Shown piece after piece: positions 1 to 64,000 of a DNA stretch of 64,000 bases. The notes under the pieces were generated by a model. It did not search any database. It saw nothing but the letters and a program-made list of their open reading frames with translations, and was not told the origin of the DNA. Location of the stretch: assembly GCF_009663775.1 (NCBI RefSeq), contig NZ_RDBR01000003.1:1-64000 (forward strand), given 5' to 3'. This DNA comes from Lactobacillus sp. 0.1XD8-4 (GTDB taxonomy: Bacteria > Bacillota > Bacilli > Lactobacillales > Lactobacillaceae). Within the stretch, counting starts at the first letter, position 1. Every line of letters starts with the position of its first letter. A program made the position numbers and the translations under genes.

Positions 1-36
1 AAGTTTAGTTTTAACGCTAATTTTGGTCATATAAAA

Positions 37-69
37 TACCCCCAGAGTTGATTTCCAACTCTGGGGGTA
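37..69 (-). terminator. Terminator of the surface-protein gene
   Basis: A perfect 14-bp inverted repeat (arms 37-50 and 56-69, five-base loop) lies 42 bp after the stop codon of the minus-strand surface-protein gene. Read on the minus strand it is followed by a T-rich stretch, the form of an intrinsic terminator. Confidence 0.85.
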
Positions 70-110
70 CACGTCACCAATCTCTTTTTTATATTTTTAA
101 CCGAATCGGA

Positions 111-3035
111 TTAGTTGTGGCGCTTCTTTGAGCTGTAAGTAATACCAATGGTACCAAGCAATGCAGTGGCAGCTAAAGCAACAATTGACATCGAAGATTG
201 ATTTACCTTTTGCGATGATTCATTCTTCTTTGCAGGAGATTGCTTCTTAGCAACAGTTACATCAGCCTTTGTAGCTGACTTCTTACTGTTATCCGCCTTA
301 GTGGCTTTGTTAGCGGTAGCAGCAACTGGTGTAGTAGCAGAATTGTTGTTTGTAGTCGTGCCATTGTTAGTTGTAGCAGCAACAGCAGCAGTTTGGGTTA
401 CAACTGGTGCTTGTTGCGCATTGCCATTTCCAGCTACGCGGTTCGTGGTTGCAACAACTGGAGCAACTGCAACGGGTGCCTGAGTAGCAGTCCGAACAAT
501 TGATGGCGTTGAAACAGTTTGCACATGACTAGCAGCTTGTGGACGGCTAGCGGTGGCTGGGAATGCAACAGTAGCAACATTGCCATTAGTAGTCTTACCT
601 TGAGCTGGAAGAACCACTGTATTGTTACCAAGTTGAACCTTATCAGCGTTCTTAGCAGCATCACGCTTTTGAATTGCAGCTAATTGAACGTTAAATTGGC
701 TTTGAAGCTTATCGTAAGCAGCCTTGTTAGTAGCCTTTAATTCAGCAAGGACTTCATCACCATGAGCAACAACTGCTTGGTGGCGTGCTTGCAATTCTTG
801 AATTTGTGGTTCGATGCTTGGTACTAATTCGGCAATCTTAGCATCAAGTTTAGCATTTTCACTAGTCTTGATATTAGCAATCTTGGCATCACGGTCAGCA
901 GCAAACTTTTGTGCGGCCACTTGGTCAGCCTTAACAAGATTTTGGTAAGCTTCATCTAATTGTGCCTTGTAAGCTTGGAGATCTACTGCACCATTTGCCT
1001 TAAGAGCAGCATCTCGTACACTAACAGCCTTAGCAACAGCATTGTCGTAGTTTGCCTTTACTTGAGCCTTAGCATCATTATATTGTTGAGTAAGCTTATT
1101 TACGTTAGCTTGATGGTCATTTTCTAAGACCTTAAGTGCTTGTTGTGCTTGTGCCTTAACATTAGCCAAGTTTTGTTGTGCTCCAGCAGTATCCTCTTGA
1201 ACTTTTTCATCAGTTGGGTTTACCGTTTGGCTTGTCTTTTCAGTGACAGTGTAATGTTGGGCACCCTTAATTGCATTAGTCTGAGCATCAACTGTTGAAT
1301 TACCCCAAACATTACGTCCTTGAACTTCTTTAGTTAAGTTAGCATTGTGGTCAATGTTGATACCAGTGTGGTCAAAGGTTACGGCATATGAAGGATTTGT
1401 CCGGTCAGAAACACCTGAACCTGGCTTAGTAACCATTGCGTCTGTTAACTTTTGGAAACCAATTCCAACGATGTGAGCATCGGCCCGAAGAAGGTTCTTA
1501 GCGTGACCACCAATGTGTGTAGGATTTACTAATTCACCGTAATACATACCCTGCATTGAGTTGTAAAGGTTGATAGCATAATTAAGTAACGTTGGGTGAG
1601 CAGCTTGCATCGTTGTAAGGTTTTCGTTAGTAACATCATAAACTGTCTTACCTGTAAATTCGTTAGTTAAATCGTTTTGTAGGTTCTTAGTGGCATTGGC
1701 AAGGTAAGCACTATAAGTAGCATCCTTTGGCATTCCACTGCTAGTAATACTGTGACTGTTGTTATCAACATTGTACTTAGTCCGACTAGCAACTACTTGA
1801 TCAGCAACACTATCAGAAATGTTAGTATTTACAAGGTCATTAGGTGCAACATTAGCAAAACCATTTTGACTATTTACAGCATTGTAGAAGTCGCGATAGT
1901 TATTGAAGACATTGTTACGAAAACCATTTTCCCATGAAACTACTAATGCCCGTAATACTTGAATTTGAGCAGCAGATAGACCTTCTGCTGAAACCTTTTC
2001 AGATTGATCGTTCTTAGCATCGTAATTCAATAGACCTGGTTGGAAGTCTAATGGCAGTTCGTTAATACTGTGTGGCGTTGAATCTTCAGCCTTGTTAAGG
2101 ATTACAGAAGAATCAGGATATTCACCATAGTAAGTATTAGCAAATTCTTTGTGTGTGTAAGCTGAAACAGGAATTGTACTATCATAGTAACCAGGAACTT
2201 CTAGACGGATTCCTTGCTTTTGAACGAAATCATCAACCTTAACATCTAGTTGTGACTTAGCAACCCGACCATCTTTAGCTACTTCCTTTGTACCTTCTAC
2301 ATTGTATGGCTTTTTAGCATTAGCAGTAGCGGTAGCAAGTGCTGCTTCAGCGTTCTTTACATTAGCTGCATTGGTTGCTTGTTGTGCATTAACCTTATTT
2401 TGGTAAGCGTCATTTTCTTTTGCAATTGCGGCATTGTAATCGTTAGTAGCACTTTGGTTTTGACTTGTTTGTGTATTAGCAGCATCGCTTAATGACTTTT
2501 GGTATTGTGCTTGAACATCAGCGATTGCTTGTTGGTTTGCAGCTGCTTGACTAACGGCTTGTGCGTACCGTTGATCATTAGCTGTGCGTTGAGCGGCTTC
2601 GTTTTGTTGTTGTGCGTCAATTTGTTGTTGGTATTCAGCATTTGCAGCTGAAGTTTGCGCTTCAATTGAAGCAGCAGTTGAAGCTTGTGCTTGTGCAATA
2701 GCACCAGCTTGTTGTTGTTCTAAGGCAGCATGACTAGCTTTTAATTGATCAATTTGTGCGTTGGTTTGTGCAAGATCCGCAGCATTTGATTGCTCATTGG
2801 CCGTAGCTTGTTGAGCTTCTTTACTATCATTAGCTGATTGCAATTGTGCAAGTTGCTGATCAGCAGTTGCCCGAACTTGATCATAAGTAACTTGGGTGTC
2901 ACTTACTTGTGCATTATTTTGGTTATCATCAGCGTGTGCATTAGTCGTTGAAGTGGTGGTAACGACACCTGCTGTTAAGATTGCCCCCGCAACCAAAGCA
3001 GTTGAACGCCAATTATTTGTATTCGAATTTCTCAT
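111..3035 (-). CDS. SEC10/PgrA-like coiled-coil surface protein
   Basis: Predicted 974-residue secreted cell-surface protein. Residues 1-36 form a signal peptide ending near NAHADD. Residues 37-245 and 615-780 are Ala/Gln/Asn-rich coiled coil. Between them lies a folded block (about 250-600) with the pattern of SEC10/PgrA surface-exclusion proteins, including a CAP-like stretch around HIGGHAKNLL. After a Pro/Thr/Asn-rich linker the C-terminus has a hydrophobic segment and a positive tail (SSKKRHN), as in sortase substrates, but I find no LPXTG motif just before it; the only near match, LPAQG, lies far upstream. Family proteins are linked to aggregation and plasmid exclusion, but the role here is unknown. 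The ATG follows a GGGGG-type ribosome site, and the gene is monocistronic with its own terminator. Confidence 0.7.
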   Translation of the reverse strand: MRNSNTNNWRSTALVAGAILTAGVVTTTSTTNAHADDNQNNAQVSDTQVTYDQVRATADQQLAQLQSANDSKEAQQATANEQSNAADLAQTNAQIDQLKASHAALEQQQAGAIAQAQASTAASIEAQTSAANAEYQQQIDAQQQNEAAQRTANDQRYAQAVSQAAANQQAIADVQAQYQKSLSDAANTQTSQNQSATNDYNAAIAKENDAYQNKVNAQQATNAANVKNAEAALATATANAKKPYNVEGTKEVAKDGRVAKSQLDVKVDDFVQKQGIRLEVPGYYDSTIPVSAYTHKEFANTYYGEYPDSSVILNKAEDSTPHSINELPLDFQPGLLNYDAKNDQSEKVSAEGLSAAQIQVLRALVVSWENGFRNNVFNNYRDFYNAVNSQNGFANVAPNDLVNTNISDSVADQVVASRTKYNVDNNSHSITSSGMPKDATYSAYLANATKNLQNDLTNEFTGKTVYDVTNENLTTMQAAHPTLLNYAINLYNSMQGMYYGELVNPTHIGGHAKNLLRADAHIVGIGFQKLTDAMVTKPGSGVSDRTNPSYAVTFDHTGINIDHNANLTKEVQGRNVWGNSTVDAQTNAIKGAQHYTVTEKTSQTVNPTDEKVQEDTAGAQQNLANVKAQAQQALKVLENDHQANVNKLTQQYNDAKAQVKANYDNAVAKAVSVRDAALKANGAVDLQAYKAQLDEAYQNLVKADQVAAQKFAADRDAKIANIKTSENAKLDAKIAELVPSIEPQIQELQARHQAVVAHGDEVLAELKATNKAAYDKLQSQFNVQLAAIQKRDAAKNADKVQLGNNTVVLPAQGKTTNGNVATVAFPATASRPQAASHVQTVSTPSIVRTATQAPVAVAPVVATTNRVAGNGNAQQAPVVTQTAAVAATTNNGTTTNNNSATTPVAATANKATKADNSKKSATKADVTVAKKQSPAKKNESSQKVNQSSMSIVALAATALLGTIGITYSSKKRHN

Positions 3036-3858
3036 TTTAATAAACCCCCGTTTATGAAAAAATATTCAAAAGAAAATAAATTATTCATGCAAGGTTTATT
3101 GCTTAATGACTTAACAGTTCCTACTATATCAAGGTTTTGCGGGATTACAAGTGACTTGAAATTTCAAACGGTCATTTTCACTTTTTAGCTATTCACCTGT
3201 TAAGTAGCTCTACTTATCAGCGAAACAACTGTTCATTAATCACTCGAATAGAATTTTATATATAGAATAAATCCTTATTTATCAACGATTCTGGACTAAT
3301 CACGTAATCAGTCAACCACCAATTTAATTAAAACCATTTTCGGTTATTTAAATCCTCCGTTTAGTTTCAAAAAAAATTAAAAAATTTTAAAACCGTTCCC
3401 GTGATAATTATAGGTCATTAAATCACCTTTTATTTATCACTCCAAGTACCCTAAAAATCACCAATTTCCACCTTACATTTTGATACAACTGTCGCAAAAA
3501 AAGACGTTAGTTAGGAGATGCAACAACTATTTTTTAAGCTTTTCGTACACTTTTTACCCCATCATTTAACAAGTGGTAACCTATCAAACCCTTGATAAAT
3601 CTAAGTTTAAGGCACTTACATTTAACAAGAGCACCCTTTAATCGACTTTATTTTTCACATGTTTAGATGAGATGATAAGTCAACTTGATCACTAACCCTT
3701 TTTTTACCCTATTTTTGTCTGATTTTAGGAGTTTTTTGCCCATTTTTGTCTTAAATCCTCTACCTACTTTTCCGAGCATTTTATGCATATTACCATTTAC
3801 AATTACTACCCTTTATCCCAAACTAGGAATTAATAACTATTTAAGGAGCTGACTTTAA
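3036..3858. other. Long AT-rich intergenic region without a supported gene
   Basis: About 820 bp very rich in A and T between divergent genes. It must carry the promoters of the surface-protein gene (minus) and the menC-like gene (plus). I see a short palindrome near 3199-3214 (arms TAAGTAG/CTACTTA) and a loose direct repeat of TTTTTGTCT around 3712-3765, but no open frame with a ribosome site and no RNA gene. It may be decayed sequence. Confidence 0.5.
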
Positions 3859-4962
3859 GTGAAAATCACTACTGCTCATCTTTATAAGATAAATCTGCCA
3901 CTTCAGTCACCATTTATAACGAGCTTTGGTCAAATGACGACTAAAGATTTCACCTTATTAGTATTAAATGATGAAGATGGCTATTCGGGATACGGGGAAT
4001 GTTCTGCATTTAGTTGCCCTTTTTATACGGAAGAGTTTAGGGATAGTGCTTATCTTTTACTCAAAAACACCCTTATTCCAATGCTTCTTAATCAAGAACT
4101 CGCTTCACCCGCTGAATTGAAGGATCTATTTGCTGTTATTAAGAGAAACAACATGGCTAAAGCGGCAATTGATACCGCTATGTGGGACCTATACGCCAAA
4201 AGAAACCATCAATCACTTGCAAAAGCAATTGGTGGGAATAAAAAAGAAGTGCTGGCAGGCATTAGTATCGGTATTCAACCTTCTCCGACAGCCCTAATCA
4301 AAAAAGTCCGTCAAGCTGTGCAAGCCGGTTACCAGCGTGTGAAAGTTAAAATCAAACCAGGTGCTGATTATCAGTTTCTTAAGGCTGTCCGCAATGAATT
4401 TCCGCATCTCAAGCTAATGGCTGATGCTAATTCCGCCTATCGATTACAGGATAGTAAAAACTTACAACGTCTTGATGAGCTTAACCTCTTAATGATTGAA
4501 CAGCCACTCGAAGCCGATGATCTCCTTCATCATGCACAACTCCAACAGCAGCTAATCACTCCCATTTGTTTGGATGAGAGCATCAACAGTCTTGCCGATG
4601 CACAAGCAATGGAGCAGTTAGGAAGTGGTCGAATAATAAATATCAAAATCAGTAAGGTTGGCGGTTTAACTATCGCTAAAGAAATTCAATCATTCGCTCA
4701 AACTCATCAAATAGCCTGCTGGTGCGGGGGAATGCTCGGATCAGGAGTTGCACGAGCAGTTGACATCGCGGCAGCTGCACTTCCTGGTTATACCCTGCCA
4801 AATGACATTTCTGCCTCACAGCGTTACTTCGCCCATGACATTATTAATCCTGAAATTAAATTAAACGATGGCAAAATCAATGTGCCAACCAACTCTGGGA
4901 TTGGTTATGAATTAAACTGGAACACTATTCATCGTTATACTATAGAAGAAACAAGTTTTTAA
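3859..4962 (+). CDS. menC: Enolase-superfamily OSBS / N-succinylamino acid racemase-like enzyme
   Basis: A 367-residue member of the muconate-lactonizing subgroup of the enolase superfamily. The barrel shows the acid-base Lys pair in KVKIK (162-166), metal ligands D189 (MADAN), E214 (IEQP) and D239 (CLDES), and the opposite catalytic lysine K263 (NIKISK). The WCGGMLGSGVARA block near 288 and NDISAS near 315 are typical of o-succinylbenzoate synthases and N-succinylamino acid racemases. Start is GTG at 3859, seven to eight bases after AAGGAG. No other menaquinone gene is in the window, so racemase or dipeptide-epimerase-type activity is as likely as MenC; the symbol is by family only. It stands alone and converges on clpL with a shared terminator. 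Confidence 0.75.
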   Translation: MKITTAHLYKINLPLQSPFITSFGQMTTKDFTLLVLNDEDGYSGYGECSAFSCPFYTEEFRDSAYLLLKNTLIPMLLNQELASPAELKDLFAVIKRNNMAKAAIDTAMWDLYAKRNHQSLAKAIGGNKKEVLAGISIGIQPSPTALIKKVRQAVQAGYQRVKVKIKPGADYQFLKAVRNEFPHLKLMADANSAYRLQDSKNLQRLDELNLLMIEQPLEADDLLHHAQLQQQLITPICLDESINSLADAQAMEQLGSGRIINIKISKVGGLTIAKEIQSFAQTHQIACWCGGMLGSGVARAVDIAAAALPGYTLPNDISASQRYFAHDIINPEIKLNDGKINVPTNSGIGYELNWNTIHRYTIEETSF

Positions 4963-4965
4963 ATG

Positions 4966-5011
4966 CAAAAAACGCACGAACTAACCCCTTAAGTTAATTC
5001 ATGCGTTTTTT
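4966..5011. terminator. Shared bidirectional terminator
   Basis: An inverted repeat flanked by A- and T-runs (AAAAAACGCA on the left, TGCGTTTTTT on the right, with GTTA/TAAC inside) lies between the converging menC-like and clpL genes and can end both. Confidence 0.8.
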
Positions 5012-5031
5012 ATTAATTTAATGAAGGAAAA

Positions 5032-7251
5032 TTACTTTTCGTCTTTCTTGTCTTCGTCAGACTTTGAATCTTCTTCCTTCTTGTCATCTTTCTTTTCGTC
5101 TTTAGGAGTGTATTCCTTGCTGTCATCTTCAGCGGCATCCTTAGCATCTACAATTACCAACTTGCCGTCCTTCATTTCAGCAACTAAGTGCTTTACATCA
5201 AGGTGGTCAAGGTAGTAATCAGTTACCTTATCACGGATTTCACGTTCGATAACCCGACGAAGCGGACGAGCACCCATCGATTCATCGTAACCTTCATCGA
5301 TCAAGTATTGCTTAGCAGCATCAGTAACCTTAACATCCATGCCCTTCTTAGCTAATGTCCGGTTAACTTCAGCCAGCATCAAGTCAACAATCTTCTTCAA
5401 GTCTTCCTTAGTTAAGCTGTGGAATTCAACAATTGCGTTGAACCGGTTCAAGAATTCTGGACGGAAGTAATTAGTCAATTTCTTGATTAAGTCTTCTTCG
5501 TCTTCGTTATGACCCATCTTAACTGGGGCGTCATTGGAGTACCCTGCATTTGAAGTTGCAATGATTACAGTATTCTTGAAGTCAATTGTATTACCTTGAC
5601 CATCAGTTAATCGACCATCATCAAGCACTTGTAATAAGAGGGTGATAACTTGTGGGTTAGCCTTTTCAATTTCATCCAAAAGAATGATGGAGTAAGGGTG
5701 ACGACGAACCTTTTCAGTTAAGGTATTACCGTTGTCTTCGTAACCAACATAACCGGCAGTAGCACCAATCATCTTAGATACAGCTGTCCGGTCAGAGTAT
5801 TCAGACATATCTAACCGAATAATGTCATTCTTGCTACCAAACATATCAAGGGCTAATTGCTTAGCAAGTTCAGTCTTACCAACCCCAGTAGGTCCAACAA
5901 ATAAGAAGCTACCAATTGGTGAGTCGCCTTCGTCAAATCCAGCACGGTTACGACGGATGGCACGAGCAACTGCTTCAACAGCTTCATCTTGACCAATAAC
6001 CTTACCTTCAAGCCGCTTGTCCATATCCTTTAGCCGTTCAACATCACTGGCCCCAATCTTAGAAACTGGAATACCAGTCATTTGTTCAACTGCCTTAGCA
6101 ACATCTTCTGGAGTAGCAGTAACCTTTTCTGATTCAGAGTTTTCACTCAATTGCTTCTTCAAGTCAGCAATCTTTTCCTTGGCTTCTTGAGCCGCTTTGT
6201 AATCTTCTTTCTTAGCTGCTTCCTTTTGCTTCTTTTCAGCAGCGGCAATGTCTTTTTCAATTGCCTTAGCATCACGAGCTGGGTGTTTTGCAGCTAAGTG
6301 AGCAGCAGTCATATCAATTAAATCAATTGCCTTGTCAGGTAATGCCCGTTGTGGCATGTATTGAACAGAGTAATCAACTGCAGCTTGAAGGACATCGTCA
6401 GGCAATTTTACATTGTGGTGACGTTCGTATAAGTCACGAATACCCTTCAAAATTGCTACAGTGTCAGCCTTACTTGGCGCATTAACTGTAACTGGGTTAA
6501 ACCGCCGATCAAGCGCAGCGTCCTTCATAATTGTATTACGATATTCATCTTGGGTAGTTGCACCGATAACCGTGATTTCACCACGGGATAATGCTGGCTT
6601 GATAATGTCAGACATTCCCTTTGAACCACTAGAGTCACCAGTTGAACCGGCACCAATAATTTGATGAATTTCATCGAAGAAGAGGATAATGTTTCCAGCC
6701 TTCTTCACTTCATCAATTAATTTTTGCATATTTTCTTCAAAGCTACCACGGTATTGCGTACCTGCTTCAAGACCAGAAATATCAATGCTAATAATTTCCT
6801 TATCCTTAATAGCAGCTGGTACATCACCGGAAACAATTGCTTGTGCTAAGCCTTCTACAACAGCAGTCTTACCAACCCCAGCATCACCGACTAATACAGG
6901 ATTGTTCTTGGTACGACGGCTAAGAATTTCAGCAGTTTCTTGAATTTCTTTGTTACGACCAATAACTGGGTCAAGTTCATGTTGCCGAGCTTCTTCAGTT
7001 AAATTACGACCTAACTTGTGTAAGATACTATCTTTTCCTTCGTTAGGTTGAGGGCCTGGGCCTTGTTGAGGATTTGCGCCACCAGGTAATTGACCGGTCT
7101 TACGATATTCAGCAAATTCTTCTGGTGTTACTTCACGACCATTGATTAGGTAACGCCGATTATCAGAATTAAAACCATTCATTCCACCCATTAATTGGTT
7201 GAAAATGTCGTTCATGTCACTGTCAAATGGATTCATTGGGTTTTGAGCCAT
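5032..7251 (-). CDS. clpL: Clp ATPase ClpL
   Basis: A 739-residue HSP100 ATPase. ClpL proteins are chaperone-type Clp ATPases of lactic acid bacteria involved in heat and bile stress. The N-terminus is the short ClpL type ([18 protein letters not shown], then [16 protein letters not shown]) in place of a ClpN repeat. AAA module 1 has Walker A GDAGVGKT at about 122-129 and Walker B ILFFDEIH; a UVR-like charged coiled coil follows; module 2 has [18 protein letters not shown] and the arginine-rich MGARPLRR. The last 30 residues are an acidic/Lys tail. The ATG at 7251 sits seven bases after AGGAGGG; an in-frame TTG two codons upstream is only one base from that site and is rejected. I could not find a convincing CtsR box upstream. 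Confidence 0.93.
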
Positions 7252-7366
7252 ATGCAATCCCTCCTCATTAGTTAATCTGCTTTTCTAAAAAATCGTAGTC
7301 TAAAATAATATTGAAAGCCAAAAGTTAACGTATCTGACTTCCTGTGGCTACAGCAACGCCACAATT

Positions 7367-7588
7367 TCATTCGAGATAATTCTCTTCTAGCTCTTTCAGA
7401 ACTTCCCACATGCTCTTATCTTGAGCTTGCGCTAAAGCATCGAGATCACGTAGGTTAAGCGAAGTCGAACTAGATTGTGGTTTGTTAAACGATTTGTGTA
7501 AAGTCGTGTAGCCGTAACCGGAACGTTTGGAAACTTGATAGATCGTCAAGTGGTTAACTTCCAAATAATGTTTGATGTCGATCCGCAT
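7367..7588 (-). CDS. Small helix-turn-helix protein
   Basis: A 73-residue protein whose first 45 residues (IYQVSKRSGYGYTTLHKSFNK) read as a single XRE/Cro-like helix-turn-helix, followed by a short Leu/Glu helix. It lies 115 bp upstream of clpL on the same strand with no strong terminator between, so it may be cotranscribed with clpL. Ribosome site GGAAGTGGG precedes the ATG. Its own promoter contains a TCACA/TGTGA palindrome, suggesting autoregulation (inference). The target genes are unknown. Confidence 0.7.
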   Translation of the reverse strand: MRIDIKHYLEVNHLTIYQVSKRSGYGYTTLHKSFNKPQSSSTSLNLRDLDALAQAQDKSMWEVLKELEENYLE

Positions 7589-7614
7589 TGCTACCCACTT
7601 CCTTTACGATTTTT

Positions 7615-7642
7615 ATTATATCACATTTGTGAAATAGTACAA
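7615..7642 (-). promoter_or_regulatory. Promoter with internal palindrome upstream of the HTH gene
   Basis: On the minus strand TTGTAC (7642-7637), a 16-bp spacer and TATAAT (7620-7615). The spacer contains TCACATTTGTGA (7621-7632), an inverted repeat with TCACA/TGTGA arms, a possible operator for the small HTH protein. Confidence 0.6.
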
Positions 7643-7774
7643 TAAAAACACCTATAAAAAATAAAAAAATTTTTAAAAATATAAATAAGAACAACATTAA
7701 AAATCACCATAAACATTGCTCCTTAGTTAAAAGCCTATTTTTCTATTATTTATTATTTTTTTCTAAATAAACCA

Positions 7775-7802
7775 TTGACATAGATTAAAAAATAATTAGA
7801 AT
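7775..7802 (+). promoter_or_regulatory. Promoter of the aminotransferase attenuation leader
   Basis: Perfect TTGACA (7775-7780), 16-bp spacer, TAGAAT (7797-7802). Transcription would start near 7809, giving a leader of about 265 nt before the aminotransferase gene. Confidence 0.8.
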
Positions 7803-7834
7803 TATTAATAATCAGTTAATCAAAGGAGGACATA

Positions 7835-7906
7835 ATGATGATCACTGTAACACTTCACTTACATCAAGCGTATGCCTTCTGGTTTAGCGACAATCTCGTC
7901 CGCTGA
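7835..7906 (+). CDS. Aromatic-rich leader peptide (23 aa)
   Basis: A 23-codon open frame preceded by AAAGGAGGA and ending in TGA. It encodes MMITVTLHLH, then QAYAFWF, then SDNLVR: two His, and a Tyr-Ala-Phe-Trp-Phe run close together near the middle. The strong ribosome site, the short length, the cluster of aromatic codons and the hairpins immediately after the stop are the classic layout of a transcription-attenuation leader peptide. Downstream genes are an aromatic-type aminotransferase and a D-2-hydroxyacid dehydrogenase, so ribosome stalling at scarce Phe/Tyr/Trp is the natural model. A tnaC-like peptide-sensing mechanism is an alternative. Not a member of a family I can name. Confidence 0.75.
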   Translation: MMITVTLHLHQAYAFWFSDNLVR

Positions 7907-8033
7907 CCAGCAGTGATTTCGTCATTGTGGCGTTTCCGGATGATCCCCAAACATCCGGAAACCTCTTTTATACTCATTCCAATCTGATCGAGGAGCCCTG
8001 GATGTTATAAACATTAGCATCCAGGGCTTCTTT
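7878..8033 (+). promoter_or_regulatory. Attenuator: alternative hairpins behind the leader peptide
   Basis: Three structures can be read. First, CTGGT..AGCG (7879-7889) pairs with CGCTGACCAG (7901-7910) across the end of the leader frame. Second, a perfect 11-bp stem, 7932-7942 with 7952-7962, is followed by CTCTTTTA. Third, another perfect 11-bp stem, 7994-8004 with 8018-8028, is followed by TCTTTG. CATCC of the second hairpin can also pair with GGATG of the third, so the stems are potentially mutually exclusive. No T-box core sequence is present. Control by translation of the leader is inferred. Confidence 0.7.
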
Positions 8034-8075
8034 GTACATAATTTTACCTATTCATATTAATTAGGAGGAACTACT

Positions 8076-9263
8076 ATGCCAGCAACTAAAAAAGAACTAC
8101 TCACAAATCTCAACCACAATTTTAATAAACTTACTCCAGGTGGAATTCGCGAATTTGACTATAAAGCAAGTTCTATCCCTGGAATTATTAAACTAACCCT
8201 TGGTGAACCAGACTTTAATGTTCCAGCAGCAATGAAAGAGGCCGCGATTGCAAGTATCAATGCTAATGATTCACATTATGCTCCGGGAACTGGAACCTCT
8301 GCTTTGCGAAAGGCTATCGCTCATTTTATGGCCGACCGCTATAATCTTGACTACGACCCAGATAGTGAAATTGCCGTTACTGTTGGCGCAACTGAAGGAA
8401 TCTACGCCTCTCTTTCAGCTATTATTAATCCCGGTGACGAGATCTTAGTTACTACACCTACTTTCCCGCTCTACATGGTCGTCACTAAGATTTTAGGGGG
8501 TACCCCAGTTGAAATTGATACTAGTGCTGATAATTTCGTCCTTACTCCCGCAAAATTACAAGCTGTTCTCGCAAAACATCCGCATGCTAAAGGAATTATT
8601 CTTAATTACCCTTCTAACCCAACGGGCGTAACCTATACCGCGGCACAAATTAAGGCGCTGGCCGAAGCAATTAAAGCAACTAACTTAGTTGTAATTGCTG
8701 ATGAAATTTATTCTGAACTTGTATATGATGGGCCGCATACTTCGATTGCCAGCTTCATCCCCGAGCAAACCCTCATTTTAAATGGCGCTTCAAAGTCTCA
8801 CGCTATGACTGGCTACCGCATTGGTTTTATCGCTGGTCCACAGGAGTTAATGAAACCCGTCAGTGCAATTCATGCCATGATGGTTACTGCGGCATCTGAT
8901 CCTGCCATGGCCGCTGCGGTTGCCGCATTTGATACAGTCGAAGGAAAAACGGCCACGCTTGAGATGAAAGAAGCATACAAGCAACGTCGTAATTTTGTCG
9001 TTGAGGCGCTAAAACAACTCGGCTTTGAGATGACTACGCCAAATGGCGCTTTCTACATTTTTGCGAAAATTCCTGCTCAATTTGGTAATGATGATTTGAA
9101 GTTCGCTACGGATCTTGCTAATGAAGGAAAAGTCGCAGTAATTCCCGGATCATTTTTTGGCACAGGTGGTCAAGGATACGTTCGGATTAGTTACGCTACT
9201 AGCATGGAGACATTGAAGCAAGCAATGGATAATATTGCTGCATTCGTTAATAAGGAGGACTAA
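8076..9263 (+). CDS. Class I/II PLP aminotransferase, probably aromatic
   Basis: A 395-residue fold-type I aminotransferase. PLP-binding residues are visible: N181 (NYPSNPTG), D209 (IADEIYSE), Schiff-base K240 (NGASKSHAM) and R248 (GYRIGF). The substrate-binding Arg is likely that of YVRISYA near the C-terminus. Family I enzymes of lactic acid bacteria convert amino acids, often Phe/Tyr/Trp, to 2-oxoacids. The aromatic-rich leader peptide upstream and the D-2-hydroxyacid dehydrogenase directly downstream (start one base after this stop) support an aromatic or branched 2-oxoacid pathway leading to products such as phenyllactate; this is inference. Start ATG follows AGGAGG. araT-like, but I leave the symbol open. 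Confidence 0.85.
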   Translation: MPATKKELLTNLNHNFNKLTPGGIREFDYKASSIPGIIKLTLGEPDFNVPAAMKEAAIASINANDSHYAPGTGTSALRKAIAHFMADRYNLDYDPDSEIAVTVGATEGIYASLSAIINPGDEILVTTPTFPLYMVVTKILGGTPVEIDTSADNFVLTPAKLQAVLAKHPHAKGIILNYPSNPTGVTYTAAQIKALAEAIKATNLVVIADEIYSELVYDGPHTSIASFIPEQTLILNGASKSHAMTGYRIGFIAGPQELMKPVSAIHAMMVTAASDPAMAAAVAAFDTVEGKTATLEMKEAYKQRRNFVVEALKQLGFEMTTPNGAFYIFAKIPAQFGNDDLKFATDLANEGKVAVIPGSFFGTGGQGYVRISYATSMETLKQAMDNIAAFVNKED

Positions 9264-9264
9264 A

Positions 9265-10260
9265 ATGACTAAAATTTTGATGACTAGTGTTCGTGATGAT
9301 GAACAACCCGCAATTAAGAACTACGCTAAGAAAAATAATATTGAAATCATCACAACCCCGAAACTAATTGATGATGCCATTGACCTAACTACTGATATCG
9401 ATGGATTAGTAATTCAACAACGCAGTAAGCTCCCTGATGATATTTATGCTAAACTCCACGCTAATGGTCTGAAGCAAATTGCTACTCGGACCGCGGGATT
9501 TGACATGGTTGACGTCAAACAAGCTAATGCTAACGGCTTAACTGTCACTAATGTTCCTGCCTATTCCCCACGAAGTGTTGCCGAATTTGCCTTGATGCAG
9601 ATTTTGCGGTTACTACGGAATTCTTATCGTTTTGACCACCAAGTTGCTAATAATGACTTCCGCTGGTTTAGCGATGAACAATCAATAGAAATTCACACGG
9701 CAACTATTGGAATTATTGGAGTCGGGCGTATCGGCGGAACACTTGCTAAACTCCTCAATGCCCTCGGTGCTACTGTTCTTGGTTATGATACTAATCCACG
9801 GACTGATCTTGAAGGAGTTGTCGAATTCGTTGCTAAAGAAGAATTACTAAAACGCGCGGACGTAGTAAGTCTCCATGTTGACTTAAACCCTACTTCCAAG
9901 GGGTTGCTGACTGCTAAAGAGTTTGCCTTGATGAAACCAACCGCTGGTCTTGTCAATGCTAGTCGGGGACCTGTCGTCAATACGGCTGACCTCGTTACAG
10001 CATTAAAAGCTGGTGAAATCGCCGCGGCCGCCCTCGATACCTTTGAAGGTGAAGAAACAGTTGCAGCTGCGGACCGCCGAGAAAAAGGGCTTGATGACCA
10101 GCCGCTCGTTAAGGAACTACATGCGATGGATAACGTAATTCTTACACCTCATATTGCCTTTTTTACTAACCTAGCCGTTCAAAATATGGTTGATTTTTCC
10201 TTAGATGATGTTCTCGCCATTCTCAACGGAAAGCAATCACCCCACGAAATTAAATTATAA
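9265..10260 (+). CDS. D-2-hydroxyacid dehydrogenase
   Basis: A 331-residue NAD-dependent D-isomer-specific 2-hydroxyacid dehydrogenase (D-LDH / D-hydroxyisocaproate dehydrogenase group). Visible features are the Rossmann motif GVGRIG (152-157), D175 selecting NAD, and catalytic R234 (NASRGP), E263 (FEGEE) and H296 (TPHIAFF). It reduces 2-oxoacids to D-2-hydroxyacids in the cytoplasm. The ATG overlaps the end of the aminotransferase, whose last codons contain the AAGGAGG ribosome site, so the two are translationally linked. A longer frame beginning at 9235 lies inside the aminotransferase and is not the start. Coupling suggests transamination followed by reduction, recycling NADH. Confidence 0.9.
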   Translation: MTKILMTSVRDDEQPAIKNYAKKNNIEIITTPKLIDDAIDLTTDIDGLVIQQRSKLPDDIYAKLHANGLKQIATRTAGFDMVDVKQANANGLTVTNVPAYSPRSVAEFALMQILRLLRNSYRFDHQVANNDFRWFSDEQSIEIHTATIGIIGVGRIGGTLAKLLNALGATVLGYDTNPRTDLEGVVEFVAKEELLKRADVVSLHVDLNPTSKGLLTAKEFALMKPTAGLVNASRGPVVNTADLVTALKAGEIAAAALDTFEGEETVAAADRREKGLDDQPLVKELHAMDNVILTPHIAFFTNLAVQNMVDFSLDDVLAILNGKQSPHEIKL

Positions 10261-10265
10261 AAAAC

Positions 10266-10303
10266 AATCCCCACCAGCTTTTTTAGTGTATTTGGCGGGG
10301 ATT
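10266..10303 (+). terminator. Terminator of the aminotransferase-dehydrogenase operon
   Basis: AATCCCC (10266-10272) pairs with GGGGATT (10297-10303) over a loop containing a T-run; the tract after the stem is only weakly T-rich. Confidence 0.6.
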
Positions 10304-10378
10304 ATTAATAAGCAATTAGGTTGAACTATCATGAGTGAAAAAGTAAACTATGGTTAATTAAACGAGGAGGGACTATTG

Positions 10379-10807
10379 ATGACTAAGTATAAAGTAACTG
10401 CGACTAAGACTACCACGGGAATGCAGGTATCAGCTGGTACTCGTGGCTTTGAGATCACTTTTGATGAACCAGGAAGTACCAATACGGGGATGAATCCGGT
10501 CGAGATCCTCCTAACTTCATTTGGCGCTTGCCAAGCAATCACTGCTCAAGCACTAGCTAATAAACGTAATTTTGACTTGCAAGCATTTTGGGTAACTATT
10601 GAGGGTGACCTTGACCGTGAAAATGTCGCTGATGGCAAAAACGTTCGCAAATTTACCGAGATTCGTTACCAACCACACCTCCGCAGCAGTGAATCAGATG
10701 AAGACATTAAAAAGTTCCTCGCTGACGTAGCTGCTAAGTGCCCGGTTGAAAACACCTTAGTTTATGGGACAAAATTCGTCCAAGATGGTTTTGTGCGGGT
10801 AGATTAG
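10379..10807 (+). CDS. OsmC/Ohr family peroxidase-like protein
   Basis: A 142-residue OsmC-fold protein. The two family cysteines are present, C51 (FGACQAI, on the long central helix) and C121 (AKCPVENTL), which in characterised OsmC/Ohr proteins reduce organic hydroperoxides. The length and the final strand fit the YhfA-like branch of the family. The ATG at 10379 is seven bases after GAGGAGGG; a TTG one codon earlier is less well placed. Independent of the upstream operon, which ends at a hairpin. Confidence 0.85.
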   Translation: MTKYKVTATKTTTGMQVSAGTRGFEITFDEPGSTNTGMNPVEILLTSFGACQAITAQALANKRNFDLQAFWVTIEGDLDRENVADGKNVRKFTEIRYQPHLRSSESDEDIKKFLADVAAKCPVENTLVYGTKFVQDGFVRVD

Positions 10808-10845
10808 AACAAACGCCTTGGTGTTTTGATAGGTAGTCAACCTAT

Positions 10846-10911
10846 ACGAATTCTGCAAAAAAACTAACGAATAATGCAAGATGGTCTAAATACTACGATT
10901 TTCCTTATAAT
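10846..10911 (+). promoter_or_regulatory. Pheromone-regulon operator/promoter A
   Basis: Two direct copies of ACGAATNNTGCAA, beginning at 10846 and 10867 (21 bp apart), end 27 bp before TATAAT at 10906-10911. The -35 region is poor. The same arrangement occurs at three other promoters here, as expected for a LytTR-type activator binding on one face of the DNA. It drives the 61-residue membrane protein. Confidence 0.85.
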
Positions 10912-10957
10912 CAATCACATAGAAAATATTCTAATCGGTTGTATAGGGGAGATTGTT

Positions 10958-11143
10958 ATGAAGATTCATTTCAACAGATATTTTTGGCGCAGCGGATCAT
11001 TCTATATGTATTTATTCCTGCTATTCCTTTGGCTAAGCCCTTTTCTCGATGGACCCTTGCCACAATACGAGTCATTGATGTGTATCTTTTTTATCATTTT
11101 CATAATCGGCTCAATACTTAAAACCATGTTTTATAAAGAATAA
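10958..11143 (+). CDS. Small two-segment membrane protein, regulon member
   Basis: A 61-residue protein with two predicted membrane segments (about 17-33 and 41-56) and a basic FNRYFWR motif near the N-terminus. The ATG at 10958 follows GGGGAG and lies 46 bp after the -10 box of operator A; the longer frame starting at 10874 would begin inside the promoter. The start MKIHFNR.F aligns with the 59-residue protein at 13418-13597 (MSSKFNRKF), and both carry Phe/Tyr-rich segments, so they are probably paralogues flanking the peptide exporter. Immunity or sensing is possible but unproven; bacteriocin immunity proteins often have this size and topology. Confidence 0.7.
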   Translation: MKIHFNRYFWRSGSFYMYLFLLFLWLSPFLDGPLPQYESLMCIFFIIFIIGSILKTMFYKE

Positions 11144-11151
11144 TTTATTCA

Positions 11152-11189
11152 ATAAAAGCTCCGTATCCATTGCGATTCGGAGCTTTTAT
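11152..11189. terminator. Bidirectional terminator between the small protein and the exporter
   Basis: A perfect 12-bp stem (ATAAAAGCTCCG at 11152-11163 with its complement at 11178-11189) has A-rich left and T-rich right flanks inside the stem. The stop codon of the minus-strand exporter lies in the right arm. Confidence 0.85.
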
Positions 11190-13330
11190 GCATTCCATAA
11201 GTCATAATAATCTTGATGTTTGCTTAGCAATTCTTGATGGTTCCCTTCCTCAACGATTTTGCCATCATGCATCACAATAATCCTGTCTACTCGTTTTGCA
11301 ATTGAAAGGCGGTGGGCAATAAAAATCATTGTTCGATTCTTAATTCTAATTAAATTATCAATAATTCGTCTTTCAGTAAGCGGATCTAGGCTACTGGTCG
11401 ACTCATCAAAGACCAAAACATGAGCAGAAGATAATAATGCACGAGCAATCGTTAGCCTTTGCTTTTGTCCACCAGACAATACTGTTGCTTCTTCATCTAA
11501 TTTTGTTTCATATTTTAGGGGCAGTGCTTGAATATCCTCATAAATTAACGCCGCTTTGCAAGCACTATCTAGCTCTTTATCAGAAACAGAATGATGGACC
11601 CCCATTAATAAATTCTCCTTAATTGTTCCTGAAAATAACTGTGGTGCTTGGGGCAAATAATGAATGTAATTTCTAACATCAGAAAGGTTAACCTCAGCTA
11701 TATCATGTTCATTAAAAGCTATTTTTCCATGCGTTGGTGCATAAAATCCTACAAGCAATTTCGCTAGCGTTGATTTTCCAGATCCACTAAGGCCTACTAA
11801 GGCAAGCTTTTCATTATCAGCAATTTTCAAATTAATATCTTGTAAAATTGGTTTACTGTATTCATAAGAATAATCAACATGCTGTAAGTCAAGCTTACCG
11901 ACTAAAGCCTGTTGAGGACTTGTATCTGCGGTCAATTTTTCAGTTTCAACTTGTAATACTTCATTTAGTCGATTATTAGCAACTTTTGCTTCTTGAAGCT
12001 TGGGTTGTAAATTAATAATGTTTTGCAACGGACTGATAAAGAAAGTTAATAGTGCATTAAATGCCATTAACATACCAATACTTAAGTTGCCTTGGATTAC
12101 TAATACGGCACCTTGAAAAAGAACAACTGTTACTAATCCATACTGAATCCATATTTTTATTGATTCTTGGAATGACTTTGTTTTGACATAAGATAAATTT
12201 TTCTGCAGAAATTTCGTAAAATTGCTTTCAACGTTTTCATAACGACTCTGTTCCAATTGAAGGACTTTTAACGTTTCGATTCCTTTTAAGTCCTCAATAA
12301 TTGAAGAGGTAAGTTGAGCATTACTTTCCATCTGCTCTTGATTTAATTTAGCAAAGCGTTTATTAAAAGCATAAATAACAAGCGTATAGATTGGAACGGT
12401 AGCAACTGTCGTGAAAAATAATGTCTTACTATACATATAAAGTACTAAACCCGTTACTACCATTATGCCAACATCTAACAGTATCGATATAATCGTACTT
12501 GATAAGGCATCAATTATCTTATTAATATCTTCAAAACGTGATGTAATTTCGCCTGTCTTCCTTGTTGAGAAAAACCGCATCGGTAATTTATAAACGTGTT
12601 GAATATAGCGTAAACTTACTTGGGATGCTAATTTCTGGTCCAAACGGGTTAACAGAAAATCTCTAAAATAATTAAAAGCCGAGTTAAGCAAGTATACAAT
12701 CACTAAACTACCAGCAAGGATACTCAACCCGCTAATATTTTTAGTCGGGATAAAACGATCTATAATTACCTGTAAATAATATGAACCGAAAATACTAACA
12801 ACAGTAATTAGCGCCGCAGATGCAACTATTCCTATAATCTCTTTTTTGTAGTTAACTAACTGACCAAACATACTCATAAGGCCTGCTAACGGTTCTTTTT
12901 TCGGAATATATTTATCAGCTGGTGCAAATAATAAACAGATACCAGACCATAGTTGCCCAAATTCTTCCCGTGGCATCTTTTTAATCTTTGTTGCCGGATC
13001 TGGGTCTGCTACATAGATATAATCTTGATCTGCTTTAAAAACAACGCAAAAGTGCAATAAATCTTCTTTTACAACGTGGGCAATTAGTGGATATTCGATC
13101 TCTGGATCATCAAATAATGATAAATCAGCTTCAATCGGCGTTACATCTAAACCAAGGTGATTAGCCGCTTTAACTAACCCTAATGCAGTAGTTCCTTGTT
13201 TAGTTGTGCGCGCTAAATCACGAAGTTTTGCGATCGGATAAATTGAACCGAAATTACGTAGAATCATTGCTAATGAAGCAACTCCACAATCTGCTTCATC
13301 AACTTGAGCTACATAATGAGGGTAATTCAT
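11186..13330 (-). CDS. Peptidase-containing ABC exporter (C39 type)
   Basis: A 714-residue ComA/LagD-like transporter that removes double-glycine leaders and exports the peptide. The N-terminal C39 protease has C15 (EADCGVAS), H93 (LLHFCVV) and D109 (VADPDP). Six membrane segments occupy roughly 160-450. The nucleotide-binding domain shows GLSGSGKST near 510, the LSGGQKQR signature, VLVFDEST and the IAHR switch. It is the only C39 protein in the window, and the only GG-leader peptide found is the pheromone at 15911-16042, which is its probable substrate. It follows the 59-residue membrane protein by 87 bp on the same strand without an evident terminator, so both are probably driven by operator B. 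No accessory (LagE-type) protein is adjacent. Confidence 0.92.
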   Translation of the reverse strand: MNYPHYVAQVDEADCGVASLAMILRNFGSIYPIAKLRDLARTTKQGTTALGLVKAANHLGLDVTPIEADLSLFDDPEIEYPLIAHVVKEDLLHFCVVFKADQDYIYVADPDPATKIKKMPREEFGQLWSGICLLFAPADKYIPKKEPLAGLMSMFGQLVNYKKEIIGIVASAALITVVSIFGSYYLQVIIDRFIPTKNISGLSILAGSLVIVYLLNSAFNYFRDFLLTRLDQKLASQVSLRYIQHVYKLPMRFFSTRKTGEITSRFEDINKIIDALSSTIISILLDVGIMVVTGLVLYMYSKTLFFTTVATVPIYTLVIYAFNKRFAKLNQEQMESNAQLTSSIIEDLKGIETLKVLQLEQSRYENVESNFTKFLQKNLSYVKTKSFQESIKIWIQYGLVTVVLFQGAVLVIQGNLSIGMLMAFNALLTFFISPLQNIINLQPKLQEAKVANNRLNEVLQVETEKLTADTSPQQALVGKLDLQHVDYSYEYSKPILQDINLKIADNEKLALVGLSGSGKSTLAKLLVGFYAPTHGKIAFNEHDIAEVNLSDVRNYIHYLPQAPQLFSGTIKENLLMGVHHSVSDKELDSACKAALIYEDIQALPLKYETKLDEEATVLSGGQKQRLTIARALLSSAHVLVFDESTSSLDPLTERRIIDNLIRIKNRTMIFIAHRLSIAKRVDRIIVMHDGKIVEEGNHQELLSKHQDYYDLWNA

Positions 13331-13417
13331 TTTATTTACCTTCCTTTCTAATTGTTAAAGAAATAAAGTCCAAAATTATTAGATAATTCTGAACTTCGTA
13401 TCTTAATAAAAGGTTAT

Positions 13418-13597
13418 TCACTTTTTGAACAGAATCCGTAAAGCCGCAAAAATTCCAATAATTGTACAAGCCACACAGATAATTGTTTCATAAATATTGC
13501 TTGCTTTAGGAATTGCTAAAATCCAAAAGAATGTAACTATAATATAAATATAAAAATCAAGGTTAGTATAAAATTTGCGATTAAATTTAGAACTCAT
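13418..13597 (-). CDS. Small membrane protein upstream of the exporter
   Basis: A 59-residue protein with two predicted membrane segments (about 15-32 and 38-55) ending in FKK. The ATG at 13597 is chosen because it aligns with the start of the paralogue at 10958 (M+3 residues+FNR). A GGAAAG ribosome site actually fits a TTG two codons upstream (13603) better, so the exact start is uncertain. First gene behind operator B, followed by the C39 exporter. Candidate immunity-type protein (inference from size, topology, pairing and regulation). Confidence 0.65.
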   Translation of the reverse strand: MSSKFNRKFYTNLDFYIYIIVTFFWILAIPKASNIYETIICVACTIIGIFAALRILFKK

Positions 13598-13641
13598 TAT
13601 CAACACCGTCTTTCCAACAAGATTGTTCTTCTCGCACGATT

Positions 13642-13707
13642 AGTATATATGATAAAAGTTGCCTTGTTTCATTTTGCAAAATTCGTATACTTTCATGCAT
13701 AATTCGT
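13642..13707 (-). promoter_or_regulatory. Pheromone-regulon operator/promoter B
   Basis: On the plus strand, units TTGCAAAATTCGT (13674-13686) and ATGCATAATTCGT (13695-13707) repeat at 21 bp. The promoter-proximal edge (13674) is 27 bp from a minus-strand TATACT (13647-13642), with no good -35. It drives the 59-residue protein and exporter. Confidence 0.87.
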
Positions 13708-13777
13708 CGCCACTTTAAGAAAGCGCTATCATATTATACACCTGTTAGAAAAGCACTTGCAATAAGTCATAAATTAA

Positions 13778-13811
13778 GCAAAGAGACTGAGTTTTTCCCC
13801 AGCCTCTTTGC
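13778..13811 (-). terminator. Terminator of the kinase-regulator operon
   Basis: GCAAAGAG (13778-13785) pairs with CTCTTTGC (13804-13811), and the stem continues inward with G-U pairs. It lies just after the LytTR gene stop. Confidence 0.7.
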
Positions 13812-13828
13812 ATTCTAAGATAAAAATA

Positions 13829-14593
13829 CTATTTCTTCTCTCTTTCAAGAAATTCACTCAACATTTTTACTTTTCGATAACTTACCGTTACTTTCAGTTC
13901 ACTATCACCAAAGTAAACAACGCGTTCTTTCCGATTAAATTCCTGAATTGACAAAGGATTTATCAAGGTGCTTTGATTCACTCGCAACAACCTGTCATCA
14001 TCTATCTTTCGCAATTCACCATGGTACTCAATACGAATATTTTTGCCCACAATTCGCAAACGACGATTTTCATTTTTTACGGATTCAATATAATATAAAT
14101 CATCAAAATTGACTTGGCGTTTTACACCGTGAATTGGCTCATAAGTAAATTTATCTTGCTTTTTTTGTCCGCCATTAATATAGTTCTGGTAACGCAAATA
14201 TGCTTCATCAATATCTTTTCGCAAGCGATCAGTGATTGATGTAATATCCTGACCCTTAGAAACATAATCAAAAGGTTCAATTCGACGTGATACGGTATAC
14301 GGTAAATATTCTTGATAAGCTGTCACAAAAATAATTTCAGCAAATTCTGATTTTTTACGGATTTCCTCCGCAACATCTATCCCACTAATTTTATTATCCA
14401 GTTCAATATCTAAAATTGCGAGATAATCTTCATCTTTTACCTTTTTTATTACTTCTTGGGGATCATCTGTTTGTAGCCAAACCTTCATATCATGACTTTG
14501 CGGAGTATTATTAATCATCCGCCGTTGAGTAACTATTTTCTCAATATAATCAGATTGATAATCATTATTTTCTAAAATAATTACCTTTAGCAT
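13829..14593 (-). CDS. LytTR response regulator (AgrA/ComE/PlnC type)
   Basis: A 254-residue regulator. The receiver domain (1-130) has phospho-acceptor D62 (LAILDIELD), T97-type switch region (VTAYQEY) and K at 118 (YVSKGQD). The LytTR domain (about 150-250) shows YYIESVKNENRRLRIVG and the end VSYRKVKML. Such regulators bind paired direct repeats about two helical turns apart, exactly the pattern at the four operators listed here. It starts seven bases after the kinase stop and is the last gene of the L,D-transpeptidase-peptides-pheromone-kinase operon. Confidence 0.93.
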   Translation of the reverse strand: MLKVIILENNDYQSDYIEKIVTQRRMINNTPQSHDMKVWLQTDDPQEVIKKVKDEDYLAILDIELDNKISGIDVAEEIRKKSEFAEIIFVTAYQEYLPYTVSRRIEPFDYVSKGQDITSITDRLRKDIDEAYLRYQNYINGGQKKQDKFTYEPIHGVKRQVNFDDLYYIESVKNENRRLRIVGKNIRIEYHGELRKIDDDRLLRVNQSTLINPLSIQEFNRKERVVYFGDSELKVTVSYRKVKMLSEFLEREKK

Positions 14594-14600
14594 TTTATTC

Positions 14601-15914
14601 TCACTTTCCTTGAATAAAACAAGTCATAATAATTACCTTATCTTTCACTTCTGCAGAAAAAGAATAATGGTCATCATTTTCAACTAGTTGCGTTACATTT
14701 GAAAGGCCAATTCCTTGATGTCCTCCCTTAGTTGAATGTTCAAATTTCATGGCCACATTAATATTAATTTTATCCGCTAACGAATTAGCAACCACCAACT
14801 CATATACCTGTTCACTATGTTTAATTAGTGCAAATTGGATATACGGTTTAGCTTGTCTTAGGGTTGCTTCAATTGCATTATCCATTAAAATTCCAATAAT
14901 TCGCGCAGTCTTTATTTCTGACCCCGGTAATTTATCAATTTCAGTATTAACCTCAAATGAGAAAGGAATACCCTTTTCTACTATTTTGTAAGCTTTTTCC
15001 TTAATCAAATTATGCAAACCTGAAATTTTTATTTTATCTAACGCATGATCAACTTCATCATAGTGCTTCTCGGCCGTGTCATTTTGAAGAAACGTCGATA
15101 ATATATCCTCTGCTTCTTTATCTTTATGATCACGAATATACCCTTGAACACTAAGGAGCATATTACGCATATCATGACGCTCACGTCGGATTTCATCGTA
15201 TTGTTTGTTTATTTTATGAGCACTTGCAATTTGTGATTGGTAACTATCAATTAATCGTTGTTGGTATTGAGTCCGCTCATTATTTTTCACAAAATTAAGA
15301 AAACCAGTAACAGACACTATTATGATTATAAAATACATGATTAACAGTAATGAAGCGTACCTATCAGCAATTTCTTCTTCTTCTGCAATAACAGTTAACC
15401 AAATATAAAGTATAAAATAGATAGCAGTTATTTCCCATAATTGAATAGGATTGGGAAATTTAATATAGAACCATTTGATTTTAGGACAAATAATCTTAAT
15501 TACAAATACACCCACAATAAAAGTTAAAACACAATCATTCAATGGAATTAACCAGCCTAAAAGTGATATATGTGCCTTTCCTTGTATAAAAAATGTATAA
15601 GTATAATGATCTACTAAATCGAATAACGATGACATTATGATACTAGTACACATCGCAAGAATACTATTTATAGCTATATAGGGGTTAGATTTTATTCTGT
15701 CAACTAACCACAAATAAAATACTATAAGTACTGGATAGAACGATCCTAGCATCATAAATATTGCTGATAAGAATATCATCATCAAAATAGCTAAAAAGTC
15801 AGTTATTATTAATTTCAACGATAAATTTTTTGTTATCAATCGGTAAATTAAAATAATTTCAACAATATTTGATATAGATGATGCTAATCCTTGTCTCACA
15901 GTTAATTCAATCAT
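14601..15914 (-). CDS. HPK10-type sensor histidine kinase for the peptide pheromone
   Basis: A 437-residue kinase with six or seven membrane segments (residues 10-210), a coiled linker, the phospho-acceptor motif with H247 in RRERHDMRN, and a GHKL ATPase domain with N-box DNAIEAT and GGHQGIGLSNV. This matches kinases that sense bacteriocin-type induction peptides (PlnB, ComD, AgrC). The ATG overlaps the stop codon of the pheromone gene (ATGA), so ligand and receptor are translationally coupled. Its partner is the LytTR regulator immediately downstream. Confidence 0.92.
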   Translation of the reverse strand: MIELTVRQGLASSISNIVEIILIYRLITKNLSLKLIITDFLAILMMIFLSAIFMMLGSFYPVLIVFYLWLVDRIKSNPYIAINSILAMCTSIIMSSLFDLVDHYTYTFFIQGKAHISLLGWLIPLNDCVLTFIVGVFVIKIICPKIKWFYIKFPNPIQLWEITAIYFILYIWLTVIAEEEEIADRYASLLLIMYFIIIIVSVTGFLNFVKNNERTQYQQRLIDSYQSQIASAHKINKQYDEIRRERHDMRNMLLSVQGYIRDHKDKEAEDILSTFLQNDTAEKHYDEVDHALDKIKISGLHNLIKEKAYKIVEKGIPFSFEVNTEIDKLPGSEIKTARIIGILMDNAIEATLRQAKPYIQFALIKHSEQVYELVVANSLADKININVAMKFEHSTKGGHQGIGLSNVTQLVENDDHYSFSAEVKDKVIIMTCFIQGK

Positions 15915-16042
15915 CTTTTAATCCATTTTAAAACTGCTCTTTCCCATGAGCGTGGGCTTTTAAAAGCTAGTGAATAGCCCCAACCACCTAATACTTTAGA
16001 TAATTCTTTCTCTGATAAAACTTTATATGATTTCTTTAACAT
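15911..16042 (-). CDS. Double-glycine peptide pheromone precursor
   Basis: A 43-residue precursor. The leader ends in LSEKELSKVLGG, which fits the double-glycine consensus position by position (L-12, S-11, E-8, L-7, V-4, G-2, G-1). Cleavage would release a 23-residue cationic peptide beginning WGYSLAFKSP and ending LKWIKR, with three Trp and seven Lys/Arg, able to form an amphipathic helix. Ribosome site GGAGGA precedes the ATG. The stop overlaps the kinase start, the hallmark of pheromone-kinase-regulator cassettes. Processing and export are assigned to the C39 transporter at 11186-13330. A bacteriocin-like activity of the mature peptide cannot be excluded. Confidence 0.85.
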   Translation of the reverse strand: MLKKSYKVLSEKELSKVLGGWGYSLAFKSPRSWERAVLKWIKR

Positions 16043-16069
16043 AATTATCCTCCATCAAATAATAATTAC

Positions 16070-16225
16070 TTATTTAATCAAAATTCCAGTAACATTAGCT
16101 AAGATTAACATGACAATGAATACCATCAAATTTATTGGACCTGCATGTAAGATGCAGTACAACAAAATCAATCCAATATAAAAGAGATTAATAATAATCA
16201 GATTTTTCTTCTTCTCTAAATCCAT
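16070..16225 (-). CDS. 51-residue hydrophobic membrane protein in the pheromone operon
   Basis: A 51-codon frame with a charged start (MDLEKKKN) and two hydrophobic stretches (about 9-26 and 31-50). A GGGAT ribosome-site remnant precedes the ATG, 27 bp separate its stop from the pheromone start, and 10 bp separate it from the preceding 32-residue frame. No double-glycine leader. Function unknown; its position between the L,D-transpeptidase and the pheromone suggests a part in signalling or immunity. Confidence 0.55.
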   Translation of the reverse strand: MDLEKKKNLIIINLFYIGLILLYCILHAGPINLMVFIVMLILANVTGILIK

Positions 16226-16235
16226 TGTTAAATCC

Positions 16236-16334
16236 CTACTTTATCCATCCCTCTGATAATGCAAAAGAAATAATAATCGTCAAAACAAAGCAAACAACTG
16301 CAATCATTATTGAGCGTTCAGCACTTGGGCGCAT
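16236..16334 (-). CDS. 32-residue single-pass membrane peptide in the pheromone operon
   Basis: A 32-codon frame starting MRPSAERS, with one membrane segment (about 9-26) and the end SEGWIK. AAAGGAGAA precedes the ATG with good spacing; it begins 13 bp after the L,D-transpeptidase stop. No known family is recognised. The ribosome site and tight packing argue that it is translated. Confidence 0.55.
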   Translation of the reverse strand: MRPSAERSIMIAVVCFVLTIIISFALSEGWIK

Positions 16335-16347
16335 AATATATTCTCCT

Positions 16348-17742
16348 TTAATAGATAATTACAGGTTCGTTTTTCTGTAAATCATGAAACGCTTGTCCAG
16401 CGATATCTGGGTGCATATTAATACATCCATGCGATCCGCCACCTTTAGCCATATAGGCATGTTTTGACCAATCATGGCGCCAGCTTGCATCATGGAAACC
16501 ACATCCACTATCTGTAAATGGTGACCAGTATTGTACCTTACTAGCGTACTTTGAACCATCATCATTTAATCCACGAAGAACCGATGGCGTTTGTTGGTAC
16601 ATAATGTACCAAACACCTTTGGGCGTTTCATTATCTTTATTGTTTGTTCCACTAACAATATCAGTACTAAGGACACATTTGCCATCTTTATAAAACCAAG
16701 CATGTTGATCAGCTATCGAAACTTCGGCATAAGTACCGCCTATTCCATTATTAGCCGTGGTATCATATCCTGTTCCATGCTGGTTATAGCCTTCACCGTA
16801 AATGTCGTCCTTTGCATTTACTTTCTGTTTATTTTCGACTAATGCATTAACAAGAGTTTTACCTGCTTGCTTTTTACTAATTTTCCATCCATACGATCCA
16901 GCATCCGTTGTTTTAATCACCGACCCACTATGAGTTTTAAATTCAAAGGCTTTACCAAGGGTTGCTTGCTTATTATTTATTTCATCAATCTTTGAATCAG
17001 CTGCAGCTGTATCAAAATGATATTTACCGTCTTGGTATGTAGCTCTAGTAACAATGTCAGCACAATTTAACCGATATTTCTTATCCTGTACTTGGTATAT
17101 TACCGTCCGCTTCGATATTTCTTCAAGCTTTGCTTTTTCATTTTGAACAGTTTTACTATTTGCTGAAAGCGGAGCTTTATATACCGGTTTCAACTTAACG
17201 GTTCCATTAACAACTTCTTTTTCAAGCTTTTTATGCAATCCATCTACGCTATATTGGGTTCCACCAACTGCTTGCTTAACCTGTACACCGCCATTTTCAT
17301 ATACAGCATAAGCATCAATTGGAGCTTTTCGACCATTATTTAACTCAATCACCTTTTGATTAACTGCCTGGTCAATCTGAGGAATCATATTTTGATTAAA
17401 ATTTTGTGGTTTAATTAAAATATTCTTTTCTTTAGCCGATGGAAAGAATGTATATTGACTGCGTAATGCATTTTTTACCTTTTGTTCATCAGCTTTACTA
17501 AACTTTGCAACTGGTTGCTTTTCTGCATATACTAAATCACTATTTATATATACTTTTGGTGATCGAGGATTATCTTGTAATTTTTTCAAAGCTTGTTTAG
17601 CAGTTAAACCACCAACTGCCACGTTATCGATACTAACGTTTTTATTAAAATGACGATGCTGGTGAATTGTCATGCAGCCTACTACTAGCACTAACAAGCA
17701 CAGGATGATTATTATCAGTTGTTTAATAGATAAATTCCGCAT
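16348..17742 (-). CDS. L,D-transpeptidase (YkuD) with N-terminal membrane anchor
   Basis: A 464-residue membrane-anchored wall enzyme. Residues 8-26 form the anchor; about 35-320 contain peptidoglycan-binding_4-type repeats; the C-terminal YkuD domain (about 340-464) has the catalytic S-H-G-C motif SHGCINMHPD with C440. L,D-transpeptidases make 3-3 crosslinks or attach proteins to peptidoglycan. It opens the operon that continues with two small peptides, the pheromone, kinase and regulator (13 bp to the next frame). Its promoter shows no copy of the regulon operator, so the sensing cassette may be expressed constitutively. A wall-modifying enzyme beside a regulated wall hydrolase suggests a protective role (inference). 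Confidence 0.88.
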   Translation of the reverse strand: MRNLSIKQLIIIILCLLVLVVGCMTIHQHRHFNKNVSIDNVAVGGLTAKQALKKLQDNPRSPKVYINSDLVYAEKQPVAKFSKADEQKVKNALRSQYTFFPSAKEKNILIKPQNFNQNMIPQIDQAVNQKVIELNNGRKAPIDAYAVYENGGVQVKQAVGGTQYSVDGLHKKLEKEVVNGTVKLKPVYKAPLSANSKTVQNEKAKLEEISKRTVIYQVQDKKYRLNCADIVTRATYQDGKYHFDTAAADSKIDEINNKQATLGKAFEFKTHSGSVIKTTDAGSYGWKISKKQAGKTLVNALVENKQKVNAKDDIYGEGYNQHGTGYDTTANNGIGGTYAEVSIADQHAWFYKDGKCVLSTDIVSGTNNKDNETPKGVWYIMYQQTPSVLRGLNDDGSKYASKVQYWSPFTDSGCGFHDASWRHDWSKHAYMAKGGGSHGCINMHPDIAGQAFHDLQKNEPVIIY

Positions 17743-17767
17743 AAAAGTACTCCAACTTAATAATTTA

Positions 17768-17821
17768 AATATAGAAATGCCCTACACACTACATCATTAT
17801 AGCAGTAGGGTTTTCTATATT
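17768..17821 (-). terminator. Terminator after the NlpC/P60 gene, overlapping a possible promoter
   Basis: Arms 17768-17785 and 17804-17821 (AATATAGAAA, CCCTAC and complements) form a long stem with one interruption, 25 bp after the hydrolase stop. The loop holds TATAAT (minus strand, 17801-17796) that may serve the L,D-transpeptidase operon. Confidence 0.7.
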
Positions 17822-17846
17822 AAACTAGAAAAACAAATATTTTTAA

Positions 17847-19766
17847 TTATAAAACACGACGTGCAAAACTAGGCATCCAGTAACGCATTGGTTGTTCTTT
17901 TACTGTTTGACCAGGTTGGGGAGCAAACAATGTGTTCCCATTGCCTGTGTAAATTCCAACATGATAGACGCCCCTAGAATTACTCCAGAATAGTAAATCT
18001 CCAGGTTGTAAGTTATTAAAACTAACACCATATCCACGAGTAGATTGTTGAGCTGCTGTCCGTGGAAGGTTAATACCTACTTGACGGTATACATATTGAA
18101 CAAGTCCAGAACAATCAAAAGAATTTGGACCAGTTGCACCATATACATATGGTTTTCCAAGTTGTTGCCGAGCTAATGATATAATTTGCTCAGCTTTCGA
18201 ACCTTGATTGACTGGATTTTGAGACGGAGTACTTGGCACGTTTGTACTCATACCATTAAACGAAAAATTATTTGAATCTGTTCCGAATGTTTGTCCCGTA
18301 CTCAAATTCTTTATTGCAGCATAACGCCGAGCACCACTATAGCTCATGTATGATACCCAAAGATAGCCGTTAGCAACTACCTTGGAATCATAAGTAAAAC
18401 TTTGTCCACCACTGTATTGAGCCATTACGGCTGATGACGTACTTGGTGCTTGACGAATATTTAATCCGTAAGCAACTCTGAATGTTCCGCGTTGTTGCAT
18501 CGTAGTCCCATCTGCTGGAGTGCTTGGTGTTGGTGCAGGCGTTGGCGTACTTGGTGTTGGGTTGTTAAATGAGAAATTATTTGAATCTGTTCCGAATGTT
18601 TGTCCCGTACTTAAATTCTTTATTGCCACATAACGGCGAGCACCACTATAACTCATATATGACACCCAAAGATAACCATTGGCTTCTACTTTAGAATCAT
18701 AAGTAAAGCTTTGTCCGCCATTATATCTAGCCATTATAGCTGATGATGTACTTGGTGCTTGACGTACATTTAACCCATAGGCAACTCTGAATGTTCCACG
18801 TTGTTGCATTGTACCATTTCCAGATGTTGATGGTTGCGTTGGTTGTTCTACTGGCGCTGTAGTTCCACCATGGTTTTGGAAATATTGATACCAGTATTGT
18901 GCTTGCTGGCCTCGTGCAGGTTGGTTACGATTAGCTGGTCGTTCAAAGTTATTAAGCCAAATCATTCCAAGATTATAGGCTGAATCATAACTATGCATAT
19001 ATTCATTCGCTGTCATTCTTGAATAACGAGATGGATAGTATTGTTGCCCATGTGTCATTTGATATTGGATATATGCACACTGTCCTTGCAATGTTCGATA
19101 ATCATATCCATTATTTCTACACCAACCTTGAACAGCCGATGCAGGCCATTGAGCTATTCCATAACCTGGACCACCGCCATATTGATGAAGGTCTGGAATA
19201 AGTCCTGATTCAGAAACAAAGTTACCTAGCATTCCAGCAATCGCATTTGTCGTCCATCCTTGATTTATAAAGTAATTATGAATATAAGTTGCATTGTTAA
19301 CTTGCTGTTGAGTGTAGTTTGTTGTATACAATGATGTAAACAATTGTGCGTACGATACTGGTGATTGTGATGACGGGTTGAATGTTTGAGTAGATTCAAC
19401 TGCCTCTTCGTTAGCAGGTTTGGCATACAATGTCATATTTTCCGTAGTATGTAAATCAATGCCTTGATTTACAGAATTGCTATCCACGGCTGATGTAGCT
19501 GATGTAACGCTTGTAGCAACGGATGACGTATTTGGTGCCTCACTTGCAACTTCTGTGCTTGTTACTACCGGTGTATCTGACTGATTGCTATTCGTCACTG
19601 CAACACTATTACTACTTGCCGCATCACCATTTGATTGTGGCAATGTTTGAACAGTTGTAGGTATTTGATCTTGGCTAACAGTATCTGCCTTTGCATTTGT
19701 TACCGAAATAGCCATCAAAGCAATTGGAGCTGCTAAATAAATCCCTAGACGTCTATTAACTTTCAT
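17847..19766 (-). CDS. Secreted phage-lysozyme-like + SH3 + NlpC/P60 wall hydrolase
   Basis: A 639-residue modular peptidoglycan hydrolase. A signal peptide (1-29, ending NAKAD) and a Ser/Thr/Val-rich linker precede a phage-tail-lysozyme-like domain (about 135-285; GNFVSESGL, GYGIAQWPAS). Two nearly identical SH3-like repeats follow (about 310-380 and 415-490; RGTFRVAYGLN, SGARRY), then NlpC/P60 (about 520-639) with C552 (FDCSGL) and H602 (YHVGIY). It should cut both glycan and peptide. Operator C lies upstream, so a pheromone appears to induce a wall-lytic enzyme. The ATG at 19766 starts the signal peptide; an upstream ATG at 19787 overlaps the GGGAG ribosome site. Confidence 0.9.
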   Translation of the reverse strand: MKVNRRLGIYLAAPIALMAISVTNAKADTVSQDQIPTTVQTLPQSNGDAASSNSVAVTNSNQSDTPVVTSTEVASEAPNTSSVATSVTSATSAVDSNSVNQGIDLHTTENMTLYAKPANEEAVESTQTFNPSSQSPVSYAQLFTSLYTTNYTQQQVNNATYIHNYFINQGWTTNAIAGMLGNFVSESGLIPDLHQYGGGPGYGIAQWPASAVQGWCRNNGYDYRTLQGQCAYIQYQMTHGQQYYPSRYSRMTANEYMHSYDSAYNLGMIWLNNFERPANRNQPARGQQAQYWYQYFQNHGGTTAPVEQPTQPSTSGNGTMQQRGTFRVAYGLNVRQAPSTSSAIMARYNGGQSFTYDSKVEANGYLWVSYMSYSGARRYVAIKNLSTGQTFGTDSNNFSFNNPTPSTPTPAPTPSTPADGTTMQQRGTFRVAYGLNIRQAPSTSSAVMAQYSGGQSFTYDSKVVANGYLWVSYMSYSGARRYAAIKNLSTGQTFGTDSNNFSFNGMSTNVPSTPSQNPVNQGSKAEQIISLARQQLGKPYVYGATGPNSFDCSGLVQYVYRQVGINLPRTAAQQSTRGYGVSFNNLQPGDLLFWSNSRGVYHVGIYTGNGNTLFAPQPGQTVKEQPMRYWMPSFARRVL

Positions 19767-19801
19767 TATAAATAAACTCCCTTTCATTTAATTCAATGAA
19801 A

Positions 19802-19867
19802 ATTATATATAAAAAATAAAATTTTGGAGCAATTTGCAATATTCGTATCGTTTTCTGCAGAATTCGT
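19802..19867 (-). promoter_or_regulatory. Pheromone-regulon operator/promoter C
   Basis: Units TTGCAATATTCGT (19834-19846) and CTGCAGAATTCGT (19855-19867) repeat at 21 bp. The proximal edge is 27 bp from a perfect minus-strand TATAAT (19807-19802), with no -35 match. It drives the wall hydrolase. Confidence 0.87.
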
Positions 19868-19876
19868 TAATTTTAA

Positions 19877-19910
19877 TAAAAAAAGCAGTATAAGATTTCT
19901 CTTACCTGCT
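19877..19910 (-). terminator. Terminator of the 214-residue secreted protein gene
   Basis: The stem AGCAG..TAAGA (19884-19895) / TCTTA..CTGCT (19900-19910) is followed on the minus strand by a seven-T run. It lies just upstream of operator C, insulating the two regulon units. Confidence 0.85.
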
Positions 19911-19925
19911 CATTAAAATAGATCA

Positions 19926-20570
19926 TTATTTTACATTCGTAACCTGATACTGTCCATTGCCATTTGCTTTATAGTAAACAGTTTTACCATTATAGGTTAC
20001 ATAGCCGTTGCCTTCTTTGGCATTTTTATAAAATTCTTCAGCGGATGTTTTACTGTCAATTACTCCCGCTTTTTGGGCAGCCCGGTAACTAAAATTCATC
20101 CCATCTTGGACTGTTACTGGTTGCTGGGTCCGTGCTGCTGATGTCGTCTTTTGTGATGTCTTCTGACGGTTGGTTTGCTTTACTGCTGATACGCCATTAC
20201 TCTTGTGATAAGTCGGTGCTGCATTTTGGGTTTGATTATTATTAGCAGCCACTGTTTGCGCTGTACCTGCGTTATTGTTGTTTTGCGCCGATTGGGTAGT
20301 ACCTGCACTGTTCGGTGCTGATGAATTAGCAGTTTCATCATTATCATCCCCCGCAGTTGTGCTATCACTATCCGCCTCGTCGGACGAACTGTTTTTCTTA
20401 GCTTCCTGATGATGTTTCTTAGAACTGCTTGTACTTAACGTCTCCGTCTTCGTTGGTTTGTCTGCTGCCACATCCTTGGATGATGCTGGTCTTAAGAGCA
20501 TATATCCGCCACATACCACGATAATTACAACTAATAATGAAACAATGATTAATTTGCCCCTATTTTTCAT
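19926..20570 (-). CDS. Membrane-anchored low-complexity secreted protein, regulon member
   Basis: A 214-residue protein. Residues 6-24 form a membrane segment or uncleaved signal (LIIVSLLVVIIVVCGG). Residues 30-155 are Ser/Thr/Asn/Gln/Asp-rich linker. The last 60 residues form a small domain (GMNFSYRAAQKAGV, EEFYKNAKEGNGYVTYNGKTVYY). I recognise no catalytic motif. The ATG at 20570 follows GAGGAG; the apparent longer frame begins with a TTG within the ribosome site. Operator D lies 38 bp upstream, so it should be coinduced with the wall hydrolase and exporter. Confidence 0.7.
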   Translation of the reverse strand: MKNRGKLIIVSLLVVIIVVCGGYMLLRPASSKDVAADKPTKTETLSTSSSKKHHQEAKKNSSSDEADSDSTTAGDDNDETANSSAPNSAGTTQSAQNNNNAGTAQTVAANNNQTQNAAPTYHKSNGVSAVKQTNRQKTSQKTTSAARTQQPVTVQDGMNFSYRAAQKAGVIDSKTSAEEFYKNAKEGNGYVTYNGKTVYYKANGNGQYQVTNVK

Positions 20571-20607
20571 AACTCTAATACTCCTCAATAATTACTTTTA
20601 TCCTTGT

Positions 20608-20673
20608 AGTATACCTAATATTTTTCTTAGTGGGTCAATTTGCAAGATTCGTAACGATTTTTGCAGAATTCGT
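20608..20673 (-). promoter_or_regulatory. Pheromone-regulon operator/promoter D
   Basis: Units TTGCAAGATTCGT (20640-20652) and TTGCAGAATTCGT (20661-20673) repeat at 21 bp, with the proximal edge 27 bp from minus-strand TATACT (20613-20608). It drives the 214-residue secreted protein. The divergent gene at 20783 has its own TATAAT at 20746-20751. Confidence 0.87.
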
Positions 20674-20782
20674 CATATTCCGCCAAATATTTTACTAAAA
20701 AGTAAAGAAATAGTAAAGAAGCGTTTTCATTTAATGAAATAGGCTTATAATATCGATGATTAAATTTTTGGAGGGGTTTAAC

Positions 20783-22105
20783 ATGAGAAGAGTTAAACTA
20801 TTTAGCGCGGCATTAGCCGTAGTCGCCGGATTATCATTTGCTGAAACTAATGTCAACGCTGCACAGCATAGCAATAATAATACAAACGATGTTAATGAAG
20901 TTGGTTCCCTTATTTATGCCAATGCGTATGGACAAAATTATGTAAATGACGCCCACAGTATTAGCGTCTTTAAAGATAGTAACGGACGCTACGGAATTGG
21001 CCAGGGAACAGCTGATAGCACCGCTTTCTTTAAGATTAACAATGATGGCACTGTTACCATTTGGCAAATCAAGGGCGACCCGAATACCCCCACATATAAG
21101 CAAGGATATACCAAGAAGACGGTGCCGATTTCAAGCCTCCAAAAGTCCGAAAATCAGACTTCTGCCCAAAAGGCCACAATCAACCACGCAATTTCATCAA
21201 TCAAGAATACGCCATCAGCAACACCAACTCAAAGTAGTCAGGCGGGCAACACTGCTAGTTCTAGTAACACCAATGTCCACCAACTACTGCAAGATGGTCA
21301 AGTAATCGATGACTTAGGGCTGCAACTCTATAACCGCTACTATGGGACGGCCTACCAAAATCCAAACTTAAATGTATTCAAAGACAGTAACGGTCGAATG
21401 GGTATTGGCCGTGGTAGTTTCAGTAATACTATTTATTACAAGATCAACAGTGATGGTAAGACGATGACTGTTTGGCGCCCGGTTTCTAACGCTAATACGC
21501 CTGTCGCTAAACAACAATACACAACTTCCACCGTTTCATTAAGTTCTCTCGGCTTTAACCCCGATGGTCAACCAAGTACACAATCAAATTCAAGTAGCAG
21601 CGCAACCAGCCAAGCTAATGCTAATTCTGCTTCCACAAGCAGTCAAACAACACAAACTAGTTCTGCTGCGAAAACAGCAACGGCCGATCCTGCAATCACT
21701 AGTGCCCGGCCAACTGCTAAGGAAAACAAACAAGTCGCCAAAACTGCTAGCAAGAAGATTACGGTTCCTTCTTCTCAAGGTAAAGAAACCCTCTCTTACT
21801 ACAGGATTGCGGCCCTCGTTTATGCCAAAGCATATGGTATCGACCGTCTTGGCAGTAACCAAGGTTTGCAATTAACAATGAACAAAAATCATTCTCGCTT
21901 TATCCTTGGCGAAGGAACCGCTGATAGTACCCTGCTTTTCCGAGTAAACCAAGGAAAGAAGACCGTAACAGTCTGGACGCTTAACGATAACGACCGGACA
22001 ATGAACAAAAACACATATGAAATTAGTGCATTAGTCAACGAATTCTATGCTAACAGCACTGAACAAAATCTAGTTAATGAAACTGCACAATCATTGAAGA
22101 AATAG
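20783..22105 (+). CDS. Secreted protein with three related ~80-residue repeats
   Basis: A 440-residue exported protein with a signal peptide (about 1-26, ending NVNA) and no cell-wall anchor. Three diverged repeats, about residues 36-120, 175-258 and 340-425, share the pattern Y.KAYG...FK.S..R..IG.GTADST..F.IN....T..TVW, separated by Ser/Gln/Thr-rich linkers. I do not recognise the repeat family. The ATG at 20783 follows GGAGGGG; the track-style longer start at 20756 lies at the transcription start, five bases after TATAAT. It is divergent from the regulon-D gene, and operator D could in principle also affect it. Confidence 0.75.
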   Translation: MRRVKLFSAALAVVAGLSFAETNVNAAQHSNNNTNDVNEVGSLIYANAYGQNYVNDAHSISVFKDSNGRYGIGQGTADSTAFFKINNDGTVTIWQIKGDPNTPTYKQGYTKKTVPISSLQKSENQTSAQKATINHAISSIKNTPSATPTQSSQAGNTASSSNTNVHQLLQDGQVIDDLGLQLYNRYYGTAYQNPNLNVFKDSNGRMGIGRGSFSNTIYYKINSDGKTMTVWRPVSNANTPVAKQQYTTSTVSLSSLGFNPDGQPSTQSNSSSSATSQANANSASTSSQTTQTSSAAKTATADPAITSARPTAKENKQVAKTASKKITVPSSQGKETLSYYRIAALVYAKAYGIDRLGSNQGLQLTMNKNHSRFILGEGTADSTLLFRVNQGKKTVTVWTLNDNDRTMNKNTYEISALVNEFYANSTEQNLVNETAQSLKK

Positions 22106-22165
22106 ACTAAGTATAATCGATAATTATGTGTTACTATGTGTAAAGAAATTCAATGGAAAGTGATT

Positions 22166-22237
22166 ATGATTAAACAAATTAAAAATACATTTTTATTTCT
22201 TTTTGAGATAATCTTTGATTTAATTTTTTCTCTATAA
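22166..22237 (+). CDS. Candidate 23-residue hydrophobic peptide
   Basis: A short frame preceded by GGAAAG, coding MIKQIKN followed by an almost uninterrupted Phe/Leu/Ile helix. Size and composition recall toxin-type membrane peptides, but there is no antitoxin RNA I can show, and AT-rich spacers produce such frames by chance. Confidence 0.25.
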   Translation: MIKQIKNTFLFLFEIIFDLIFSL

Positions 22238-22266
22238 CACAATTACTTTAGATTAGCACTGTACGC

Positions 22267-22312
22267 AATAGGGCTCCAAAGGTCGAAAAAATTCGATCTC
22301 TGGAGCCCTATT
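22267..22312. terminator. Bidirectional terminator
   Basis: A perfect 12-bp stem (AATAGGGCTCCA at 22267-22278 with 22301-22312) has an inner GTCGAA/TTCGAT stem. It can end the repeat protein gene on the left and the permease gene on the right. Its layout resembles the dispersed repeat hairpins elsewhere in the window. Confidence 0.8.
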
Positions 22313-22340
22313 TGTGTTTTTTCGGTTAGCTATATTTTAT

Positions 22341-23576
22341 CTATCTTAAGATATCAATTAAATTCTTATTAGCTGCTTGGCGTGCTGGTAATATTCCAAA
22401 TACCAAGCCAACCGCGGCTGAAGTTCCAAAAGCAAGCAGGAAGGCATCCAAGGATATATGAGCATGAATATGAATACCACCGCCACCAATCGCACTTGAT
22501 AATAATGGTGCTAAGAGATGAGCTAAACCAGCCCCGCAAAGGAACCCCAGCAATCCACCTGTTAACGTTAGGATTACTGCTTCAACTAGAAACTGCATCA
22601 TAATATTAAATGGCGTTGCTCCTACCGCAAGCCGAATCCCGATTTCTTGCGTCCGTTCTGATACTGAAATATACATCATATTCATAACACCGATTCCGGC
22701 AATAAAAAGGGAAATTGCGGCAATAAAACTAATAAAAGTCGTAATAATGCTCATTTGTGATGAGAATTGTTTAAGGGCCTTTTCCATATCTAAGTATTGG
22801 TAACTCCCTTGGGTCGCAGCAGGACTATTCTTTTTTAGGTATTTAGCGACCTTCCGCGAAATTGCACTCGCGTTGGTTCCCTGACTAAAGGTTAACTTAA
22901 GTGTATTACCTTCTTTAGCACTATCACCTTGGTAGTACACCGACTTAGGCAATAATAAGTCAACGCCGTAGGAATTTTGATTTCCATCATCGGTAAATTG
23001 TTCCTGTGACTTATACACGCCCGTAACCGTATAAGTCACATTATTCGCTGTTACAGTTGTCCCGATAGCATTTTGCGCCGAGCCATATTGCCGTTTAGCA
23101 ACCTTTTCACTCATCAGTGCATTAGCTTCACCGATTTCCAGATCATTTTTAGTAAAATTCTTTCCAGCTACTAAACTTACACTATGCGTTGGCTTTTTCA
23201 GCAAACTCAATGTTACATTCTTAGTCGTATCGCCAATATCAGCATGTGTTGAAATATTATCAGACTCCTGTTCAATTTCGGCATTCTTAATTTCGCCACC
23301 AAATTGAGTGTTAATATCAGTCAGTTGCTCTTGCGTAAAGCCATTGACCGTCGAATTAACATTATCAGGATTATAGGCAATTTCGGTTGTTTGCTGACCT
23401 TGCTTAGCATTGTTACCGAATTTATCATACATCGTTTTAGTAATCCCATCCCCGATTCCAAGAATAGCGATTACGGCCGCAATACCAATCATAATTCCAA
23501 TGATCGTGAGGAAACTCCGCTTTTTATTTGCCTTTAAGGATTGAATGGCGGATTTAAATAGCTCAATTATTTGCAT
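22341..23576 (-). CDS. MacB-type ABC transporter permease
   Basis: A 411-residue permease with the FtsX/MacB topology: one N-terminal membrane segment (about 22-45, FLTIIGIMIGIAAVIAILGIG), a large extracellular domain with the MacB_PCD fold (about 50-260), and three C-terminal segments. The start MQIIELFKSAIQS at 23576 overlaps the end of the ATPase gene by 14 bp. With the ATPase and adaptor it forms a tripartite-like exporter of the Gram-positive MacAB/YknXYZ group, which handles peptides or antimicrobials; substrate unknown. Confidence 0.87.
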   Translation of the reverse strand: MQIIELFKSAIQSLKANKKRSFLTIIGIMIGIAAVIAILGIGDGITKTMYDKFGNNAKQGQQTTEIAYNPDNVNSTVNGFTQEQLTDINTQFGGEIKNAEIEQESDNISTHADIGDTTKNVTLSLLKKPTHSVSLVAGKNFTKNDLEIGEANALMSEKVAKRQYGSAQNAIGTTVTANNVTYTVTGVYKSQEQFTDDGNQNSYGVDLLLPKSVYYQGDSAKEGNTLKLTFSQGTNASAISRKVAKYLKKNSPAATQGSYQYLDMEKALKQFSSQMSIITTFISFIAAISLFIAGIGVMNMMYISVSERTQEIGIRLAVGATPFNIMMQFLVEAVILTLTGGLLGFLCGAGLAHLLAPLLSSAIGGGGIHIHAHISLDAFLLAFGTSAAVGLVFGILPARQAANKNLIDILR

Positions 23577-24261
23577 TCCGTTCACCATCCTTACTATCAC
23601 TAACAACGCGGCCATCAATAATTTTGATCACGCGGTCACATTGTTCTGCTACATGCGGGTCATGGGTTACCATGATAATCGTAGTCCCCTCTTCTCGGTT
23701 AAGGTGTTTAAAGAGATTCATGATTTCTTGGCTTGTTTCTGTATCTAACGCTCCCGTTGGTTCATCCGCAATCAAGAATTTGGGATGCGTTGATATTGCC
23801 CGGGCAATAGATACTCGTTGTTGTTGTCCCCCTGACATATTTTTCGGGAGTTGATTTTCATAGCCAGCTAAGCCAACTTGCTTAAGGACTTCTGACACCC
23901 GCGTGCCAATCTCTTTACGGCGTTTGCCCGCGTACAATAATGGCAATGCCACATTATCTGCCACAGTTGATTCCCGTAAAAGTTTAAAGTTTTGAAAAAC
24001 AAAGCCGACATTTTGGTTTCGCAGGCTTGAAAATTGCTTCCGTGTATAGTCGTGAATAGGGTGGTTTTGGTAAAAATATGTCCCTTCAAAATCATCATCA
24101 AGAAAACCAATGATATTAATAAGAGTTGATTTTCCCGAACCAGATTCCCCAATAATAGCAACAAGCTCACCTTGCGCAATATTAATATTAATATCATGAA
24201 GAACATGGAAACGGTGATCTCCTTGGCGGTAATACTTGTTGATATTCTTTAGTGTGATCAT
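23563..24261 (-). CDS. MacB-type ABC transporter ATPase
   Basis: A 232-residue ATP-binding subunit with Walker A GESGSGKST (about 38-46), signature MSGGQQQRVSIARA, Walker B LIADEPTGALD and the H-loop MVTHD. The sequence after Walker A (LINIIGFLD) and the ADEPTGALD form are typical of the LolD/MacB/FtsE subfamily. The ATG at 24261 follows one base after the adaptor stop, and the gene overlaps the permease start downstream. Confidence 0.92.
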   Translation of the reverse strand: MITLKNINKYYRQGDHRFHVLHDININIAQGELVAIIGESGSGKSTLINIIGFLDDDFEGTYFYQNHPIHDYTRKQFSSLRNQNVGFVFQNFKLLRESTVADNVALPLLYAGKRRKEIGTRVSEVLKQVGLAGYENQLPKNMSGGQQQRVSIARAISTHPKFLIADEPTGALDTETSQEIMNLFKHLNREEGTTIIMVTHDPHVAEQCDRVIKIIDGRVVSDSKDGERNANN

Positions 24262-24262
24262 T

Positions 24263-25345
24263 TTAATCAACCTTTTCGTTATCTTTTAGCTTACTGTTCG
24301 GATTAGTAACAATTCGATCTCCCGCATCGACACCGTCCGTGACAATATATGAGCTGTTAACTGCCCGACCACTAACCTCAGTTTCTCGTACCCGGTTGTT
24401 TGCATCAACAACAAATACTTTTCCATGGCGAACTGCAGACTTCGGAATCTGAACCCCGTCTTGCTTAACGGCAGCCTTCGCAGTTTGACCAGCCATGAAC
24501 TTATTAGCATTTACATTGGCGGTTACTTCATATTTAGTATTATTGCCAGAATTTTTCGTTGGAATTGTTGCTAAATAGCTAACTTGCGTGTTGGCTGTCC
24601 GATTAGTGGCCAAAGCTTTAACCTTTAAATTTGTACTTTGATGGAGCTTGCTATAATCATACTCTGACACCTGACCGACAAATTGGAGCGTGTCCGAGTA
24701 CAGTGTCACTACCGGTTCGCCTTCCTTTGCCTGATCAACCGTTACATAGCCGGCAAACGGCGCCGTGAGGGTTTGATTAACCTTACTTGATGCAGTATTA
24801 AGACGCTGTTGGGTTGTTGCGACACTCGCCTGTGCATCGGCATAAGCATTCTGTGCCTCATTAAGTTGATTCTGAAGGTCACTATAACCTTCATCTCCTT
24901 GACTCATCCCATTTAACTGTTGGCGCAAGTTATTAATCGTCTGCTGTTGCGAATTCATTGTTCGTTGACTCTTACTCAAGTCACCCTGTAATTCAGTCAC
25001 GCTATCTTGAGTATTATCATTATGCATTGTCAGAATCGCTTCTCCTTGCGCAACATGATCACCATTTTTAACGTTTAAATTTTGTAGTTTTCCCGATGGG
25101 AGGGTTAAAGTCTGGGTCTGCACTGGCTCAATTTTCCCAGTAAGGTTAAAGTCCGCTTGGCGAGTCACTTTCAAGATGTTATATTTATGTTTCTCTGCCG
25201 CTTTTTGAGCATTATTATGACGAACCGCAATCATAATAAGCAACAAAAGGACAACAATTCCCCCTATTGCAATCCATCGCCGGCGACGAGTCGCAAATAG
25301 TCGCCGCATTCGTGGCTTCCGCTGGCTGTTTCTTTTCGCAGTCAT
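24263..25345 (-). CDS. MacA/HlyD-like membrane fusion protein
   Basis: A 360-residue adaptor with an Arg-rich cytoplasmic tail, one membrane segment (about 27-46), a lipoyl-like domain split by a coiled coil (about 110-190, Gln/Leu/Asn heptads), and a beta-barrel/membrane-proximal part ending in DGVDAGDRIV. The ATG at 25345 follows TTGGAGGAA. First gene of the three-gene export operon. Related YknX proteins partner with YknYZ; here it is unrelated to the C39 exporter. Confidence 0.87.
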   Translation of the reverse strand: MTAKRNSQRKPRMRRLFATRRRRWIAIGGIVVLLLLIMIAVRHNNAQKAAEKHKYNILKVTRQADFNLTGKIEPVQTQTLTLPSGKLQNLNVKNGDHVAQGEAILTMHNDNTQDSVTELQGDLSKSQRTMNSQQQTINNLRQQLNGMSQGDEGYSDLQNQLNEAQNAYADAQASVATTQQRLNTASSKVNQTLTAPFAGYVTVDQAKEGEPVVTLYSDTLQFVGQVSEYDYSKLHQSTNLKVKALATNRTANTQVSYLATIPTKNSGNNTKYEVTANVNANKFMAGQTAKAAVKQDGVQIPKSAVRHGKVFVVDANNRVRETEVSGRAVNSSYIVTDGVDAGDRIVTNPNSKLKDNEKVD

Positions 25346-25463
25346 GTGTGAATTCCTCCAAATAATAATCATTTTATGGTTAGTTACTTATGCAATCAAG
25401 TATATAAGTGGTCAGATATAATTGCAAGAAGAAATCTAAAAATTTTTAACATCTGATTAATGA

Positions 25464-25622
25464 TTATCTCTCTTTAATAAAGAACTTATAAATGTAGAAT
25501 CCAGCCCAACTGCCCCAAATAACCATTACATCATAGTGTTTTGCATATCCCGCACCAACACTTAATAAAACGCACAATATTATCAAATAAGTTGCTGGAT
25601 CTCTTAAAAGATTTTTTACCAC
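25464..25622 (-). CDS. Candidate 52-residue membrane protein
   Basis: A GTG-start frame with ribosome site GGGGGT nine bases upstream. It codes a basic start (VKNLLRDP), two hydrophobic segments with Trp/Tyr/Gly, and the end FFIKER. The stop is in the spacer before the ALDH/export operons. Size and topology resemble the small membrane proteins of the quorum locus, but no operator repeat is present. Unknown function. Confidence 0.5.
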   Translation of the reverse strand: MVKNLLRDPATYLIILCVLLSVGAGYAKHYDVMVIWGSWAGFYIYKFFIKER

Positions 25623-25636
25623 TTTATCGCTACCCC

Positions 25637-25717
25637 CTAAATATTAATCTTACTCACGATAAGATGTAAAAATCGTATAATAAGATTAATCACTTTCCAA
25701 GCTAATAATCCTAGCAT
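25637..25717 (-). CDS. Candidate 26-residue hydrophobic peptide upstream of the small membrane protein
   Basis: A short frame MLGLLAWKVINLIIRF... whose stop lies at the ribosome site of the 52-residue frame. The ribosome site of this frame is weak. Inside it, ATTAATCTTA (25643-25652) and TAAGATTAAT (25681-25690) form a 38-bp-spaced inverted repeat, so the stretch may instead be regulatory. Confidence 0.25.
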   Translation of the reverse strand: MLGLLAWKVINLIIRFLHLIVSKINI

Positions 25718-25776
25718 TGCCGCTACCAAATATTTAATATAGCAAATTAATCCTATTTCCTGGGAAATAAAAAAGA

Positions 25777-25833
25777 GACTGAAAACGAAATGCCATCTTT
25801 TACTGCCAGACACTTCATTAACTCAGTCTCTTT
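25777..25833 (-). terminator. Terminator of the aldehyde dehydrogenase gene
   Basis: AAAGAGACTGA and TCAGTCTCTTT pair across a roughly 35-base loop immediately after the dehydrogenase stop, the type of hairpin seen also after rpsR. Confidence 0.7.
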
Positions 25834-25839
25834 CCTATT

Positions 25840-27213
25840 TTATTGCCGTGCTTCATAAATTAAATGCTTATTCATAAATTCATCAATCCCATAACTACTT
25901 AGTTCACGACCATAACCAGAGTTCTTTACTCCCCCGAATGGTAATTCTGGCAACGATGCCCATCCAGCATTAATCCAACTCATTCCAGATTCAATCTTGG
26001 CTGCTACTCGTTCAGCATGGGCGTAGTCTTTACTAAACACTGTATTTCCTAATCCGTAACTAGAATTATTAGCCAGCGCAATTGCTTCTTCTTCCGATTT
26101 AACCTTATAAACCGAAGCAACTGGTCCAAACATTTCTGTATCAAAGATTGGGTTGTTTGGTGTAATATCAGTTAAAATTGTCGGCATAAAGAATTGGCCT
26201 GATAAATCAACCGGTTTATTACCGTAATATACCTTTGCCCCATTTTTAACTGCTAGGTCAACCTGAGCTTGTAATTTTTCCTTAGCTTTCTTTGAAGATA
26301 ATGGTGCCAGCGTGGTCAACGGATCTAACGGGTCGCCCATCTTAACCTTAGAAAACGCCTCTTTCATCATTTTAAGGAAACGATCATAATCTTTTTCAAG
26401 AACGATAAATCGCTTTGACGATGTACATACTTGCCCCGCATTGTAAAGACGTGCTGCTGGAGCAACCTTTTTTACAAGGTCCCAGTCAGCATCGGCTAAT
26501 ATAATAAAGGCGTCATTTCCACCTAGCTCCATTGTATTCTTTTTTAGATTGCTACCTGCTTCCTGGGCAACCGTTGCCCCGCCTCGTTCAGAACCAGTCA
26601 GGCAAACACCGACAACCCGTTTGTCAGCAATTGCCTTATTTACTTGGTCATACGAAATAAAGAGATTCGTCAAACTTCCAGCGGGCGCACCAGCCTCTTT
26701 AACAGCCTCGGCAAATGCTTGAGCTGATGCGGGGCAGTTGGATGCATCTTTAAGGATCATCGGATTGCCAATAATAAAGTTGGGAATGAAGACGCGGGCA
26801 ATTTGATAGAATGGGAAATTCCATGGTTCCACTGCAACTAAAACTCCCAACGACTGCTTAAGAACTTTTGCTCGACCAGTTGTTGTCGCAATAATATCTG
26901 GCGCTAAAAATTCATCCGCGTGAGCAACATAATAGTCACAGAAAGAAGCACAAAGGTCAACTTCTCCTTCTGCTTCGCCAATCAGCTTTCCCATATCACG
27001 GGTCATTATCGTAGCGTATTCTGTTCGTCGTGCACGTAAGAGTTGTCCAAGGCGTAGGATTACGCGTTTTCGTTCTTCTAAATTATTATCTCTGCGCCAA
27101 TCTAAATATAATTGATGGGCAGTTAATAATGTTTGTTCTAATTCTTCGTCAGTTGTGTTTTCAAAAGTTTTTTCAATTTCATTGGTATATGGATTAATTG
27201 TTTGATACGCCAT
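25840..27213 (-). CDS. NAD(P)-dependent aldehyde dehydrogenase (succinate-semialdehyde type)
   Basis: A 457-residue ALDH. Catalytic residues are N132 (VEPWNFPFYQ), E229 (MELGGNDAF) and C263 (GQVCTSSKR). The short N-terminus and the overall pattern fit the GabD/YneI succinate-semialdehyde branch; substrate is uncertain. The ATG at 27213 follows AAAAGGAGGAACA; the longer frame to 27300 lacks a ribosome site. A near-perfect cre site lies 17 bp upstream of the ATG, suggesting carbon-catabolite control. Confidence 0.88.
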   Translation of the reverse strand: MAYQTINPYTNEIEKTFENTTDEELEQTLLTAHQLYLDWRRDNNLEERKRVILRLGQLLRARRTEYATIMTRDMGKLIGEAEGEVDLCASFCDYYVAHADEFLAPDIIATTTGRAKVLKQSLGVLVAVEPWNFPFYQIARVFIPNFIIGNPMILKDASNCPASAQAFAEAVKEAGAPAGSLTNLFISYDQVNKAIADKRVVGVCLTGSERGGATVAQEAGSNLKKNTMELGGNDAFIILADADWDLVKKVAPAARLYNAGQVCTSSKRFIVLEKDYDRFLKMMKEAFSKVKMGDPLDPLTTLAPLSSKKAKEKLQAQVDLAVKNGAKVYYGNKPVDLSGQFFMPTILTDITPNNPIFDTEMFGPVASVYKVKSEEEAIALANNSSYGLGNTVFSKDYAHAERVAAKIESGMSWINAGWASLPELPFGGVKNSGYGRELSSYGIDEFMNKHLIYEARQ

Positions 27214-27229
27214 ACATGTTCCTCCTTTT

Positions 27230-27243
27230 TCTAAGCGCTTACA
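27230..27243 (-). promoter_or_regulatory. cre site (CcpA operator) before the ALDH gene
   Basis: The minus strand reads TGTAAGCGCTTAGA, matching the Gram-positive cre consensus TGWAARCGYTWNCW at 13 of 14 positions. Located between promoter and start codon, it would repress. Confidence 0.7.
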
Positions 27244-27513
27244 TTTTATAACTAATTTATAGACCAATTCAACTGATATCCCTAAAATAATTTTAAACAC
27301 TATTTAATGAATAGTTCATTACATAACAATAATTACTAATAGGAAAGATAAATGTATTAAATATTACGTTATAACAACAATTTATCCTTGATCACAAATT
27401 TCAACTAGACCAATTAGTGAATTTAAAATTTTGCTAAAAAGGCTTTTAGTTAGCGTCTCATGCCGAAATAAGCTAGGATTGATTTAGATACATGTAGAAA
27501 GGATGTTTTTTCA

Positions 27514-28326
27514 ATGGCAATCAAAATTTATGCCTTCGGTGGCGGTCAAATGGTTGAAGCAATGTTACGAGCGGCATTAAAAAAGAAGGTAATCACAGCC
27601 GCCGAAACTGGAATTACTGATATTTCCACGACACGGGTAGATTACCTTACAGCCCAATATCACTTTAATGTTAGTCAAGAACCAGATTGGTCGGCTGTTC
27701 AAGCCGCTGATCTTGTAATCCTTGGCGTACGTCCGCAAGATAATTGGCAAGAAATCATGAAAGAACTAGTTGCCCATCATTATCAAAAAGATGTTCTTTC
27801 AATTGTTGCCGGGGTAACTGTTAACCAGCTTTCTTCATCTGATGATCTTTTTGCAATTACACGCATTATCCCTAACACATTAACTGATATCGCAATGGGG
27901 TATAGCGGAGTAGTAAAAAACGATCGTGCAAATCAAGCTGTTATTGAAGAATTCCTTAATAGTTTTGGAAAAGTTGACTACATTGATGAATCCTTACTAG
28001 ATGTATTTACTGGATATGGGGTGGCTGGACCAAACTATATCTATAATTTCTTGATTAGCTTCACAAATGCAGGAGTCCTTGCTGGCATGCCCCGTGAACA
28101 AGCAAATAAGCTAGCGTTAGAAAACTTGAAAGCCGCCGCGGTCTTTGTTGAGCAAAGTGGCAAACATCCAGCAGAACTTCTCGACATCAATAACTCAGCA
28201 GGCGGTGTTGGGATTACCGCTCAACATGAATTAGATAAGAGTTCATTTGCGGCCGGAATTGAGAATGCCGTCCTTGCTGCTGTTAAACGCACAAAAGAAC
28301 TAGGCAAAGAGAATACAGGTGATTAA
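27514..28326 (+). CDS. Pyrroline-5-carboxylate reductase-like protein
   Basis: A 270-residue ProC-family protein with an N-terminal Rossmann motif in a slightly unusual form (AFGGGQMVEAML), a VILGVRPQDN block, ITRIIPNTL, and the conserved C-terminal dimerisation segment (GVAGPNYIYNF, NNSAGGVGITAQHELD). ProC reduces pyrroline-5-carboxylate to proline. No proA/proB is nearby, so another imine substrate is possible. Ribosome site AAAGGATG precedes the ATG. The VOC gene starts two bases after its stop; cotranscription is likely. Confidence 0.8.
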   Translation: MAIKIYAFGGGQMVEAMLRAALKKKVITAAETGITDISTTRVDYLTAQYHFNVSQEPDWSAVQAADLVILGVRPQDNWQEIMKELVAHHYQKDVLSIVAGVTVNQLSSSDDLFAITRIIPNTLTDIAMGYSGVVKNDRANQAVIEEFLNSFGKVDYIDESLLDVFTGYGVAGPNYIYNFLISFTNAGVLAGMPREQANKLALENLKAAAVFVEQSGKHPAELLDINNSAGGVGITAQHELDKSSFAAGIENAVLAAVKRTKELGKENTGD

Positions 28327-28328
28327 TA

Positions 28329-29105
28329 ATGGTAGAAACATTAAATTGGGATCACACCATGGTCGATGTGACTGATCTTCAAGACGCAATTGACTATTTT
28401 AATGCTAAGGGCTTAGCATTTGCTCCCGGTGGTAAACATGAATACTGGGGAACAAAAAATGCCCTTGACTACTTTGGCCTAAACTATATCGAACTATTGA
28501 CAGTTGCAGATAAAGAAAAAGCAGCGGCCTTTCCTTATCAAAATAATTCTGCAATTCATGATGCCGTTGAAGATTATTTTGATGGTATTCAACGGATCAC
28601 TACAATTGCTATTCGAACAGATGATATTGTAGCAACTCACCGCCGCTTAAAAGGATTAGGACTTGACGTCGGTGAAATTACGGATGGCAAACGGGTTGAT
28701 CCTGCTGGTAAATTAGTCCAATGGAAGATCTTCTATATTAACGATGAGTTAGCCAACCATTTACCAGCGCCATTCTTCATTCAGTGGAACGAAAATGATG
28801 ATCAACGTCGTGAAGACTTGAAGAAACAAGGATTAATCAAGTTCCACCCTGCTGGTGACCTCTTTGTTAAACAGGCTGTCTTTAACGTAAGCGATCCTGA
28901 AGAAACTGCTAAACAATGGTCAGCAATTCTTCAAGCGGAGGTCTTACATGAAGGTGATAACTTTACTGTCAACATCAGCAACAAGCAACTAATCTTTACG
29001 CCTGGGGTAGAAAATCGTTTATTCAAGCTGATCTTCCATGGTGCCAAGCTCCCAGAAAAGTTGCAGCTTGGGCAGATTCGGTTTGAATTAACTGATAAGG
29101 AATAA
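28329..29105 (+). CDS. VOC / glyoxalase-3-like protein
   Basis: A 258-residue protein with two vicinal-oxygen-chelate halves. The first begins NWDHTMVDVTDLQDAIDYF and has FGLNYIELLTV and the long insert typical of the Glyoxalase_3-like (PF13468) group; the second half is degenerate. H9 and E55 are plausible metal ligands. Function unassigned. It directly follows the ProC-like gene (two-base gap), so the two probably act together. Confidence 0.7.
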   Translation: MVETLNWDHTMVDVTDLQDAIDYFNAKGLAFAPGGKHEYWGTKNALDYFGLNYIELLTVADKEKAAAFPYQNNSAIHDAVEDYFDGIQRITTIAIRTDDIVATHRRLKGLGLDVGEITDGKRVDPAGKLVQWKIFYINDELANHLPAPFFIQWNENDDQRREDLKKQGLIKFHPAGDLFVKQAVFNVSDPEETAKQWSAILQAEVLHEGDNFTVNISNKQLIFTPGVENRLFKLIFHGAKLPEKLQLGQIRFELTDKE

Positions 29106-29158
29106 GGGAGTGCAGTACAAACTTATTTCTTTGGTTAAAATCTATAGGACGTAAATAG

Positions 29159-29251
29159 GTCTGTGACATAAGTCCCCTATATAGTTGAAAATGCTACAGC
29201 GCAGTACACAAAGGGACTCTAGCGTTCGGAAAATCCGAACACTAGAGTCCC
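29159..29251. repeat. Dispersed intergenic repeat, copy 1
   Basis: About 93 bp beginning CTGTGACATAAGTC, through CTATATAGTTGAAA, to a hairpin with an 18-bp stem interrupted once (29213-29230 with 29234-29251). It is nearly identical to 48727-48818. The hairpin probably ends the ProC-VOC transcript. Confidence 0.85.
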
Positions 29252-29328
29252 ATTGCGCTTCCTATAACTAGTTCACACTTGAATATAAAAAGAGACAGGA
29301 TTATACCTGCCTACTTTTCAATTAATTA

Positions 29329-30501
29329 TTAGTAAATGCCATCGTAAGCCTTTTGGTAAAGCTTAACGACATCTTCAACAGTACCCTTACGTGGGTTAGA
29401 GAAGGCATTACCATCCTTGAGGGCATTCTTAGCCATCATTTCAAAGTCTTCTGGTTTAGCACCAATTTCCTTGATTGATGAAGGAATACCAACAAGCTTG
29501 CACATTTCACGCATACCATCGATTGACTTTTGAGCAGCTTCGTAAAGGGTAAGGCCAGTCGTGTCATAGCCCATTACCTTAGCTAATTCTGCAAACCGTT
29601 CTGGGCATGCAATCAAGTTATATTCTTCAACAGTAGTCAAAAGCAAGGCACAGCAAACACCGTGAGGAGCATCATATTGACCACCAAGTTGGTGAGCCAT
29701 GGCGTGAACGTAACCAAGGTTAGCGTTGTTAAATGCCATTCCGGCAAGCATTTCAGCTTCGACCATCTTAGTCCGTGCTTCAACGTTGTGGCCATTAGCA
29801 ACAACTTCTGGCAAAGCAGTTTGGATTAATTGGATAGCTTCTTTACATTGACTATCTGTGATAGGGTTGTGGTCAACTGAAACATATGGTTCGATAGCTT
29901 GAACAAAGGCGTCACAACCAGTAGCAGCAGTAATGTCTTGTGGAATATCAAGCATTAACATTGGATCATTGAATGATACCAATGGAATGTTACGCCATGA
30001 AACGACAACAAACTTCAAATGAGTTTCTTCGTTAGTGATAACTGCGTGACGTGTTAATTCTGAACCAGTACCTGCAGTAGTGTTGACTGCCATAAGTGGT
30101 GGAAGAGGATTGTCCAATGTTTCAATTCCGGCAAGCTTGGAAATATCATCACCGTTAGTCAAAACAATACCGATACCCTTACCACAATCGTGAGCAGAAC
30201 CCCCACCAACAGTAATAATGGAGTCACAGTTCTCATCTTCATACATCTTCTTACCGGCTTTAACGTTCCGGATCTTTGGGTTAGGTTCTACACCAGTAAA
30301 TACTGCGTAATCTACGCCAGCCTTTTCCAATGCAGCAAGAGTTTGCTTTACCGGACCATTATCAATTTTTGATAAACCTTCAGTAGTAACAACTAATGGT
30401 TTGTGCATATTAAGCATTTTTGCACGATCACCAATTTTAGCAATAACACCAGGACCAAAGAAGTTCACGCTTGGCATTAAGAAATCAAATTGTCTATTCA
30501 T
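29329..30501 (-). CDS. Iron-type alcohol / 1,3-propanediol dehydrogenase
   Basis: A 390-residue group III alcohol dehydrogenase of the DhaT type, reducing aldehydes (3-hydroxypropionaldehyde or others) with NADH. The nucleotide site has TVGGGSAHDCGKGIG (98-111) and NTTAGTGSE. Of the four usual metal ligands D197, H266 and H280 are present (GYVHAMAHQLGG, DAPHGVCC), but the second is Gln201 (GCDAFVQAIEP) where His is usual. L. reuteri has a known homologue of the same size near the origin. The ATG at 30501 follows GAGGAGGG. A Rex-like site and a 23-bp direct repeat lie upstream. Confidence 0.88.
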   Translation of the reverse strand: MNRQFDFLMPSVNFFGPGVIAKIGDRAKMLNMHKPLVVTTEGLSKIDNGPVKQTLAALEKAGVDYAVFTGVEPNPKIRNVKAGKKMYEDENCDSIITVGGGSAHDCGKGIGIVLTNGDDISKLAGIETLDNPLPPLMAVNTTAGTGSELTRHAVITNEETHLKFVVVSWRNIPLVSFNDPMLMLDIPQDITAATGCDAFVQAIEPYVSVDHNPITDSQCKEAIQLIQTALPEVVANGHNVEARTKMVEAEMLAGMAFNNANLGYVHAMAHQLGGQYDAPHGVCCALLLTTVEEYNLIACPERFAELAKVMGYDTTGLTLYEAAQKSIDGMREMCKLVGIPSSIKEIGAKPEDFEMMAKNALKDGNAFSNPRKGTVEDVVKLYQKAYDGIY

Positions 30502-30590
30502 TAAAATACCCTCCTCATGGCATTTGAATACGTTACCATTATCATGCAACCGTATAACTTTTGCAATAGGAACATTTTGATTTTTTATCA

Positions 30591-30664
30591 ATTATTGCCT
30601 GATTTAAGGAGATATTATTGCCTAATCCACCGCAATTTCGCGTTCTTTGTCATAATATTCACAA
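30591..30664 (-). promoter_or_regulatory. Candidate control region of the alcohol dehydrogenase
   Basis: Two copies of ATTATTGCCT (30591-30600 and 30614-30623) lie 23 bp apart. TTGTCATAATATTCACAA (30647-30664) resembles the redox repressor Rex consensus with two mismatches. Both lie 90-165 bp upstream of an NADH-dependent dehydrogenase, a typical Rex target. Confidence 0.45.
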
Positions 30665-30718
30665 ATTGAAACAATATTATCATTCTGTTTCGCAAAAAAT
30701 TGCTAATTTTATCACAAG

Positions 30719-31255
30719 CTATTTAAGTGCTTCGCCAAAAGCTATCCGCATAAGAATCGCTTGCGGATTGTAAGTATTCAAAATTCGATCAACTGTCGCG
30801 GTCGAATCAGTCGGCATTATACTAATCTGCATATTAACCGGTAATGGTTGCATCTTCAGCCCAGTAATCACTAACTTCATCGCAACCTGCGCTTGAGAAC
30901 CGCCATGACCTCCAAAAGTTACCATGCTAACCGGTTTTCCCTGCCATTCCTTACCTAGGTAATCAATAGCATTTTTTAGCACAGCTGGGTAACCCCAATT
31001 ATATTGTGGAAAAACAAAGACGAATCCATCATATTTTTGAATTAATTCGCTCCACTGACGCGTCCTTTTGTGAGCGTATATTCCTAAATAAGGAATCCGT
31101 GGCTCATCCATCATTGGTAAATCAACTTTTTTTAAATCAATAATATCAAATTGAACTTGCGCGCTCTCTTTAAGTTGTATTTTTAACCAACTAGCTACTT
31201 GCATACTCCGTCGATTAGGCCGGACACTGCCAACGATAATTCCAACTTTTTTCAT
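30719..31255 (-). CDS. NADPH-dependent FMN reductase family protein
   Basis: A 178-residue flavodoxin-like oxidoreductase. The phosphate-binding loop is GSVRPNRRSMQVA (9-21) and the flavin contact motif is FVFPQYNWGYPAVLKNAIDYLG; SMVTFGGHGG follows. Members reduce flavins, quinones or azo compounds with NAD(P)H. Monocistronic, with AAGGAGG upstream of the ATG. Substrate unknown. Confidence 0.87.
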   Translation of the reverse strand: MKKVGIIVGSVRPNRRSMQVASWLKIQLKESAQVQFDIIDLKKVDLPMMDEPRIPYLGIYAHKRTRQWSELIQKYDGFVFVFPQYNWGYPAVLKNAIDYLGKEWQGKPVSMVTFGGHGGSQAQVAMKLVITGLKMQPLPVNMQISIMPTDSTATVDRILNTYNPQAILMRIAFGEALK

Positions 31256-31343
31256 TCGAATGACCTCCTTGTTAATACCCTTATTTTAATAGTTTTTATG
31301 AAAAGGTAATAACAAAGTGATTCTTTTCGATATCAAAAAAACG

Positions 31344-31370
31344 AGGGCCTGTATTATTTTCAGCACCCTC
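31344..31370 (-). terminator. Terminator of the 59-residue hypothetical ORF
   Basis: GAGGGT/GCCCTC stem followed on the minus strand by GTTTTTTT; overlaps the ORF's stop codon. Confidence 0.75.
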
Positions 31371-31548
31371 ATTTCTTTTGATAAAAGGACCAATTAACAT
31401 TATATTTCGGTCGCTTCACCTGCCACCAAGTCCGCAGTTGTTTCGCCCGAAATTGATAGCGTTCAAATTCATCATTCTCAATTCTTTCCTCATTAGGTAA
31501 TGTCAGTAATATTTTATTCTTTGTACTTGCATTTGCCATATCTTGCAT
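31369..31548 (-). CDS. Candidate 59-residue hypothetical protein
   Basis: A minus-strand frame of 59 codons whose TGA touches an intrinsic terminator. The product is charged and Trp-rich near the end (LRTWWQVKRPKYNVNW). The ribosome site is weak. Placement of the terminator is the best argument that the frame is real. No family recognised. Confidence 0.4.
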   Translation of the reverse strand: MQDMANASTKNKILLTLPNEERIENDEFERYQFRAKQLRTWWQVKRPKYNVNWSFYQKK

Positions 31549-31715
31549 AATAAATAGGCTTACTATAACTACTAACCATTGTAAAATTACTTGGTAACAT
31601 CTTTTGCTTATCTTAAATCAAATCCTTAAAACATATCATTACATCTTTTCCTTCTAATCACTATAACATTTTCATTGATCTTAAGGGGATTTCTAAACGA
31701 AAACCAAGAAATTCT

Positions 31716-32195
31716 TTACTTATGGTATGGCAGGCCGTTAATAATAGTGAAAGCTCGATAGATTTGTTCACTTAAAACCAACCGCATTAATTGGTGAGGT
31801 AAAGTAAAACGCCCAAATGAAATTTGTGTATCTGCCCGCTTTAAAACGGCCGGACTTAATCCTAATGAACCACCAATCACAAAAGTAATATCACTATGAC
31901 CATATGTTGTTAGTTGATTGATTTCTTTGGCAAATTCTTCTGATGTCCGTTCCTTGCCTTTAATCGCTAAGGCATATACATATTCACGATCCTTGATTTT
32001 ATCAAGAATTCGTTCTCCTTCTTTTGCCATCACTTCGTCCATTTCAGCTTGACTTAGAGATTCAGGCGCCTTTTCATCTGGTACTTCGACGATTTCAAAC
32101 TTACAATAGCGTCCTAATCGTTTAGCATACTCGGCAATCCCTGCCTTAAAATATTTTTCTTTCAGCTTTCCCACACCAATAATTTTTATATTCAA
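31716..32195 (-). CDS. rlmH: 23S rRNA pseudouridine-1915 N3-methyltransferase
   Basis: A 159-residue SPOUT methyltransferase acting on 23S rRNA position 1915. The knotted C-terminal half is recognisable ([43 protein letters not shown], ending GLPYHK). The TTG at 32195 gives the family length (159) and N-terminus [14 protein letters not shown], with GGAAGG upstream; the longer GTG frame adds residues encoded inside the DnaA-box region. Last gene after htrA-wal, as in other Firmicutes. Confidence 0.93.
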
Positions 32196-32217
32196 GATAT
32201 CCACTACCTTCCACAGT

Positions 32218-32529
32218 TTATCCACAAAGTTATCCACAGGAAATTTTAAATTGTTTAACGTTTACCGAATGTTCGGCAACTTTTTGTTCAAAAAAGCGTT
32301 TTCTTAAAACTTACTTATCCACAGTTATCTACAGGAACAATCGTTCATTATCATTTCGATAACCCTTTGGCGCGCAAGGGATTAGATAATTAAAAACGTT
32401 CAAAAATCCACTTATCCACATTTGAGTGCAGCCCCTGTGGATAACTTTTGAACAATAATTGTTGCTGTTATATCAACAATTATAAATTTTTCTTAAATTG
32501 TGCAAAAGTTTTCCACCGACTTATCCACA
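32218..32529. other. Cluster of seven DnaA boxes upstream of rlmH
   Basis: TTATCCACA occurs at 32218, 32230, 32315, 32412 and 32521 on the plus strand and at 32436-32444 on the minus strand; TTATCTACA is at 32325. Six are perfect consensus boxes and all seven lie within 312 bp. Between them are a GC-rich hairpin (CCCTT...AAGGG near 32362-32380) and a T-rich, easily melted stretch with AATTGTTG/CAACAATT arms (32457-32481). This is a DnaA-binding locus; whether it initiates replication, titrates DnaA or regulates rlmH is open. Confidence 0.85.
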
Positions 32530-32663
32530 AGCAAATTCACAGTACTATTTTAACGTATTTCTAACCAATTACAACACGATCTGTGGTAAATATGCGACAC
32601 AACGTTACCTAGCGAATGTTACTAACTTTAACTTTTTGAAATATTCGGAATTTTACCTTTAAA

Positions 32664-33650
32664 TCATTTAATAATCGTCCCATTCTGTTCTGCTGCTCGT
32701 TGAAAATCTGCTGGAACCTTCATCCCCAACTTATGTGCTTGTTTCAAATTAAGGATTGGTTCGCCATGATGGTAATCATCAATCGCCATTTGACTAGGTT
32801 TCTCACCCTTTAAGATACGGGCTGCCATTTTACCAGCTGCTTTCCCTTGTCCATACTGGCTAAGACTAATAGATGCTACTCCACCATCCTTTACCATTGT
32901 ATCAGCACTCGGAAAGACAGGCTTATTCACAGCGTTCGCATTTTTTACCAATAACCCCATCGCTCCAGCAATGGTGTTATCACTAGGGACAATAACGGCA
33001 TCAACCTTACTCAACATCGTCTGCGAAGTCTGATTCAGCTCATTGGCATTAGCAATCGTATAAGTTTTTAAATTAATATGAAGCTCACGAGCTGCTTTAA
33101 CCATTGTTTGGTATTGACTTTCAGCCGAGGTATCACTCGACGTATAAATTACACCTAGCGTTTTAATATTAGGTATGAACTTCTTTATCAATGCAATCTG
33201 TTGTTCACTAGGATTAACATCATGCACACCTGTAATATTTCCCTCAGGATGTTTTTCATTCTTGATTAAACCGGCACCTATCGGATCGCCAATTCCGCCC
33301 ATTATAATGGGAGTATCCTTAGTCGCATTGGCTAGCGCCTGACAAGCTGGCGTTGTAATTCCCACAATTACTTTTGCATGGTCATTTACTAATTTATTTG
33401 CCATTGTGTTTAAGTTTCCTTGATCACCATTTGCATTCTGATATTCTATTTTGATATTTTTTCCGTTTTGATACCCTTCTTCTGCTAATCCGGCCACAAC
33501 CCCCTTTTGAATTTGGTCTAACGCGGGGTGATGCATCATTGTTAAAATTCCCACGGTTGGCTTTGCCGTCTGCTGATGAAGTTTTAAAAGACCAAAATAG
33601 CCTCCAATTATAATAATTCCTGCAATAATATATCCCATAATTCGTTTCAT
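32664..33650 (-). CDS. TrpX-like ABC transporter substrate-binding protein
   Basis: A 328-residue periplasmic-type binding protein of the PF04392 (ABC_sub_bind/TrpX) family with an N-terminal membrane anchor (about 5-22) and no lipobox cysteine. Family signatures: VGILTMMHHPALDQIQKG, VGITTPACQALANAT, GGIGDPIGAGL, VPSDNTI. In streptococci TrpX belongs to a tryptophan ABC system with a permease and ATPase; none is adjacent, so this copy is orphan. The upstream leader peptide with a Trp codon supports tryptophan or an aromatic compound as ligand (inference). The ATG at 33650 follows GGTGGAG. Confidence 0.85.
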   Translation of the reverse strand: MKRIMGYIIAGIIIIGGYFGLLKLHQQTAKPTVGILTMMHHPALDQIQKGVVAGLAEEGYQNGKNIKIEYQNANGDQGNLNTMANKLVNDHAKVIVGITTPACQALANATKDTPIIMGGIGDPIGAGLIKNEKHPEGNITGVHDVNPSEQQIALIKKFIPNIKTLGVIYTSSDTSAESQYQTMVKAARELHINLKTYTIANANELNQTSQTMLSKVDAVIVPSDNTIAGAMGLLVKNANAVNKPVFPSADTMVKDGGVASISLSQYGQGKAAGKMAARILKGEKPSQMAIDDYHHGEPILNLKQAHKLGMKVPADFQRAAEQNGTIIK

Positions 33651-33676
33651 CACCATCTCCACCTTTCAAAATAAAA

Positions 33677-33845
33677 AGGAGTTCCACGTTCGGAACCCCC
33701 ATTATTTACTCAGCAAAATGGAAAAAGCCCGTACGTGAAATCTGTACAGGCTTTGTTTGTACACGATAAAGAAGCCGGTACAGATATGATCTGTGAGTTA
33801 ACTCAGGTCATATCTGCACAACAGCTATCCCTGAGTTACCGGCTT
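33677..33845 (-). promoter_or_regulatory. Attenuator region with three hairpins before the TrpX-like gene
   Basis: Minus strand, in order: a long stem between 33837-33845 and 33772-33780 (AAGCCGGTA/TACCGGCTT), enclosing internal complementary segments GGTAACTCAGG and CCTGAGTTA; a stem 33744-33754/33724-33734 followed by five T; a stem near 33700-33677 (GGTTCC/GGAACT) followed by TTTTTATTTT. The leader start (GAGTTACC) can also pair with GGTAACTC at the leader stop. This gives competing structures that a translating ribosome could select. Confidence 0.7.
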
Positions 33846-33883
33846 TGCCAACTATTATTTAATTGTAAGTTTTGGTAACTCAT
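33836..33883 (-). CDS. Leader peptide with a single Trp codon (15 aa)
   Basis: A 15-codon frame, MSYQNLQLNNSWQSR, with ribosome site GAGGAG ten bases upstream and its stop inside the first attenuator stem. One Tyr early and one Trp near the end. The layout (promoter, strong ribosome site, short frame, alternative stems, two terminators, transport gene) is that of a tryptophan-sensing leader. Only one Trp codon is present, so a stalling-peptide mechanism like tnaC is also possible. Confidence 0.65.
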   Translation of the reverse strand: MSYQNLQLNNSWQSR

Positions 33884-33913
33884 TTGCTTTACTCCTCTAA
33901 ACGAATTATGTTC

Positions 33914-33942
33914 ATTTTAATTAAATAAATCTTAAAAGTCAA
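33914..33942 (-). promoter_or_regulatory. Promoter of the Trp leader
   Basis: Minus strand TTGACT (33942-33937), 17-bp spacer, TAAAAT (33919-33914). Confidence 0.75.
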
Positions 33943-33956
33943 TTAAAATTATTTAA

Positions 33957-34454
33957 TCAGGCATACTGGTGAGCAATTTTTCCACATACGGCTGCAACAA
34001 TCGCCGCTAAAATATCATCAATAAATGTATTTACATGAACGTTATCATGATCAAATTTGGCAATAATCCCGCTTTTAACTCGATCAAAGTAGCCAAAGTT
34101 AGTTGTTCCAATTGTCCCATAGATATTAGCAATCTGCAGGGCAAGAGTTTCATCAACGCCAAACACTCCCGCGTCGTTCTTTATAATACTTGCTAAAGGT
34201 TCCGCAACTTTCCCTTCCTCGGTTAAACGATCAAGTTCCAGTGCAACCATTGCACTATTTAATAGTTCCCGCTTATGCATTGTATCAATTAGATATTTCT
34301 GACATGCCTCAAGGGTCAAGTCTGGTTCAAAGCTCTTTTGTGTTTCATACACAATCTTAGCTAGCTCATTTAAATCGACACCTCGTTCTTCTAATCGGTG
34401 TACCACAAACTCATATGCCTTTGTATCTGGATACTTAAATCGTGGATTATTCAT
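33957..34454 (-). CDS. PgpA-family phosphatidylglycerophosphatase-like protein
   Basis: A 165-residue protein of the PgpA/YutG family (PF04608), lacking the long membrane segments of the Gram-negative PgpA, as in Bacillus YutG. Recognisable stretches are SGIIAKFDHDNVHVNTFIDDILAAIVAAV at the C-terminus and the Asp/Glu-rich N-terminal half. Family members dephosphorylate phosphatidylglycerophosphate; activity for the short form is inferred. The ATG at 34454 follows GGTGGG; an upstream in-frame extension has no signal. Confidence 0.75.
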   Translation of the reverse strand: MNNPRFKYPDTKAYEFVVHRLEERGVDLNELAKIVYETQKSFEPDLTLEACQKYLIDTMHKRELLNSAMVALELDRLTEEGKVAEPLASIIKNDAGVFGVDETLALQIANIYGTIGTTNFGYFDRVKSGIIAKFDHDNVHVNTFIDDILAAIVAAVCGKIAHQYA

Positions 34455-34540
34455 TTTGCCCACCATCCTTTTACATTTATAGTTAATATTATAACGCTCT
34501 TTCCCCATAGGAAATAAGCTTCTAAGGTACTTAGACTTTA

Positions 34541-34624
34541 ACCTATATAGTTGGAAATGCTACAACACAGTATATAAAGGGCGTAAAGACAAAGTCATAA
34601 ATGATCTCGTCTTTACGCCCTTTT
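34541..34624. repeat. Dispersed intergenic repeat, variant copy with a different hairpin
   Basis: The left half (ACCTATATAGTTGGAAATGC, then TACAACACAGTATATAAAGGG) matches repeat copies 1 and 2, but the hairpin is replaced by GGGCGTAAAGAC (34579-34590) / GTCTTTACGCCC (34609-34620) followed by TTTT. It acts as a bidirectional terminator downstream of htrA. Confidence 0.7.
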
Positions 34625-34634
34625 AGATTAATTA

Positions 34635-35912
34635 TTATTGGTTGGTACCTTGTTGCGAATCGTTAGTTGTCGTATCAGCACTCTTTGTTAAGTGGAGAGT
34701 TGCCGTGTGCTGTTGTCCATCACGATAGTAGGTTACCTTAGCACTTTCACCGACTTTATATTTATATAAGGCCGCTTTTAGCGATCCTGCATCGGTGATA
34801 TTGGTATCACCAAGTTTAGTAATCACATCATACTTCTTTAACCCCGCAGTATCTGCGACTGATCCATTACTTACATCCATTACTACAACTCCTTTACTTA
34901 CACTTGTAGGCAGTTTTAGAACAGATTGTTGTTGGTCAGATGTCACATTACTAAGGTCAACCATACTAATACCAAGTGACGGACGGGTAATTTTACCGTT
35001 TTTGATTAATTGATTAATAATCGTTACTACTTCATTACTTGGGATAGCAAAGCCAATTCCCTCAACTGATGAACCTTGCGTATCAGAGGCAAGTTTCATT
35101 GAGTTGATACCGATAACCTGTCCCGCCATGTTAATAAGCGGACCACCTGAATTACCAGAGTTAATTGCGGCATCTGTTTGAATAACTGAAGTTAAAGTAC
35201 CATCAGTTCCCGCCTTTAACGTCCGGTTTTTGGCAGAAATAATCCCTTTCGTAACAGTATTTGCATATTCACTGCCCATTGGTGAACCAATTGCTAACAC
35301 ATCTTGTCCTGGAACAACTGAGTTTGAATTGCCAAATGATGCAACAGTCTTCACATTTCCAGCATTGATCTTTAACACTGCTAAGTCAGTTGCGGCATCT
35401 GCTCCTACCAGATCAGCATTCACTTTCTTACCATTACTAAGAATCACCTGTAAAGCATTTGATCCTTTTACCACGTGGTTATTAGTAACAACATAAGCTG
35501 AATTACCGCTCTTCTTGTAGATAACACCAGAACCTTCGCTAGCAGTTTCTAATTTATTGTCACTGGATGAATCGCTATTACTGTTGGCACTGCTATTACC
35601 ATACCCAAAAATGCCTAAAGTACCATTTGATTGTTGTACTTTTTGTTTGTTAATAACACTAACCACAGCACCTTGCACAGACTTATATGCTTGTGAAGCT
35701 TCTCCATTTAAGTCTGCCTTATTTTTATTAACCTTTGTTCCTCCCGATTTATTAGAGCCGCTTGGAACCTTTGTACTTGCAACTTCTTCGTGATGTTGAA
35801 CCATATTATTAATTCCTAGGGCTATGCCACCACCAATTAGCCCAGCAAATAATCCAACGATAATTACGCCTAGCCATAAACGGTCTTTTAACCCTTCTCT
35901 TATCTTTTTCAT
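34635..35912 (-). CDS. htrA: HtrA/DegP serine protease
   Basis: A 425-residue membrane-anchored protease (anchor about 14-34). The trypsin-like domain shows the triad His in VVTNNHVV, Asp in AATDLAVLKI and Ser in INSGNSGGPLINMAGQ; one PDZ domain follows (about 315-405). It degrades misfolded exported proteins. The ATG at 35912 is seven bases after GGAGGG. It ends the wal cluster, as in other lactobacilli. Confidence 0.95.
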   Translation of the reverse strand: MKKIREGLKDRLWLGVIIVGLFAGLIGGGIALGINNMVQHHEEVASTKVPSGSNKSGGTKVNKNKADLNGEASQAYKSVQGAVVSVINKQKVQQSNGTLGIFGYGNSSANSNSDSSSDNKLETASEGSGVIYKKSGNSAYVVTNNHVVKGSNALQVILSNGKKVNADLVGADAATDLAVLKINAGNVKTVASFGNSNSVVPGQDVLAIGSPMGSEYANTVTKGIISAKNRTLKAGTDGTLTSVIQTDAAINSGNSGGPLINMAGQVIGINSMKLASDTQGSSVEGIGFAIPSNEVVTIINQLIKNGKITRPSLGISMVDLSNVTSDQQQSVLKLPTSVSKGVVVMDVSNGSVADTAGLKKYDVITKLGDTNITDAGSLKAALYKYKVGESAKVTYYRDGQQHTATLHLTKSADTTTNDSQQGTNQ

Positions 35913-36019
35913 CAATCAACCCTCCACTATCTCAAAGAATCATTACTTTCAAATTACAATTTAAATATGAAAAATCATTGAATAAAGTTGATAAAAAACG
36001 TGATATCTTACTATTTTTA

Positions 36020-36826
36020 TTATAACGTCATTAATTTGCTTGGCGTTTCTGGTTCGGCATCACGTAATTCAAAGTCATGATTAACACCAAAATCATGTTG
36101 TTCCATCATGCTAGCAACCGTTAAATGGGCTAGTGACCGCATGTTATTGTGTTGACTGCGGTGACCTAAGAAAATTTCCTTTGTACGACGGCCAATGACC
36201 CCCATCAATGCATCGGCCCCTTCTTCATTTGAAAGGTGCCCTTCATCTCCTAGGATTCGTTGCTTGAGCGGCCATGAATAAGGCCCCATCCGCAACATTT
36301 CAGTATCATGATTGCATTCCATCAGATATGCATCAGCATCACGAATAGTCCCTTCTATGCGATCTGATACGTAGCCAGTATCAGTTAATACACAAAATGT
36401 CTTGTTATTATGATGAACTTGGTAAAACTGTGGTTGGGCTGCATCATGTGAGACCGCAAAGCTTTCGATATCCATATCGCCCAGATCTTTAACCGTATTT
36501 GGCGCAATAATGTGCTTTTGCTCCAATGGAATTTTACCGACTTTACTGGCCATTGCTGCCCACGTTCCTTCATTCGCATATACATCCATCCCGTATCGTC
36601 GTGCAAGAACCCCGACACCATGGGTATGATCACTATGTTCATGCGTCACAAAAATTGCGTCAACATCCTTCAATGAGCGATCAATCTTTTTCATTAAATT
36701 TTCAATCCGTTTTCCGCTCAAACCTGCGTCAATCAGAATGCGGTGGTGTCGCGTTTCTAAATAAGTTACATTCCCTGTACTACCACTCGCAAGTATACTG
36801 TAACGCAATGGATCAGTATCTGTCAC
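36020..36826 (-). CDS. walJ: Metallo-beta-lactamase fold hydrolase WalJ/YycJ
   Basis: A 268-residue MBL-fold protein, member of the wal operon, thought to be a 5'-3' exonuclease-like enzyme coordinating division and replication. Metal motif THEHSDHTHGVG (HxHxDH), later H in ECNHDTEM and LGHRSQHNN. GTG start preceded by AAGGAGG, 17 bp after yycI. Confidence 0.92.
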   Translation of the reverse strand: MTDTDPLRYSILASGSTGNVTYLETRHHRILIDAGLSGKRIENLMKKIDRSLKDVDAIFVTHEHSDHTHGVGVLARRYGMDVYANEGTWAAMASKVGKIPLEQKHIIAPNTVKDLGDMDIESFAVSHDAAQPQFYQVHHNNKTFCVLTDTGYVSDRIEGTIRDADAYLMECNHDTEMLRMGPYSWPLKQRILGDEGHLSNEEGADALMGVIGRRTKEIFLGHRSQHNNMRSLAHLTVASMMEQHDFGVNHDFELRDAEPETPSKLMTL

Positions 36827-36843
36827 TTAGAGTACCTCCTTGA

Positions 36844-37686
36844 TTATTTATTATTTAATGAGTTGGTATTTATACTATCTGGTGTTTCTTTCATTACCGT
36901 ACTGTTAAAAGCATTAACTTCTAACTGTTGGATAGCTCCTGAATTTTTTGTCTTAATTTCAACGACCCATGTTGGTACATAGACTGCCTTATCGTCAGTC
37001 GTCGTATTTAATAACTTAGCATAACTTAGCCGTGCCCAACGAATCCGTGAATTATTAGGGATTTGGTTGTGCTTATACAACCATGTTACGGCTCGTTGCT
37101 GACTAATAGTGTTGGAACGTTGTCGCAGTATTTCAACGTCCTGTAAGTAAGTTTGCGTATAACCAGTTACTTCACGGTCTGAATTCACCCGAAACCGAAT
37201 TTGGCCGTCATTGGAAATTAATGGTTTTCCTTCAAGCATTTGGGTATAAACAAGAGTATTTTTATCAGATAACTCTTTGTCATATCGATAGTTCGCTCCT
37301 AGAGCAACCATCTTCTTATTTTTTAGTAAACGATTCACCCGCCGTAATGAATTCTCTTTAGAGAGCCTAATCGGCTTATCAAAATCACTTGTTAATGTGC
37401 CTGATGAGAAATGGAAATTCTGGTTGCGTAACCGTCCAGATTCCTGTTCCAACGTACCGCCATCTGTTGAACGTTTCCCAGCAATATAGTAGCCGGTTTG
37501 TTGCTTGTTAGAGAGTTCCCCGTAACTAATCGAATCATTATGCATCTCTTTTAAGACAGTCGATTGGCGATTCGGTTGTCCATTAGAAACTGTAAAACGG
37601 GTTTCAAGTATCAGTGAGCTGCCAATTAATATATCAAAAAGTAAGAAGGCAAGAATAAAGATCCATTGAATGCGTTTAAAATTCAT
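36844..37686 (-). CDS. yycI: WalK regulatory protein YycI
   Basis: A 280-residue single-pass protein (membrane segment about 8-28) with an extracellular YycI domain ending WVVEIKTKNSGAIQQLEVNAFN. In Bacillus YycH and YycI contact WalK membrane segments and restrain it. Located between yycH and walJ in the conserved order. Confidence 0.9.
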   Translation of the reverse strand: MNFKRIQWIFILAFLLFDILIGSSLILETRFTVSNGQPNRQSTVLKEMHNDSISYGELSNKQQTGYYIAGKRSTDGGTLEQESGRLRNQNFHFSSGTLTSDFDKPIRLSKENSLRRVNRLLKNKKMVALGANYRYDKELSDKNTLVYTQMLEGKPLISNDGQIRFRVNSDREVTGYTQTYLQDVEILRQRSNTISQQRAVTWLYKHNQIPNNSRIRWARLSYAKLLNTTTDDKAVYVPTWVVEIKTKNSGAIQQLEVNAFNSTVMKETPDSINTNSLNNK

Positions 37687-37698
37687 GCTCTACCCCTC

Positions 37699-38997
37699 CT
37701 ACTTCTCTAATTCAGTGTATTCAACCCATCGACCATGGTACTTAATAAAGTATGTTGGTATTAACTTAACAACATGCTTATCTTTATCTGTATTCTTCCA
37801 AATATATCCAACTCGTAAATCTTTTATATCACGCATTCTGTTCGTTGCATGAAGTTGATTGATAACATCTGTACTCGATGGTAGCTTAACCGTCTGATGG
37901 TCGATTGGTAACGGAACCTGTAAACTGTAAAGACTCATCCAGTATCGCTCATTGCCGCTCTCTGTTGATTCTAAAGTTACTTCCCCATAGCCATTACTAT
38001 TAAATATTGGAAAGCTGTTAACATACGGCCGATAATTTAATTGCCGACCATGGTCACTTACCTCATCATAGCGGAGATTATCGAGCGGAATGCCGATTGC
38101 TGTTAGCTTACTATAGAAATGCGAAAAAATTTGACTGGTTGATTCGCGATCATCTTTACTCAAATAATTTTCATACTTCATCGTTCCGTTTTGGCGATTA
38201 AAAATCAAACGACGATTAGTTCCATCGGTATATGTTGTTTCATTACCATTACGGTTTGCAGTTATTGTTGTATGTTGATTGGTACTCATTAAGCTTGCAC
38301 TAAGCGTATCAATATTTTGCGCAGTAATTTGATAACCTAATTCTGGCAATTCAAAAGAACGCGGATACACCATTACCGCCACTCCGTTAATAATCTTATG
38401 ATCAACTGGAATTTTTTCCATTGATGTCAACAATTGACGAATCTTGCTAAAATCACCTTTTTCAACTCGCACACGGTAAACACTATAATGGTGGTCCCCT
38501 AGTAAATAAATTTCGTGTTGGCCATTTAACGGAATAACAATATGGTTAATTTGGTTGACCCGATCGGTATCAATCGATTGTGAAAAGGTTTCATCAAAGA
38601 CTGAACTTGGTATTTCATCTGGATATGTCAACATTAATGAATTTCGTCGGCGTAAATAACTTAAGTAAACATCACTATTATTTTGCTTAACAATATTTGT
38701 CCGTCCGAGTTTCCAGTGTTGCAATTCCTTCTTTACACTTAAAATCAAGTTTGCCTTCGGACTATGCAACTGGTTTTGGTTGCCATTTTTGTTGGTTTCA
38801 ATTGCTTTTGTTGGCAGATAAACATCGCCCATCGACTGTGGCGTATATTGTTGCGATTGATTACTACTATAGTTTTCGTGTCGTGCTCCTTCGTAAGGAA
38901 AGGGATTTGTCCAGATAACCCACGAAATGAACAAACTAATAATTACAACAACCGTTAAGGCGATTGATTGCCAATTACTTTTCAGTTTCCTCATCAT
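37699..38997 (-). CDS. yycH: WalK regulatory protein YycH
   Basis: A 432-residue single-pass protein: short cytoplasmic tail, membrane segment (about 12-30, IALTVVVIISLFISWVIW), extracellular YycH domain. The ATG at 38997 follows AGGAGG and lies inside the last codons of walK, so the genes overlap by 23 bp and are translationally coupled. Partner of YycI in controlling WalK. Confidence 0.9.
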   Translation of the reverse strand: MMRKLKSNWQSIALTVVVIISLFISWVIWTNPFPYEGARHENYSSNQSQQYTPQSMGDVYLPTKAIETNKNGNQNQLHSPKANLILSVKKELQHWKLGRTNIVKQNNSDVYLSYLRRRNSLMLTYPDEIPSSVFDETFSQSIDTDRVNQINHIVIPLNGQHEIYLLGDHHYSVYRVRVEKGDFSKIRQLLTSMEKIPVDHKIINGVAVMVYPRSFELPELGYQITAQNIDTLSASLMSTNQHTTITANRNGNETTYTDGTNRRLIFNRQNGTMKYENYLSKDDRESTSQIFSHFYSKLTAIGIPLDNLRYDEVSDHGRQLNYRPYVNSFPIFNSNGYGEVTLESTESGNERYWMSLYSLQVPLPIDHQTVKLPSSTDVINQLHATNRMRDIKDLRVGYIWKNTDKDKHVVKLIPTYFIKYHGRWVEYTELEK

Positions 38998-40840
38998 CCC
39001 AGTCTTCCTCCTCATAAGGTACATATGGCAATGAAATATAGAAAGTTGATCCCTTGCCTTCTACACTATCAACCCAGATCTGCCCACCAAGCATATTGAT
39101 AACTTCCTTAGATATCGCTAGTCCGAGGCCTGTTCCACCTTGTTTTCTGCTCCGTGCTTTGTCAACCCGGAAAAAGCGATCGAAAATACGGCCAAGGTCT
39201 TTCCGAGGGATACCAAGTCCTTGATCAGAAATACTAAGAATAACATGATTGTGGTTTTCCAAAAGACGTGTCGTGATAACACCCCCGTCAGGTGAATATT
39301 TGATTGCATTATTCATAATGTTATCGATTACTTGGGTAAATTTGTCGGTATCAATTTCCACCCATAAGTCTTTCTTGGTAAAGTACCGTTCAATCGTGTA
39401 TTTTTTCTTTTTCGGATCTTCTTCTTTTTTGATAATCATATCAAAGCGATCCAAAATATAATTAAACAGTTCATTAATATTTACATACTCAAGGTTGAGC
39501 TTTGTTGTTCCAGCATCCATCCGTGACAAGCTCAATAAATCATTAATCATCCGAATCATTCGGTCAGTTTCATCTTGAACAACTTTTAAGAATTTAGGGG
39601 CAATCTCTTTATCCTGCCAAGCGCCATCACTTAATGCTTCAACATAACTTCTTACACTTGTTAACGGTGTCCGTAACTCATGTGATACATTTGAAACGAA
39701 TTGCTTCCGTTCACGCTCCTCTTTTTGCTGGCTAGTCACATCATGCAAGACACAAACAAGCCCGCTAACAAAGCCTGATTCACGCTGAATTGGAGAGAAA
39801 TAGGCATTCAAGATTAAGTTATTACCTGAATTTGACATATCAATAATTATTTCTCGTTGCTCGCCATTTACTAATTGCCGAACAGTATAGTCATGACGAA
39901 TATCCAAAACATCGATAATTGATTTACCAATTAAATCATCTTCATTTTCCACACCAAGTAATTGAAGAGCCATATTATTCACAATCGTAACATTACCACG
40001 TCGGTCTGTTGCTAACACTCCATCAGACATATGTGAAAGAATACTATCAAGCCGCCGTCGTTCAGAGTCGCTTGACTCTTGGGCTTCCTCAACACGTACT
40101 GACAGGTTATTAACCGCTCCCGCTAGTTGACCTAATTCATCATTTCCCAATACTTTTACTTGACCGGAATAATCCCCACGGGCAATCCGCAATGTTTGTT
40201 TCCGCATTTCTCCAATTGGCCGGGTTATTTCCTGGGAAATAATTATTGCCAGCAATAGGCTAATTACAATTGTAATCATCGCTGCGGATAAGTAGACAAG
40301 CGTAATATTATTGATATTTGAATAAACGCTCTCTAAACTCGCGCGTAAGTATACCGCTCCGACAACATTATTATTACTATTGTCAACTAGTGGAATCACA
40401 TTTACATAGTAACGTGTGTGGTTAGAATTATCATATAAATTTTCGGTGTGTGAACGGTTATTCAATAAAGTTGCCTTTATTGCCTGGTCAGTTGTTTTTT
40501 GTCCAATAGCGCTACGATTATCGGCATTGCTTGTTCCGCGGACAACACTTTTACTGTCAACAACTCGGATTTCAGAAATATTATTATTGTTTACTTCCGA
40601 AAGGATCTGGTTAATTTGTTTATTTGCCTTTTTAGTATTAGAGCGTGCTAATTGCTCAGCTAATGAATTATCAACATAAGATGGTAGTTCAATCGTTTGC
40701 TTGAATGTATTAAGGTTTTGGTGCTCCAATTGACGCACAAAAACCGCCCCTACACATTCTAGTGTTAACATCAAAATTAACACGAACACAAGGGCGATTT
40801 TAAACCGAATCGATTGATAAAATTTTAACTTGCTGTTCAC
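38975..40840 (-). CDS. walK: Sensor histidine kinase WalK
   Basis: A 621-residue kinase of the essential cell-wall two-component system. Membrane segments about 14-36 and 183-203 flank an extracellular PAS/Cache-like domain. HAMP (about 205-255), PAS (about 265-370), HisKA with the phospho-acceptor in FVSNVSHELRTPLTS, and HATPase_c with N-box NAIKYSPDGG and GLGIPRKDLGRIFDRF follow. GTG start. The C-terminus EEEDWDDEETEK overlaps yycH. Confidence 0.95.
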   Translation of the reverse strand: MNSKLKFYQSIRFKIALVFVLILMLTLECVGAVFVRQLEHQNLNTFKQTIELPSYVDNSLAEQLARSNTKKANKQINQILSEVNNNNISEIRVVDSKSVVRGTSNADNRSAIGQKTTDQAIKATLLNNRSHTENLYDNSNHTRYYVNVIPLVDNSNNNVVGAVYLRASLESVYSNINNITLVYLSAAMITIVISLLLAIIISQEITRPIGEMRKQTLRIARGDYSGQVKVLGNDELGQLAGAVNNLSVRVEEAQESSDSERRRLDSILSHMSDGVLATDRRGNVTIVNNMALQLLGVENEDDLIGKSIIDVLDIRHDYTVRQLVNGEQREIIIDMSNSGNNLILNAYFSPIQRESGFVSGLVCVLHDVTSQQKEERERKQFVSNVSHELRTPLTSVRSYVEALSDGAWQDKEIAPKFLKVVQDETDRMIRMINDLLSLSRMDAGTTKLNLEYVNINELFNYILDRFDMIIKKEEDPKKKKYTIERYFTKKDLWVEIDTDKFTQVIDNIMNNAIKYSPDGGVITTRLLENHNHVILSISDQGLGIPRKDLGRIFDRFFRVDKARSRKQGGTGLGLAISKEVINMLGGQIWVDSVEGKGSTFYISLPYVPYEEEDWDDEETEK

Positions 40841-40853
40841 AATGGTTCAGCCT

Positions 40854-41561
40854 CTAATTCTGATCAGGATTTGCTAAATAATAACCAACACCACGACGGG
40901 TAATTAGCCATTGCGGATGGCTGGGGTTATCCTCTATCTTTTCGCGAAGACGTCGAACAGTAACGTCGACCGTTCGAACATCACCAAAATAATCATAACC
41001 CCAAACTGTCTGGAGTAAATGTTCACGATTAATTACTTGCCCAATATGTTGAGCAAGGTAGTGTAACAATTCAAATTCACGGTGGGTTAAATTAATGTTC
41101 TCTCCCCGTTTAGTTACGGTATATGCTTCGGGGTGGATTGTAAGATCACCAATTTGAATATCAGAGTTACTATCTTCTTCTGCTGGCGCTTTAAGAGTGG
41201 CCTGCCGCCGCAAATTAGCTTTAACCCGCGCGACTAATTCACGATTAGAGAACGGCTTAGTAACATAATCATCAGCACCTAATTCCAATCCTAAGACTTT
41301 ATCTAATTCAGAATCCTTAGCAGTTACCATAATGATTGGCATTGTGTGCTTTGCCCGCACACGCTTTGCTACTTCAAGACCATCGATCTTAGGCAGCATT
41401 AAGTCAAGAATAATTAAATCCGGATTTTCTGCTTCAACTTGTTCTAAGGCTGCTTCACCGTCATAAGCAACGACTACTTCATAGCCTTCTTTTTCGAGGT
41501 TAAATTTTATGATATCAGAAATTGGCTTTTCATCATCAACAACTAAAATTTTCTTTGCCAT
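40854..41561 (-). CDS. walR: Response regulator WalR
   Basis: A 235-residue OmpR-type regulator: receiver with phospho-acceptor in [12 protein letters not shown] in MVTAKD, K in YVTKPFS; winged helix with [31 protein letters not shown]. It controls wall hydrolases and envelope genes and heads the operon walRK-yycHI-walJ (and htrA). The ATG follows GGAGGGAATC. Confidence 0.96.
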
Positions 41562-41736
41562 ATCAATGATTCCCTCCGTTGGGTTAATTGATTAATACTT
41601 CAATTCTGCTTTACATAGGTGCTTCTATTATAGCACAAGGGGAAAAAGCTTAACGAATTTTCAAGAAATTGCGAGAAAACATTTGACATTTTAGTAGCAA
41701 CAAGTTAAAATAATTAAGTATTCTGTTAAAGGATAT

Positions 41737-41809
41737 GGGCAGTTAGCTCAGCTGGCAGAGCAACGGACTCTTAATCCGTGGGTCCAGGGTTCGATCCCCT
41801 GACTGCCCA
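41737..41809 (+). tRNA. tRNA-Lys(CTT), copy 1
   Basis: A 73-nt cloverleaf: acceptor GGGCAGT/ACTGCCC, D stem GCTC/GAGC, anticodon stem ACGGA/TCCGT with loop CTCTTAA (anticodon CTT), T stem CAGGG/CCCTG with TTCGATC. All stems pair. CCA is not encoded. One of three copies in 5.4 kb. Confidence 0.95.
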
Positions 41810-41821
41810 TCAGAGGTTTAC

Positions 41822-41855
41822 AGAGATTGAGATTTACTTTCTCAATCTCTTTTTT
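41822..41855 (+). terminator. Terminator of tRNA-Lys copy 1
   Basis: AGAGATTGAG / CTCAATCTCT, perfect 10-bp stem followed by TTTTTT. Confidence 0.85.
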
Positions 41856-41877
41856 ATACAACAAAGGTGTTTTAATC

Positions 41878-42332
41878 ATGGCAGAAAAAGAGGTTCTTAG
41901 TGAAATCCAGATAACACTTAATGTAATTGGTGGCAAGTGGAAACCCTTGATTCTCCATTACTTAGAAAAAATGGCACAAAAAGATATAGCGAAATCCTTC
42001 ACTACCTAGAGTTAGCCCCTAAGAAGACTTTAACTGCCCAATTACGCGAATTAGAACATGATGGAATTATTAAGCGAACTGTTATTCCTACAGTTCCAGT
42101 TCAAGTTGAATATTCCATTACTAATCATGGTCGTTCCCTCTTCCCATTGTTAGATGTAATGTGTGCTTGGGGATACCTTAATTCACAAGGTTATCAGGTA
42201 AAACATACTACTTGTACATATAACAAAGAAACTACAAAAATTAAACAAGCTCGGTTACATAAACTATACGAAATGTTTGCTGAAGACCATTTAGGTGATT
42301 GGCAAACAGACGACGAGGATACTTCAATGTAA
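41878..42332 (+). pseudogene. HxlR-family regulator, frameshifted
   Basis: The reading frame from ATG 41878 (MAEKEVLSEIQITLNVIGGKW...) runs to 41970 and then leaves the HxlR pattern, which resumes in another frame (NGTKRYSEILHYLELAPKKT) and continues to 42332. One A inserted in the six-A run at 41966-41971 would restore a single 151-residue winged-helix protein. HxlR regulators usually control adjacent oxidoreductases; here two aldo/keto reductases follow. Either a genuine loss, a slippage-prone phase switch, or a sequencing error in a homopolymer. Confidence 0.8.
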
Positions 42333-42429
42333 CCTGGGAAATAAAATGTGCCGTCTTGTCGGTAAGATCTAGTCTCGTTATCATTAAGACAATGATTAAC
42401 ATTGATTTTACTGAAGGGACGGTTTTTCT

Positions 42430-43383
42430 ATGAAACAAATTAATTTAGGCGCTACTTCGCTTCAAATTCCAGCAATGGCTCTAGGAATTATGCGAATGGA
42501 AGCAAAATCCCCCGCTGATGCGGCGAAGGCAATTGATGCTGCTTACGAAAACGGCATTAATTTTATCGATTCCGCAGATATTTACGGTCAAGGAAAGTCG
42601 GAAGAAGTTTTTAGCAAAGCATTGAAACTTTCGAGCACAAAACGTGAAGAGCTCTTTATCCAATCCAAAGCAGGTATTATTATTGATCCCGCACGCAGCC
42701 ACGGAAGTTTTGTTTTTGGAAGTCGGTACGAGTTTACCAAACAACATATCTTAGAAGCAGTTGATGGCATTCTTTCCCGAATGAAGACCGATTATCTTGA
42801 TAGTTTCCTCTTACACCGTCCTGATCCATTAATGGATTTAGAAGGGATCCGTGAAGCATTTGATATTTTACAAGCTAGTGGCAAAGTCCGCTTCTTTGGT
42901 GTTTCGAACTTTAACCCGCAACAATTTGCGATGGTTCAAAATATCGTTAGTCAACGATTGATGTTTAACCAATTACAGTTTGGTCTGATGCATACCGGAA
43001 TGATCGACTTCGGCATCCATACTAACATTAATGATAAAGATGGTACTAACCATGATGGTGAAATTCTTGAATATTGTCGCCAACACCATGTTACCATCCA
43101 AGCTTGGTCACCATTCCAGTATGGAAACTTTGAAGGAACCTTTATCGATAATCCTGATTATCCCGAGCTAAATGCCACTTTAGCCAAATTAGCTAATAAG
43201 TATAATGTCGGTAAAAATGCAATTGCAGCTGCTTGGATTCTTAAACACCCTGCTCAAATTCAGATGGTGATGGGAACAATGAACCCACAACACATTGCTG
43301 ATAGTGCAAAAGGTGCTGACATTCGGTTAACTAATCAAGAGTGGTATAATCTATACCTTGACGCTGGACATCAATTGCCCTAA
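42430..43383 (+). CDS. Aldo/keto reductase (YdhF type)
   Basis: A 317-residue AKR with catalytic Asp/Tyr in FIDSADIYGQGKSEE, Lys in LFIQSKAGI and His in SFLLHRPDPLMD, and the cofactor segment FFGVSNFNPQQF. NADPH-dependent carbonyl reduction is expected; substrate unknown. The next AKR begins 15 bp after its stop, so the two are cotranscribed, probably under the broken HxlR regulator upstream. Confidence 0.88.
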   Translation: MKQINLGATSLQIPAMALGIMRMEAKSPADAAKAIDAAYENGINFIDSADIYGQGKSEEVFSKALKLSSTKREELFIQSKAGIIIDPARSHGSFVFGSRYEFTKQHILEAVDGILSRMKTDYLDSFLLHRPDPLMDLEGIREAFDILQASGKVRFFGVSNFNPQQFAMVQNIVSQRLMFNQLQFGLMHTGMIDFGIHTNINDKDGTNHDGEILEYCRQHHVTIQAWSPFQYGNFEGTFIDNPDYPELNATLAKLANKYNVGKNAIAAAWILKHPAQIQMVMGTMNPQHIADSAKGADIRLTNQEWYNLYLDAGHQLP

Positions 43384-43398
43384 AAGGAGCAATCCCCT

Positions 43399-44391
43399 AT
43401 GTATCAAGCAAACGAAAATCGTTATCAAAAGATGATTTATAACCGTGTTGGCAACAGTGGCCTTAAATTATCAGCACTTGGATTAGGATTTTGGCATAAT
43501 TTTGGTAGTGTGGATCCTTTTGAAAATCAAAAGGCAATCGTTCACCAAGCTTTTGATTTAGGAATTACCTACTTTGACCTAGCAAATAACTATGGTCCTA
43601 TTCCCGGCAGTGCCGAAGAAAACTTTGGTCGGATTATGGCGACCGACATGAAACCTTATCGAGATGAAATGATCATTACTAGTAAAGCCGGTTATGAGAT
43701 GTGGGATGGTCCTTATGGAAATTGGGGCTCGCGGAAGAGCATTATCGCTAGCGCAAATCAAAGTTTACAACGATTAAATCTTGATTACGTTGACATCTTC
43801 TACTCACACCGACCAGATCCAGCAACTCCAATTGAAGAAACTGCTGAAGCACTTGATCAACTCGTTCGTGAAGGCAAGGCGCTTTACATTGGAATTTCAA
43901 ATTATAATGGTAAACAAACCGCGGCAATTACAAAAGTATTTAAAGAACTTCGGACACCATTTATTATTCACCAACCCCGCTACAATATGTTCGACCGTCA
44001 TATTGAAAATGACCTTCTTCCAGTACTAAAACAAGAGGGCAAAGCAGCAGTTTGTTTCAGCCCATTGGCACAGGGACTATTAACTGACCGTTATTTAAAC
44101 GGAATTCCAGCTGACTCAAGAGCTGCAAAATCTACTAGTCCATTTCTTCATAAGGACCAGGTTGAGAAGACGCTAGCAACGGTTAAAAAGTTAAATAAGG
44201 TTGCAGCAGATCGTCATCAAACCCTTGCAGAGATGGCAGTCTCATGGATTTTACGTAAACCTGAAATTGCCTGTGTCCTAGTTGGTGCTAGTCGTCCTTC
44301 ACAGCTTGTTGATGATGTTAAGGCATTGAATAACCTTAAATTCTCAGCTGATGAATTAGCAGAGATTGACCGTATTTTGGCTCAAAACTAA
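43399..44391 (+). CDS. Aldo/keto reductase (YghZ/GpR type)
   Basis: A 330-residue AKR of the AKR14/YghZ group, which reduces L-glyceraldehyde 3-phosphate and methylglyoxal. Catalytic residues sit in YFDLANNYGPIPGSAEENFG, IITSKAGYEMWDGPYGNWGSRK and DIFYSHRPDPATPIEET. Ribosome site AAAGGAGC. Second gene of the AKR pair. Confidence 0.9.
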   Translation: MYQANENRYQKMIYNRVGNSGLKLSALGLGFWHNFGSVDPFENQKAIVHQAFDLGITYFDLANNYGPIPGSAEENFGRIMATDMKPYRDEMIITSKAGYEMWDGPYGNWGSRKSIIASANQSLQRLNLDYVDIFYSHRPDPATPIEETAEALDQLVREGKALYIGISNYNGKQTAAITKVFKELRTPFIIHQPRYNMFDRHIENDLLPVLKQEGKAAVCFSPLAQGLLTDRYLNGIPADSRAAKSTSPFLHKDQVEKTLATVKKLNKVAADRHQTLAEMAVSWILRKPEIACVLVGASRPSQLVDDVKALNNLKFSADELAEIDRILAQN

Positions 44392-44400
44392 CCAATCTTA

Positions 44401-44427
44401 GTCCTAGAGAAAATCTAGGGCTTTTTG
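44401..44427 (+). terminator. Terminator of the aldo/keto reductase pair
   Basis: GTCCTAGA (44401-44408) pairs with TCTAGGGC (44414-44421), followed by TTTTTG. Confidence 0.85.
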
Positions 44428-44512
44428 TTTACTATAAATGTACAATTAATTAAAAAGCACTTGCTAAATTCTAAAGAAGTTGATACCTATTGTTTATATT
44501 GTTAAAGAATAT

Positions 44513-44585
44513 GGACAGTTGGCTCAGCTGGCAGAACAACGGACTCTTAATCCGTGGGTCTAGGGTTCGATCCCCTGACTGCCCA
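44513..44585 (+). pseudogene. tRNA-Lys(CTT), copy 2, probably decayed
   Basis: It matches copies 1 and 3 except at four places: acceptor G3 to A (A-C mismatch with ACTGCCC), T8-T9 region TA to TG, D stem GAGC to GAAC (breaking one pair with GCTC), and a T-stem C to T giving a G-T pair. Anticodon stem and loop are intact. The two mismatched stems suggest a non-functional copy, but weak activity cannot be excluded. Confidence 0.75.
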
Positions 44586-44656
44586 TCAGAGGTTTACAGT
44601 GAGATTTTTTCTCGGTCGCTTTTTTGTATGTGTTGGAAAACTTAATTCTATTCAAA

Positions 44657-44696
44657 AAACGACCAAGATCGGCTAAAAAGCTGATTTTGGTCGTTT
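44657..44696 (-). terminator. Terminator of the ABC exporter gene
   Basis: AAACGACCAA (44657-44666) pairs with TTGGTCGTTT (44687-44696), with a further inner ATC/GAT, GC/GC stem; four bases after the exporter stop. Confidence 0.85.
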
Positions 44697-44700
44697 ATCT

Positions 44701-46422
44701 TTATTTAAATTGATCATGAACATACTGAGCATAAAGCGGTGTGGTTTGAAGCAATTCTTGGTGCGTCCCTGCGCCTGAGATCGTTCCGTTTTCAATAAAG
44801 TAAATCTTGTCGGCATCAACAATGGTACTCAAACGGTGAGCAATTACCAGTGTTGTCCGTCCTTGCATTAAGTCACCTAATGCTTTTTGAACCATCGCTT
44901 CTGATTCAGCATCTAAACTGGCGGTCGCCTCATCAAGCATCAAGATTTTAGGATCACGAAGAAAGGCTCGGGCAATGGCAATTCGTTGACGTTGCCCACC
45001 AGATAGTTTGATTCCACGTTCACCAATTTCGGTTTCTAATTTGTCCGCCATTTTATTGACGAAAACATCCGCATATGCCATCTTTAGGGCTCTCCATAAC
45101 TCTTTATCATCAACAGTTCGGTGTAACCCATATGTCAAATTATCCCGAATTGTTCCTGGCATTACAGCTGCATCTTGACTTACCAGCCCGATTTGTTCAC
45201 GCCATTTTGCCAAGTCTAATTTTTCGATATTTTCATCACCGATAAGAATCTTTCCTGCGGTTGGTTGATAGAATCGTTCAATTAATGAAAAAATTGTCGA
45301 TTTTCCGCCACCCGATGGTCCTGCAAAGGCTACGACCGCATTCGGCTTAGTCGTAAAATTAATATCCTTTAAGATTGGCTTCCCTGCTTCATAAGCAAAG
45401 TCAACATGCTCAAACTTCAATGGCTCAGTTTCAATGTCTTTTTCAAGCTTATCTTCGTCAAATTCTTCTGGTTCAGATAACATCTGCTGAATCCGCTCAG
45501 TTGCACCACTAGTCTTAGCCATATTGGTAAAGAGTTGACTAATTACAATAACTGGTCCAAAAATCTGGAAGAGGTACATTAAGAATGAAACTAACGCCCC
45601 CATCGTTATTTGCCCATTCATTACGCGAATTGCACCATAGCCAAGAACAATTAAGAACATTAGCATCATTAACATATTTGTAATTGGTTGGGTCACCGAG
45701 TTAATCAATGCTTCTTTAGTTCCAATTCCATATAGGTTATCAATTCGCTGGCTTCCTTTAGCGAGTTCATGTTCTTCGCCATTTGAAGATTTCACTAAAC
45801 GAACTTCACCTAATACATCAGTCGAATCACTAGCGAATTTAGCTAATTCATCTTGACGTACGCGGCCGATTTTCCGTGATAGGTTCATCACCGGCATCAT
45901 TACTAACATTATTAGCGGCACAGCAATAAACATTAACAGAGTCATCCGCCAATCCATCGCCATCATGATTACTAACGCACCAACAAATTGTAAAATTGAT
46001 GTCATTGCATTAGGGAAGGTTGATGCAAGTAATTCCTTCACTTGGGAAGTATCATTTACTAGGCGTGAACTAATTTCCCCTGTTTTGACATTATCAAAAT
46101 ATTTAACAGGCATTTTAAGTAATTTCTGCCATAATTTTTTACGAAGTTTAGCAACAACATTCTCACCAAAAATCCCAAGCAGGACTCCTGAAAATGCACT
46201 GGTAATTAATCCAGCAATAAAAATGATGACTGTTAAAACAGCTAATGTCAGACTAATGTGACGAAAATCATTAATTAGTTTCTGGGCTAATTGGGGTACG
46301 AATAAATTAGCTCCTGTTGAAACAAACCCTAAAAGGATACCCACAATAAGCTTTGTATATTGTGGATGCAGTTGGTTAATTAGGCTAAAGAATTCACGAA
46401 AATTAAATTTGTTTCTTCTCAA
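44701..46422 (-). CDS. ABC multidrug-type half exporter
   Basis: A 573-residue half transporter of the BmrA/LmrA-type: six membrane segments (about 20-310) and an ATPase with GPSGGGKST, LSGGQRQRIAIARAF, ILMLDEATASLD and IAHRLST. No peptidase domain. It lies 86 bp after a MarR-type regulator; operator-like palindromes in its promoter suggest repression by that protein and induction by a toxic substrate. Confidence 0.92.
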   Translation of the reverse strand: MRRNKFNFREFFSLINQLHPQYTKLIVGILLGFVSTGANLFVPQLAQKLINDFRHISLTLAVLTVIIFIAGLITSAFSGVLLGIFGENVVAKLRKKLWQKLLKMPVKYFDNVKTGEISSRLVNDTSQVKELLASTFPNAMTSILQFVGALVIMMAMDWRMTLLMFIAVPLIMLVMMPVMNLSRKIGRVRQDELAKFASDSTDVLGEVRLVKSSNGEEHELAKGSQRIDNLYGIGTKEALINSVTQPITNMLMMLMFLIVLGYGAIRVMNGQITMGALVSFLMYLFQIFGPVIVISQLFTNMAKTSGATERIQQMLSEPEEFDEDKLEKDIETEPLKFEHVDFAYEAGKPILKDINFTTKPNAVVAFAGPSGGGKSTIFSLIERFYQPTAGKILIGDENIEKLDLAKWREQIGLVSQDAAVMPGTIRDNLTYGLHRTVDDKELWRALKMAYADVFVNKMADKLETEIGERGIKLSGGQRQRIAIARAFLRDPKILMLDEATASLDAESEAMVQKALGDLMQGRTTLVIAHRLSTIVDADKIYFIENGTISGAGTHQELLQTTPLYAQYVHDQFK

Positions 46423-46441
46423 ATCATAAGCCTCCTAACAA

Positions 46442-46499
46442 TTAAATATCTAACTATTTTGACGATTTATATTAAAACATTTAGATATCTAACTGTCAA
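46442..46499 (-). promoter_or_regulatory. Promoter with MarR-type palindromes before the ABC exporter
   Basis: TTAGATATCTAA, a perfect palindrome (46481-46492), lies next to a minus-strand TTGACA (46499-46494), inside the spacer. A related TTAAATATCTAA is at 46442-46453 near the start codon. The same motif occurs before the MarR gene. Confidence 0.7.
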
Positions 46500-46508
46500 G
46501 AGTCTAAC

Positions 46509-46943
46509 TTATTTTTGTAAATTTTTATTGAGAGTTGTCATGCTAGAAATTACTAAATCGATACTTTCCTCATCGAGTTGTGCAACAATTTTTTGACAGG
46601 CTCGATCAAAGACTTCCTTAATCTGGCTAGCTTTTTCAATTCCTTCTTTAGTTAGAAAAATTCGTTTGATCCGTGCTGATTCATTATCATTTTTTCGGAT
46701 AATATAACCGTCACGTTCAAGATTCTTGAGCATACTTGTAATACTTGCATTCCGAATATGGAAATAATCCCCCAATTCTCGTTGAATGAGTCCTGGATGA
46801 TCTTTTATATATAACAATGTCCTTGCCTGTTGCGGTGTTAGTGATAATTGTGGCGTAATGGTTGTAAAAAAGTGATGCATATTAACCATGTATGTTCGCA
46901 ATAACCGATTCATATGTTCAAATTTATCTTTTTTCGAGACCAT
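46509..46943 (-). CDS. MarR-family transcriptional regulator
   Basis: A 144-residue winged-helix regulator. The recognition region is GDYFHIRNASITSMLKNLERDGYI followed by wing residues IKRIFLTKEGIEKA. The neighbour is an ABC multidrug exporter on the same strand, and TTAG(A)NNNCTAA palindromes are present before both genes, giving a coherent autorepressed module. Confidence 0.9.
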   Translation of the reverse strand: MVSKKDKFEHMNRLLRTYMVNMHHFFTTITPQLSLTPQQARTLLYIKDHPGLIQRELGDYFHIRNASITSMLKNLERDGYIIRKNDNESARIKRIFLTKEGIEKASQIKEVFDRACQKIVAQLDEESIDLVISSMTTLNKNLQK

Positions 46944-46988
46944 AAAATTACTCCTAAATTAATTGTCGTTTATTAAAAAATATAACAG

Positions 46989-47000
46989 TTAGATGCCTAA
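46989..47000 (-). promoter_or_regulatory. MarR-type palindrome before its own gene
   Basis: TTAGATGCCTAA, one change from the exporter palindrome, overlaps a TATATT-like -10 on the minus strand. Confidence 0.6.
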
Positions 47001-47094
47001 GTAAATATTAATTTGCAAATTAAAAAATAAATTTTAAAAAGCACTTGCGAAATCCTAGTTAAGTTGATATTATTATTTATGTTGTCAAAGACAT

Positions 47095-47167
47095 GGGCAG
47101 TTAGCTCAGCTGGCAGAGCAACGGACTCTTAATCCGTGGGTCCAGGGTTCGATCCCCTGACTGCCCA
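47095..47167 (+). tRNA. tRNA-Lys(CTT), copy 3
   Basis: Identical to copy 1 over all 73 positions. The 60 bp upstream (AAAGCACTTGC..AAAT.CTA...AAGTTGATA) match those upstream of copy 2, so the duplicated unit includes the promoter. Confidence 0.95.
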
Positions 47168-47171
47168 TTCT

Positions 47172-47204
47172 AAAAAGACCACTGATGAATCAGTGGTCTT
47201 TTTT
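47172..47204. terminator. Bidirectional terminator between tRNA copy 3 and fic
   Basis: AAAAAGACCACTGA / TCAGTGGTCTTTTT perfect stem with A-run before and T-run after. Confidence 0.9.
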
Positions 47205-47206
47205 TG

Positions 47207-48502
47207 TTATAAAATTTTAATTATGTGCTGCTTAGGTCGTTTAGAGACAATTTCAATTGCTCCAAGTTCTTCTAATTCTTTAATTGCTAGTCGAGCCTTT
47301 GTCATTGGATAACGACGATCACTCTTCTTCAAAATTTCAACAATGTCATTATCTTTGATTCCTAAATCTAACTGATTGGTGAACAGCTTTGATTGGGCTA
47401 AGAGATAAAGGATATCACAATATAATTTATCAGAGAGCGATATCTGTTGATGTTCATTAACCCACTGATGAATAGTTTTATTAGCCTCATCAAGTTTTTC
47501 ACGAGATTGACTCAAAATATTAATAACTTTTTCCTGCTGGCTAACTAGGATCATTAACATTTTTTGGATAAAGAATGTTAAGTCAGCTCTATTTTCTGCG
47601 TTATCAGCATCTTTGAACACTTTATAGTATTGCTGAACATTGTTATGGATTGCGGTCGCAACTGAAAAACCAGTGAAACGGTCAAATTTGTTGGCAATAT
47701 AAGAAGATAAAAGATACCGTCCCATTCGACCATTGCCATCAAGAAACGGGTGAGTATTTTCAAAGAAAAAGTGAGTGACAAGTGCTTTATATATTGACGG
47801 CGTCTCATCATTGTTCATATATTCAATTAAAGCTGTGAGGGCTGTCTTAATTGCGACTTCTGTGATTGGTGGTCGATGAACTATTTTTATGCCATCTCCA
47901 ATGGAAAGAACTTCGCTATTAGGAAGCTTATCACGAAATACTTTCCCATTCGGCAATCGGTCATCATTAATTTCTCCTTTTAACAGTGAATCATAGATTC
48001 GTCTAAAGTCTTGAAGCAGGTAAATTTCAACTTTTTTTCCAGATTGCGTACGTTGATACATTTTTATGGTTGATCCAAGTCTTTTCTTTGATATATGATC
48101 ATTACCGTTTATTTGTTGGTTATTTTCCTGAATAACAGTACTAATTTCAACGCGACTTGTTTTTACACCTTCAATATCATTAGTGTAGAAAATTTCAGAG
48201 AGTAACAATGAGTTCAGAAATTGATTAATTGCAACTTGAGGAAGAGTAATAGAAATAGTCTCAATTATATTAGAATTCCGTCTGAGCTGATCAGCTAAAT
48301 TTTGAATTTCCGGTAGAGGAAGATAGAAAATTGGATAATTGCTTGTCTGTGTACCATCACGATAGTTGAGAAGAGGAAAAAGCATTGTTTTCTGGCTTGT
48401 ATAGCCATTTAGCCTACTTTGGTATTCACTTTCAATCGCTGCTGGATCATTTGTCTTATCTTTAATAAAATACTTATATTTAGATAATGGTAGGTATTTC
48501 AT
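47207..48502 (-). CDS. Fic-domain AMP-transferase
   Basis: A 431-residue Fic protein. The catalytic motif HPFLDGNGRMGR (HPFx(D/E)GNGRxxR) is complete, so it should transfer AMP to a protein hydroxyl. An inhibitory helix motif TNDIEG ((S/T)xxxE(G/N)) lies N-terminal to the Fic core, making it a class II, self-inhibited Fic. The C-terminus reads as a winged helix (YPMTKARLAIKELEELGAIEI). No separate antitoxin is needed or seen. Target unknown. Adjacent to tRNA copy 3, a likely accessory insertion. Confidence 0.9.
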   Translation of the reverse strand: MKYLPLSKYKYFIKDKTNDPAAIESEYQSRLNGYTSQKTMLFPLLNYRDGTQTSNYPIFYLPLPEIQNLADQLRRNSNIIETISITLPQVAINQFLNSLLLSEIFYTNDIEGVKTSRVEISTVIQENNQQINGNDHISKKRLGSTIKMYQRTQSGKKVEIYLLQDFRRIYDSLLKGEINDDRLPNGKVFRDKLPNSEVLSIGDGIKIVHRPPITEVAIKTALTALIEYMNNDETPSIYKALVTHFFFENTHPFLDGNGRMGRYLLSSYIANKFDRFTGFSVATAIHNNVQQYYKVFKDADNAENRADLTFFIQKMLMILVSQQEKVINILSQSREKLDEANKTIHQWVNEHQQISLSDKLYCDILYLLAQSKLFTNQLDLGIKDNDIVEILKKSDRRYPMTKARLAIKELEELGAIEIVSKRPKQHIIKIL

Positions 48503-48861
48503 TATTCATACTCCTTTCTTAAAGCTAAAAATCGCTTTTTTAGGATAATTATACTTAAATGTTATCATAATAACCCGCGAAAATCGATTTTTGCGGGTTA
48601 TTATTATTCTAAGTATATATGTAAATACCAAAAACTACTTTTTTAGTCTTTTAGAAGTTAAAGTATATCTTCAAAAATTGTTTTTTCTACTATTATTTTT
48701 TTACCAATGTATTTTTAACCCACGGGGCTGTGACATAAGTCTCCTATATAGTTGAAAGTGCTATAGCGCAGTACACAAAGGGACTCTAGCGTTCGGAAAA
48801 TCCGAACACTAGAGTCCTCTTTGTGCTTGCGGGGGTTCGAAAACGAACTAGCAAGCTAGTT
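48503..48861. other. Intergenic region with an inverted repeat and a repeat element
   Basis: The region upstream of fic contains a near-perfect 34-bp palindrome (48569-48602, AATAACCCGC... mirrored) and then repeat copy 2. No coding frame is supported. Confidence 0.6.
48727..48818. repeat. Dispersed intergenic repeat, copy 2
   Basis: Nearly identical to copy 1 over about 90 bp (CTGTGACATAAGTC, CTATATAGTTGAAA, GCGCAGTACACAAAGG, then the GGACTCTAGCGTTCGGA hairpin). It lies downstream of the PPK2 gene and can end it. Confidence 0.87.
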
Positions 48862-49749
48862 CTATCTCACTCCCTTATCTTCATTCATTAACTCTTTTCG
48901 AGCTTGTTTAAGGCTAAGCTGTTGTTCTGGTGATACTTCTGGATATGCTAATGGCAAACTATTAATCTTTTTTGTCAAAATATCCGAAACGATTAACCTT
49001 GAGTACCATTTATCATCTGCTGGAATAACATACCATGGATTTTTCTCTGTGGCCGTGGCATTAATAGCCTTTTCATAAGCTTTTTGATAATCATCCCAAT
49101 ATTGACGTTCACGAATATCAGCCGCTGAAAATTTCCAGTTTTTTTCAGGTATATCGATCCGTGCTAGGAATCGCTTCTTTTGCTCTTCTTTTGAAACATG
49201 CAGGAAGAATTTTACAATTAAGTAGCCGTTCCGAGTTAAATAGCTTTCATATTGACGAATATCTTCATAACGGCTATCGAAGAACCGATTATTAACGTCC
49301 TTCAATGATTCAATCCCTGGCAAATCAGCCTGCACAATCAATTCAGGGTGAACGCGAGAAATTAAAACATCCTCATAGTAGGAACGGTTAAAGACTCCGA
49401 TATCCCCCCGCATTGGCAATTCACGGTTTATCCGCCAAAGGTAATCATGTCGAAGTTCACGGCCAGTTGGTTGTTTAAAATTAGCGACTTTAAAACCAAC
49501 CGGGTTAACCCCAGCAAAAATATGCGAAATCATACTGTCTTTCCCTGCTGCATCCATCGCTTGGAAGACAACTAAAACGCCATAGTGTCGCCGTGCATAC
49601 ATCATCTTTTGAGCATTCTTTATTGATTTAACATTCTTCTTAATTTTCTTTTTAATCTTCTTTAATTCATCAGCGGAATCTTTAACTTTCGTTGGTGCTT
49701 TTTTTATATCAAAATCTTTTCCAGTATAACAATATTGATCAGTCTTCAT
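48862..49749 (-). CDS. Polyphosphate kinase 2 family protein
   Basis: A 295-residue PPK2 (PF03976). Walker A-like FQAMDAAGKDSMISHIFAG (about 63-81), the GVFNRSYYEDVL block with catalytic Asp/Arg, lid RFLARIDIPEKNWKFS, and DDKWYSRLI. Such enzymes move phosphate between polyphosphate and NDP/NMP. The class cannot be fixed by eye. Monocistronic. Confidence 0.9.
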   Translation of the reverse strand: MKTDQYCYTGKDFDIKKAPTKVKDSADELKKIKKKIKKNVKSIKNAQKMMYARRHYGVLVVFQAMDAAGKDSMISHIFAGVNPVGFKVANFKQPTGRELRHDYLWRINRELPMRGDIGVFNRSYYEDVLISRVHPELIVQADLPGIESLKDVNNRFFDSRYEDIRQYESYLTRNGYLIVKFFLHVSKEEQKKRFLARIDIPEKNWKFSAADIRERQYWDDYQKAYEKAINATATEKNPWYVIPADDKWYSRLIVSDILTKKINSLPLAYPEVSPEQQLSLKQARKELMNEDKGVR

Positions 49750-49869
49750 TAATCTTCACCTCATTGCTTTTAAACGATTTTCATTTACCATCATAGCAAA
49801 TGCTCTGTAATTTGGTTAACAAAAGGATAATAAACGGCTTCCAATATAATTAAAAATGTATACAAAAAA

Positions 49870-49903
49870 GCTCTAGTATTCGGAAAATCCGAACGCTAGA
49901 GCC
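49870..49903. repeat. Hairpin-only copy of the dispersed repeat
   Basis: GCTCTAGTATTCGGA / TCCGAACGCTAGAGC: the same hairpin as copies 1 and 2 without their left half, and with compensating changes; probably a terminator for the 103-residue gene. Confidence 0.75.
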
Positions 49904-49937
49904 CTCTTTACGCTTGCGGAGCGTGCATGACACTTCC

Positions 49938-50249
49938 TTACCTAATAAGATCATTTTCAGTTGGTTGGTATTTTCTATGTTTTAGCTTACCGATTTTATG
50001 CTCCCGACCATCATTAACGATAAATTCATCAATTGCCCCGCAGTGCTCACAGACAGTAATAATTTGATATCGTTGCGAATCATCATTATTAGTGTCCATC
50101 CAATTCCGTTCAGCAATGATTAATGGTTCTTCTTGACAACGATAGCATGAAATTGCTAATTTGCATTCTTCCCGAAACGGATCACCAGTTTTGCCGACCA
50201 TTCCGTAACGATCTTCTCCATAAACGTTGTCAAAATTATTATAAAACAT
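49938..50249 (-). CDS. Hypothetical protein with CxxC pairs
   Basis: A 103-residue protein with two cysteine pairs, SCYRC and CEHC, about 30 residues apart, consistent with a small zinc ribbon. The rest is acidic and aromatic. It starts 12 bp after the MFS gene on the same strand and likely shares its transcript. No family recognised. Confidence 0.65.
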   Translation of the reverse strand: MFYNNFDNVYGEDRYGMVGKTGDPFREECKLAISCYRCQEEPLIIAERNWMDTNNDDSQRYQIITVCEHCGAIDEFIVNDGREHKIGKLKHRKYQPTENDLIR

Positions 50250-50261
50250 ATTCTCACTTCT

Positions 50262-51452
50262 TTAGTATTCTACTGCTTTTGCCCGTTTTACTTTAACAAC
50301 TAGCAATACAATTAACTCCATCACGAAAATAGAAATAGCACAAATGACAAATAAAATGTGGTAAGAAGTTGCTTCAATCATTAAACCACCAAATAATGGT
50401 CCAATTGCCTTCCCCAACGATGAAAAGGCATTTAAGATTCCTTGATACTTTCCCTTAACTGCCACTGGCGATAAACTATTGACAATTGCTGGCATTGTCG
50501 GTAGAGCTGTTGCTTCACCAATCGTCAAAACGACCATTGCCGCTACAAACCATCCATATGAGTGAGCATAGAGTAAGAGGACAAACGAAAAACCAATTGT
50601 AAATATTCCAATAAATACTTGCGCATATGGGCGATTAACCCAGCGGTTGAGCCATGTAAGGCCTAACTGGAAGACAACGATCAAAATTCCATTTAATGTC
50701 CATAACAGACTGTACTTTGTCATTGAAATTCCTTGGTCAGTCATAAATACCGATAAATTACTTGCCCATTGTTCATACATTGTCCAAATTACAACTAACG
50801 CAACAAAAAAGATCCAGTTAATCCACAAATTAGCTTGGGGAAGTTTAACATTAGTTGTTTGTTCGCTATTGTTTGTTGTTTGTGTTGTTGTTTGATGACT
50901 ATCCTTAAAGAAGAAAAGCACAACAAGTGAAAACATCGTATATAAAATAGTGGTAATTAAAAACATTGGTGAAACGTTACCATGTGCGTATTGATACAGC
51001 GGTCCGACAATCGTTGTTCCAATCACCATTCCTAAATTATTGGCAAAATATAGCATATTAAACACATATCGCCCATCACGACCAGATCTTGTTGCAAAGG
51101 AATTGACCATTGTAATTATCCAACCGTTAAAAAAGCCGATTGCGGTCAGTAAAATTCCATAGATAGGCCAGCCATTAAAGAAAATCATGATGGCCATTAC
51201 AGCAGTCGCTAGCAATGTACCGCCAATCATTAACTTACGAGGATTTGCTCGATCAAATAGCAATCCGCTTACATAACTACCGACAACATTTGCCCCAGAA
51301 TAAAAGAGCAATACAATCCCCGAAACAGTTAGCGATTCATGCAACTGATCGTGGATATAGATTGTTGTTAAGGGCCATACAAAGCTGTTTCCAATACTTC
51401 CAAGAAACATCCCTAATAATAGCCATTTTAACTCTACGCCTTGACGGTTCAT
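50262..51452 (-). CDS. Major facilitator superfamily transporter
   Basis: A 396-residue MFS permease with twelve predicted membrane segments. The loop 2-3 motif GLLFDRANPRKLMIGG is the MFS A-motif. The subfamily resembles drug/sugar efflux proteins (YttB-like). Substrate unknown. Ribosome site GAGGAG precedes the ATG. Confidence 0.88.
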   Translation of the reverse strand: MNRQGVELKWLLLGMFLGSIGNSFVWPLTTIYIHDQLHESLTVSGIVLLFYSGANVVGSYVSGLLFDRANPRKLMIGGTLLATAVMAIMIFFNGWPIYGILLTAIGFFNGWIITMVNSFATRSGRDGRYVFNMLYFANNLGMVIGTTIVGPLYQYAHGNVSPMFLITTILYTMFSLVVLFFFKDSHQTTTQTTNNSEQTTNVKLPQANLWINWIFFVALVVIWTMYEQWASNLSVFMTDQGISMTKYSLLWTLNGILIVVFQLGLTWLNRWVNRPYAQVFIGIFTIGFSFVLLLYAHSYGWFVAAMVVLTIGEATALPTMPAIVNSLSPVAVKGKYQGILNAFSSLGKAIGPLFGGLMIEATSYHILFVICAISIFVMELIVLLVVKVKRAKAVEY

Positions 51453-51522
51453 TGTTTACGCCTCCTCAATTACTATCATACCGTTTATTCTTTCTAAAAA
51501 CCTTTTTAATGTCTTAAGCGCA

Positions 51523-51564
51523 CTAAAAGGGCTACCCCAGTGTATTGCTGAAATGCCCTCTTAG
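51523..51564 (-). terminator. Terminator of dnaB
   Basis: CTAAAAGGGC (51523-51532) pairs with GCCCTCTTAG (51555-51564) with one mismatch, 12 bp after the dnaB stop. Confidence 0.6.
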
Positions 51565-51575
51565 ACTTATCATCT

Positions 51576-52970
51576 TTAATTATTATCTTCTGGAATATAA
51601 GAAATCGAAGTGAATTTATTATAGGACTTCGCAAATAGTAATTTAACCGTGCCCCGCGGACCACTACGATTCTTCTCAATGATGACTTCAACCTCACTTG
51701 CATTAGAGCCATCATCGTCTTGATTATTTCTCTGGTTATTATTATCATCGTCAGAATCTTCATCATGCTCATAGTAATCATCACGATAAAGGAAACTAAC
51801 AATATCCGCATCCTGTTCAATTGACCCTGATTCACGAATATCAGACAATACCGGACGCTTGTCTTGTCGCTGCTCAACACCCCGAGATAACTGTGAAAGT
51901 GCAATTACTGGTACTTCCAATTCTTTTGCAAGCTTCTTTAATTGACGGGAAATTTCTGAAACTTCTTGTTGCCGATTATCAGGATTACTACCTTCAATCA
52001 ATTGGAGATAATCAATAACAATCAATCCTAAGTTTCCTTTTTCTTTTGCTAATCGCCGACAACGTGCTCGTATTTCCGCAACTTTAATCCCTGGCGTATC
52101 ATCAATATAAATACTTGCATTACTCAGCGCCCCAGTCGCAATAAACAGACTTTGCCATTCATCCTGGTTAAGTTGTCCTGTTCGTAAGTGGTTAGCATTA
52201 ATGTTTCCTTCAGCGCACAGCATCCGGTTAGCAAGTGATTCCGCCCCCATTTCAAGGCTGAAAATAGCAACAGTATTATCTGTCCGCGTTGCTACATTCT
52301 GGGCAATATTAAGGACAAATGCCGTTTTTCCCACGGCAGGCCGGGCCGCAATAATTACTAATTCATCTTTATGCAGTCCCGTAGTCATTTCGTCTAGTTG
52401 CGCATAACCTGTTGATAATCCTGTGATTTCTGATCCTTGTTTAGAAAGGTCACTAACATGGTTAATTGATTGCTGAAGTACATCCCCAATGCTCTGAAAA
52501 CCTGTCTGCCGACTATTTTCAGAAACTGACATAATTTCTTGTTCAGCTCGGTCAAGCTGATCTTCAATTTTATCATTATCAGCGTAACTGTCATTAATGA
52601 TTTTAGTTGCTGTATTGATTAAACGCCGAGAGATTGCTTTATCATGAACAATCTTAGAATAATAAACAACATTCGCTGCTGTTGGCACTGCCGTTGCAAG
52701 TTCACCAATATAAGCAACGCCACCAACATTTTCTGTTTGATTATCCTGATCAAGAACATTTTTCATTGTCAGTGGGTCAATCGGCTGATCCTCATTGTTT
52801 AATTGGATCATTTTTTCAAAAATAATCTGGTGAGCCTTACGATAAAAATCTTGGGGCTCTAAATATTCCATTGCATCAGCCAACGCGTTTTTACTCAAAA
52901 AAGCAGCTCCAAGAACTGCTTTTTCTGCTTCAATATCGCGTGGTTCTTCTTGCATTGGTGCATTATCCAT
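51576..52970 (-). CDS. dnaB: Replicative DNA helicase
   Basis: A 464-residue hexameric helicase (dnaC of Bacillus). N-terminal domain with RDIEAEKAVLGAAF; ATPase domain with Walker A ARPAVGKTAFVLN, AIFSLEMGAESL, LIVIDYLQLIEG and the loop QLSRGVEQRQDKRPVLSDIRESGSIEQDADIV. An Asp/Asn-rich insert (DDNNNQRNNQDDDG) lies near the C-terminus. Downstream of rplI in the usual order. Confidence 0.96.
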   Translation of the reverse strand: MDNAPMQEEPRDIEAEKAVLGAAFLSKNALADAMEYLEPQDFYRKAHQIIFEKMIQLNNEDQPIDPLTMKNVLDQDNQTENVGGVAYIGELATAVPTAANVVYYSKIVHDKAISRRLINTATKIINDSYADNDKIEDQLDRAEQEIMSVSENSRQTGFQSIGDVLQQSINHVSDLSKQGSEITGLSTGYAQLDEMTTGLHKDELVIIAARPAVGKTAFVLNIAQNVATRTDNTVAIFSLEMGAESLANRMLCAEGNINANHLRTGQLNQDEWQSLFIATGALSNASIYIDDTPGIKVAEIRARCRRLAKEKGNLGLIVIDYLQLIEGSNPDNRQQEVSEISRQLKKLAKELEVPVIALSQLSRGVEQRQDKRPVLSDIRESGSIEQDADIVSFLYRDDYYEHDEDSDDDNNNQRNNQDDDGSNASEVEVIIEKNRSGPRGTVKLLFAKSYNKFTSISYIPEDNN

Positions 52971-53003
52971 AGCGATACCGCTCCTTAAATATCTTGATTC
53001 GCA

Positions 53004-53456
53004 CTACTTTTCTGCAATGTGAACACGAATTTGAGCCTCAACTTCGGGGTGAAGCTTAATTGGCACGTTAACGTAACCAAGCGCCTTAATTGGGGCTGCC
53101 AGCTCAATTTTTCGTTTGTCAATTTTAAGGTCAAATTGTTTTTGAAGAGCAGTTGCAATTTGCTTTGTTGAAATTGAACCAAACATCCGGCCATCAGTCC
53201 CAGCTTTTCCGCTTAATTCGACAACGGTATTATCATTTTCAAGAATTTTTTTCATCCGCTTTGCATCCGCGAGTTCTTCAGCAGCATGCTTTTCTTCTGC
53301 CCGTTGTTGCCCCTTTAATTGACTCATGGCAGCTTTAGTCGCTTGTTTTGCTAATCCACGCTTAATTAAGTAGTTTTGTGCATATCCGTCTGGCACTTCT
53401 TTTACTTGCCCACGTTGTCCGCGACCCCGGACATCTTGCATAAAAATAACTTTCAT
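53004..53456 (-). CDS. rplI: Ribosomal protein bL9
   Basis: A 150-residue L9: MKVIFMQDVRGRGQRGQVKEVPDGYAQN... then the long helix and the C-terminal domain (GSISTKQIATAL). The ATG at 53456 follows GAGGAG. Its start is five bases after the gdpP stop. Confidence 0.97.
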   Translation of the reverse strand: MKVIFMQDVRGRGQRGQVKEVPDGYAQNYLIKRGLAKQATKAAMSQLKGQQRAEEKHAAEELADAKRMKKILENDNTVVELSGKAGTDGRMFGSISTKQIATALQKQFDLKIDKRKIELAAPIKALGYVNVPIKLHPEVEAQIRVHIAEK

Positions 53457-53461
53457 TATGA

Positions 53462-55480
53462 TCACTCCTCTGTTTCATTTTGCTCTTTGTCAGGCTTGGT
53501 TAGAATATCAACTAACTCTTGCTTAACTTCAGCAATCGTCTTGCCACTGATTTGTGTAGCCGCATTTGCTAGGTGACCACCGCCACCCATCTTCTCCATA
53601 ATCACTTGAACGTTAATGTTACCCATCGAACGGGCAGAAACACATACTTTTCCGTCCGACCGCTTAAAGATAACAAATGAAGCCTCAATTCCGCTCATTT
53701 GCAGTAACATATCAGCAGCTTGGGCGGCAGTAACAGGATCATAAACCTGTTCCTGTTCACCCGTACATAATGCTATTTTATCATTTATTTCAGCCCTTGA
53801 AATCAAATGATTGCGTTGCATAAATGTTTCTGGATTTTCTTTCATGAACGATTGAATCATTAGCCCGTCTGCACCTGCCGAGCGGAGATAGCTAGCGGCA
53901 TCAAACGTTCGCGTTCCAGCACTCTTCGTAAATGACTTTGTATCAACTTGAATCCCGGTCAACATTGCTGTTGCTTCAAGTTTGTTGAGACCTTTACCTT
54001 CACGGGGCTGGTACTCAAACATTTCAGTAATTAGCTCACATGTCGAAGAGGCATACGGTTCAATATAAACAAGTAACGGATTCTCGGGAAAATCCTCGCC
54101 TCGCCGGTGGTGGTCAATAATAACCAATCTGTTTTGCATTTTATCATATAACTCAGGAGCAATGGTAATCCCACGCTTGGCATGATCCACCATTACTAAC
54201 AAGCTATTTCCTGTTGCTTTTTCGAGTGCTTCAGCAGGAGAGATAATATGATCCTTAATCGTCTGGTAATTATCAATCTCGTGCATCAATCGCTGAATAT
54301 CAGAATGCGGATGTTCATCATCAATGACGATCCAACACTCCCGCCCATTCATTTCAGCAATCCGACGAATTCCTAAGCAGGCACCAATAGAATCCATGTC
54401 TGGATTAGTATGACCCATTACAAATAATTGGTCTGACTGAGCCATTAGTTCTTGGAGGGCTTGACTAATCATTCGTGCCCGTACCCGTGTCCGTTTCTCC
54501 ATCGGGTTAGTCTTTCCACCATAAAATCGTGCTTCTTGGTCTTGAGCACGCACAACAACTTGATCTCCTCCTCGTCCTAAAGCAAGGTCAAGGTTATTTT
54601 GCGCTGTATCCGCAAGTTTTATCAAGTCATTTTCGCCATAAGCAATCCCCACACTAAGTGTCACTGGTGAATTTTGCTTTGACGTATTTTGCCGAATCAC
54701 ATCAAGAATCTTAAATTTTTGCTTTTCCAATTCTGCCAATGAAACTTGATGGCCAATGATTAAGTAATTATCATCATCAATAATCTTCATTAAGAGATGA
54801 TTATCTACTGCCCAATCGCTTATCTCAGAAGTAACATAATTATGCAGGTTTGATACATCAGAATCACTCATTCCTTGAATCAATTCATCATAATTATCAA
54901 GATAAATATTACCAATAAAAATTTGTTCATTTTTATATTGCGCACTAATTTGTTCATATTTTGTAATATCAAGCAAATATACTACCTGTCCTTGATATTG
55001 AACCAAAAATTCAAATTGATGGCCTCTCCAAGTTACTACTTGTGTTTTTTTATCATCCGCATACTTATTTATTAATTTTGCTAAATCAGCATCAACATCT
55101 GCAATCGGCTTCCCAACAACAATCTCAAGGTTAAAATATCGTGCCATGTATGGATTGATCCATTCAACTTCATGACGCTTATTTAACATAATCATCCCTA
55201 TTGGCATCTCTAGCAAGGCTTCCTGTTGCCCACGTTGAACCTTGTAGGTCAGTTCATTTAAATATTCATGAGCATCAACTACTAATTTTCTAAGTCGTTG
55301 TAAACTAACAGCCCCGCCGACAACTGCAATTAATAATACTATAATCCCTATAATCCAGTTGTCCATAAACCCTAAAATAAGTCCAATAACTGTTAGAATT
55401 ACTATGTAGCAGACATTCCAGCGGACTGCTGGATGTTCAAAATAAAACACCCAGTTCTCACGACTGAAAAATTTTTGCAT
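53462..55480 (-). CDS. gdpP: Cyclic-di-AMP phosphodiesterase GdpP
   Basis: A 672-residue membrane phosphodiesterase controlling c-di-AMP. Two membrane segments (about 22-55), PAS (about 80-170), degenerate GGDEF (about 175-305), then DHH (MGHTNPDMDSIGAC, DHHRRGEDF) and DHHA1 with GGGGHLANAA. The order gdpP-rplI-dnaB is conserved in Firmicutes. Confidence 0.95.
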   Translation of the reverse strand: MQKFFSRENWVFYFEHPAVRWNVCYIVILTVIGLILGFMDNWIIGIIVLLIAVVGGAVSLQRLRKLVVDAHEYLNELTYKVQRGQQEALLEMPIGMIMLNKRHEVEWINPYMARYFNLEIVVGKPIADVDADLAKLINKYADDKKTQVVTWRGHQFEFLVQYQGQVVYLLDITKYEQISAQYKNEQIFIGNIYLDNYDELIQGMSDSDVSNLHNYVTSEISDWAVDNHLLMKIIDDDNYLIIGHQVSLAELEKQKFKILDVIRQNTSKQNSPVTLSVGIAYGENDLIKLADTAQNNLDLALGRGGDQVVVRAQDQEARFYGGKTNPMEKRTRVRARMISQALQELMAQSDQLFVMGHTNPDMDSIGACLGIRRIAEMNGRECWIVIDDEHPHSDIQRLMHEIDNYQTIKDHIISPAEALEKATGNSLLVMVDHAKRGITIAPELYDKMQNRLVIIDHHRRGEDFPENPLLVYIEPYASSTCELITEMFEYQPREGKGLNKLEATAMLTGIQVDTKSFTKSAGTRTFDAASYLRSAGADGLMIQSFMKENPETFMQRNHLISRAEINDKIALCTGEQEQVYDPVTAAQAADMLLQMSGIEASFVIFKRSDGKVCVSARSMGNINVQVIMEKMGGGGHLANAATQISGKTIAEVKQELVDILTKPDKEQNETEE

Positions 55481-55678
55481 ATTAGTCCTCCCAAAATAGC
55501 TCTAATTTGTCTATTAATCGGATAAATCTATCATATCACATCAATTACTTAGTCCATAGATTATATCATTTAATGGCGAGGATTAAACCGAAAAATATAC
55601 TATCGCTTAATTATTCTGAATAAAATAACCAAATTTACTATAAAATATTCTGAATTAATAATTATTATTTAAAATAAT

Positions 55679-55707
55679 AAAGAGACTGATCAAAATTCAG
55701 CCTCTTT
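55679..55707 (-). terminator. Terminator of the rpsF-ssb-rpsR operon
   Basis: AAAGAGACTGA / TCAGCCTCTTT stem 23 bp after rpsR. Confidence 0.8.
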
Positions 55708-55729
55708 ATTATAATTATTCTCGCGGAAA

Positions 55730-55966
55730 TTAATCTTCTGCAACGAATGGCAAAAGACCCATAATCCGTGCACGCTTGATAGCGATAGTTAACTTACGTT
55801 GGTTCTTAGCACTAGTACCAGTTACCCGACGTGGTAAAATCTTACCGCGTTCAGAGATGAACCGACGTAATAAATCAGTGTCTTTGTAATCGATGTATTC
55901 GATGTGGTTTGCGGCGATAAAGTCGACCTTACGACGACGACGACCGCCCCGACGTTGTTGTGCCAT
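55730..55966 (-). CDS. rpsR: Ribosomal protein bS18
   Basis: A 78-residue S18 with the basic [12 protein letters not shown] start and [21 protein letters not shown]. Last gene of the rpsF-ssb-rpsR operon. Confidence 0.97.
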
Positions 55967-55998
55967 GAAATTACCCTCCTATTCTGAGTGAAAATTAT

Positions 55999-56562
55999 TT
56001 AGAATGGTAATTCGTCATCTGCTAAATCAATGGATTGACCACCATCATCACTGCTTCCAGGGAACTGGTTGCCAGCGCTTTGACCATTGTCGAAACCATT
56101 ATTAGCATTTGGTGACGGATTACTTTGAGGAGCGTTATTTCCGGATTGTGGTTGATTGCCGTATTGCGGAGCCTGAGCACCAAATGGTTGTTGGTTATTA
56201 CTAAATGGCTGTTGAGCATTTTGCTGGCTCATTCCACCATTTTGACGTGGCTCCAATAGGGCAAAATTATCAACAACAACTTCGGTAACATATACACGGT
56301 TACCTTGTTGGTTCTCGTAATTTCGGGTTTGAATCCGTCCTTCAATTCCAACAAGCGAACCCTTATGTGTAAAGTTACTAAAGTTTTCAGCGGACTTACG
56401 CCAAATGACGCAATTGATAAAGTCAGCATCACGATCACCATTTTGGTTTCGGAACTGTCGATCAACAGCTAATGTAAATGAAACAACTGCTGTCCCGCTG
56501 GTTGTGTACCGCAACTCGGGATCTCTTGTTAAACGCCCAGTTAAGACTGCACGATTAAGCAT
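55999..56562 (-). CDS. ssb: Single-stranded DNA-binding protein
   Basis: A 187-residue SSB: OB fold ([20 protein letters not shown], about 1-105), Gln/Asn/Gly/Pro-rich linker, and the acidic tip DDELPF that recruits partners. Confidence 0.97.
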
Positions 56563-56597
56563 AGATCTTTCTCCTCTCTTGATTTAATGACAATTAA

Positions 56598-56894
56598 TTA
56601 AGCATCAAGCTTAACAATCATGTGACGTAGGATATCATCACTGAACTTAGCTAAACGATCAAATTCGTTTAAAGCTTGGTCAGAGTCAGTAGTTAAGTTT
56701 ACCACGTGGTAAGTACCTTCAGTGTACTTAGCAATTGGGTAAGCAAAACGACGAGTTGACCAATCCTTTGAGTCAGCGATAGTTGCACCATTGTCCGCCA
56801 AGATCTTGTCGAATCGGTCTACCAATTCGCTCTTTGCAGATTCTTCAATATCAGGACGAATGATGTAAGTAATTTCATATTTGCGTGTTTCCAT
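56598..56894 (-). CDS. rpsF: Ribosomal protein bS6
   Basis: A 98-residue S6 ([33 protein letters not shown]). AAGGAGGTG ribosome site. The roughly 95-nt leader contains hairpins GTCTGT/ACAGAC and CTTCTC/GAGAAG; I could not identify the S6:S18-binding motif with confidence. Confidence 0.97.
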
Positions 56895-56985
56895 GAATGT
56901 TACACCTCCTTATGGACTCTGGCTCTTCTCTCCATTTGAGAAGAACAAGGAAAGTAGACGTCTGTACGTATACTCACAGACATAA

Positions 56986-57014
56986 AATATAGCATAGTTT
57001 TCTATTTAAAACAA
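56986..57014 (-). promoter_or_regulatory. Promoter of the rpsF operon
   Basis: Minus strand TTGTTT (57014-57009), 17-bp spacer, TATATT (56991-56986). Confidence 0.7.
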
Positions 57015-57096
57015 GGAACATCTGACAAGAAATCCTAAATGTTGCGGTCACTATTAATATATATACGTAAAATTTCTACTTTCGCACTTTTTATTT

Positions 57097-59613
57097 TTAA
57101 TTTTTTGTTGATTGATTTTGAGTATCGCTCGTATCTACAACTTCGGTATTCAGACTGTCAGCCTCTTCATTGTCATCTTCTTTATCAACTTTTGCGATTG
57201 TAGCAACGCGAGCACCATTATCCATTTTAATCAAATGAACCCCCACTGCTGACCGACCAGTGTGAGATACACTTTCAACGTCAAACCGAATAATGACGCC
57301 CTGATCAGTAACTAACATAATATCTTCATCGCCATTGACGGTCGTTAAACCAACGAGCGGACCATTCTTGGCGGTTACATTAACCGTCTTCACTCCAAGA
57401 CCGCCACGCCCCTTAATCGGGTACTCTTTAGCAGCCGTCTGTTTTCCAAATCCATTTTCACTAATTACAAGAACATTGCTATTAGGATTAAGGGGAGCCG
57501 CACCAATTACATAGTCTTCACCACGTAAACGAATACCACGAACTCCAGCAGCACTCCGACCCATTGACCGGACAACCGATGACTTAAAGCTAAGTGCATA
57601 TCCATTATGTGTTCCAATAATCATAGGTTGATCTTCACTAATAACCTCAACATCGATTAATTCATCATTTTCGTGAAGGTTAAGTGCCTTTAGACCATTA
57701 CTCCGAATATTCTTAAATTCAGTAACTGCAGTCCGCTTGACGGTTCCGTACTTAGTCGTAAAGAACAAGTACTTATCATCATCATTTGTTTCATGGGAAA
57801 CATTAATAACAGCACTAATCTTTTCTTTATTGTTGATACCTAGGAGGTTAATAATCGGGATTCCTTGCGCAGCACGACCGTATTCCGGAACTTCATACCC
57901 TTTCATTGAGTAAACTTTACCTGAATTTGTAAAGAAGAGTAGCATATCATGAGTCGAACTTGAAATCAGTTGTTCAATAAAGTCATCCTTGTGGACACCC
58001 ATTCCTTTAACACCACGTCCACCACGATGTTGAGATTTGAACTCATCAACAGGTAGCCGTTTAATGTAACCATTATGCGTCAAAGCAACAATAATATCTT
58101 CTTCCTCAATCAAGTCTTCATCTTCAATGTTGGTAATATCCCCAACTTGAAGTTCTGTCCGACGATCATCACCAAAACGCTTTTGAATCTCCATCAGTTC
58201 ATCGTAAATAATTTGATTGATTCTTTCACGGTGAGCAAGAATATCCTTGTAGTCAGCGATGGCTGCCATAAGCTTTTGATATTCATCTTCAATCTTTTCA
58301 CGTTCTAAACCAGTCAATCGTACAAGCCGCATATCAAGAATTGCTTGTGCCTGACGATCAGATAATCCATAGTTACTCATTAATTCATTCTTAGCTACTT
58401 CACTTGTTTGTGAATTGCGGATGATATTAATGATTGCATCAATATGGTCTAGGGCAATTCTTAATCCTTCAACAATATGCGCGCGATTTTGGGCCTTTTT
58501 TAAATCAAACTCTGTCCGACGACGAACAACTGATTCTTGGTGTTCAAGATAATATTGTAGGATTTGCTTTAGACTCAAAATCTTGGGCGCACCGTTAACA
58601 ATTGCTAGCATATTAAAGTTAAAGGTGGTCTGCATCAATGTCATCTTGTACAAATTATTTAAAATAACTTCTGCACTAGCATCACGCCGAACATCAATTA
58701 CAATCCGCATTCCATCACGGTCTGTCTCATCGTTTACATCAGTAATTCCATCGATATCCTTGTTTCGGGCAAGCTCTGCAATCCGCTCAATCAGCTTAGC
58801 CTTATTTACCATATATGGAATTTCATGAACAATAATGCGTTGCTTACCATTCTTCTGTTCTTCAATATTGACTTTAGCTCGGACAATAATTGTACCCCGA
58901 CCAGATTCATAGGCTTTACGAATACCAGACTTACCCATAACTACACCACCAGTTGGAAAGTCTGGTCCTGGAATTGCCTTCATCAATCCTTCAGTGGTGA
59001 TATCTGGATTATCCATTAGCATATGGATTCCATTAATTACTTCTCCAAGATTATGGGTTGGAATATTGGTTGCCATCCCAACTGCAATCCCTGAAGCACC
59101 ATTAACTAGTAAATTGGGAAAGCGGGCAGGTAATACATCGGGTTCTTTTTCTGTTCCATCATAGTTATCATGAAAATCAACAGTATCTTTATTAATATCG
59201 CGAAGCATTTCAACCGCGATTTTACTCATCTTTGCCTCAGTATAACGCATGGCAGCAGCGCCATCTCCATCAACTGAACCAAAGTTACCGTGACCATCAA
59301 CTAACATATAACGATAGCTAAAATCCTGAGCCATTCGTACAAGCCCTTCGTAAATTGAAGAGTCTCCATGAGGGTGAAATTTACCCATTACATCCCCCAC
59401 AATCCGGGCCGACTTCTTATACGGCTTGTCAGGCGTAACTCCTAATTCGTTCATTCCGTATAAAATCCGGCGTTGTACTGGCTTTAATCCATCACGAACA
59501 TCAGGAAGCGCCCGTGAAACAATAACACTCATTGCATAATCTAAGAATGAGTTTTTCATCTGGCTCGTAAGATTTACATCCGTGATTCGATTCGGCATAT
59601 CATGTTCAGCCAA
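57097..59613 (-). CDS. gyrA: DNA gyrase subunit A
   Basis: An 838-residue GyrA. Quinolone-region segment [25 protein letters not shown] with catalytic Tyr in AAMRYTEAK. Six-bladed C-terminal domain with GyrA-box QRGGKG-type element ([12 protein letters not shown]). TTG start at 59613, seven bases after GGAGG. The acidic C-terminal tail ends TQNQSTKN. Ser at the usual position 83/84 (GDSSIYE) suggests the quinolone-sensitive form. Confidence 0.97.
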
Positions 59614-59656
59614 TGTCGTTCCTCCTTTTTTGTATCAACAGCAAGTATTATTTCAA

Positions 59657-61606
59657 CTATAGGTCAAGGTTCTCAACAAATTTAGCGTTCTCTTCGATAA
59701 AGTCCCGGCGCGGACCTACTTTAGTCCCCATTAGCATTGGGAAAATTTTATCTGCTTGTTCAGCGTCATCTAATTTTACGCGAAGCAAATGACGATTTTC
59801 AGGATCCATTGTTGTTTCCCATAACTGTTCAGCATCCATTTCCCCAAGCCCCTTGTACCGTTGAATAACCGGTTTAGGACTAGGCTGTAGTGAGCTTACT
59901 ACTTGCTCTAATTCCTCATCAGAATCAATATATTTAACAAATTTACCTTGCCGTACTTGGTATAGTGGCGGCTGCGCAATGTAAACATAGCCGTGGGTAA
60001 TCATCGGTTTCATGAAACGATAGAATAGCGTAAGAAGCAATGTTCGAATGTGCGCGCCGTCAACATCGGCATCAGTCATAATAATCAGTTTGTGGTAATT
60101 TGCTTTGGTGATATCAAAGTCATCACCAAAACCCGTTCCTAGCGCTGTAAACAAAGAGCGAATTTCATCATTCGCTAGCACACGATCAAGGGTTGCTTTT
60201 TCTACGTTTAAGATTTTTCCTCGAATAGGCAAAATTGCTTGAGTCAGCCGTGAACGTCCTTGCTTAGCAGAACCACCGGCTGAGTCCCCCTCGACAATAA
60301 ATAATTCTGAAATTTCTGGATCTTTACTGGTATTATCGGCAAGCTTACCAGGTAAATTACTAATTTCAAGGCCGCTCTTCTTCCGCGTAACTTCACGTGC
60401 CCGCTTGGCAGCTACCCGCGCCTTAGAAGCAAGTTGCCCCTTTTCAATAATTTGTCGTGCTTCGTCAGGGTGTTCTAGTAAGAAGCGATTGAATGTCGAT
60501 GCAAAGACATGGTCTGTTGCTGTTCGGGCATCAGAGTTGCCTAATTTAGTCTTAGTCTGCCCTTCAAATTGAGGGTCAGGGTGTTTAATTGACACAACAG
60601 CCGTCAATCCTTCACGAACATCATCCCCAGATAAAGTCTCATTAGCCTTCAGTACTCCAGCTTTATGACCGTAATCATTAATTACCCGCGTAAGTGCCAT
60701 CTTAAATCCAGTCTCATGGGTTCCACCTTCATAAGTATGGATATTATTAGTAAAGGTCAGCAGGTTGCTACGGTAAGAATCGGTATACTGCATTGATACT
60801 TCGACAGTAATATCATTTTCTTTTCCTTCGACATAAATTGGCGGATCAAAAAGAACATCTTGGTTTTCATTAAGGTATTCAACATAATGACGAATACCCC
60901 CTTCATAATGAAATTCTTTTCGTTGATGATTTTCATCCCGTAAATCTTCAATCGTAATCTTAAGACCCTTATTTAAAAAGGCTAACTCACGCAAACGATC
61001 AGTTAACGTTTTAATATTATACGTTGTCGTCTCGCGGAAAATTTCCGGATCAGGCTTAAAGTGAACGGTTGTCCCATGTTCTGTTTCTGATAAACCATCT
61101 TCAATAACTTTCATCCCGGTCTTAACATGACCATGATCAAAGTCCATATAATACCGTTTACCTTGACGAGCTACTTTGACATCTAATTCTGTCGACAGAG
61201 CATTTACTACTGAAGCTCCCACACCATGAAGTCCTCCAGAAACTTTATAACCGCCGCCGCCAAACTTACCACCGGCATGTAAAACCGTAAAAACGGTTTC
61301 TAAGGCTGACTTACCAGTTTCTTTTTGGGTATCTACTGGGATTCCCCGTCCATTATCTTTTACAGTAATACTATTATCAGGATTAACAATAACATTGATC
61401 TCATCACAAAATCCTGCTAATGCTTCATCAATCCCATTATCAACAATTTCCCAAACAAGGTGGTGAAGTCCTTGGGCTGATGTAGAACCGATGTACATCC
61501 CTGGACGCTTTCTAACTGCATCTAGCCCTTTTAAAACTTGAATTTGACTAGCATCATATTCGCTAGCCAATTCAGCTTTCTTTGCTTTTTGTTGTTCGCT
61601 ACTCAC
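59657..61606 (-). CDS. gyrB: DNA gyrase subunit B
   Basis: A 649-residue GyrB: GHKL ATPase ([37 protein letters not shown]), transducer, TOPRIM ([28 protein letters not shown]) and the C-terminal tail domain. GTG start overlapping the recF stop (GTGA), so translationally coupled. Confidence 0.97.
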
Positions 61607-62724
61607 TTTACTTCCTCCTTCAAAGTGCCGTGCTCGATTTCAAAAATCGTTGGTTCGTCAATCAACTGTCGAGCAACATCACTTAAACTAGTCGTGGTTA
61701 AAAATGTCTGAACTTTATTTTGAATTGCCGTTAGTAGATGGGTTTGTCGAATTGTATCAAGCTCGGATAATACATCATCTAACAGTAATAGCGGATATTC
61801 ACCAGTCTGTTCTTTCATTAAGTCGATCTCAGCTAGCTTAACTGATAAGGCTGTCGTTCGCTGTTGTCCTTGTGACCCAAACGCTTGGACATTCTTATCA
61901 TTTACCAGAAAGCGAATGTCATCGCGGTGCGGTCCATAAATTGTCGTGCCTTGTTCGATTTCACGACTTTCATTATCCTGATACAACTTGAAAAGCTCTT
62001 GATAAGCTTGCTCAACCGTTGTTTCATCAGTAATTTTAAGTTGGTTTGCGTACTCTAGTTTTAACTTCTCTTTATGTAATGAAATTTCCTGATGTAAATC
62101 AGCTGCCCATTTTTCAAGGTGCTTTAAGAAGTGCTGTCGTGCCACAATTACTTCCGCACCAAAAGCAGCAAGCTGATCAGATAGTACGCCTAAAAGGACG
62201 CGATCAGTTTGTTGCTTATATTTTAGTTGTTTTAAATATTTATTTCTTTGTCGCAGCAAGGTCCGGTACTGCCCAGCATTATAAAGATATTTACTGCTCA
62301 TCTGACTAAATTCACGATCCATAAAATGACGTCGCAATGCAGGTGAACCTTTTACTAATGTGAGGTCTTCCGGAGCAAATAAAATTGCATTTAGCTGACC
62401 GATATACTGTGATAAGCGTGCCTGTTCAAGGTGATTTACCTTTGCCTTCTTCCCCTTGCTAGTAAACTGTATTTCAAGCGGTACCTTTCCCAGACTTTTT
62501 TGAACAGTTCCACTAATTAGCGCTGATTTTTCTTGCCAGTTAATAAGATCGCGATCATTGCTAGTACGATGACTCTTAGTAAGCGAAAGAACATAAATTG
62601 CTTCTAGCATATTGGTCTTTCCTTGTGCATTATGACCAATTAAAACGTTCACTCCAGGATTGAAGTGAACGGTAAGATCCTGATAATTTCGAAAGTAGTG
62701 TAAATGCAGCTCCGTCAGAATCAT
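61603..62724 (-). CDS. recF: DNA replication/repair protein RecF
   Basis: A 373-residue SMC-like ATPase: Walker [15 protein letters not shown] (about 31-44), coiled-coil middle, signature [14 protein letters not shown] and Walker [13 protein letters not shown]. It lies 8 bp after yaaA. Confidence 0.96.
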
Positions 62725-62732
62725 GCTTATCC

Positions 62733-62963
62733 CTACTTACTCTTAATAACAAATAATTGGTGGTCTGGGACTAATATTCTATCTTGAGGGTATAATTTGC
62801 GTCCACGTCGATCATCTGGTTCGTCATTTACTAATACAGTGTTTTCTTTTAAGAACCATTTTGCTGCCCCACCAGTCGGGATGATTCCTTCTTCTTTGAG
62901 CAACTGTCCTAATGTAATAAAAGGACTGTCAATCAATATTGACTTTTCTTCCAATTTTTTCAC
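62733..62963 (-). CDS. yaaA: S4-domain RNA-binding protein YaaA
   Basis: A 76-residue S4-like protein (ITLGQLLKEEGIIPTGGAAKWFLKENTVLVNDEPDDRRGRKLYP), normally between dnaN and recF. The start is ambiguous: GTG at 62963 has a poor ribosome site, while TTG at 62954 is well placed after TAGGTG, giving 73 residues. Confidence 0.9.
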   Translation of the reverse strand: MKKLEEKSILIDSPFITLGQLLKEEGIIPTGGAAKWFLKENTVLVNDEPDDRRGRKLYPQDRILVPDHQLFVIKSK

Positions 62964-63254
62964 CTACTTTTGTATATATTATACCACATAATTTAGTCTA
63001 AATTTGCGTTATTAGCCTTTCTGAGCGCATTAACTTTATTTAACCATTTTTTTCAAAATCAAGTTAAATTTGCTCTATGGTTAAAAATTTGAATATTAGC
63101 CAAAATCGCCACTTAAAATTATTCCTTGGCTAACTATAATCGATCCTATTTAAGTCTTTATTCAAAGAAATTAATTAATCAGCTTTTATTTTACTTGTAA
63201 AAAGTTAGTTAGAAGTTATAATTATATCTAATAATTTATTGGAGGTAAATTGAT
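62964..63254. other. Divergent spacer between yaaA and the SDR gene
   Basis: About 290 bp of AT-rich DNA containing the promoters of both divergent units. No DnaA box, no remnant of dnaN coding sequence that I can see. Confidence 0.6.
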
Positions 63255-64000
63255 ATGGATTTGGGTTTAACAGGAAAAACGGCCTTAATTACGGGTTCGA
63301 CTAAGGGGATCGGCAAGGCTATCGCGATTGAGATGGCAAAGGAAGGCGCAAATGTCATTATCAACGGTCGTAAGCAAACAGACGTTAATAATGTTGTCAA
63401 TGAAATCAAAAAACAATTCCCTGATACTAATCCACAAGGAGCTGCTTACGATATTTCACAAGCAGATCAACGCCAAGAACTGTTTGCCGCCATTCCAAGT
63501 GTTGATATTTTAGTAAATAACATGGGAATTTTTAAGCCAATGAATTACTTCGATATCTCAGAAGAAACCTGGCAACACTTTATCGATATTAACTTTTATT
63601 CTGGTAATGCTCTTGCTAAATTTTATCTCCCTAAAATGCTTGATAAGGATTTTGGCCGCATCATTTTTATCGCTAGCGAAGAAGCCGTCATGCCATCTGG
63701 TGAAATGCCACAATATAGTTTAACTAAGACCATGAACTTGTCATTAGCAAAGAGTCTATCGAAATTGACCAAGGGTACCCATGTAACTGTCAATACCATC
63801 ATGCCTGGTTCAACACTTACAGAAGGTGTTCAACAGATGCTTGTCGACATGTACAGCAATACAGATATTCCTGAAGATAAATGGGAAAGTGATTTTATGA
63901 AGAACCACCGACCTCTTTCCCAAATTCAACGTTTAATTCGTCCCGAAGAAGTCGGACGGTTCACTGCCTTTGTCGCTAGTCCTTACTCCTCATCATTTTC
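63255..64000 (+). CDS. Short-chain dehydrogenase/reductase (runs off the window)
   Basis: At least 248 residues of a classical SDR open at the window edge. Cofactor motif TGSTKGIG (14-21), NNMG, catalytic Ser in FIASEEAV and YxxxK as YSLTK, then NTIMPGSTLTEG. GGAGG precedes the ATG. Oxidoreductase of unknown substrate. It is on the strand opposite to the replication operon and occupies the position where dnaN would be expected. Confidence 0.9.
   Translation, partial: MDLGLTGKTALITGSTKGIGKAIAIEMAKEGANVIINGRKQTDVNNVVNEIKKQFPDTNPQGAAYDISQADQRQELFAAIPSVDILVNNMGIFKPMNYFDISEETWQHFIDINFYSGNALAKFYLPKMLDKDFGRIIFIASEEAVMPSGEMPQYSLTKTMNLSLAKSLSKLTKGTHVTVNTIMPGSTLTEGVQQMLVDMYSNTDIPEDKWESDFMKNHRPLSQIQRLIRPEEVGRFTAFVASPYSSSF

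Follow-up and report, generated by a model that had tools for sequence, protein, structure and literature searches.

The streptococcal ComCDE system combines a double-glycine (GG) precursor with a LytTR regulator. In the regulation of class II bacteriocins (plantaricin pln, sakacin spp), the genes follow the order pheromone, kinase, LytTR regulator and are accompanied by a C39 exporter, the direct repeats are about two helical turns apart, and a direct repeat right before the pheromone gene is usual. Staphylococcal agr works with the AgrD thiolactone and AgrB. The receptor of ComCDE is described as an HPK10 kinase with a membrane part of ~220 residues, and the pherotypes of S. pneumoniae are defined by receptor variants that are each specific for a CSP variant (PMC4873836). 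Two gene sets of L. reuteri 100-23 are also relevant here (PMC3873254). Lr70430-70432, which encode a kinase, a LytR/AlgR regulator and a bacteriocin-processing peptidase, are reported as found only in this strain. Lr70529-70533 encode a kinase, a regulator, a bacteriocin-like peptide, an ABC transporter and a C39 exporter; this set contributes to biofilm in the mouse forestomach, a transporter mutant forms less biofilm in mice, and its function and targets were then still to be identified (PMC3873254). The parts of that report devoted to these genes do not name Lr70430 among the biofilm contributors and list no pheromone gene with either set. The bfrKRT and cemAKR systems, which may be these same sets, influence biofilm formation in vitro (PMC5917019, PMC5039595).

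The locus presented here lies in a stretch of 64,000 nucleotides from Lactobacillus sp. 0.1XD8-4 (the window). Its cassette has the features of GG-pheromone/HPK10/LytTR systems, i.e. a GG precursor beside the kinase, a kinase made of a membrane part and a GHKL domain, a LytTR regulator, a C39 exporter and direct-repeat promoters (Table 1). It shares the gene order, the C39 exporter and the repeat spacing of about two helical turns with pln and spp and, going by its description (PMC4873836), the kinase type and the size of its membrane part with ComCDE. Unlike in pln and spp, no bacteriocin structural gene was found in the locus, and the repeats precede a peptidoglycan hydrolase gene and a gene for a membrane-anchored protein, with none right before the pheromone gene. 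Unlike in ComCDE, the repeats stand directly before cell-wall genes and the variable block is common to different species of a gut Lactobacillaceae genus; in contrast to pneumococcal competence, the regulator would control the hydrolase directly. The L. reuteri 100-23 sets resemble the window in the order kinase, regulator, C39 exporter, a likeness that is one of gene descriptions, and Lr70529-70533 appears closest to the type found in L. balticus, in which the regulator and exporter genes flank an effector peptide. Systems of this kind are already known; what is new is the interspecies pherotype block and the predicted cell-wall targets.

Table 1. Features of the pheromone locus, in window coordinates
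Feature	Position	Strand	Remarks
Direct repeat	20641-20673	minus	-10 TATACT 27 bp downstream; before 214-aa protein gene
Membrane-anchored extracellular protein, 214 aa, no assigned function	19926-20570	minus	
Direct repeat	19835-19867	minus	-10 TATAAT 27 bp downstream; before hydrolase and the row to pheromone, kinase and regulator
Secreted peptidoglycan hydrolase	17847-19766	minus	Phage_lysozyme2, SH3 domains, NlpC/P60
YkuD-type L,D-transpeptidase with PG_binding_4	16348-17742	minus	Heads the conserved gene row to the pheromone; synteny
smA, conserved 32-aa membrane peptide	16236-16334	minus	
smB, conserved 51-aa membrane peptide	16070-16225	minus	Directly upstream of the pheromone gene
Pheromone precursor gene	15911-16042	minus	TIGR01847 above cut-off; GG peptide here in 6/6 intact close kinase loci
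Leader	15983-16042	minus	
Mature peptide WGYSLAFKSPRSWERAVLKWIKR	15914-15982	minus	
Stop codon of precursor	15911-15913	minus	
Sensor histidine kinase, AgrC/ComD (HPK10-like) type	14601-15914	minus	PF14501 GHKL domain
Hypervariable sensor half of kinase (~residues 1-220, far edge approximate)	15255-15914	minus	Inherited with the mature peptide
Response regulator with LytTR DNA-binding domain	13829-14593	minus	PF00072 and PF04397 above cut-off
Terminator-like hairpin 3' of regulator gene	13778-13811	minus	Hairpin scan
Direct repeat	13675-13707	minus	-10 TATACT 27 bp downstream; before 59-aa gene and exporter
Small membrane protein, 59 aa	13418-13597	minus	Immunity-like by position only
ABC exporter with N-terminal C39 double-glycine peptidase	11186-13330	minus	PF03412, PF00664, PF00005
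Small membrane protein, 61 aa	10958-11143	plus	Immunity-like by position only; beyond exporter
Direct repeat	10846-10878	plus	-10 TATAAT 27 bp downstream; before 61-aa gene

The genes are transcribed in the order transpeptidase, 32-aa and 51-aa peptides, precursor, kinase and regulator; the hairpin follows, and then the 59-aa gene and the exporter. The 61-aa protein is a weak paralogue (29%) of the 59-aa protein. Divergent from the gene of the 214-aa protein, positions 20756-22105 encode a 449-aa, probably secreted protein with a Lreu_0056_like domain.

The precursor gene, on the minus strand, begins with an ATG at 16042, has a ribosome-binding site (GGAGG, 6 bases 5' of the ATG) and ends with a TGA after 43 codons; at 132 nt it exceeds the default minimum length of at least one common gene caller. 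Its product consists of a leader of 20 residues, MLKKSYKVLSEKELSKVLGG, and a mature part of 23 residues, WGYSLAFKSPRSWERAVLKWIKR, which is cationic (net charge +5) and amphipathic and contains three Trp. The frame had been singled out in a preliminary description for its GG-consensus leader, for a Trp- and Lys/Arg-rich mature part and for a stop codon overlapping the kinase start, and in all of this it holds. The frame is real by its start, stop and ribosome-binding site and by its conservation in the loci of relatives, the leader scores 18.8 bits against NCBIfam model TIGR01847 (curated cut-off 15.7), and the precursor and kinase genes (kinase start 15914) share the four bases ATGA. The order pheromone, kinase, LytTR regulator, also put forward there, is borne out by a GHKL kinase followed by a gene with Response_reg and LytTR domains. 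The leader model is passed by only two of the six precursors from the intact close-kinase loci described below. A strict GG-leader pattern, devised after the precursor sequence was known, picks out a single ORF in the window and nothing in 60 dinucleotide-shuffled versions of it. The mature peptides of all six precursors are 19-23 residues long, and only one relative, L. balticus, has a precursor similar over its whole length (74%). A literature search returned no description of the peptide WGYSLAFKSPRSWERAVLKWIKR or of the direct repeat, although there may be an earlier one.

The kinase has hydrophobic segments up to residue 211, the H-box His at residue 247 and then the GHKL domain. Its best solved relative is S. 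aureus AgrC (6e52, E 2.9e-18), and the nearest NCBIfam models for kinase and regulator are those of staphylococcal agr, both far below cut-off; unlike agr, the window has a linear GG peptide and a C39 exporter. The exporter reaches 888 bits against TIGR01193 (cut-off 523.85).

When the kinase was searched against 50 genomes of the genus (E 1e-10), 23 had a match. In six of the 50, the kinase is full-length and intact, reaches at least 59% identity and has the same genes around it; these are the window's genome, G004 (L. balticus BG-AF3-A), G002, G036 (L. reuteri WF-AA1-C), G007 and G039 (L. rudii STM3_1), so the peptide–kinase comparison rests on five relatives. Conservation of the frame in relatives that keep the kinase had been set beforehand as a check, and a GG precursor gene was found at each of the six kinases; it overlaps the kinase gene by 4 bases in four loci and by 1 base in L. 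rudii, and abuts it in G007. Two further relatives have broken kinases (seven stops in G038, a fragment in G034). In both, the gap between the 51-aa peptide gene and the start of the kinase is about eleven bases, which means that the pheromone gene is gone there: it is lost in 2/2 relatives with a broken kinase. In front of the kinase of G009 (43% identity to that of the window; at about 209301-210563 of contig C1) lies a frame of 29 codons that lacks GG. This frame (locus L052) has a hydrophobic start and ends in SWAWFLHGKW. All remaining matching genomes show at most 34% kinase identity over the matched part.

Among nine genomes searched with TIGR01193, matches over cut-off occur in five (two in the window's genome, and in G002, G004, G036 and G039) and none in G007, G009, G034 and G038. 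In G007 (contig C1, locus L049), the pheromone, kinase and regulator are kept and the C39 exporter is reduced at this place to a 21-residue remnant, so this may possibly be a strain that listens without sending. In a search of 350 genomes of the family, 25 match the kinase at E 1e-25, five of them within the genus, and identity outside the genus is at most 30%. Plasmid-borne relatives of the kinase are found in three Ligilactobacillus salivarius records, where they match residues 213-436 only (~37% identity).

A hypervariable block, consisting of the mature peptide together with the membrane half of the kinase, stands out in this otherwise conserved locus. L. balticus and G002 are nearly the same on both sides of it (transpeptidase 96%, 51-aa peptide 94%, leader 20/20; rest of the kinase 92%, regulator 91%, exporter 96%), but differ strongly within it, where 9/21 residues of the mature peptide and 54% of the first 200 kinase residues are identical. 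The window and L. balticus show the opposite: the mature peptide is kept at 20/23 residues, the leader at only 12/20, and identities are 86% in both the N- and the C-half of the kinase, versus 85% in the transpeptidase, 76% in the 51-aa peptide, 74% in the regulator and 77% in the exporter. Sliding 150-base windows of DNA identity place one edge of the block near the GG site and the other, which is less sharp, at about kinase residues 160-260. Between the window and L. balticus, DNA identity is 85-91% at the end of the transpeptidase gene and 68-72% just before the pheromone gene.

Codon usage at unchanged residues follows the same division. Between the window and L. balticus, 84% of such codons are identical in the sensor half and 51-63% in the rest of the kinase, the regulator, the transpeptidase and the exporter; between L. 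balticus and G002, the figures are 58% in the sensor half and 81-89% elsewhere. This contrast suggests that the block was replaced by recombination and did not arise by fast protein change only. Trees built from six taxa, or from five in the case of the exporter, agree with this. The sensor-half tree joins the window and L. balticus with a support of 100/100, and this clade is rejected for the transpeptidase (p-AU 2.9e-7), the regulator (1.9e-5) and the exporter (6.1e-5); for the kinase C-half it is not rejected (p-AU 0.067). Identities of mature peptides and sensor halves correlate in Pearson's measure (0.76, reached by 4 of 720 Mantel permutations) but not significantly in rank (Spearman 0.24), and the correlation therefore comes mainly from one pair. 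Overall, the comparisons support joint inheritance of mature peptide and sensor half in the decisive pairs. The block shared by the window and L. balticus looks as exchanged pherotypes would, which points to recombination. The six natural peptide–receptor variants are suited to synthesis and cross-testing.

The direct repeats have the architecture ACGAATTNTGCA, N9, ACGAATTNTGCA (33 bp, 21-bp period). The pattern was derived from an alignment of the gap between regulator and exporter in five loci, so the five exporter-side sites fit it by construction. At up to three mismatches, it occurs four times in the window, never in 100 shuffles and nowhere else in the 2.2-Mb assembly. The 50 genomes of the genus contain 23 matches, 21 of which fall in eight genomes (G000, which is the window's, G002, G004, G007, G009, G034, G036 and G039), and a reversed control pattern has four matches in the same 50. 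All eight carry this kinase, the related one of G009 or a remnant; G038, with its broken kinase, has no direct repeat. The two other matches, in G030 and G031, have the same letters and two mismatches and are considered chance, as they come with neither a -10 box nor a kinase match. Sixteen of the 21 sites were not used in writing the pattern, but those from closely related genomes are not independent observations. When identical 80-base stretches are dropped, each of the 20 distinct sites is followed by a -10 hexamer (at least 5/6), at 27 bp in 19 and at 28 bp in one (27 bp was favoured only for ties).

The period of two helical turns and the LytTR domain of the regulator suggest that the repeats are promoter elements of this regulator. 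The predicted regulon is local, with four promoters within 10 kb, and would include cell-wall enzymes; by position, its units are the hydrolase, the 214-aa protein, the 59-aa and 61-aa immunity-like genes and the C39 exporter. No direct repeat stands right before the pheromone gene; the best repeat-like place in the interval that begins 400 bp 5' of the transpeptidase gene and ends at the kinase scores 15/24. Autoinduction would thus depend on read-through. The hairpin behind the regulator gene is the sole terminator-like one in 10300-21000 found by a scan that covers loops of 3-8 bases and is blind to longer ones, which would allow read-through from the repeat at 19835. In L. balticus, an imperfect hairpin with a T-run, noticed by eye, lies between the repeat and the transpeptidase gene (the scan reports it on the other strand only), and in G009 the repeat is ~200 bases before the transpeptidase gene. 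The hydrolase gene of G002, like that of the window, is located behind a repeat; such an arrangement might fit streptococcal-type fratricide, in which a pheromone-controlled secreted peptidoglycan hydrolase goes with an immunity factor. The G002 gene is split over two contigs, with the N-terminal part (76% identical) behind the repeat and the C-terminal part (93%) upstream of the transpeptidase gene. In the other four intact loci, the stretches examined showed no hydrolase gene, so the hydrolase looks like an accessory member.

The locus is very probably best explained as a three-component quorum-sensing cassette with a local regulon of four promoters and an exchanged pherotype block, and the interpretation of the short frame as the pheromone gene of a receptor-kinase cassette, given in the preliminary description, is supported. 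The C39 ABC transporter encoded nearby would cleave the precursor after Gly-Gly and export it. The 23-residue peptide would then bind the membrane half of the adjacent kinase, as its joint inheritance with that half suggests, and the kinase, judging by its domains, would phosphorylate the LytTR regulator. The latter is expected to bind the 33-bp direct repeats, which are separated by 27 bp from the -10 box downstream, and the four promoters would switch on the exporter, the hydrolase, the 214-aa membrane-anchored protein and both of the small immunity-like proteins. Transcription running on from the hydrolase promoter may in addition raise the L,D-transpeptidase, pheromone, kinase and regulator, creating positive feedback. 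The mature peptide and the sensor half would be the pherotype block exchanged between Limosilactobacillus species. The presence of a GG peptide with all six intact close kinases and its loss with both broken ones speak for this cassette, whereas the G009 kinase without a GG peptide and G007 without an exporter over the TIGR01193 cut-off speak against it. Also to be weighed against it are the missing repeat before the pheromone gene, the hairpin noticed in L. balticus, the four precursors that do not pass TIGR01847, the correlation that comes mainly from one pair, the result for the kinase C-half, the high DNA identity at the transpeptidase end and the small number of relatives.

The effector peptides of relatives bear on its alternatives. 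The exporter-side repeat of three relatives (L. balticus, G002 and L. reuteri WF-AA1-C) is followed by the gene of a second GG peptide, whose precursor is 52 residues long. The window was compared with two of the relatives' effectors, a pair of G016 peptides and a second pheromone encoded in the same genome; the GG-type matches returned were to the leader of the pheromone itself, and neither this comparison nor the pattern gave a convincing second GG peptide or bacteriocin structural gene in the window. A looser pattern that allows Gly-Ala picks out ORFs at 11437-11622 and 62046-62309 (both plus strand), which were rejected as they are antisense inside large genes and have no Gly-Gly. The second GG peptide of L. 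balticus is WSLSSQVNELVKDVVNSLNKWVQSCYAGYKDSPFH; GG peptides of L. rudii and G016 carry C-terminal motifs (ASSFHE, NSSPFN) similar to those of WSLSSQVNELVKDVVNSLNKWVQSCYAGYKDSPFH-type peptides, and the effector-like GG peptide gene of L. rudii lies on the opposite strand near the exporter-side repeat (locus L050 3809-3967).

That the precursor frame is a chance or untranslated ORF before the kinase might be suggested by its shortness and by L. balticus being the sole relative similar over the full length. Against this, a GG frame occupies the same place in 6/6 intact loci, the 20-residue leader is identical in L. balticus and G002, and the leader pattern occurs in 0/60 shuffles. Conservation across the loci and the shuffle control, post hoc as its pattern is, make a chance frame so improbable that it was dropped. 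A peptide that is cationic and amphipathic, has a bacteriocin-type leader and is encoded in a locus with immunity-like genes could also be a bacteriocin, or an antimicrobial plus signal as plantaricin A is reported to be, and not mainly a pheromone, with the kinase sensing something else. We regard this as improbable. The mature part varies with the sensor half of the kinase, contrary to the trees of regulator, transpeptidase and exporter, and a plain bacteriocin does not predict such joint inheritance; the mature length stays at 19-23 residues in all six precursors, and in three relatives the effector place behind the repeat is filled by the separate 52-residue GG precursor.

The locus might instead be the decaying remnant of a bacteriocin system that has lost its effector, leaving a signal and receptor without use. 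Comparison with the relatives' effectors finds no effector GG peptide in the window, and cassettes do decay, as seen in G038 and G034. In the window, however, open frames are kept for the precursor, the kinase, the regulator, the exporter, the transpeptidase and the hydrolase, the four repeat promoters have exact spacing, and the mature peptide is kept at 20/23 residues relative to L. balticus though the leader is not, so a remnant seems rather unlikely compared with a working pheromone cassette.

With such a cassette, the window locus offers a testable link of peptide signalling to cell-wall enzymes in gut lactobacilli. A more tentative possibility, which we put forward with considerable doubt, joins these features into pherotype-specific lysis or wall remodelling in these bacteria. 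The regulator would directly switch on the hydrolase together with matching protection, bacteria of other pherotypes would be targeted, and the block would be swapped between species by recombination. Peptides of this class might then also supply the missing signal of an L. reuteri biofilm two-component system.

The same genome carries a second pheromone–kinase–regulator–C39 exporter cassette on contig C50 (locus L105 3964-9094), adjoined on the other strand by genes for two GG peptides (68 and 62 aa). The pheromone of this cassette starts with YGYALTFKS, that of the window with WGYSLAFKS (E 2.5e-5, leader included), a likeness that makes cross-talk conceivable. Elsewhere in the window, positions 111-3035 encode a 974-aa predicted surface protein rich in Gln and Ala, with no Pfam match at E 0.1, and three tRNA-Lys(CTT) genes (41736-41811, 44512-44587 and 47094-47168) are located within 5.5 kb, with other genes between them.
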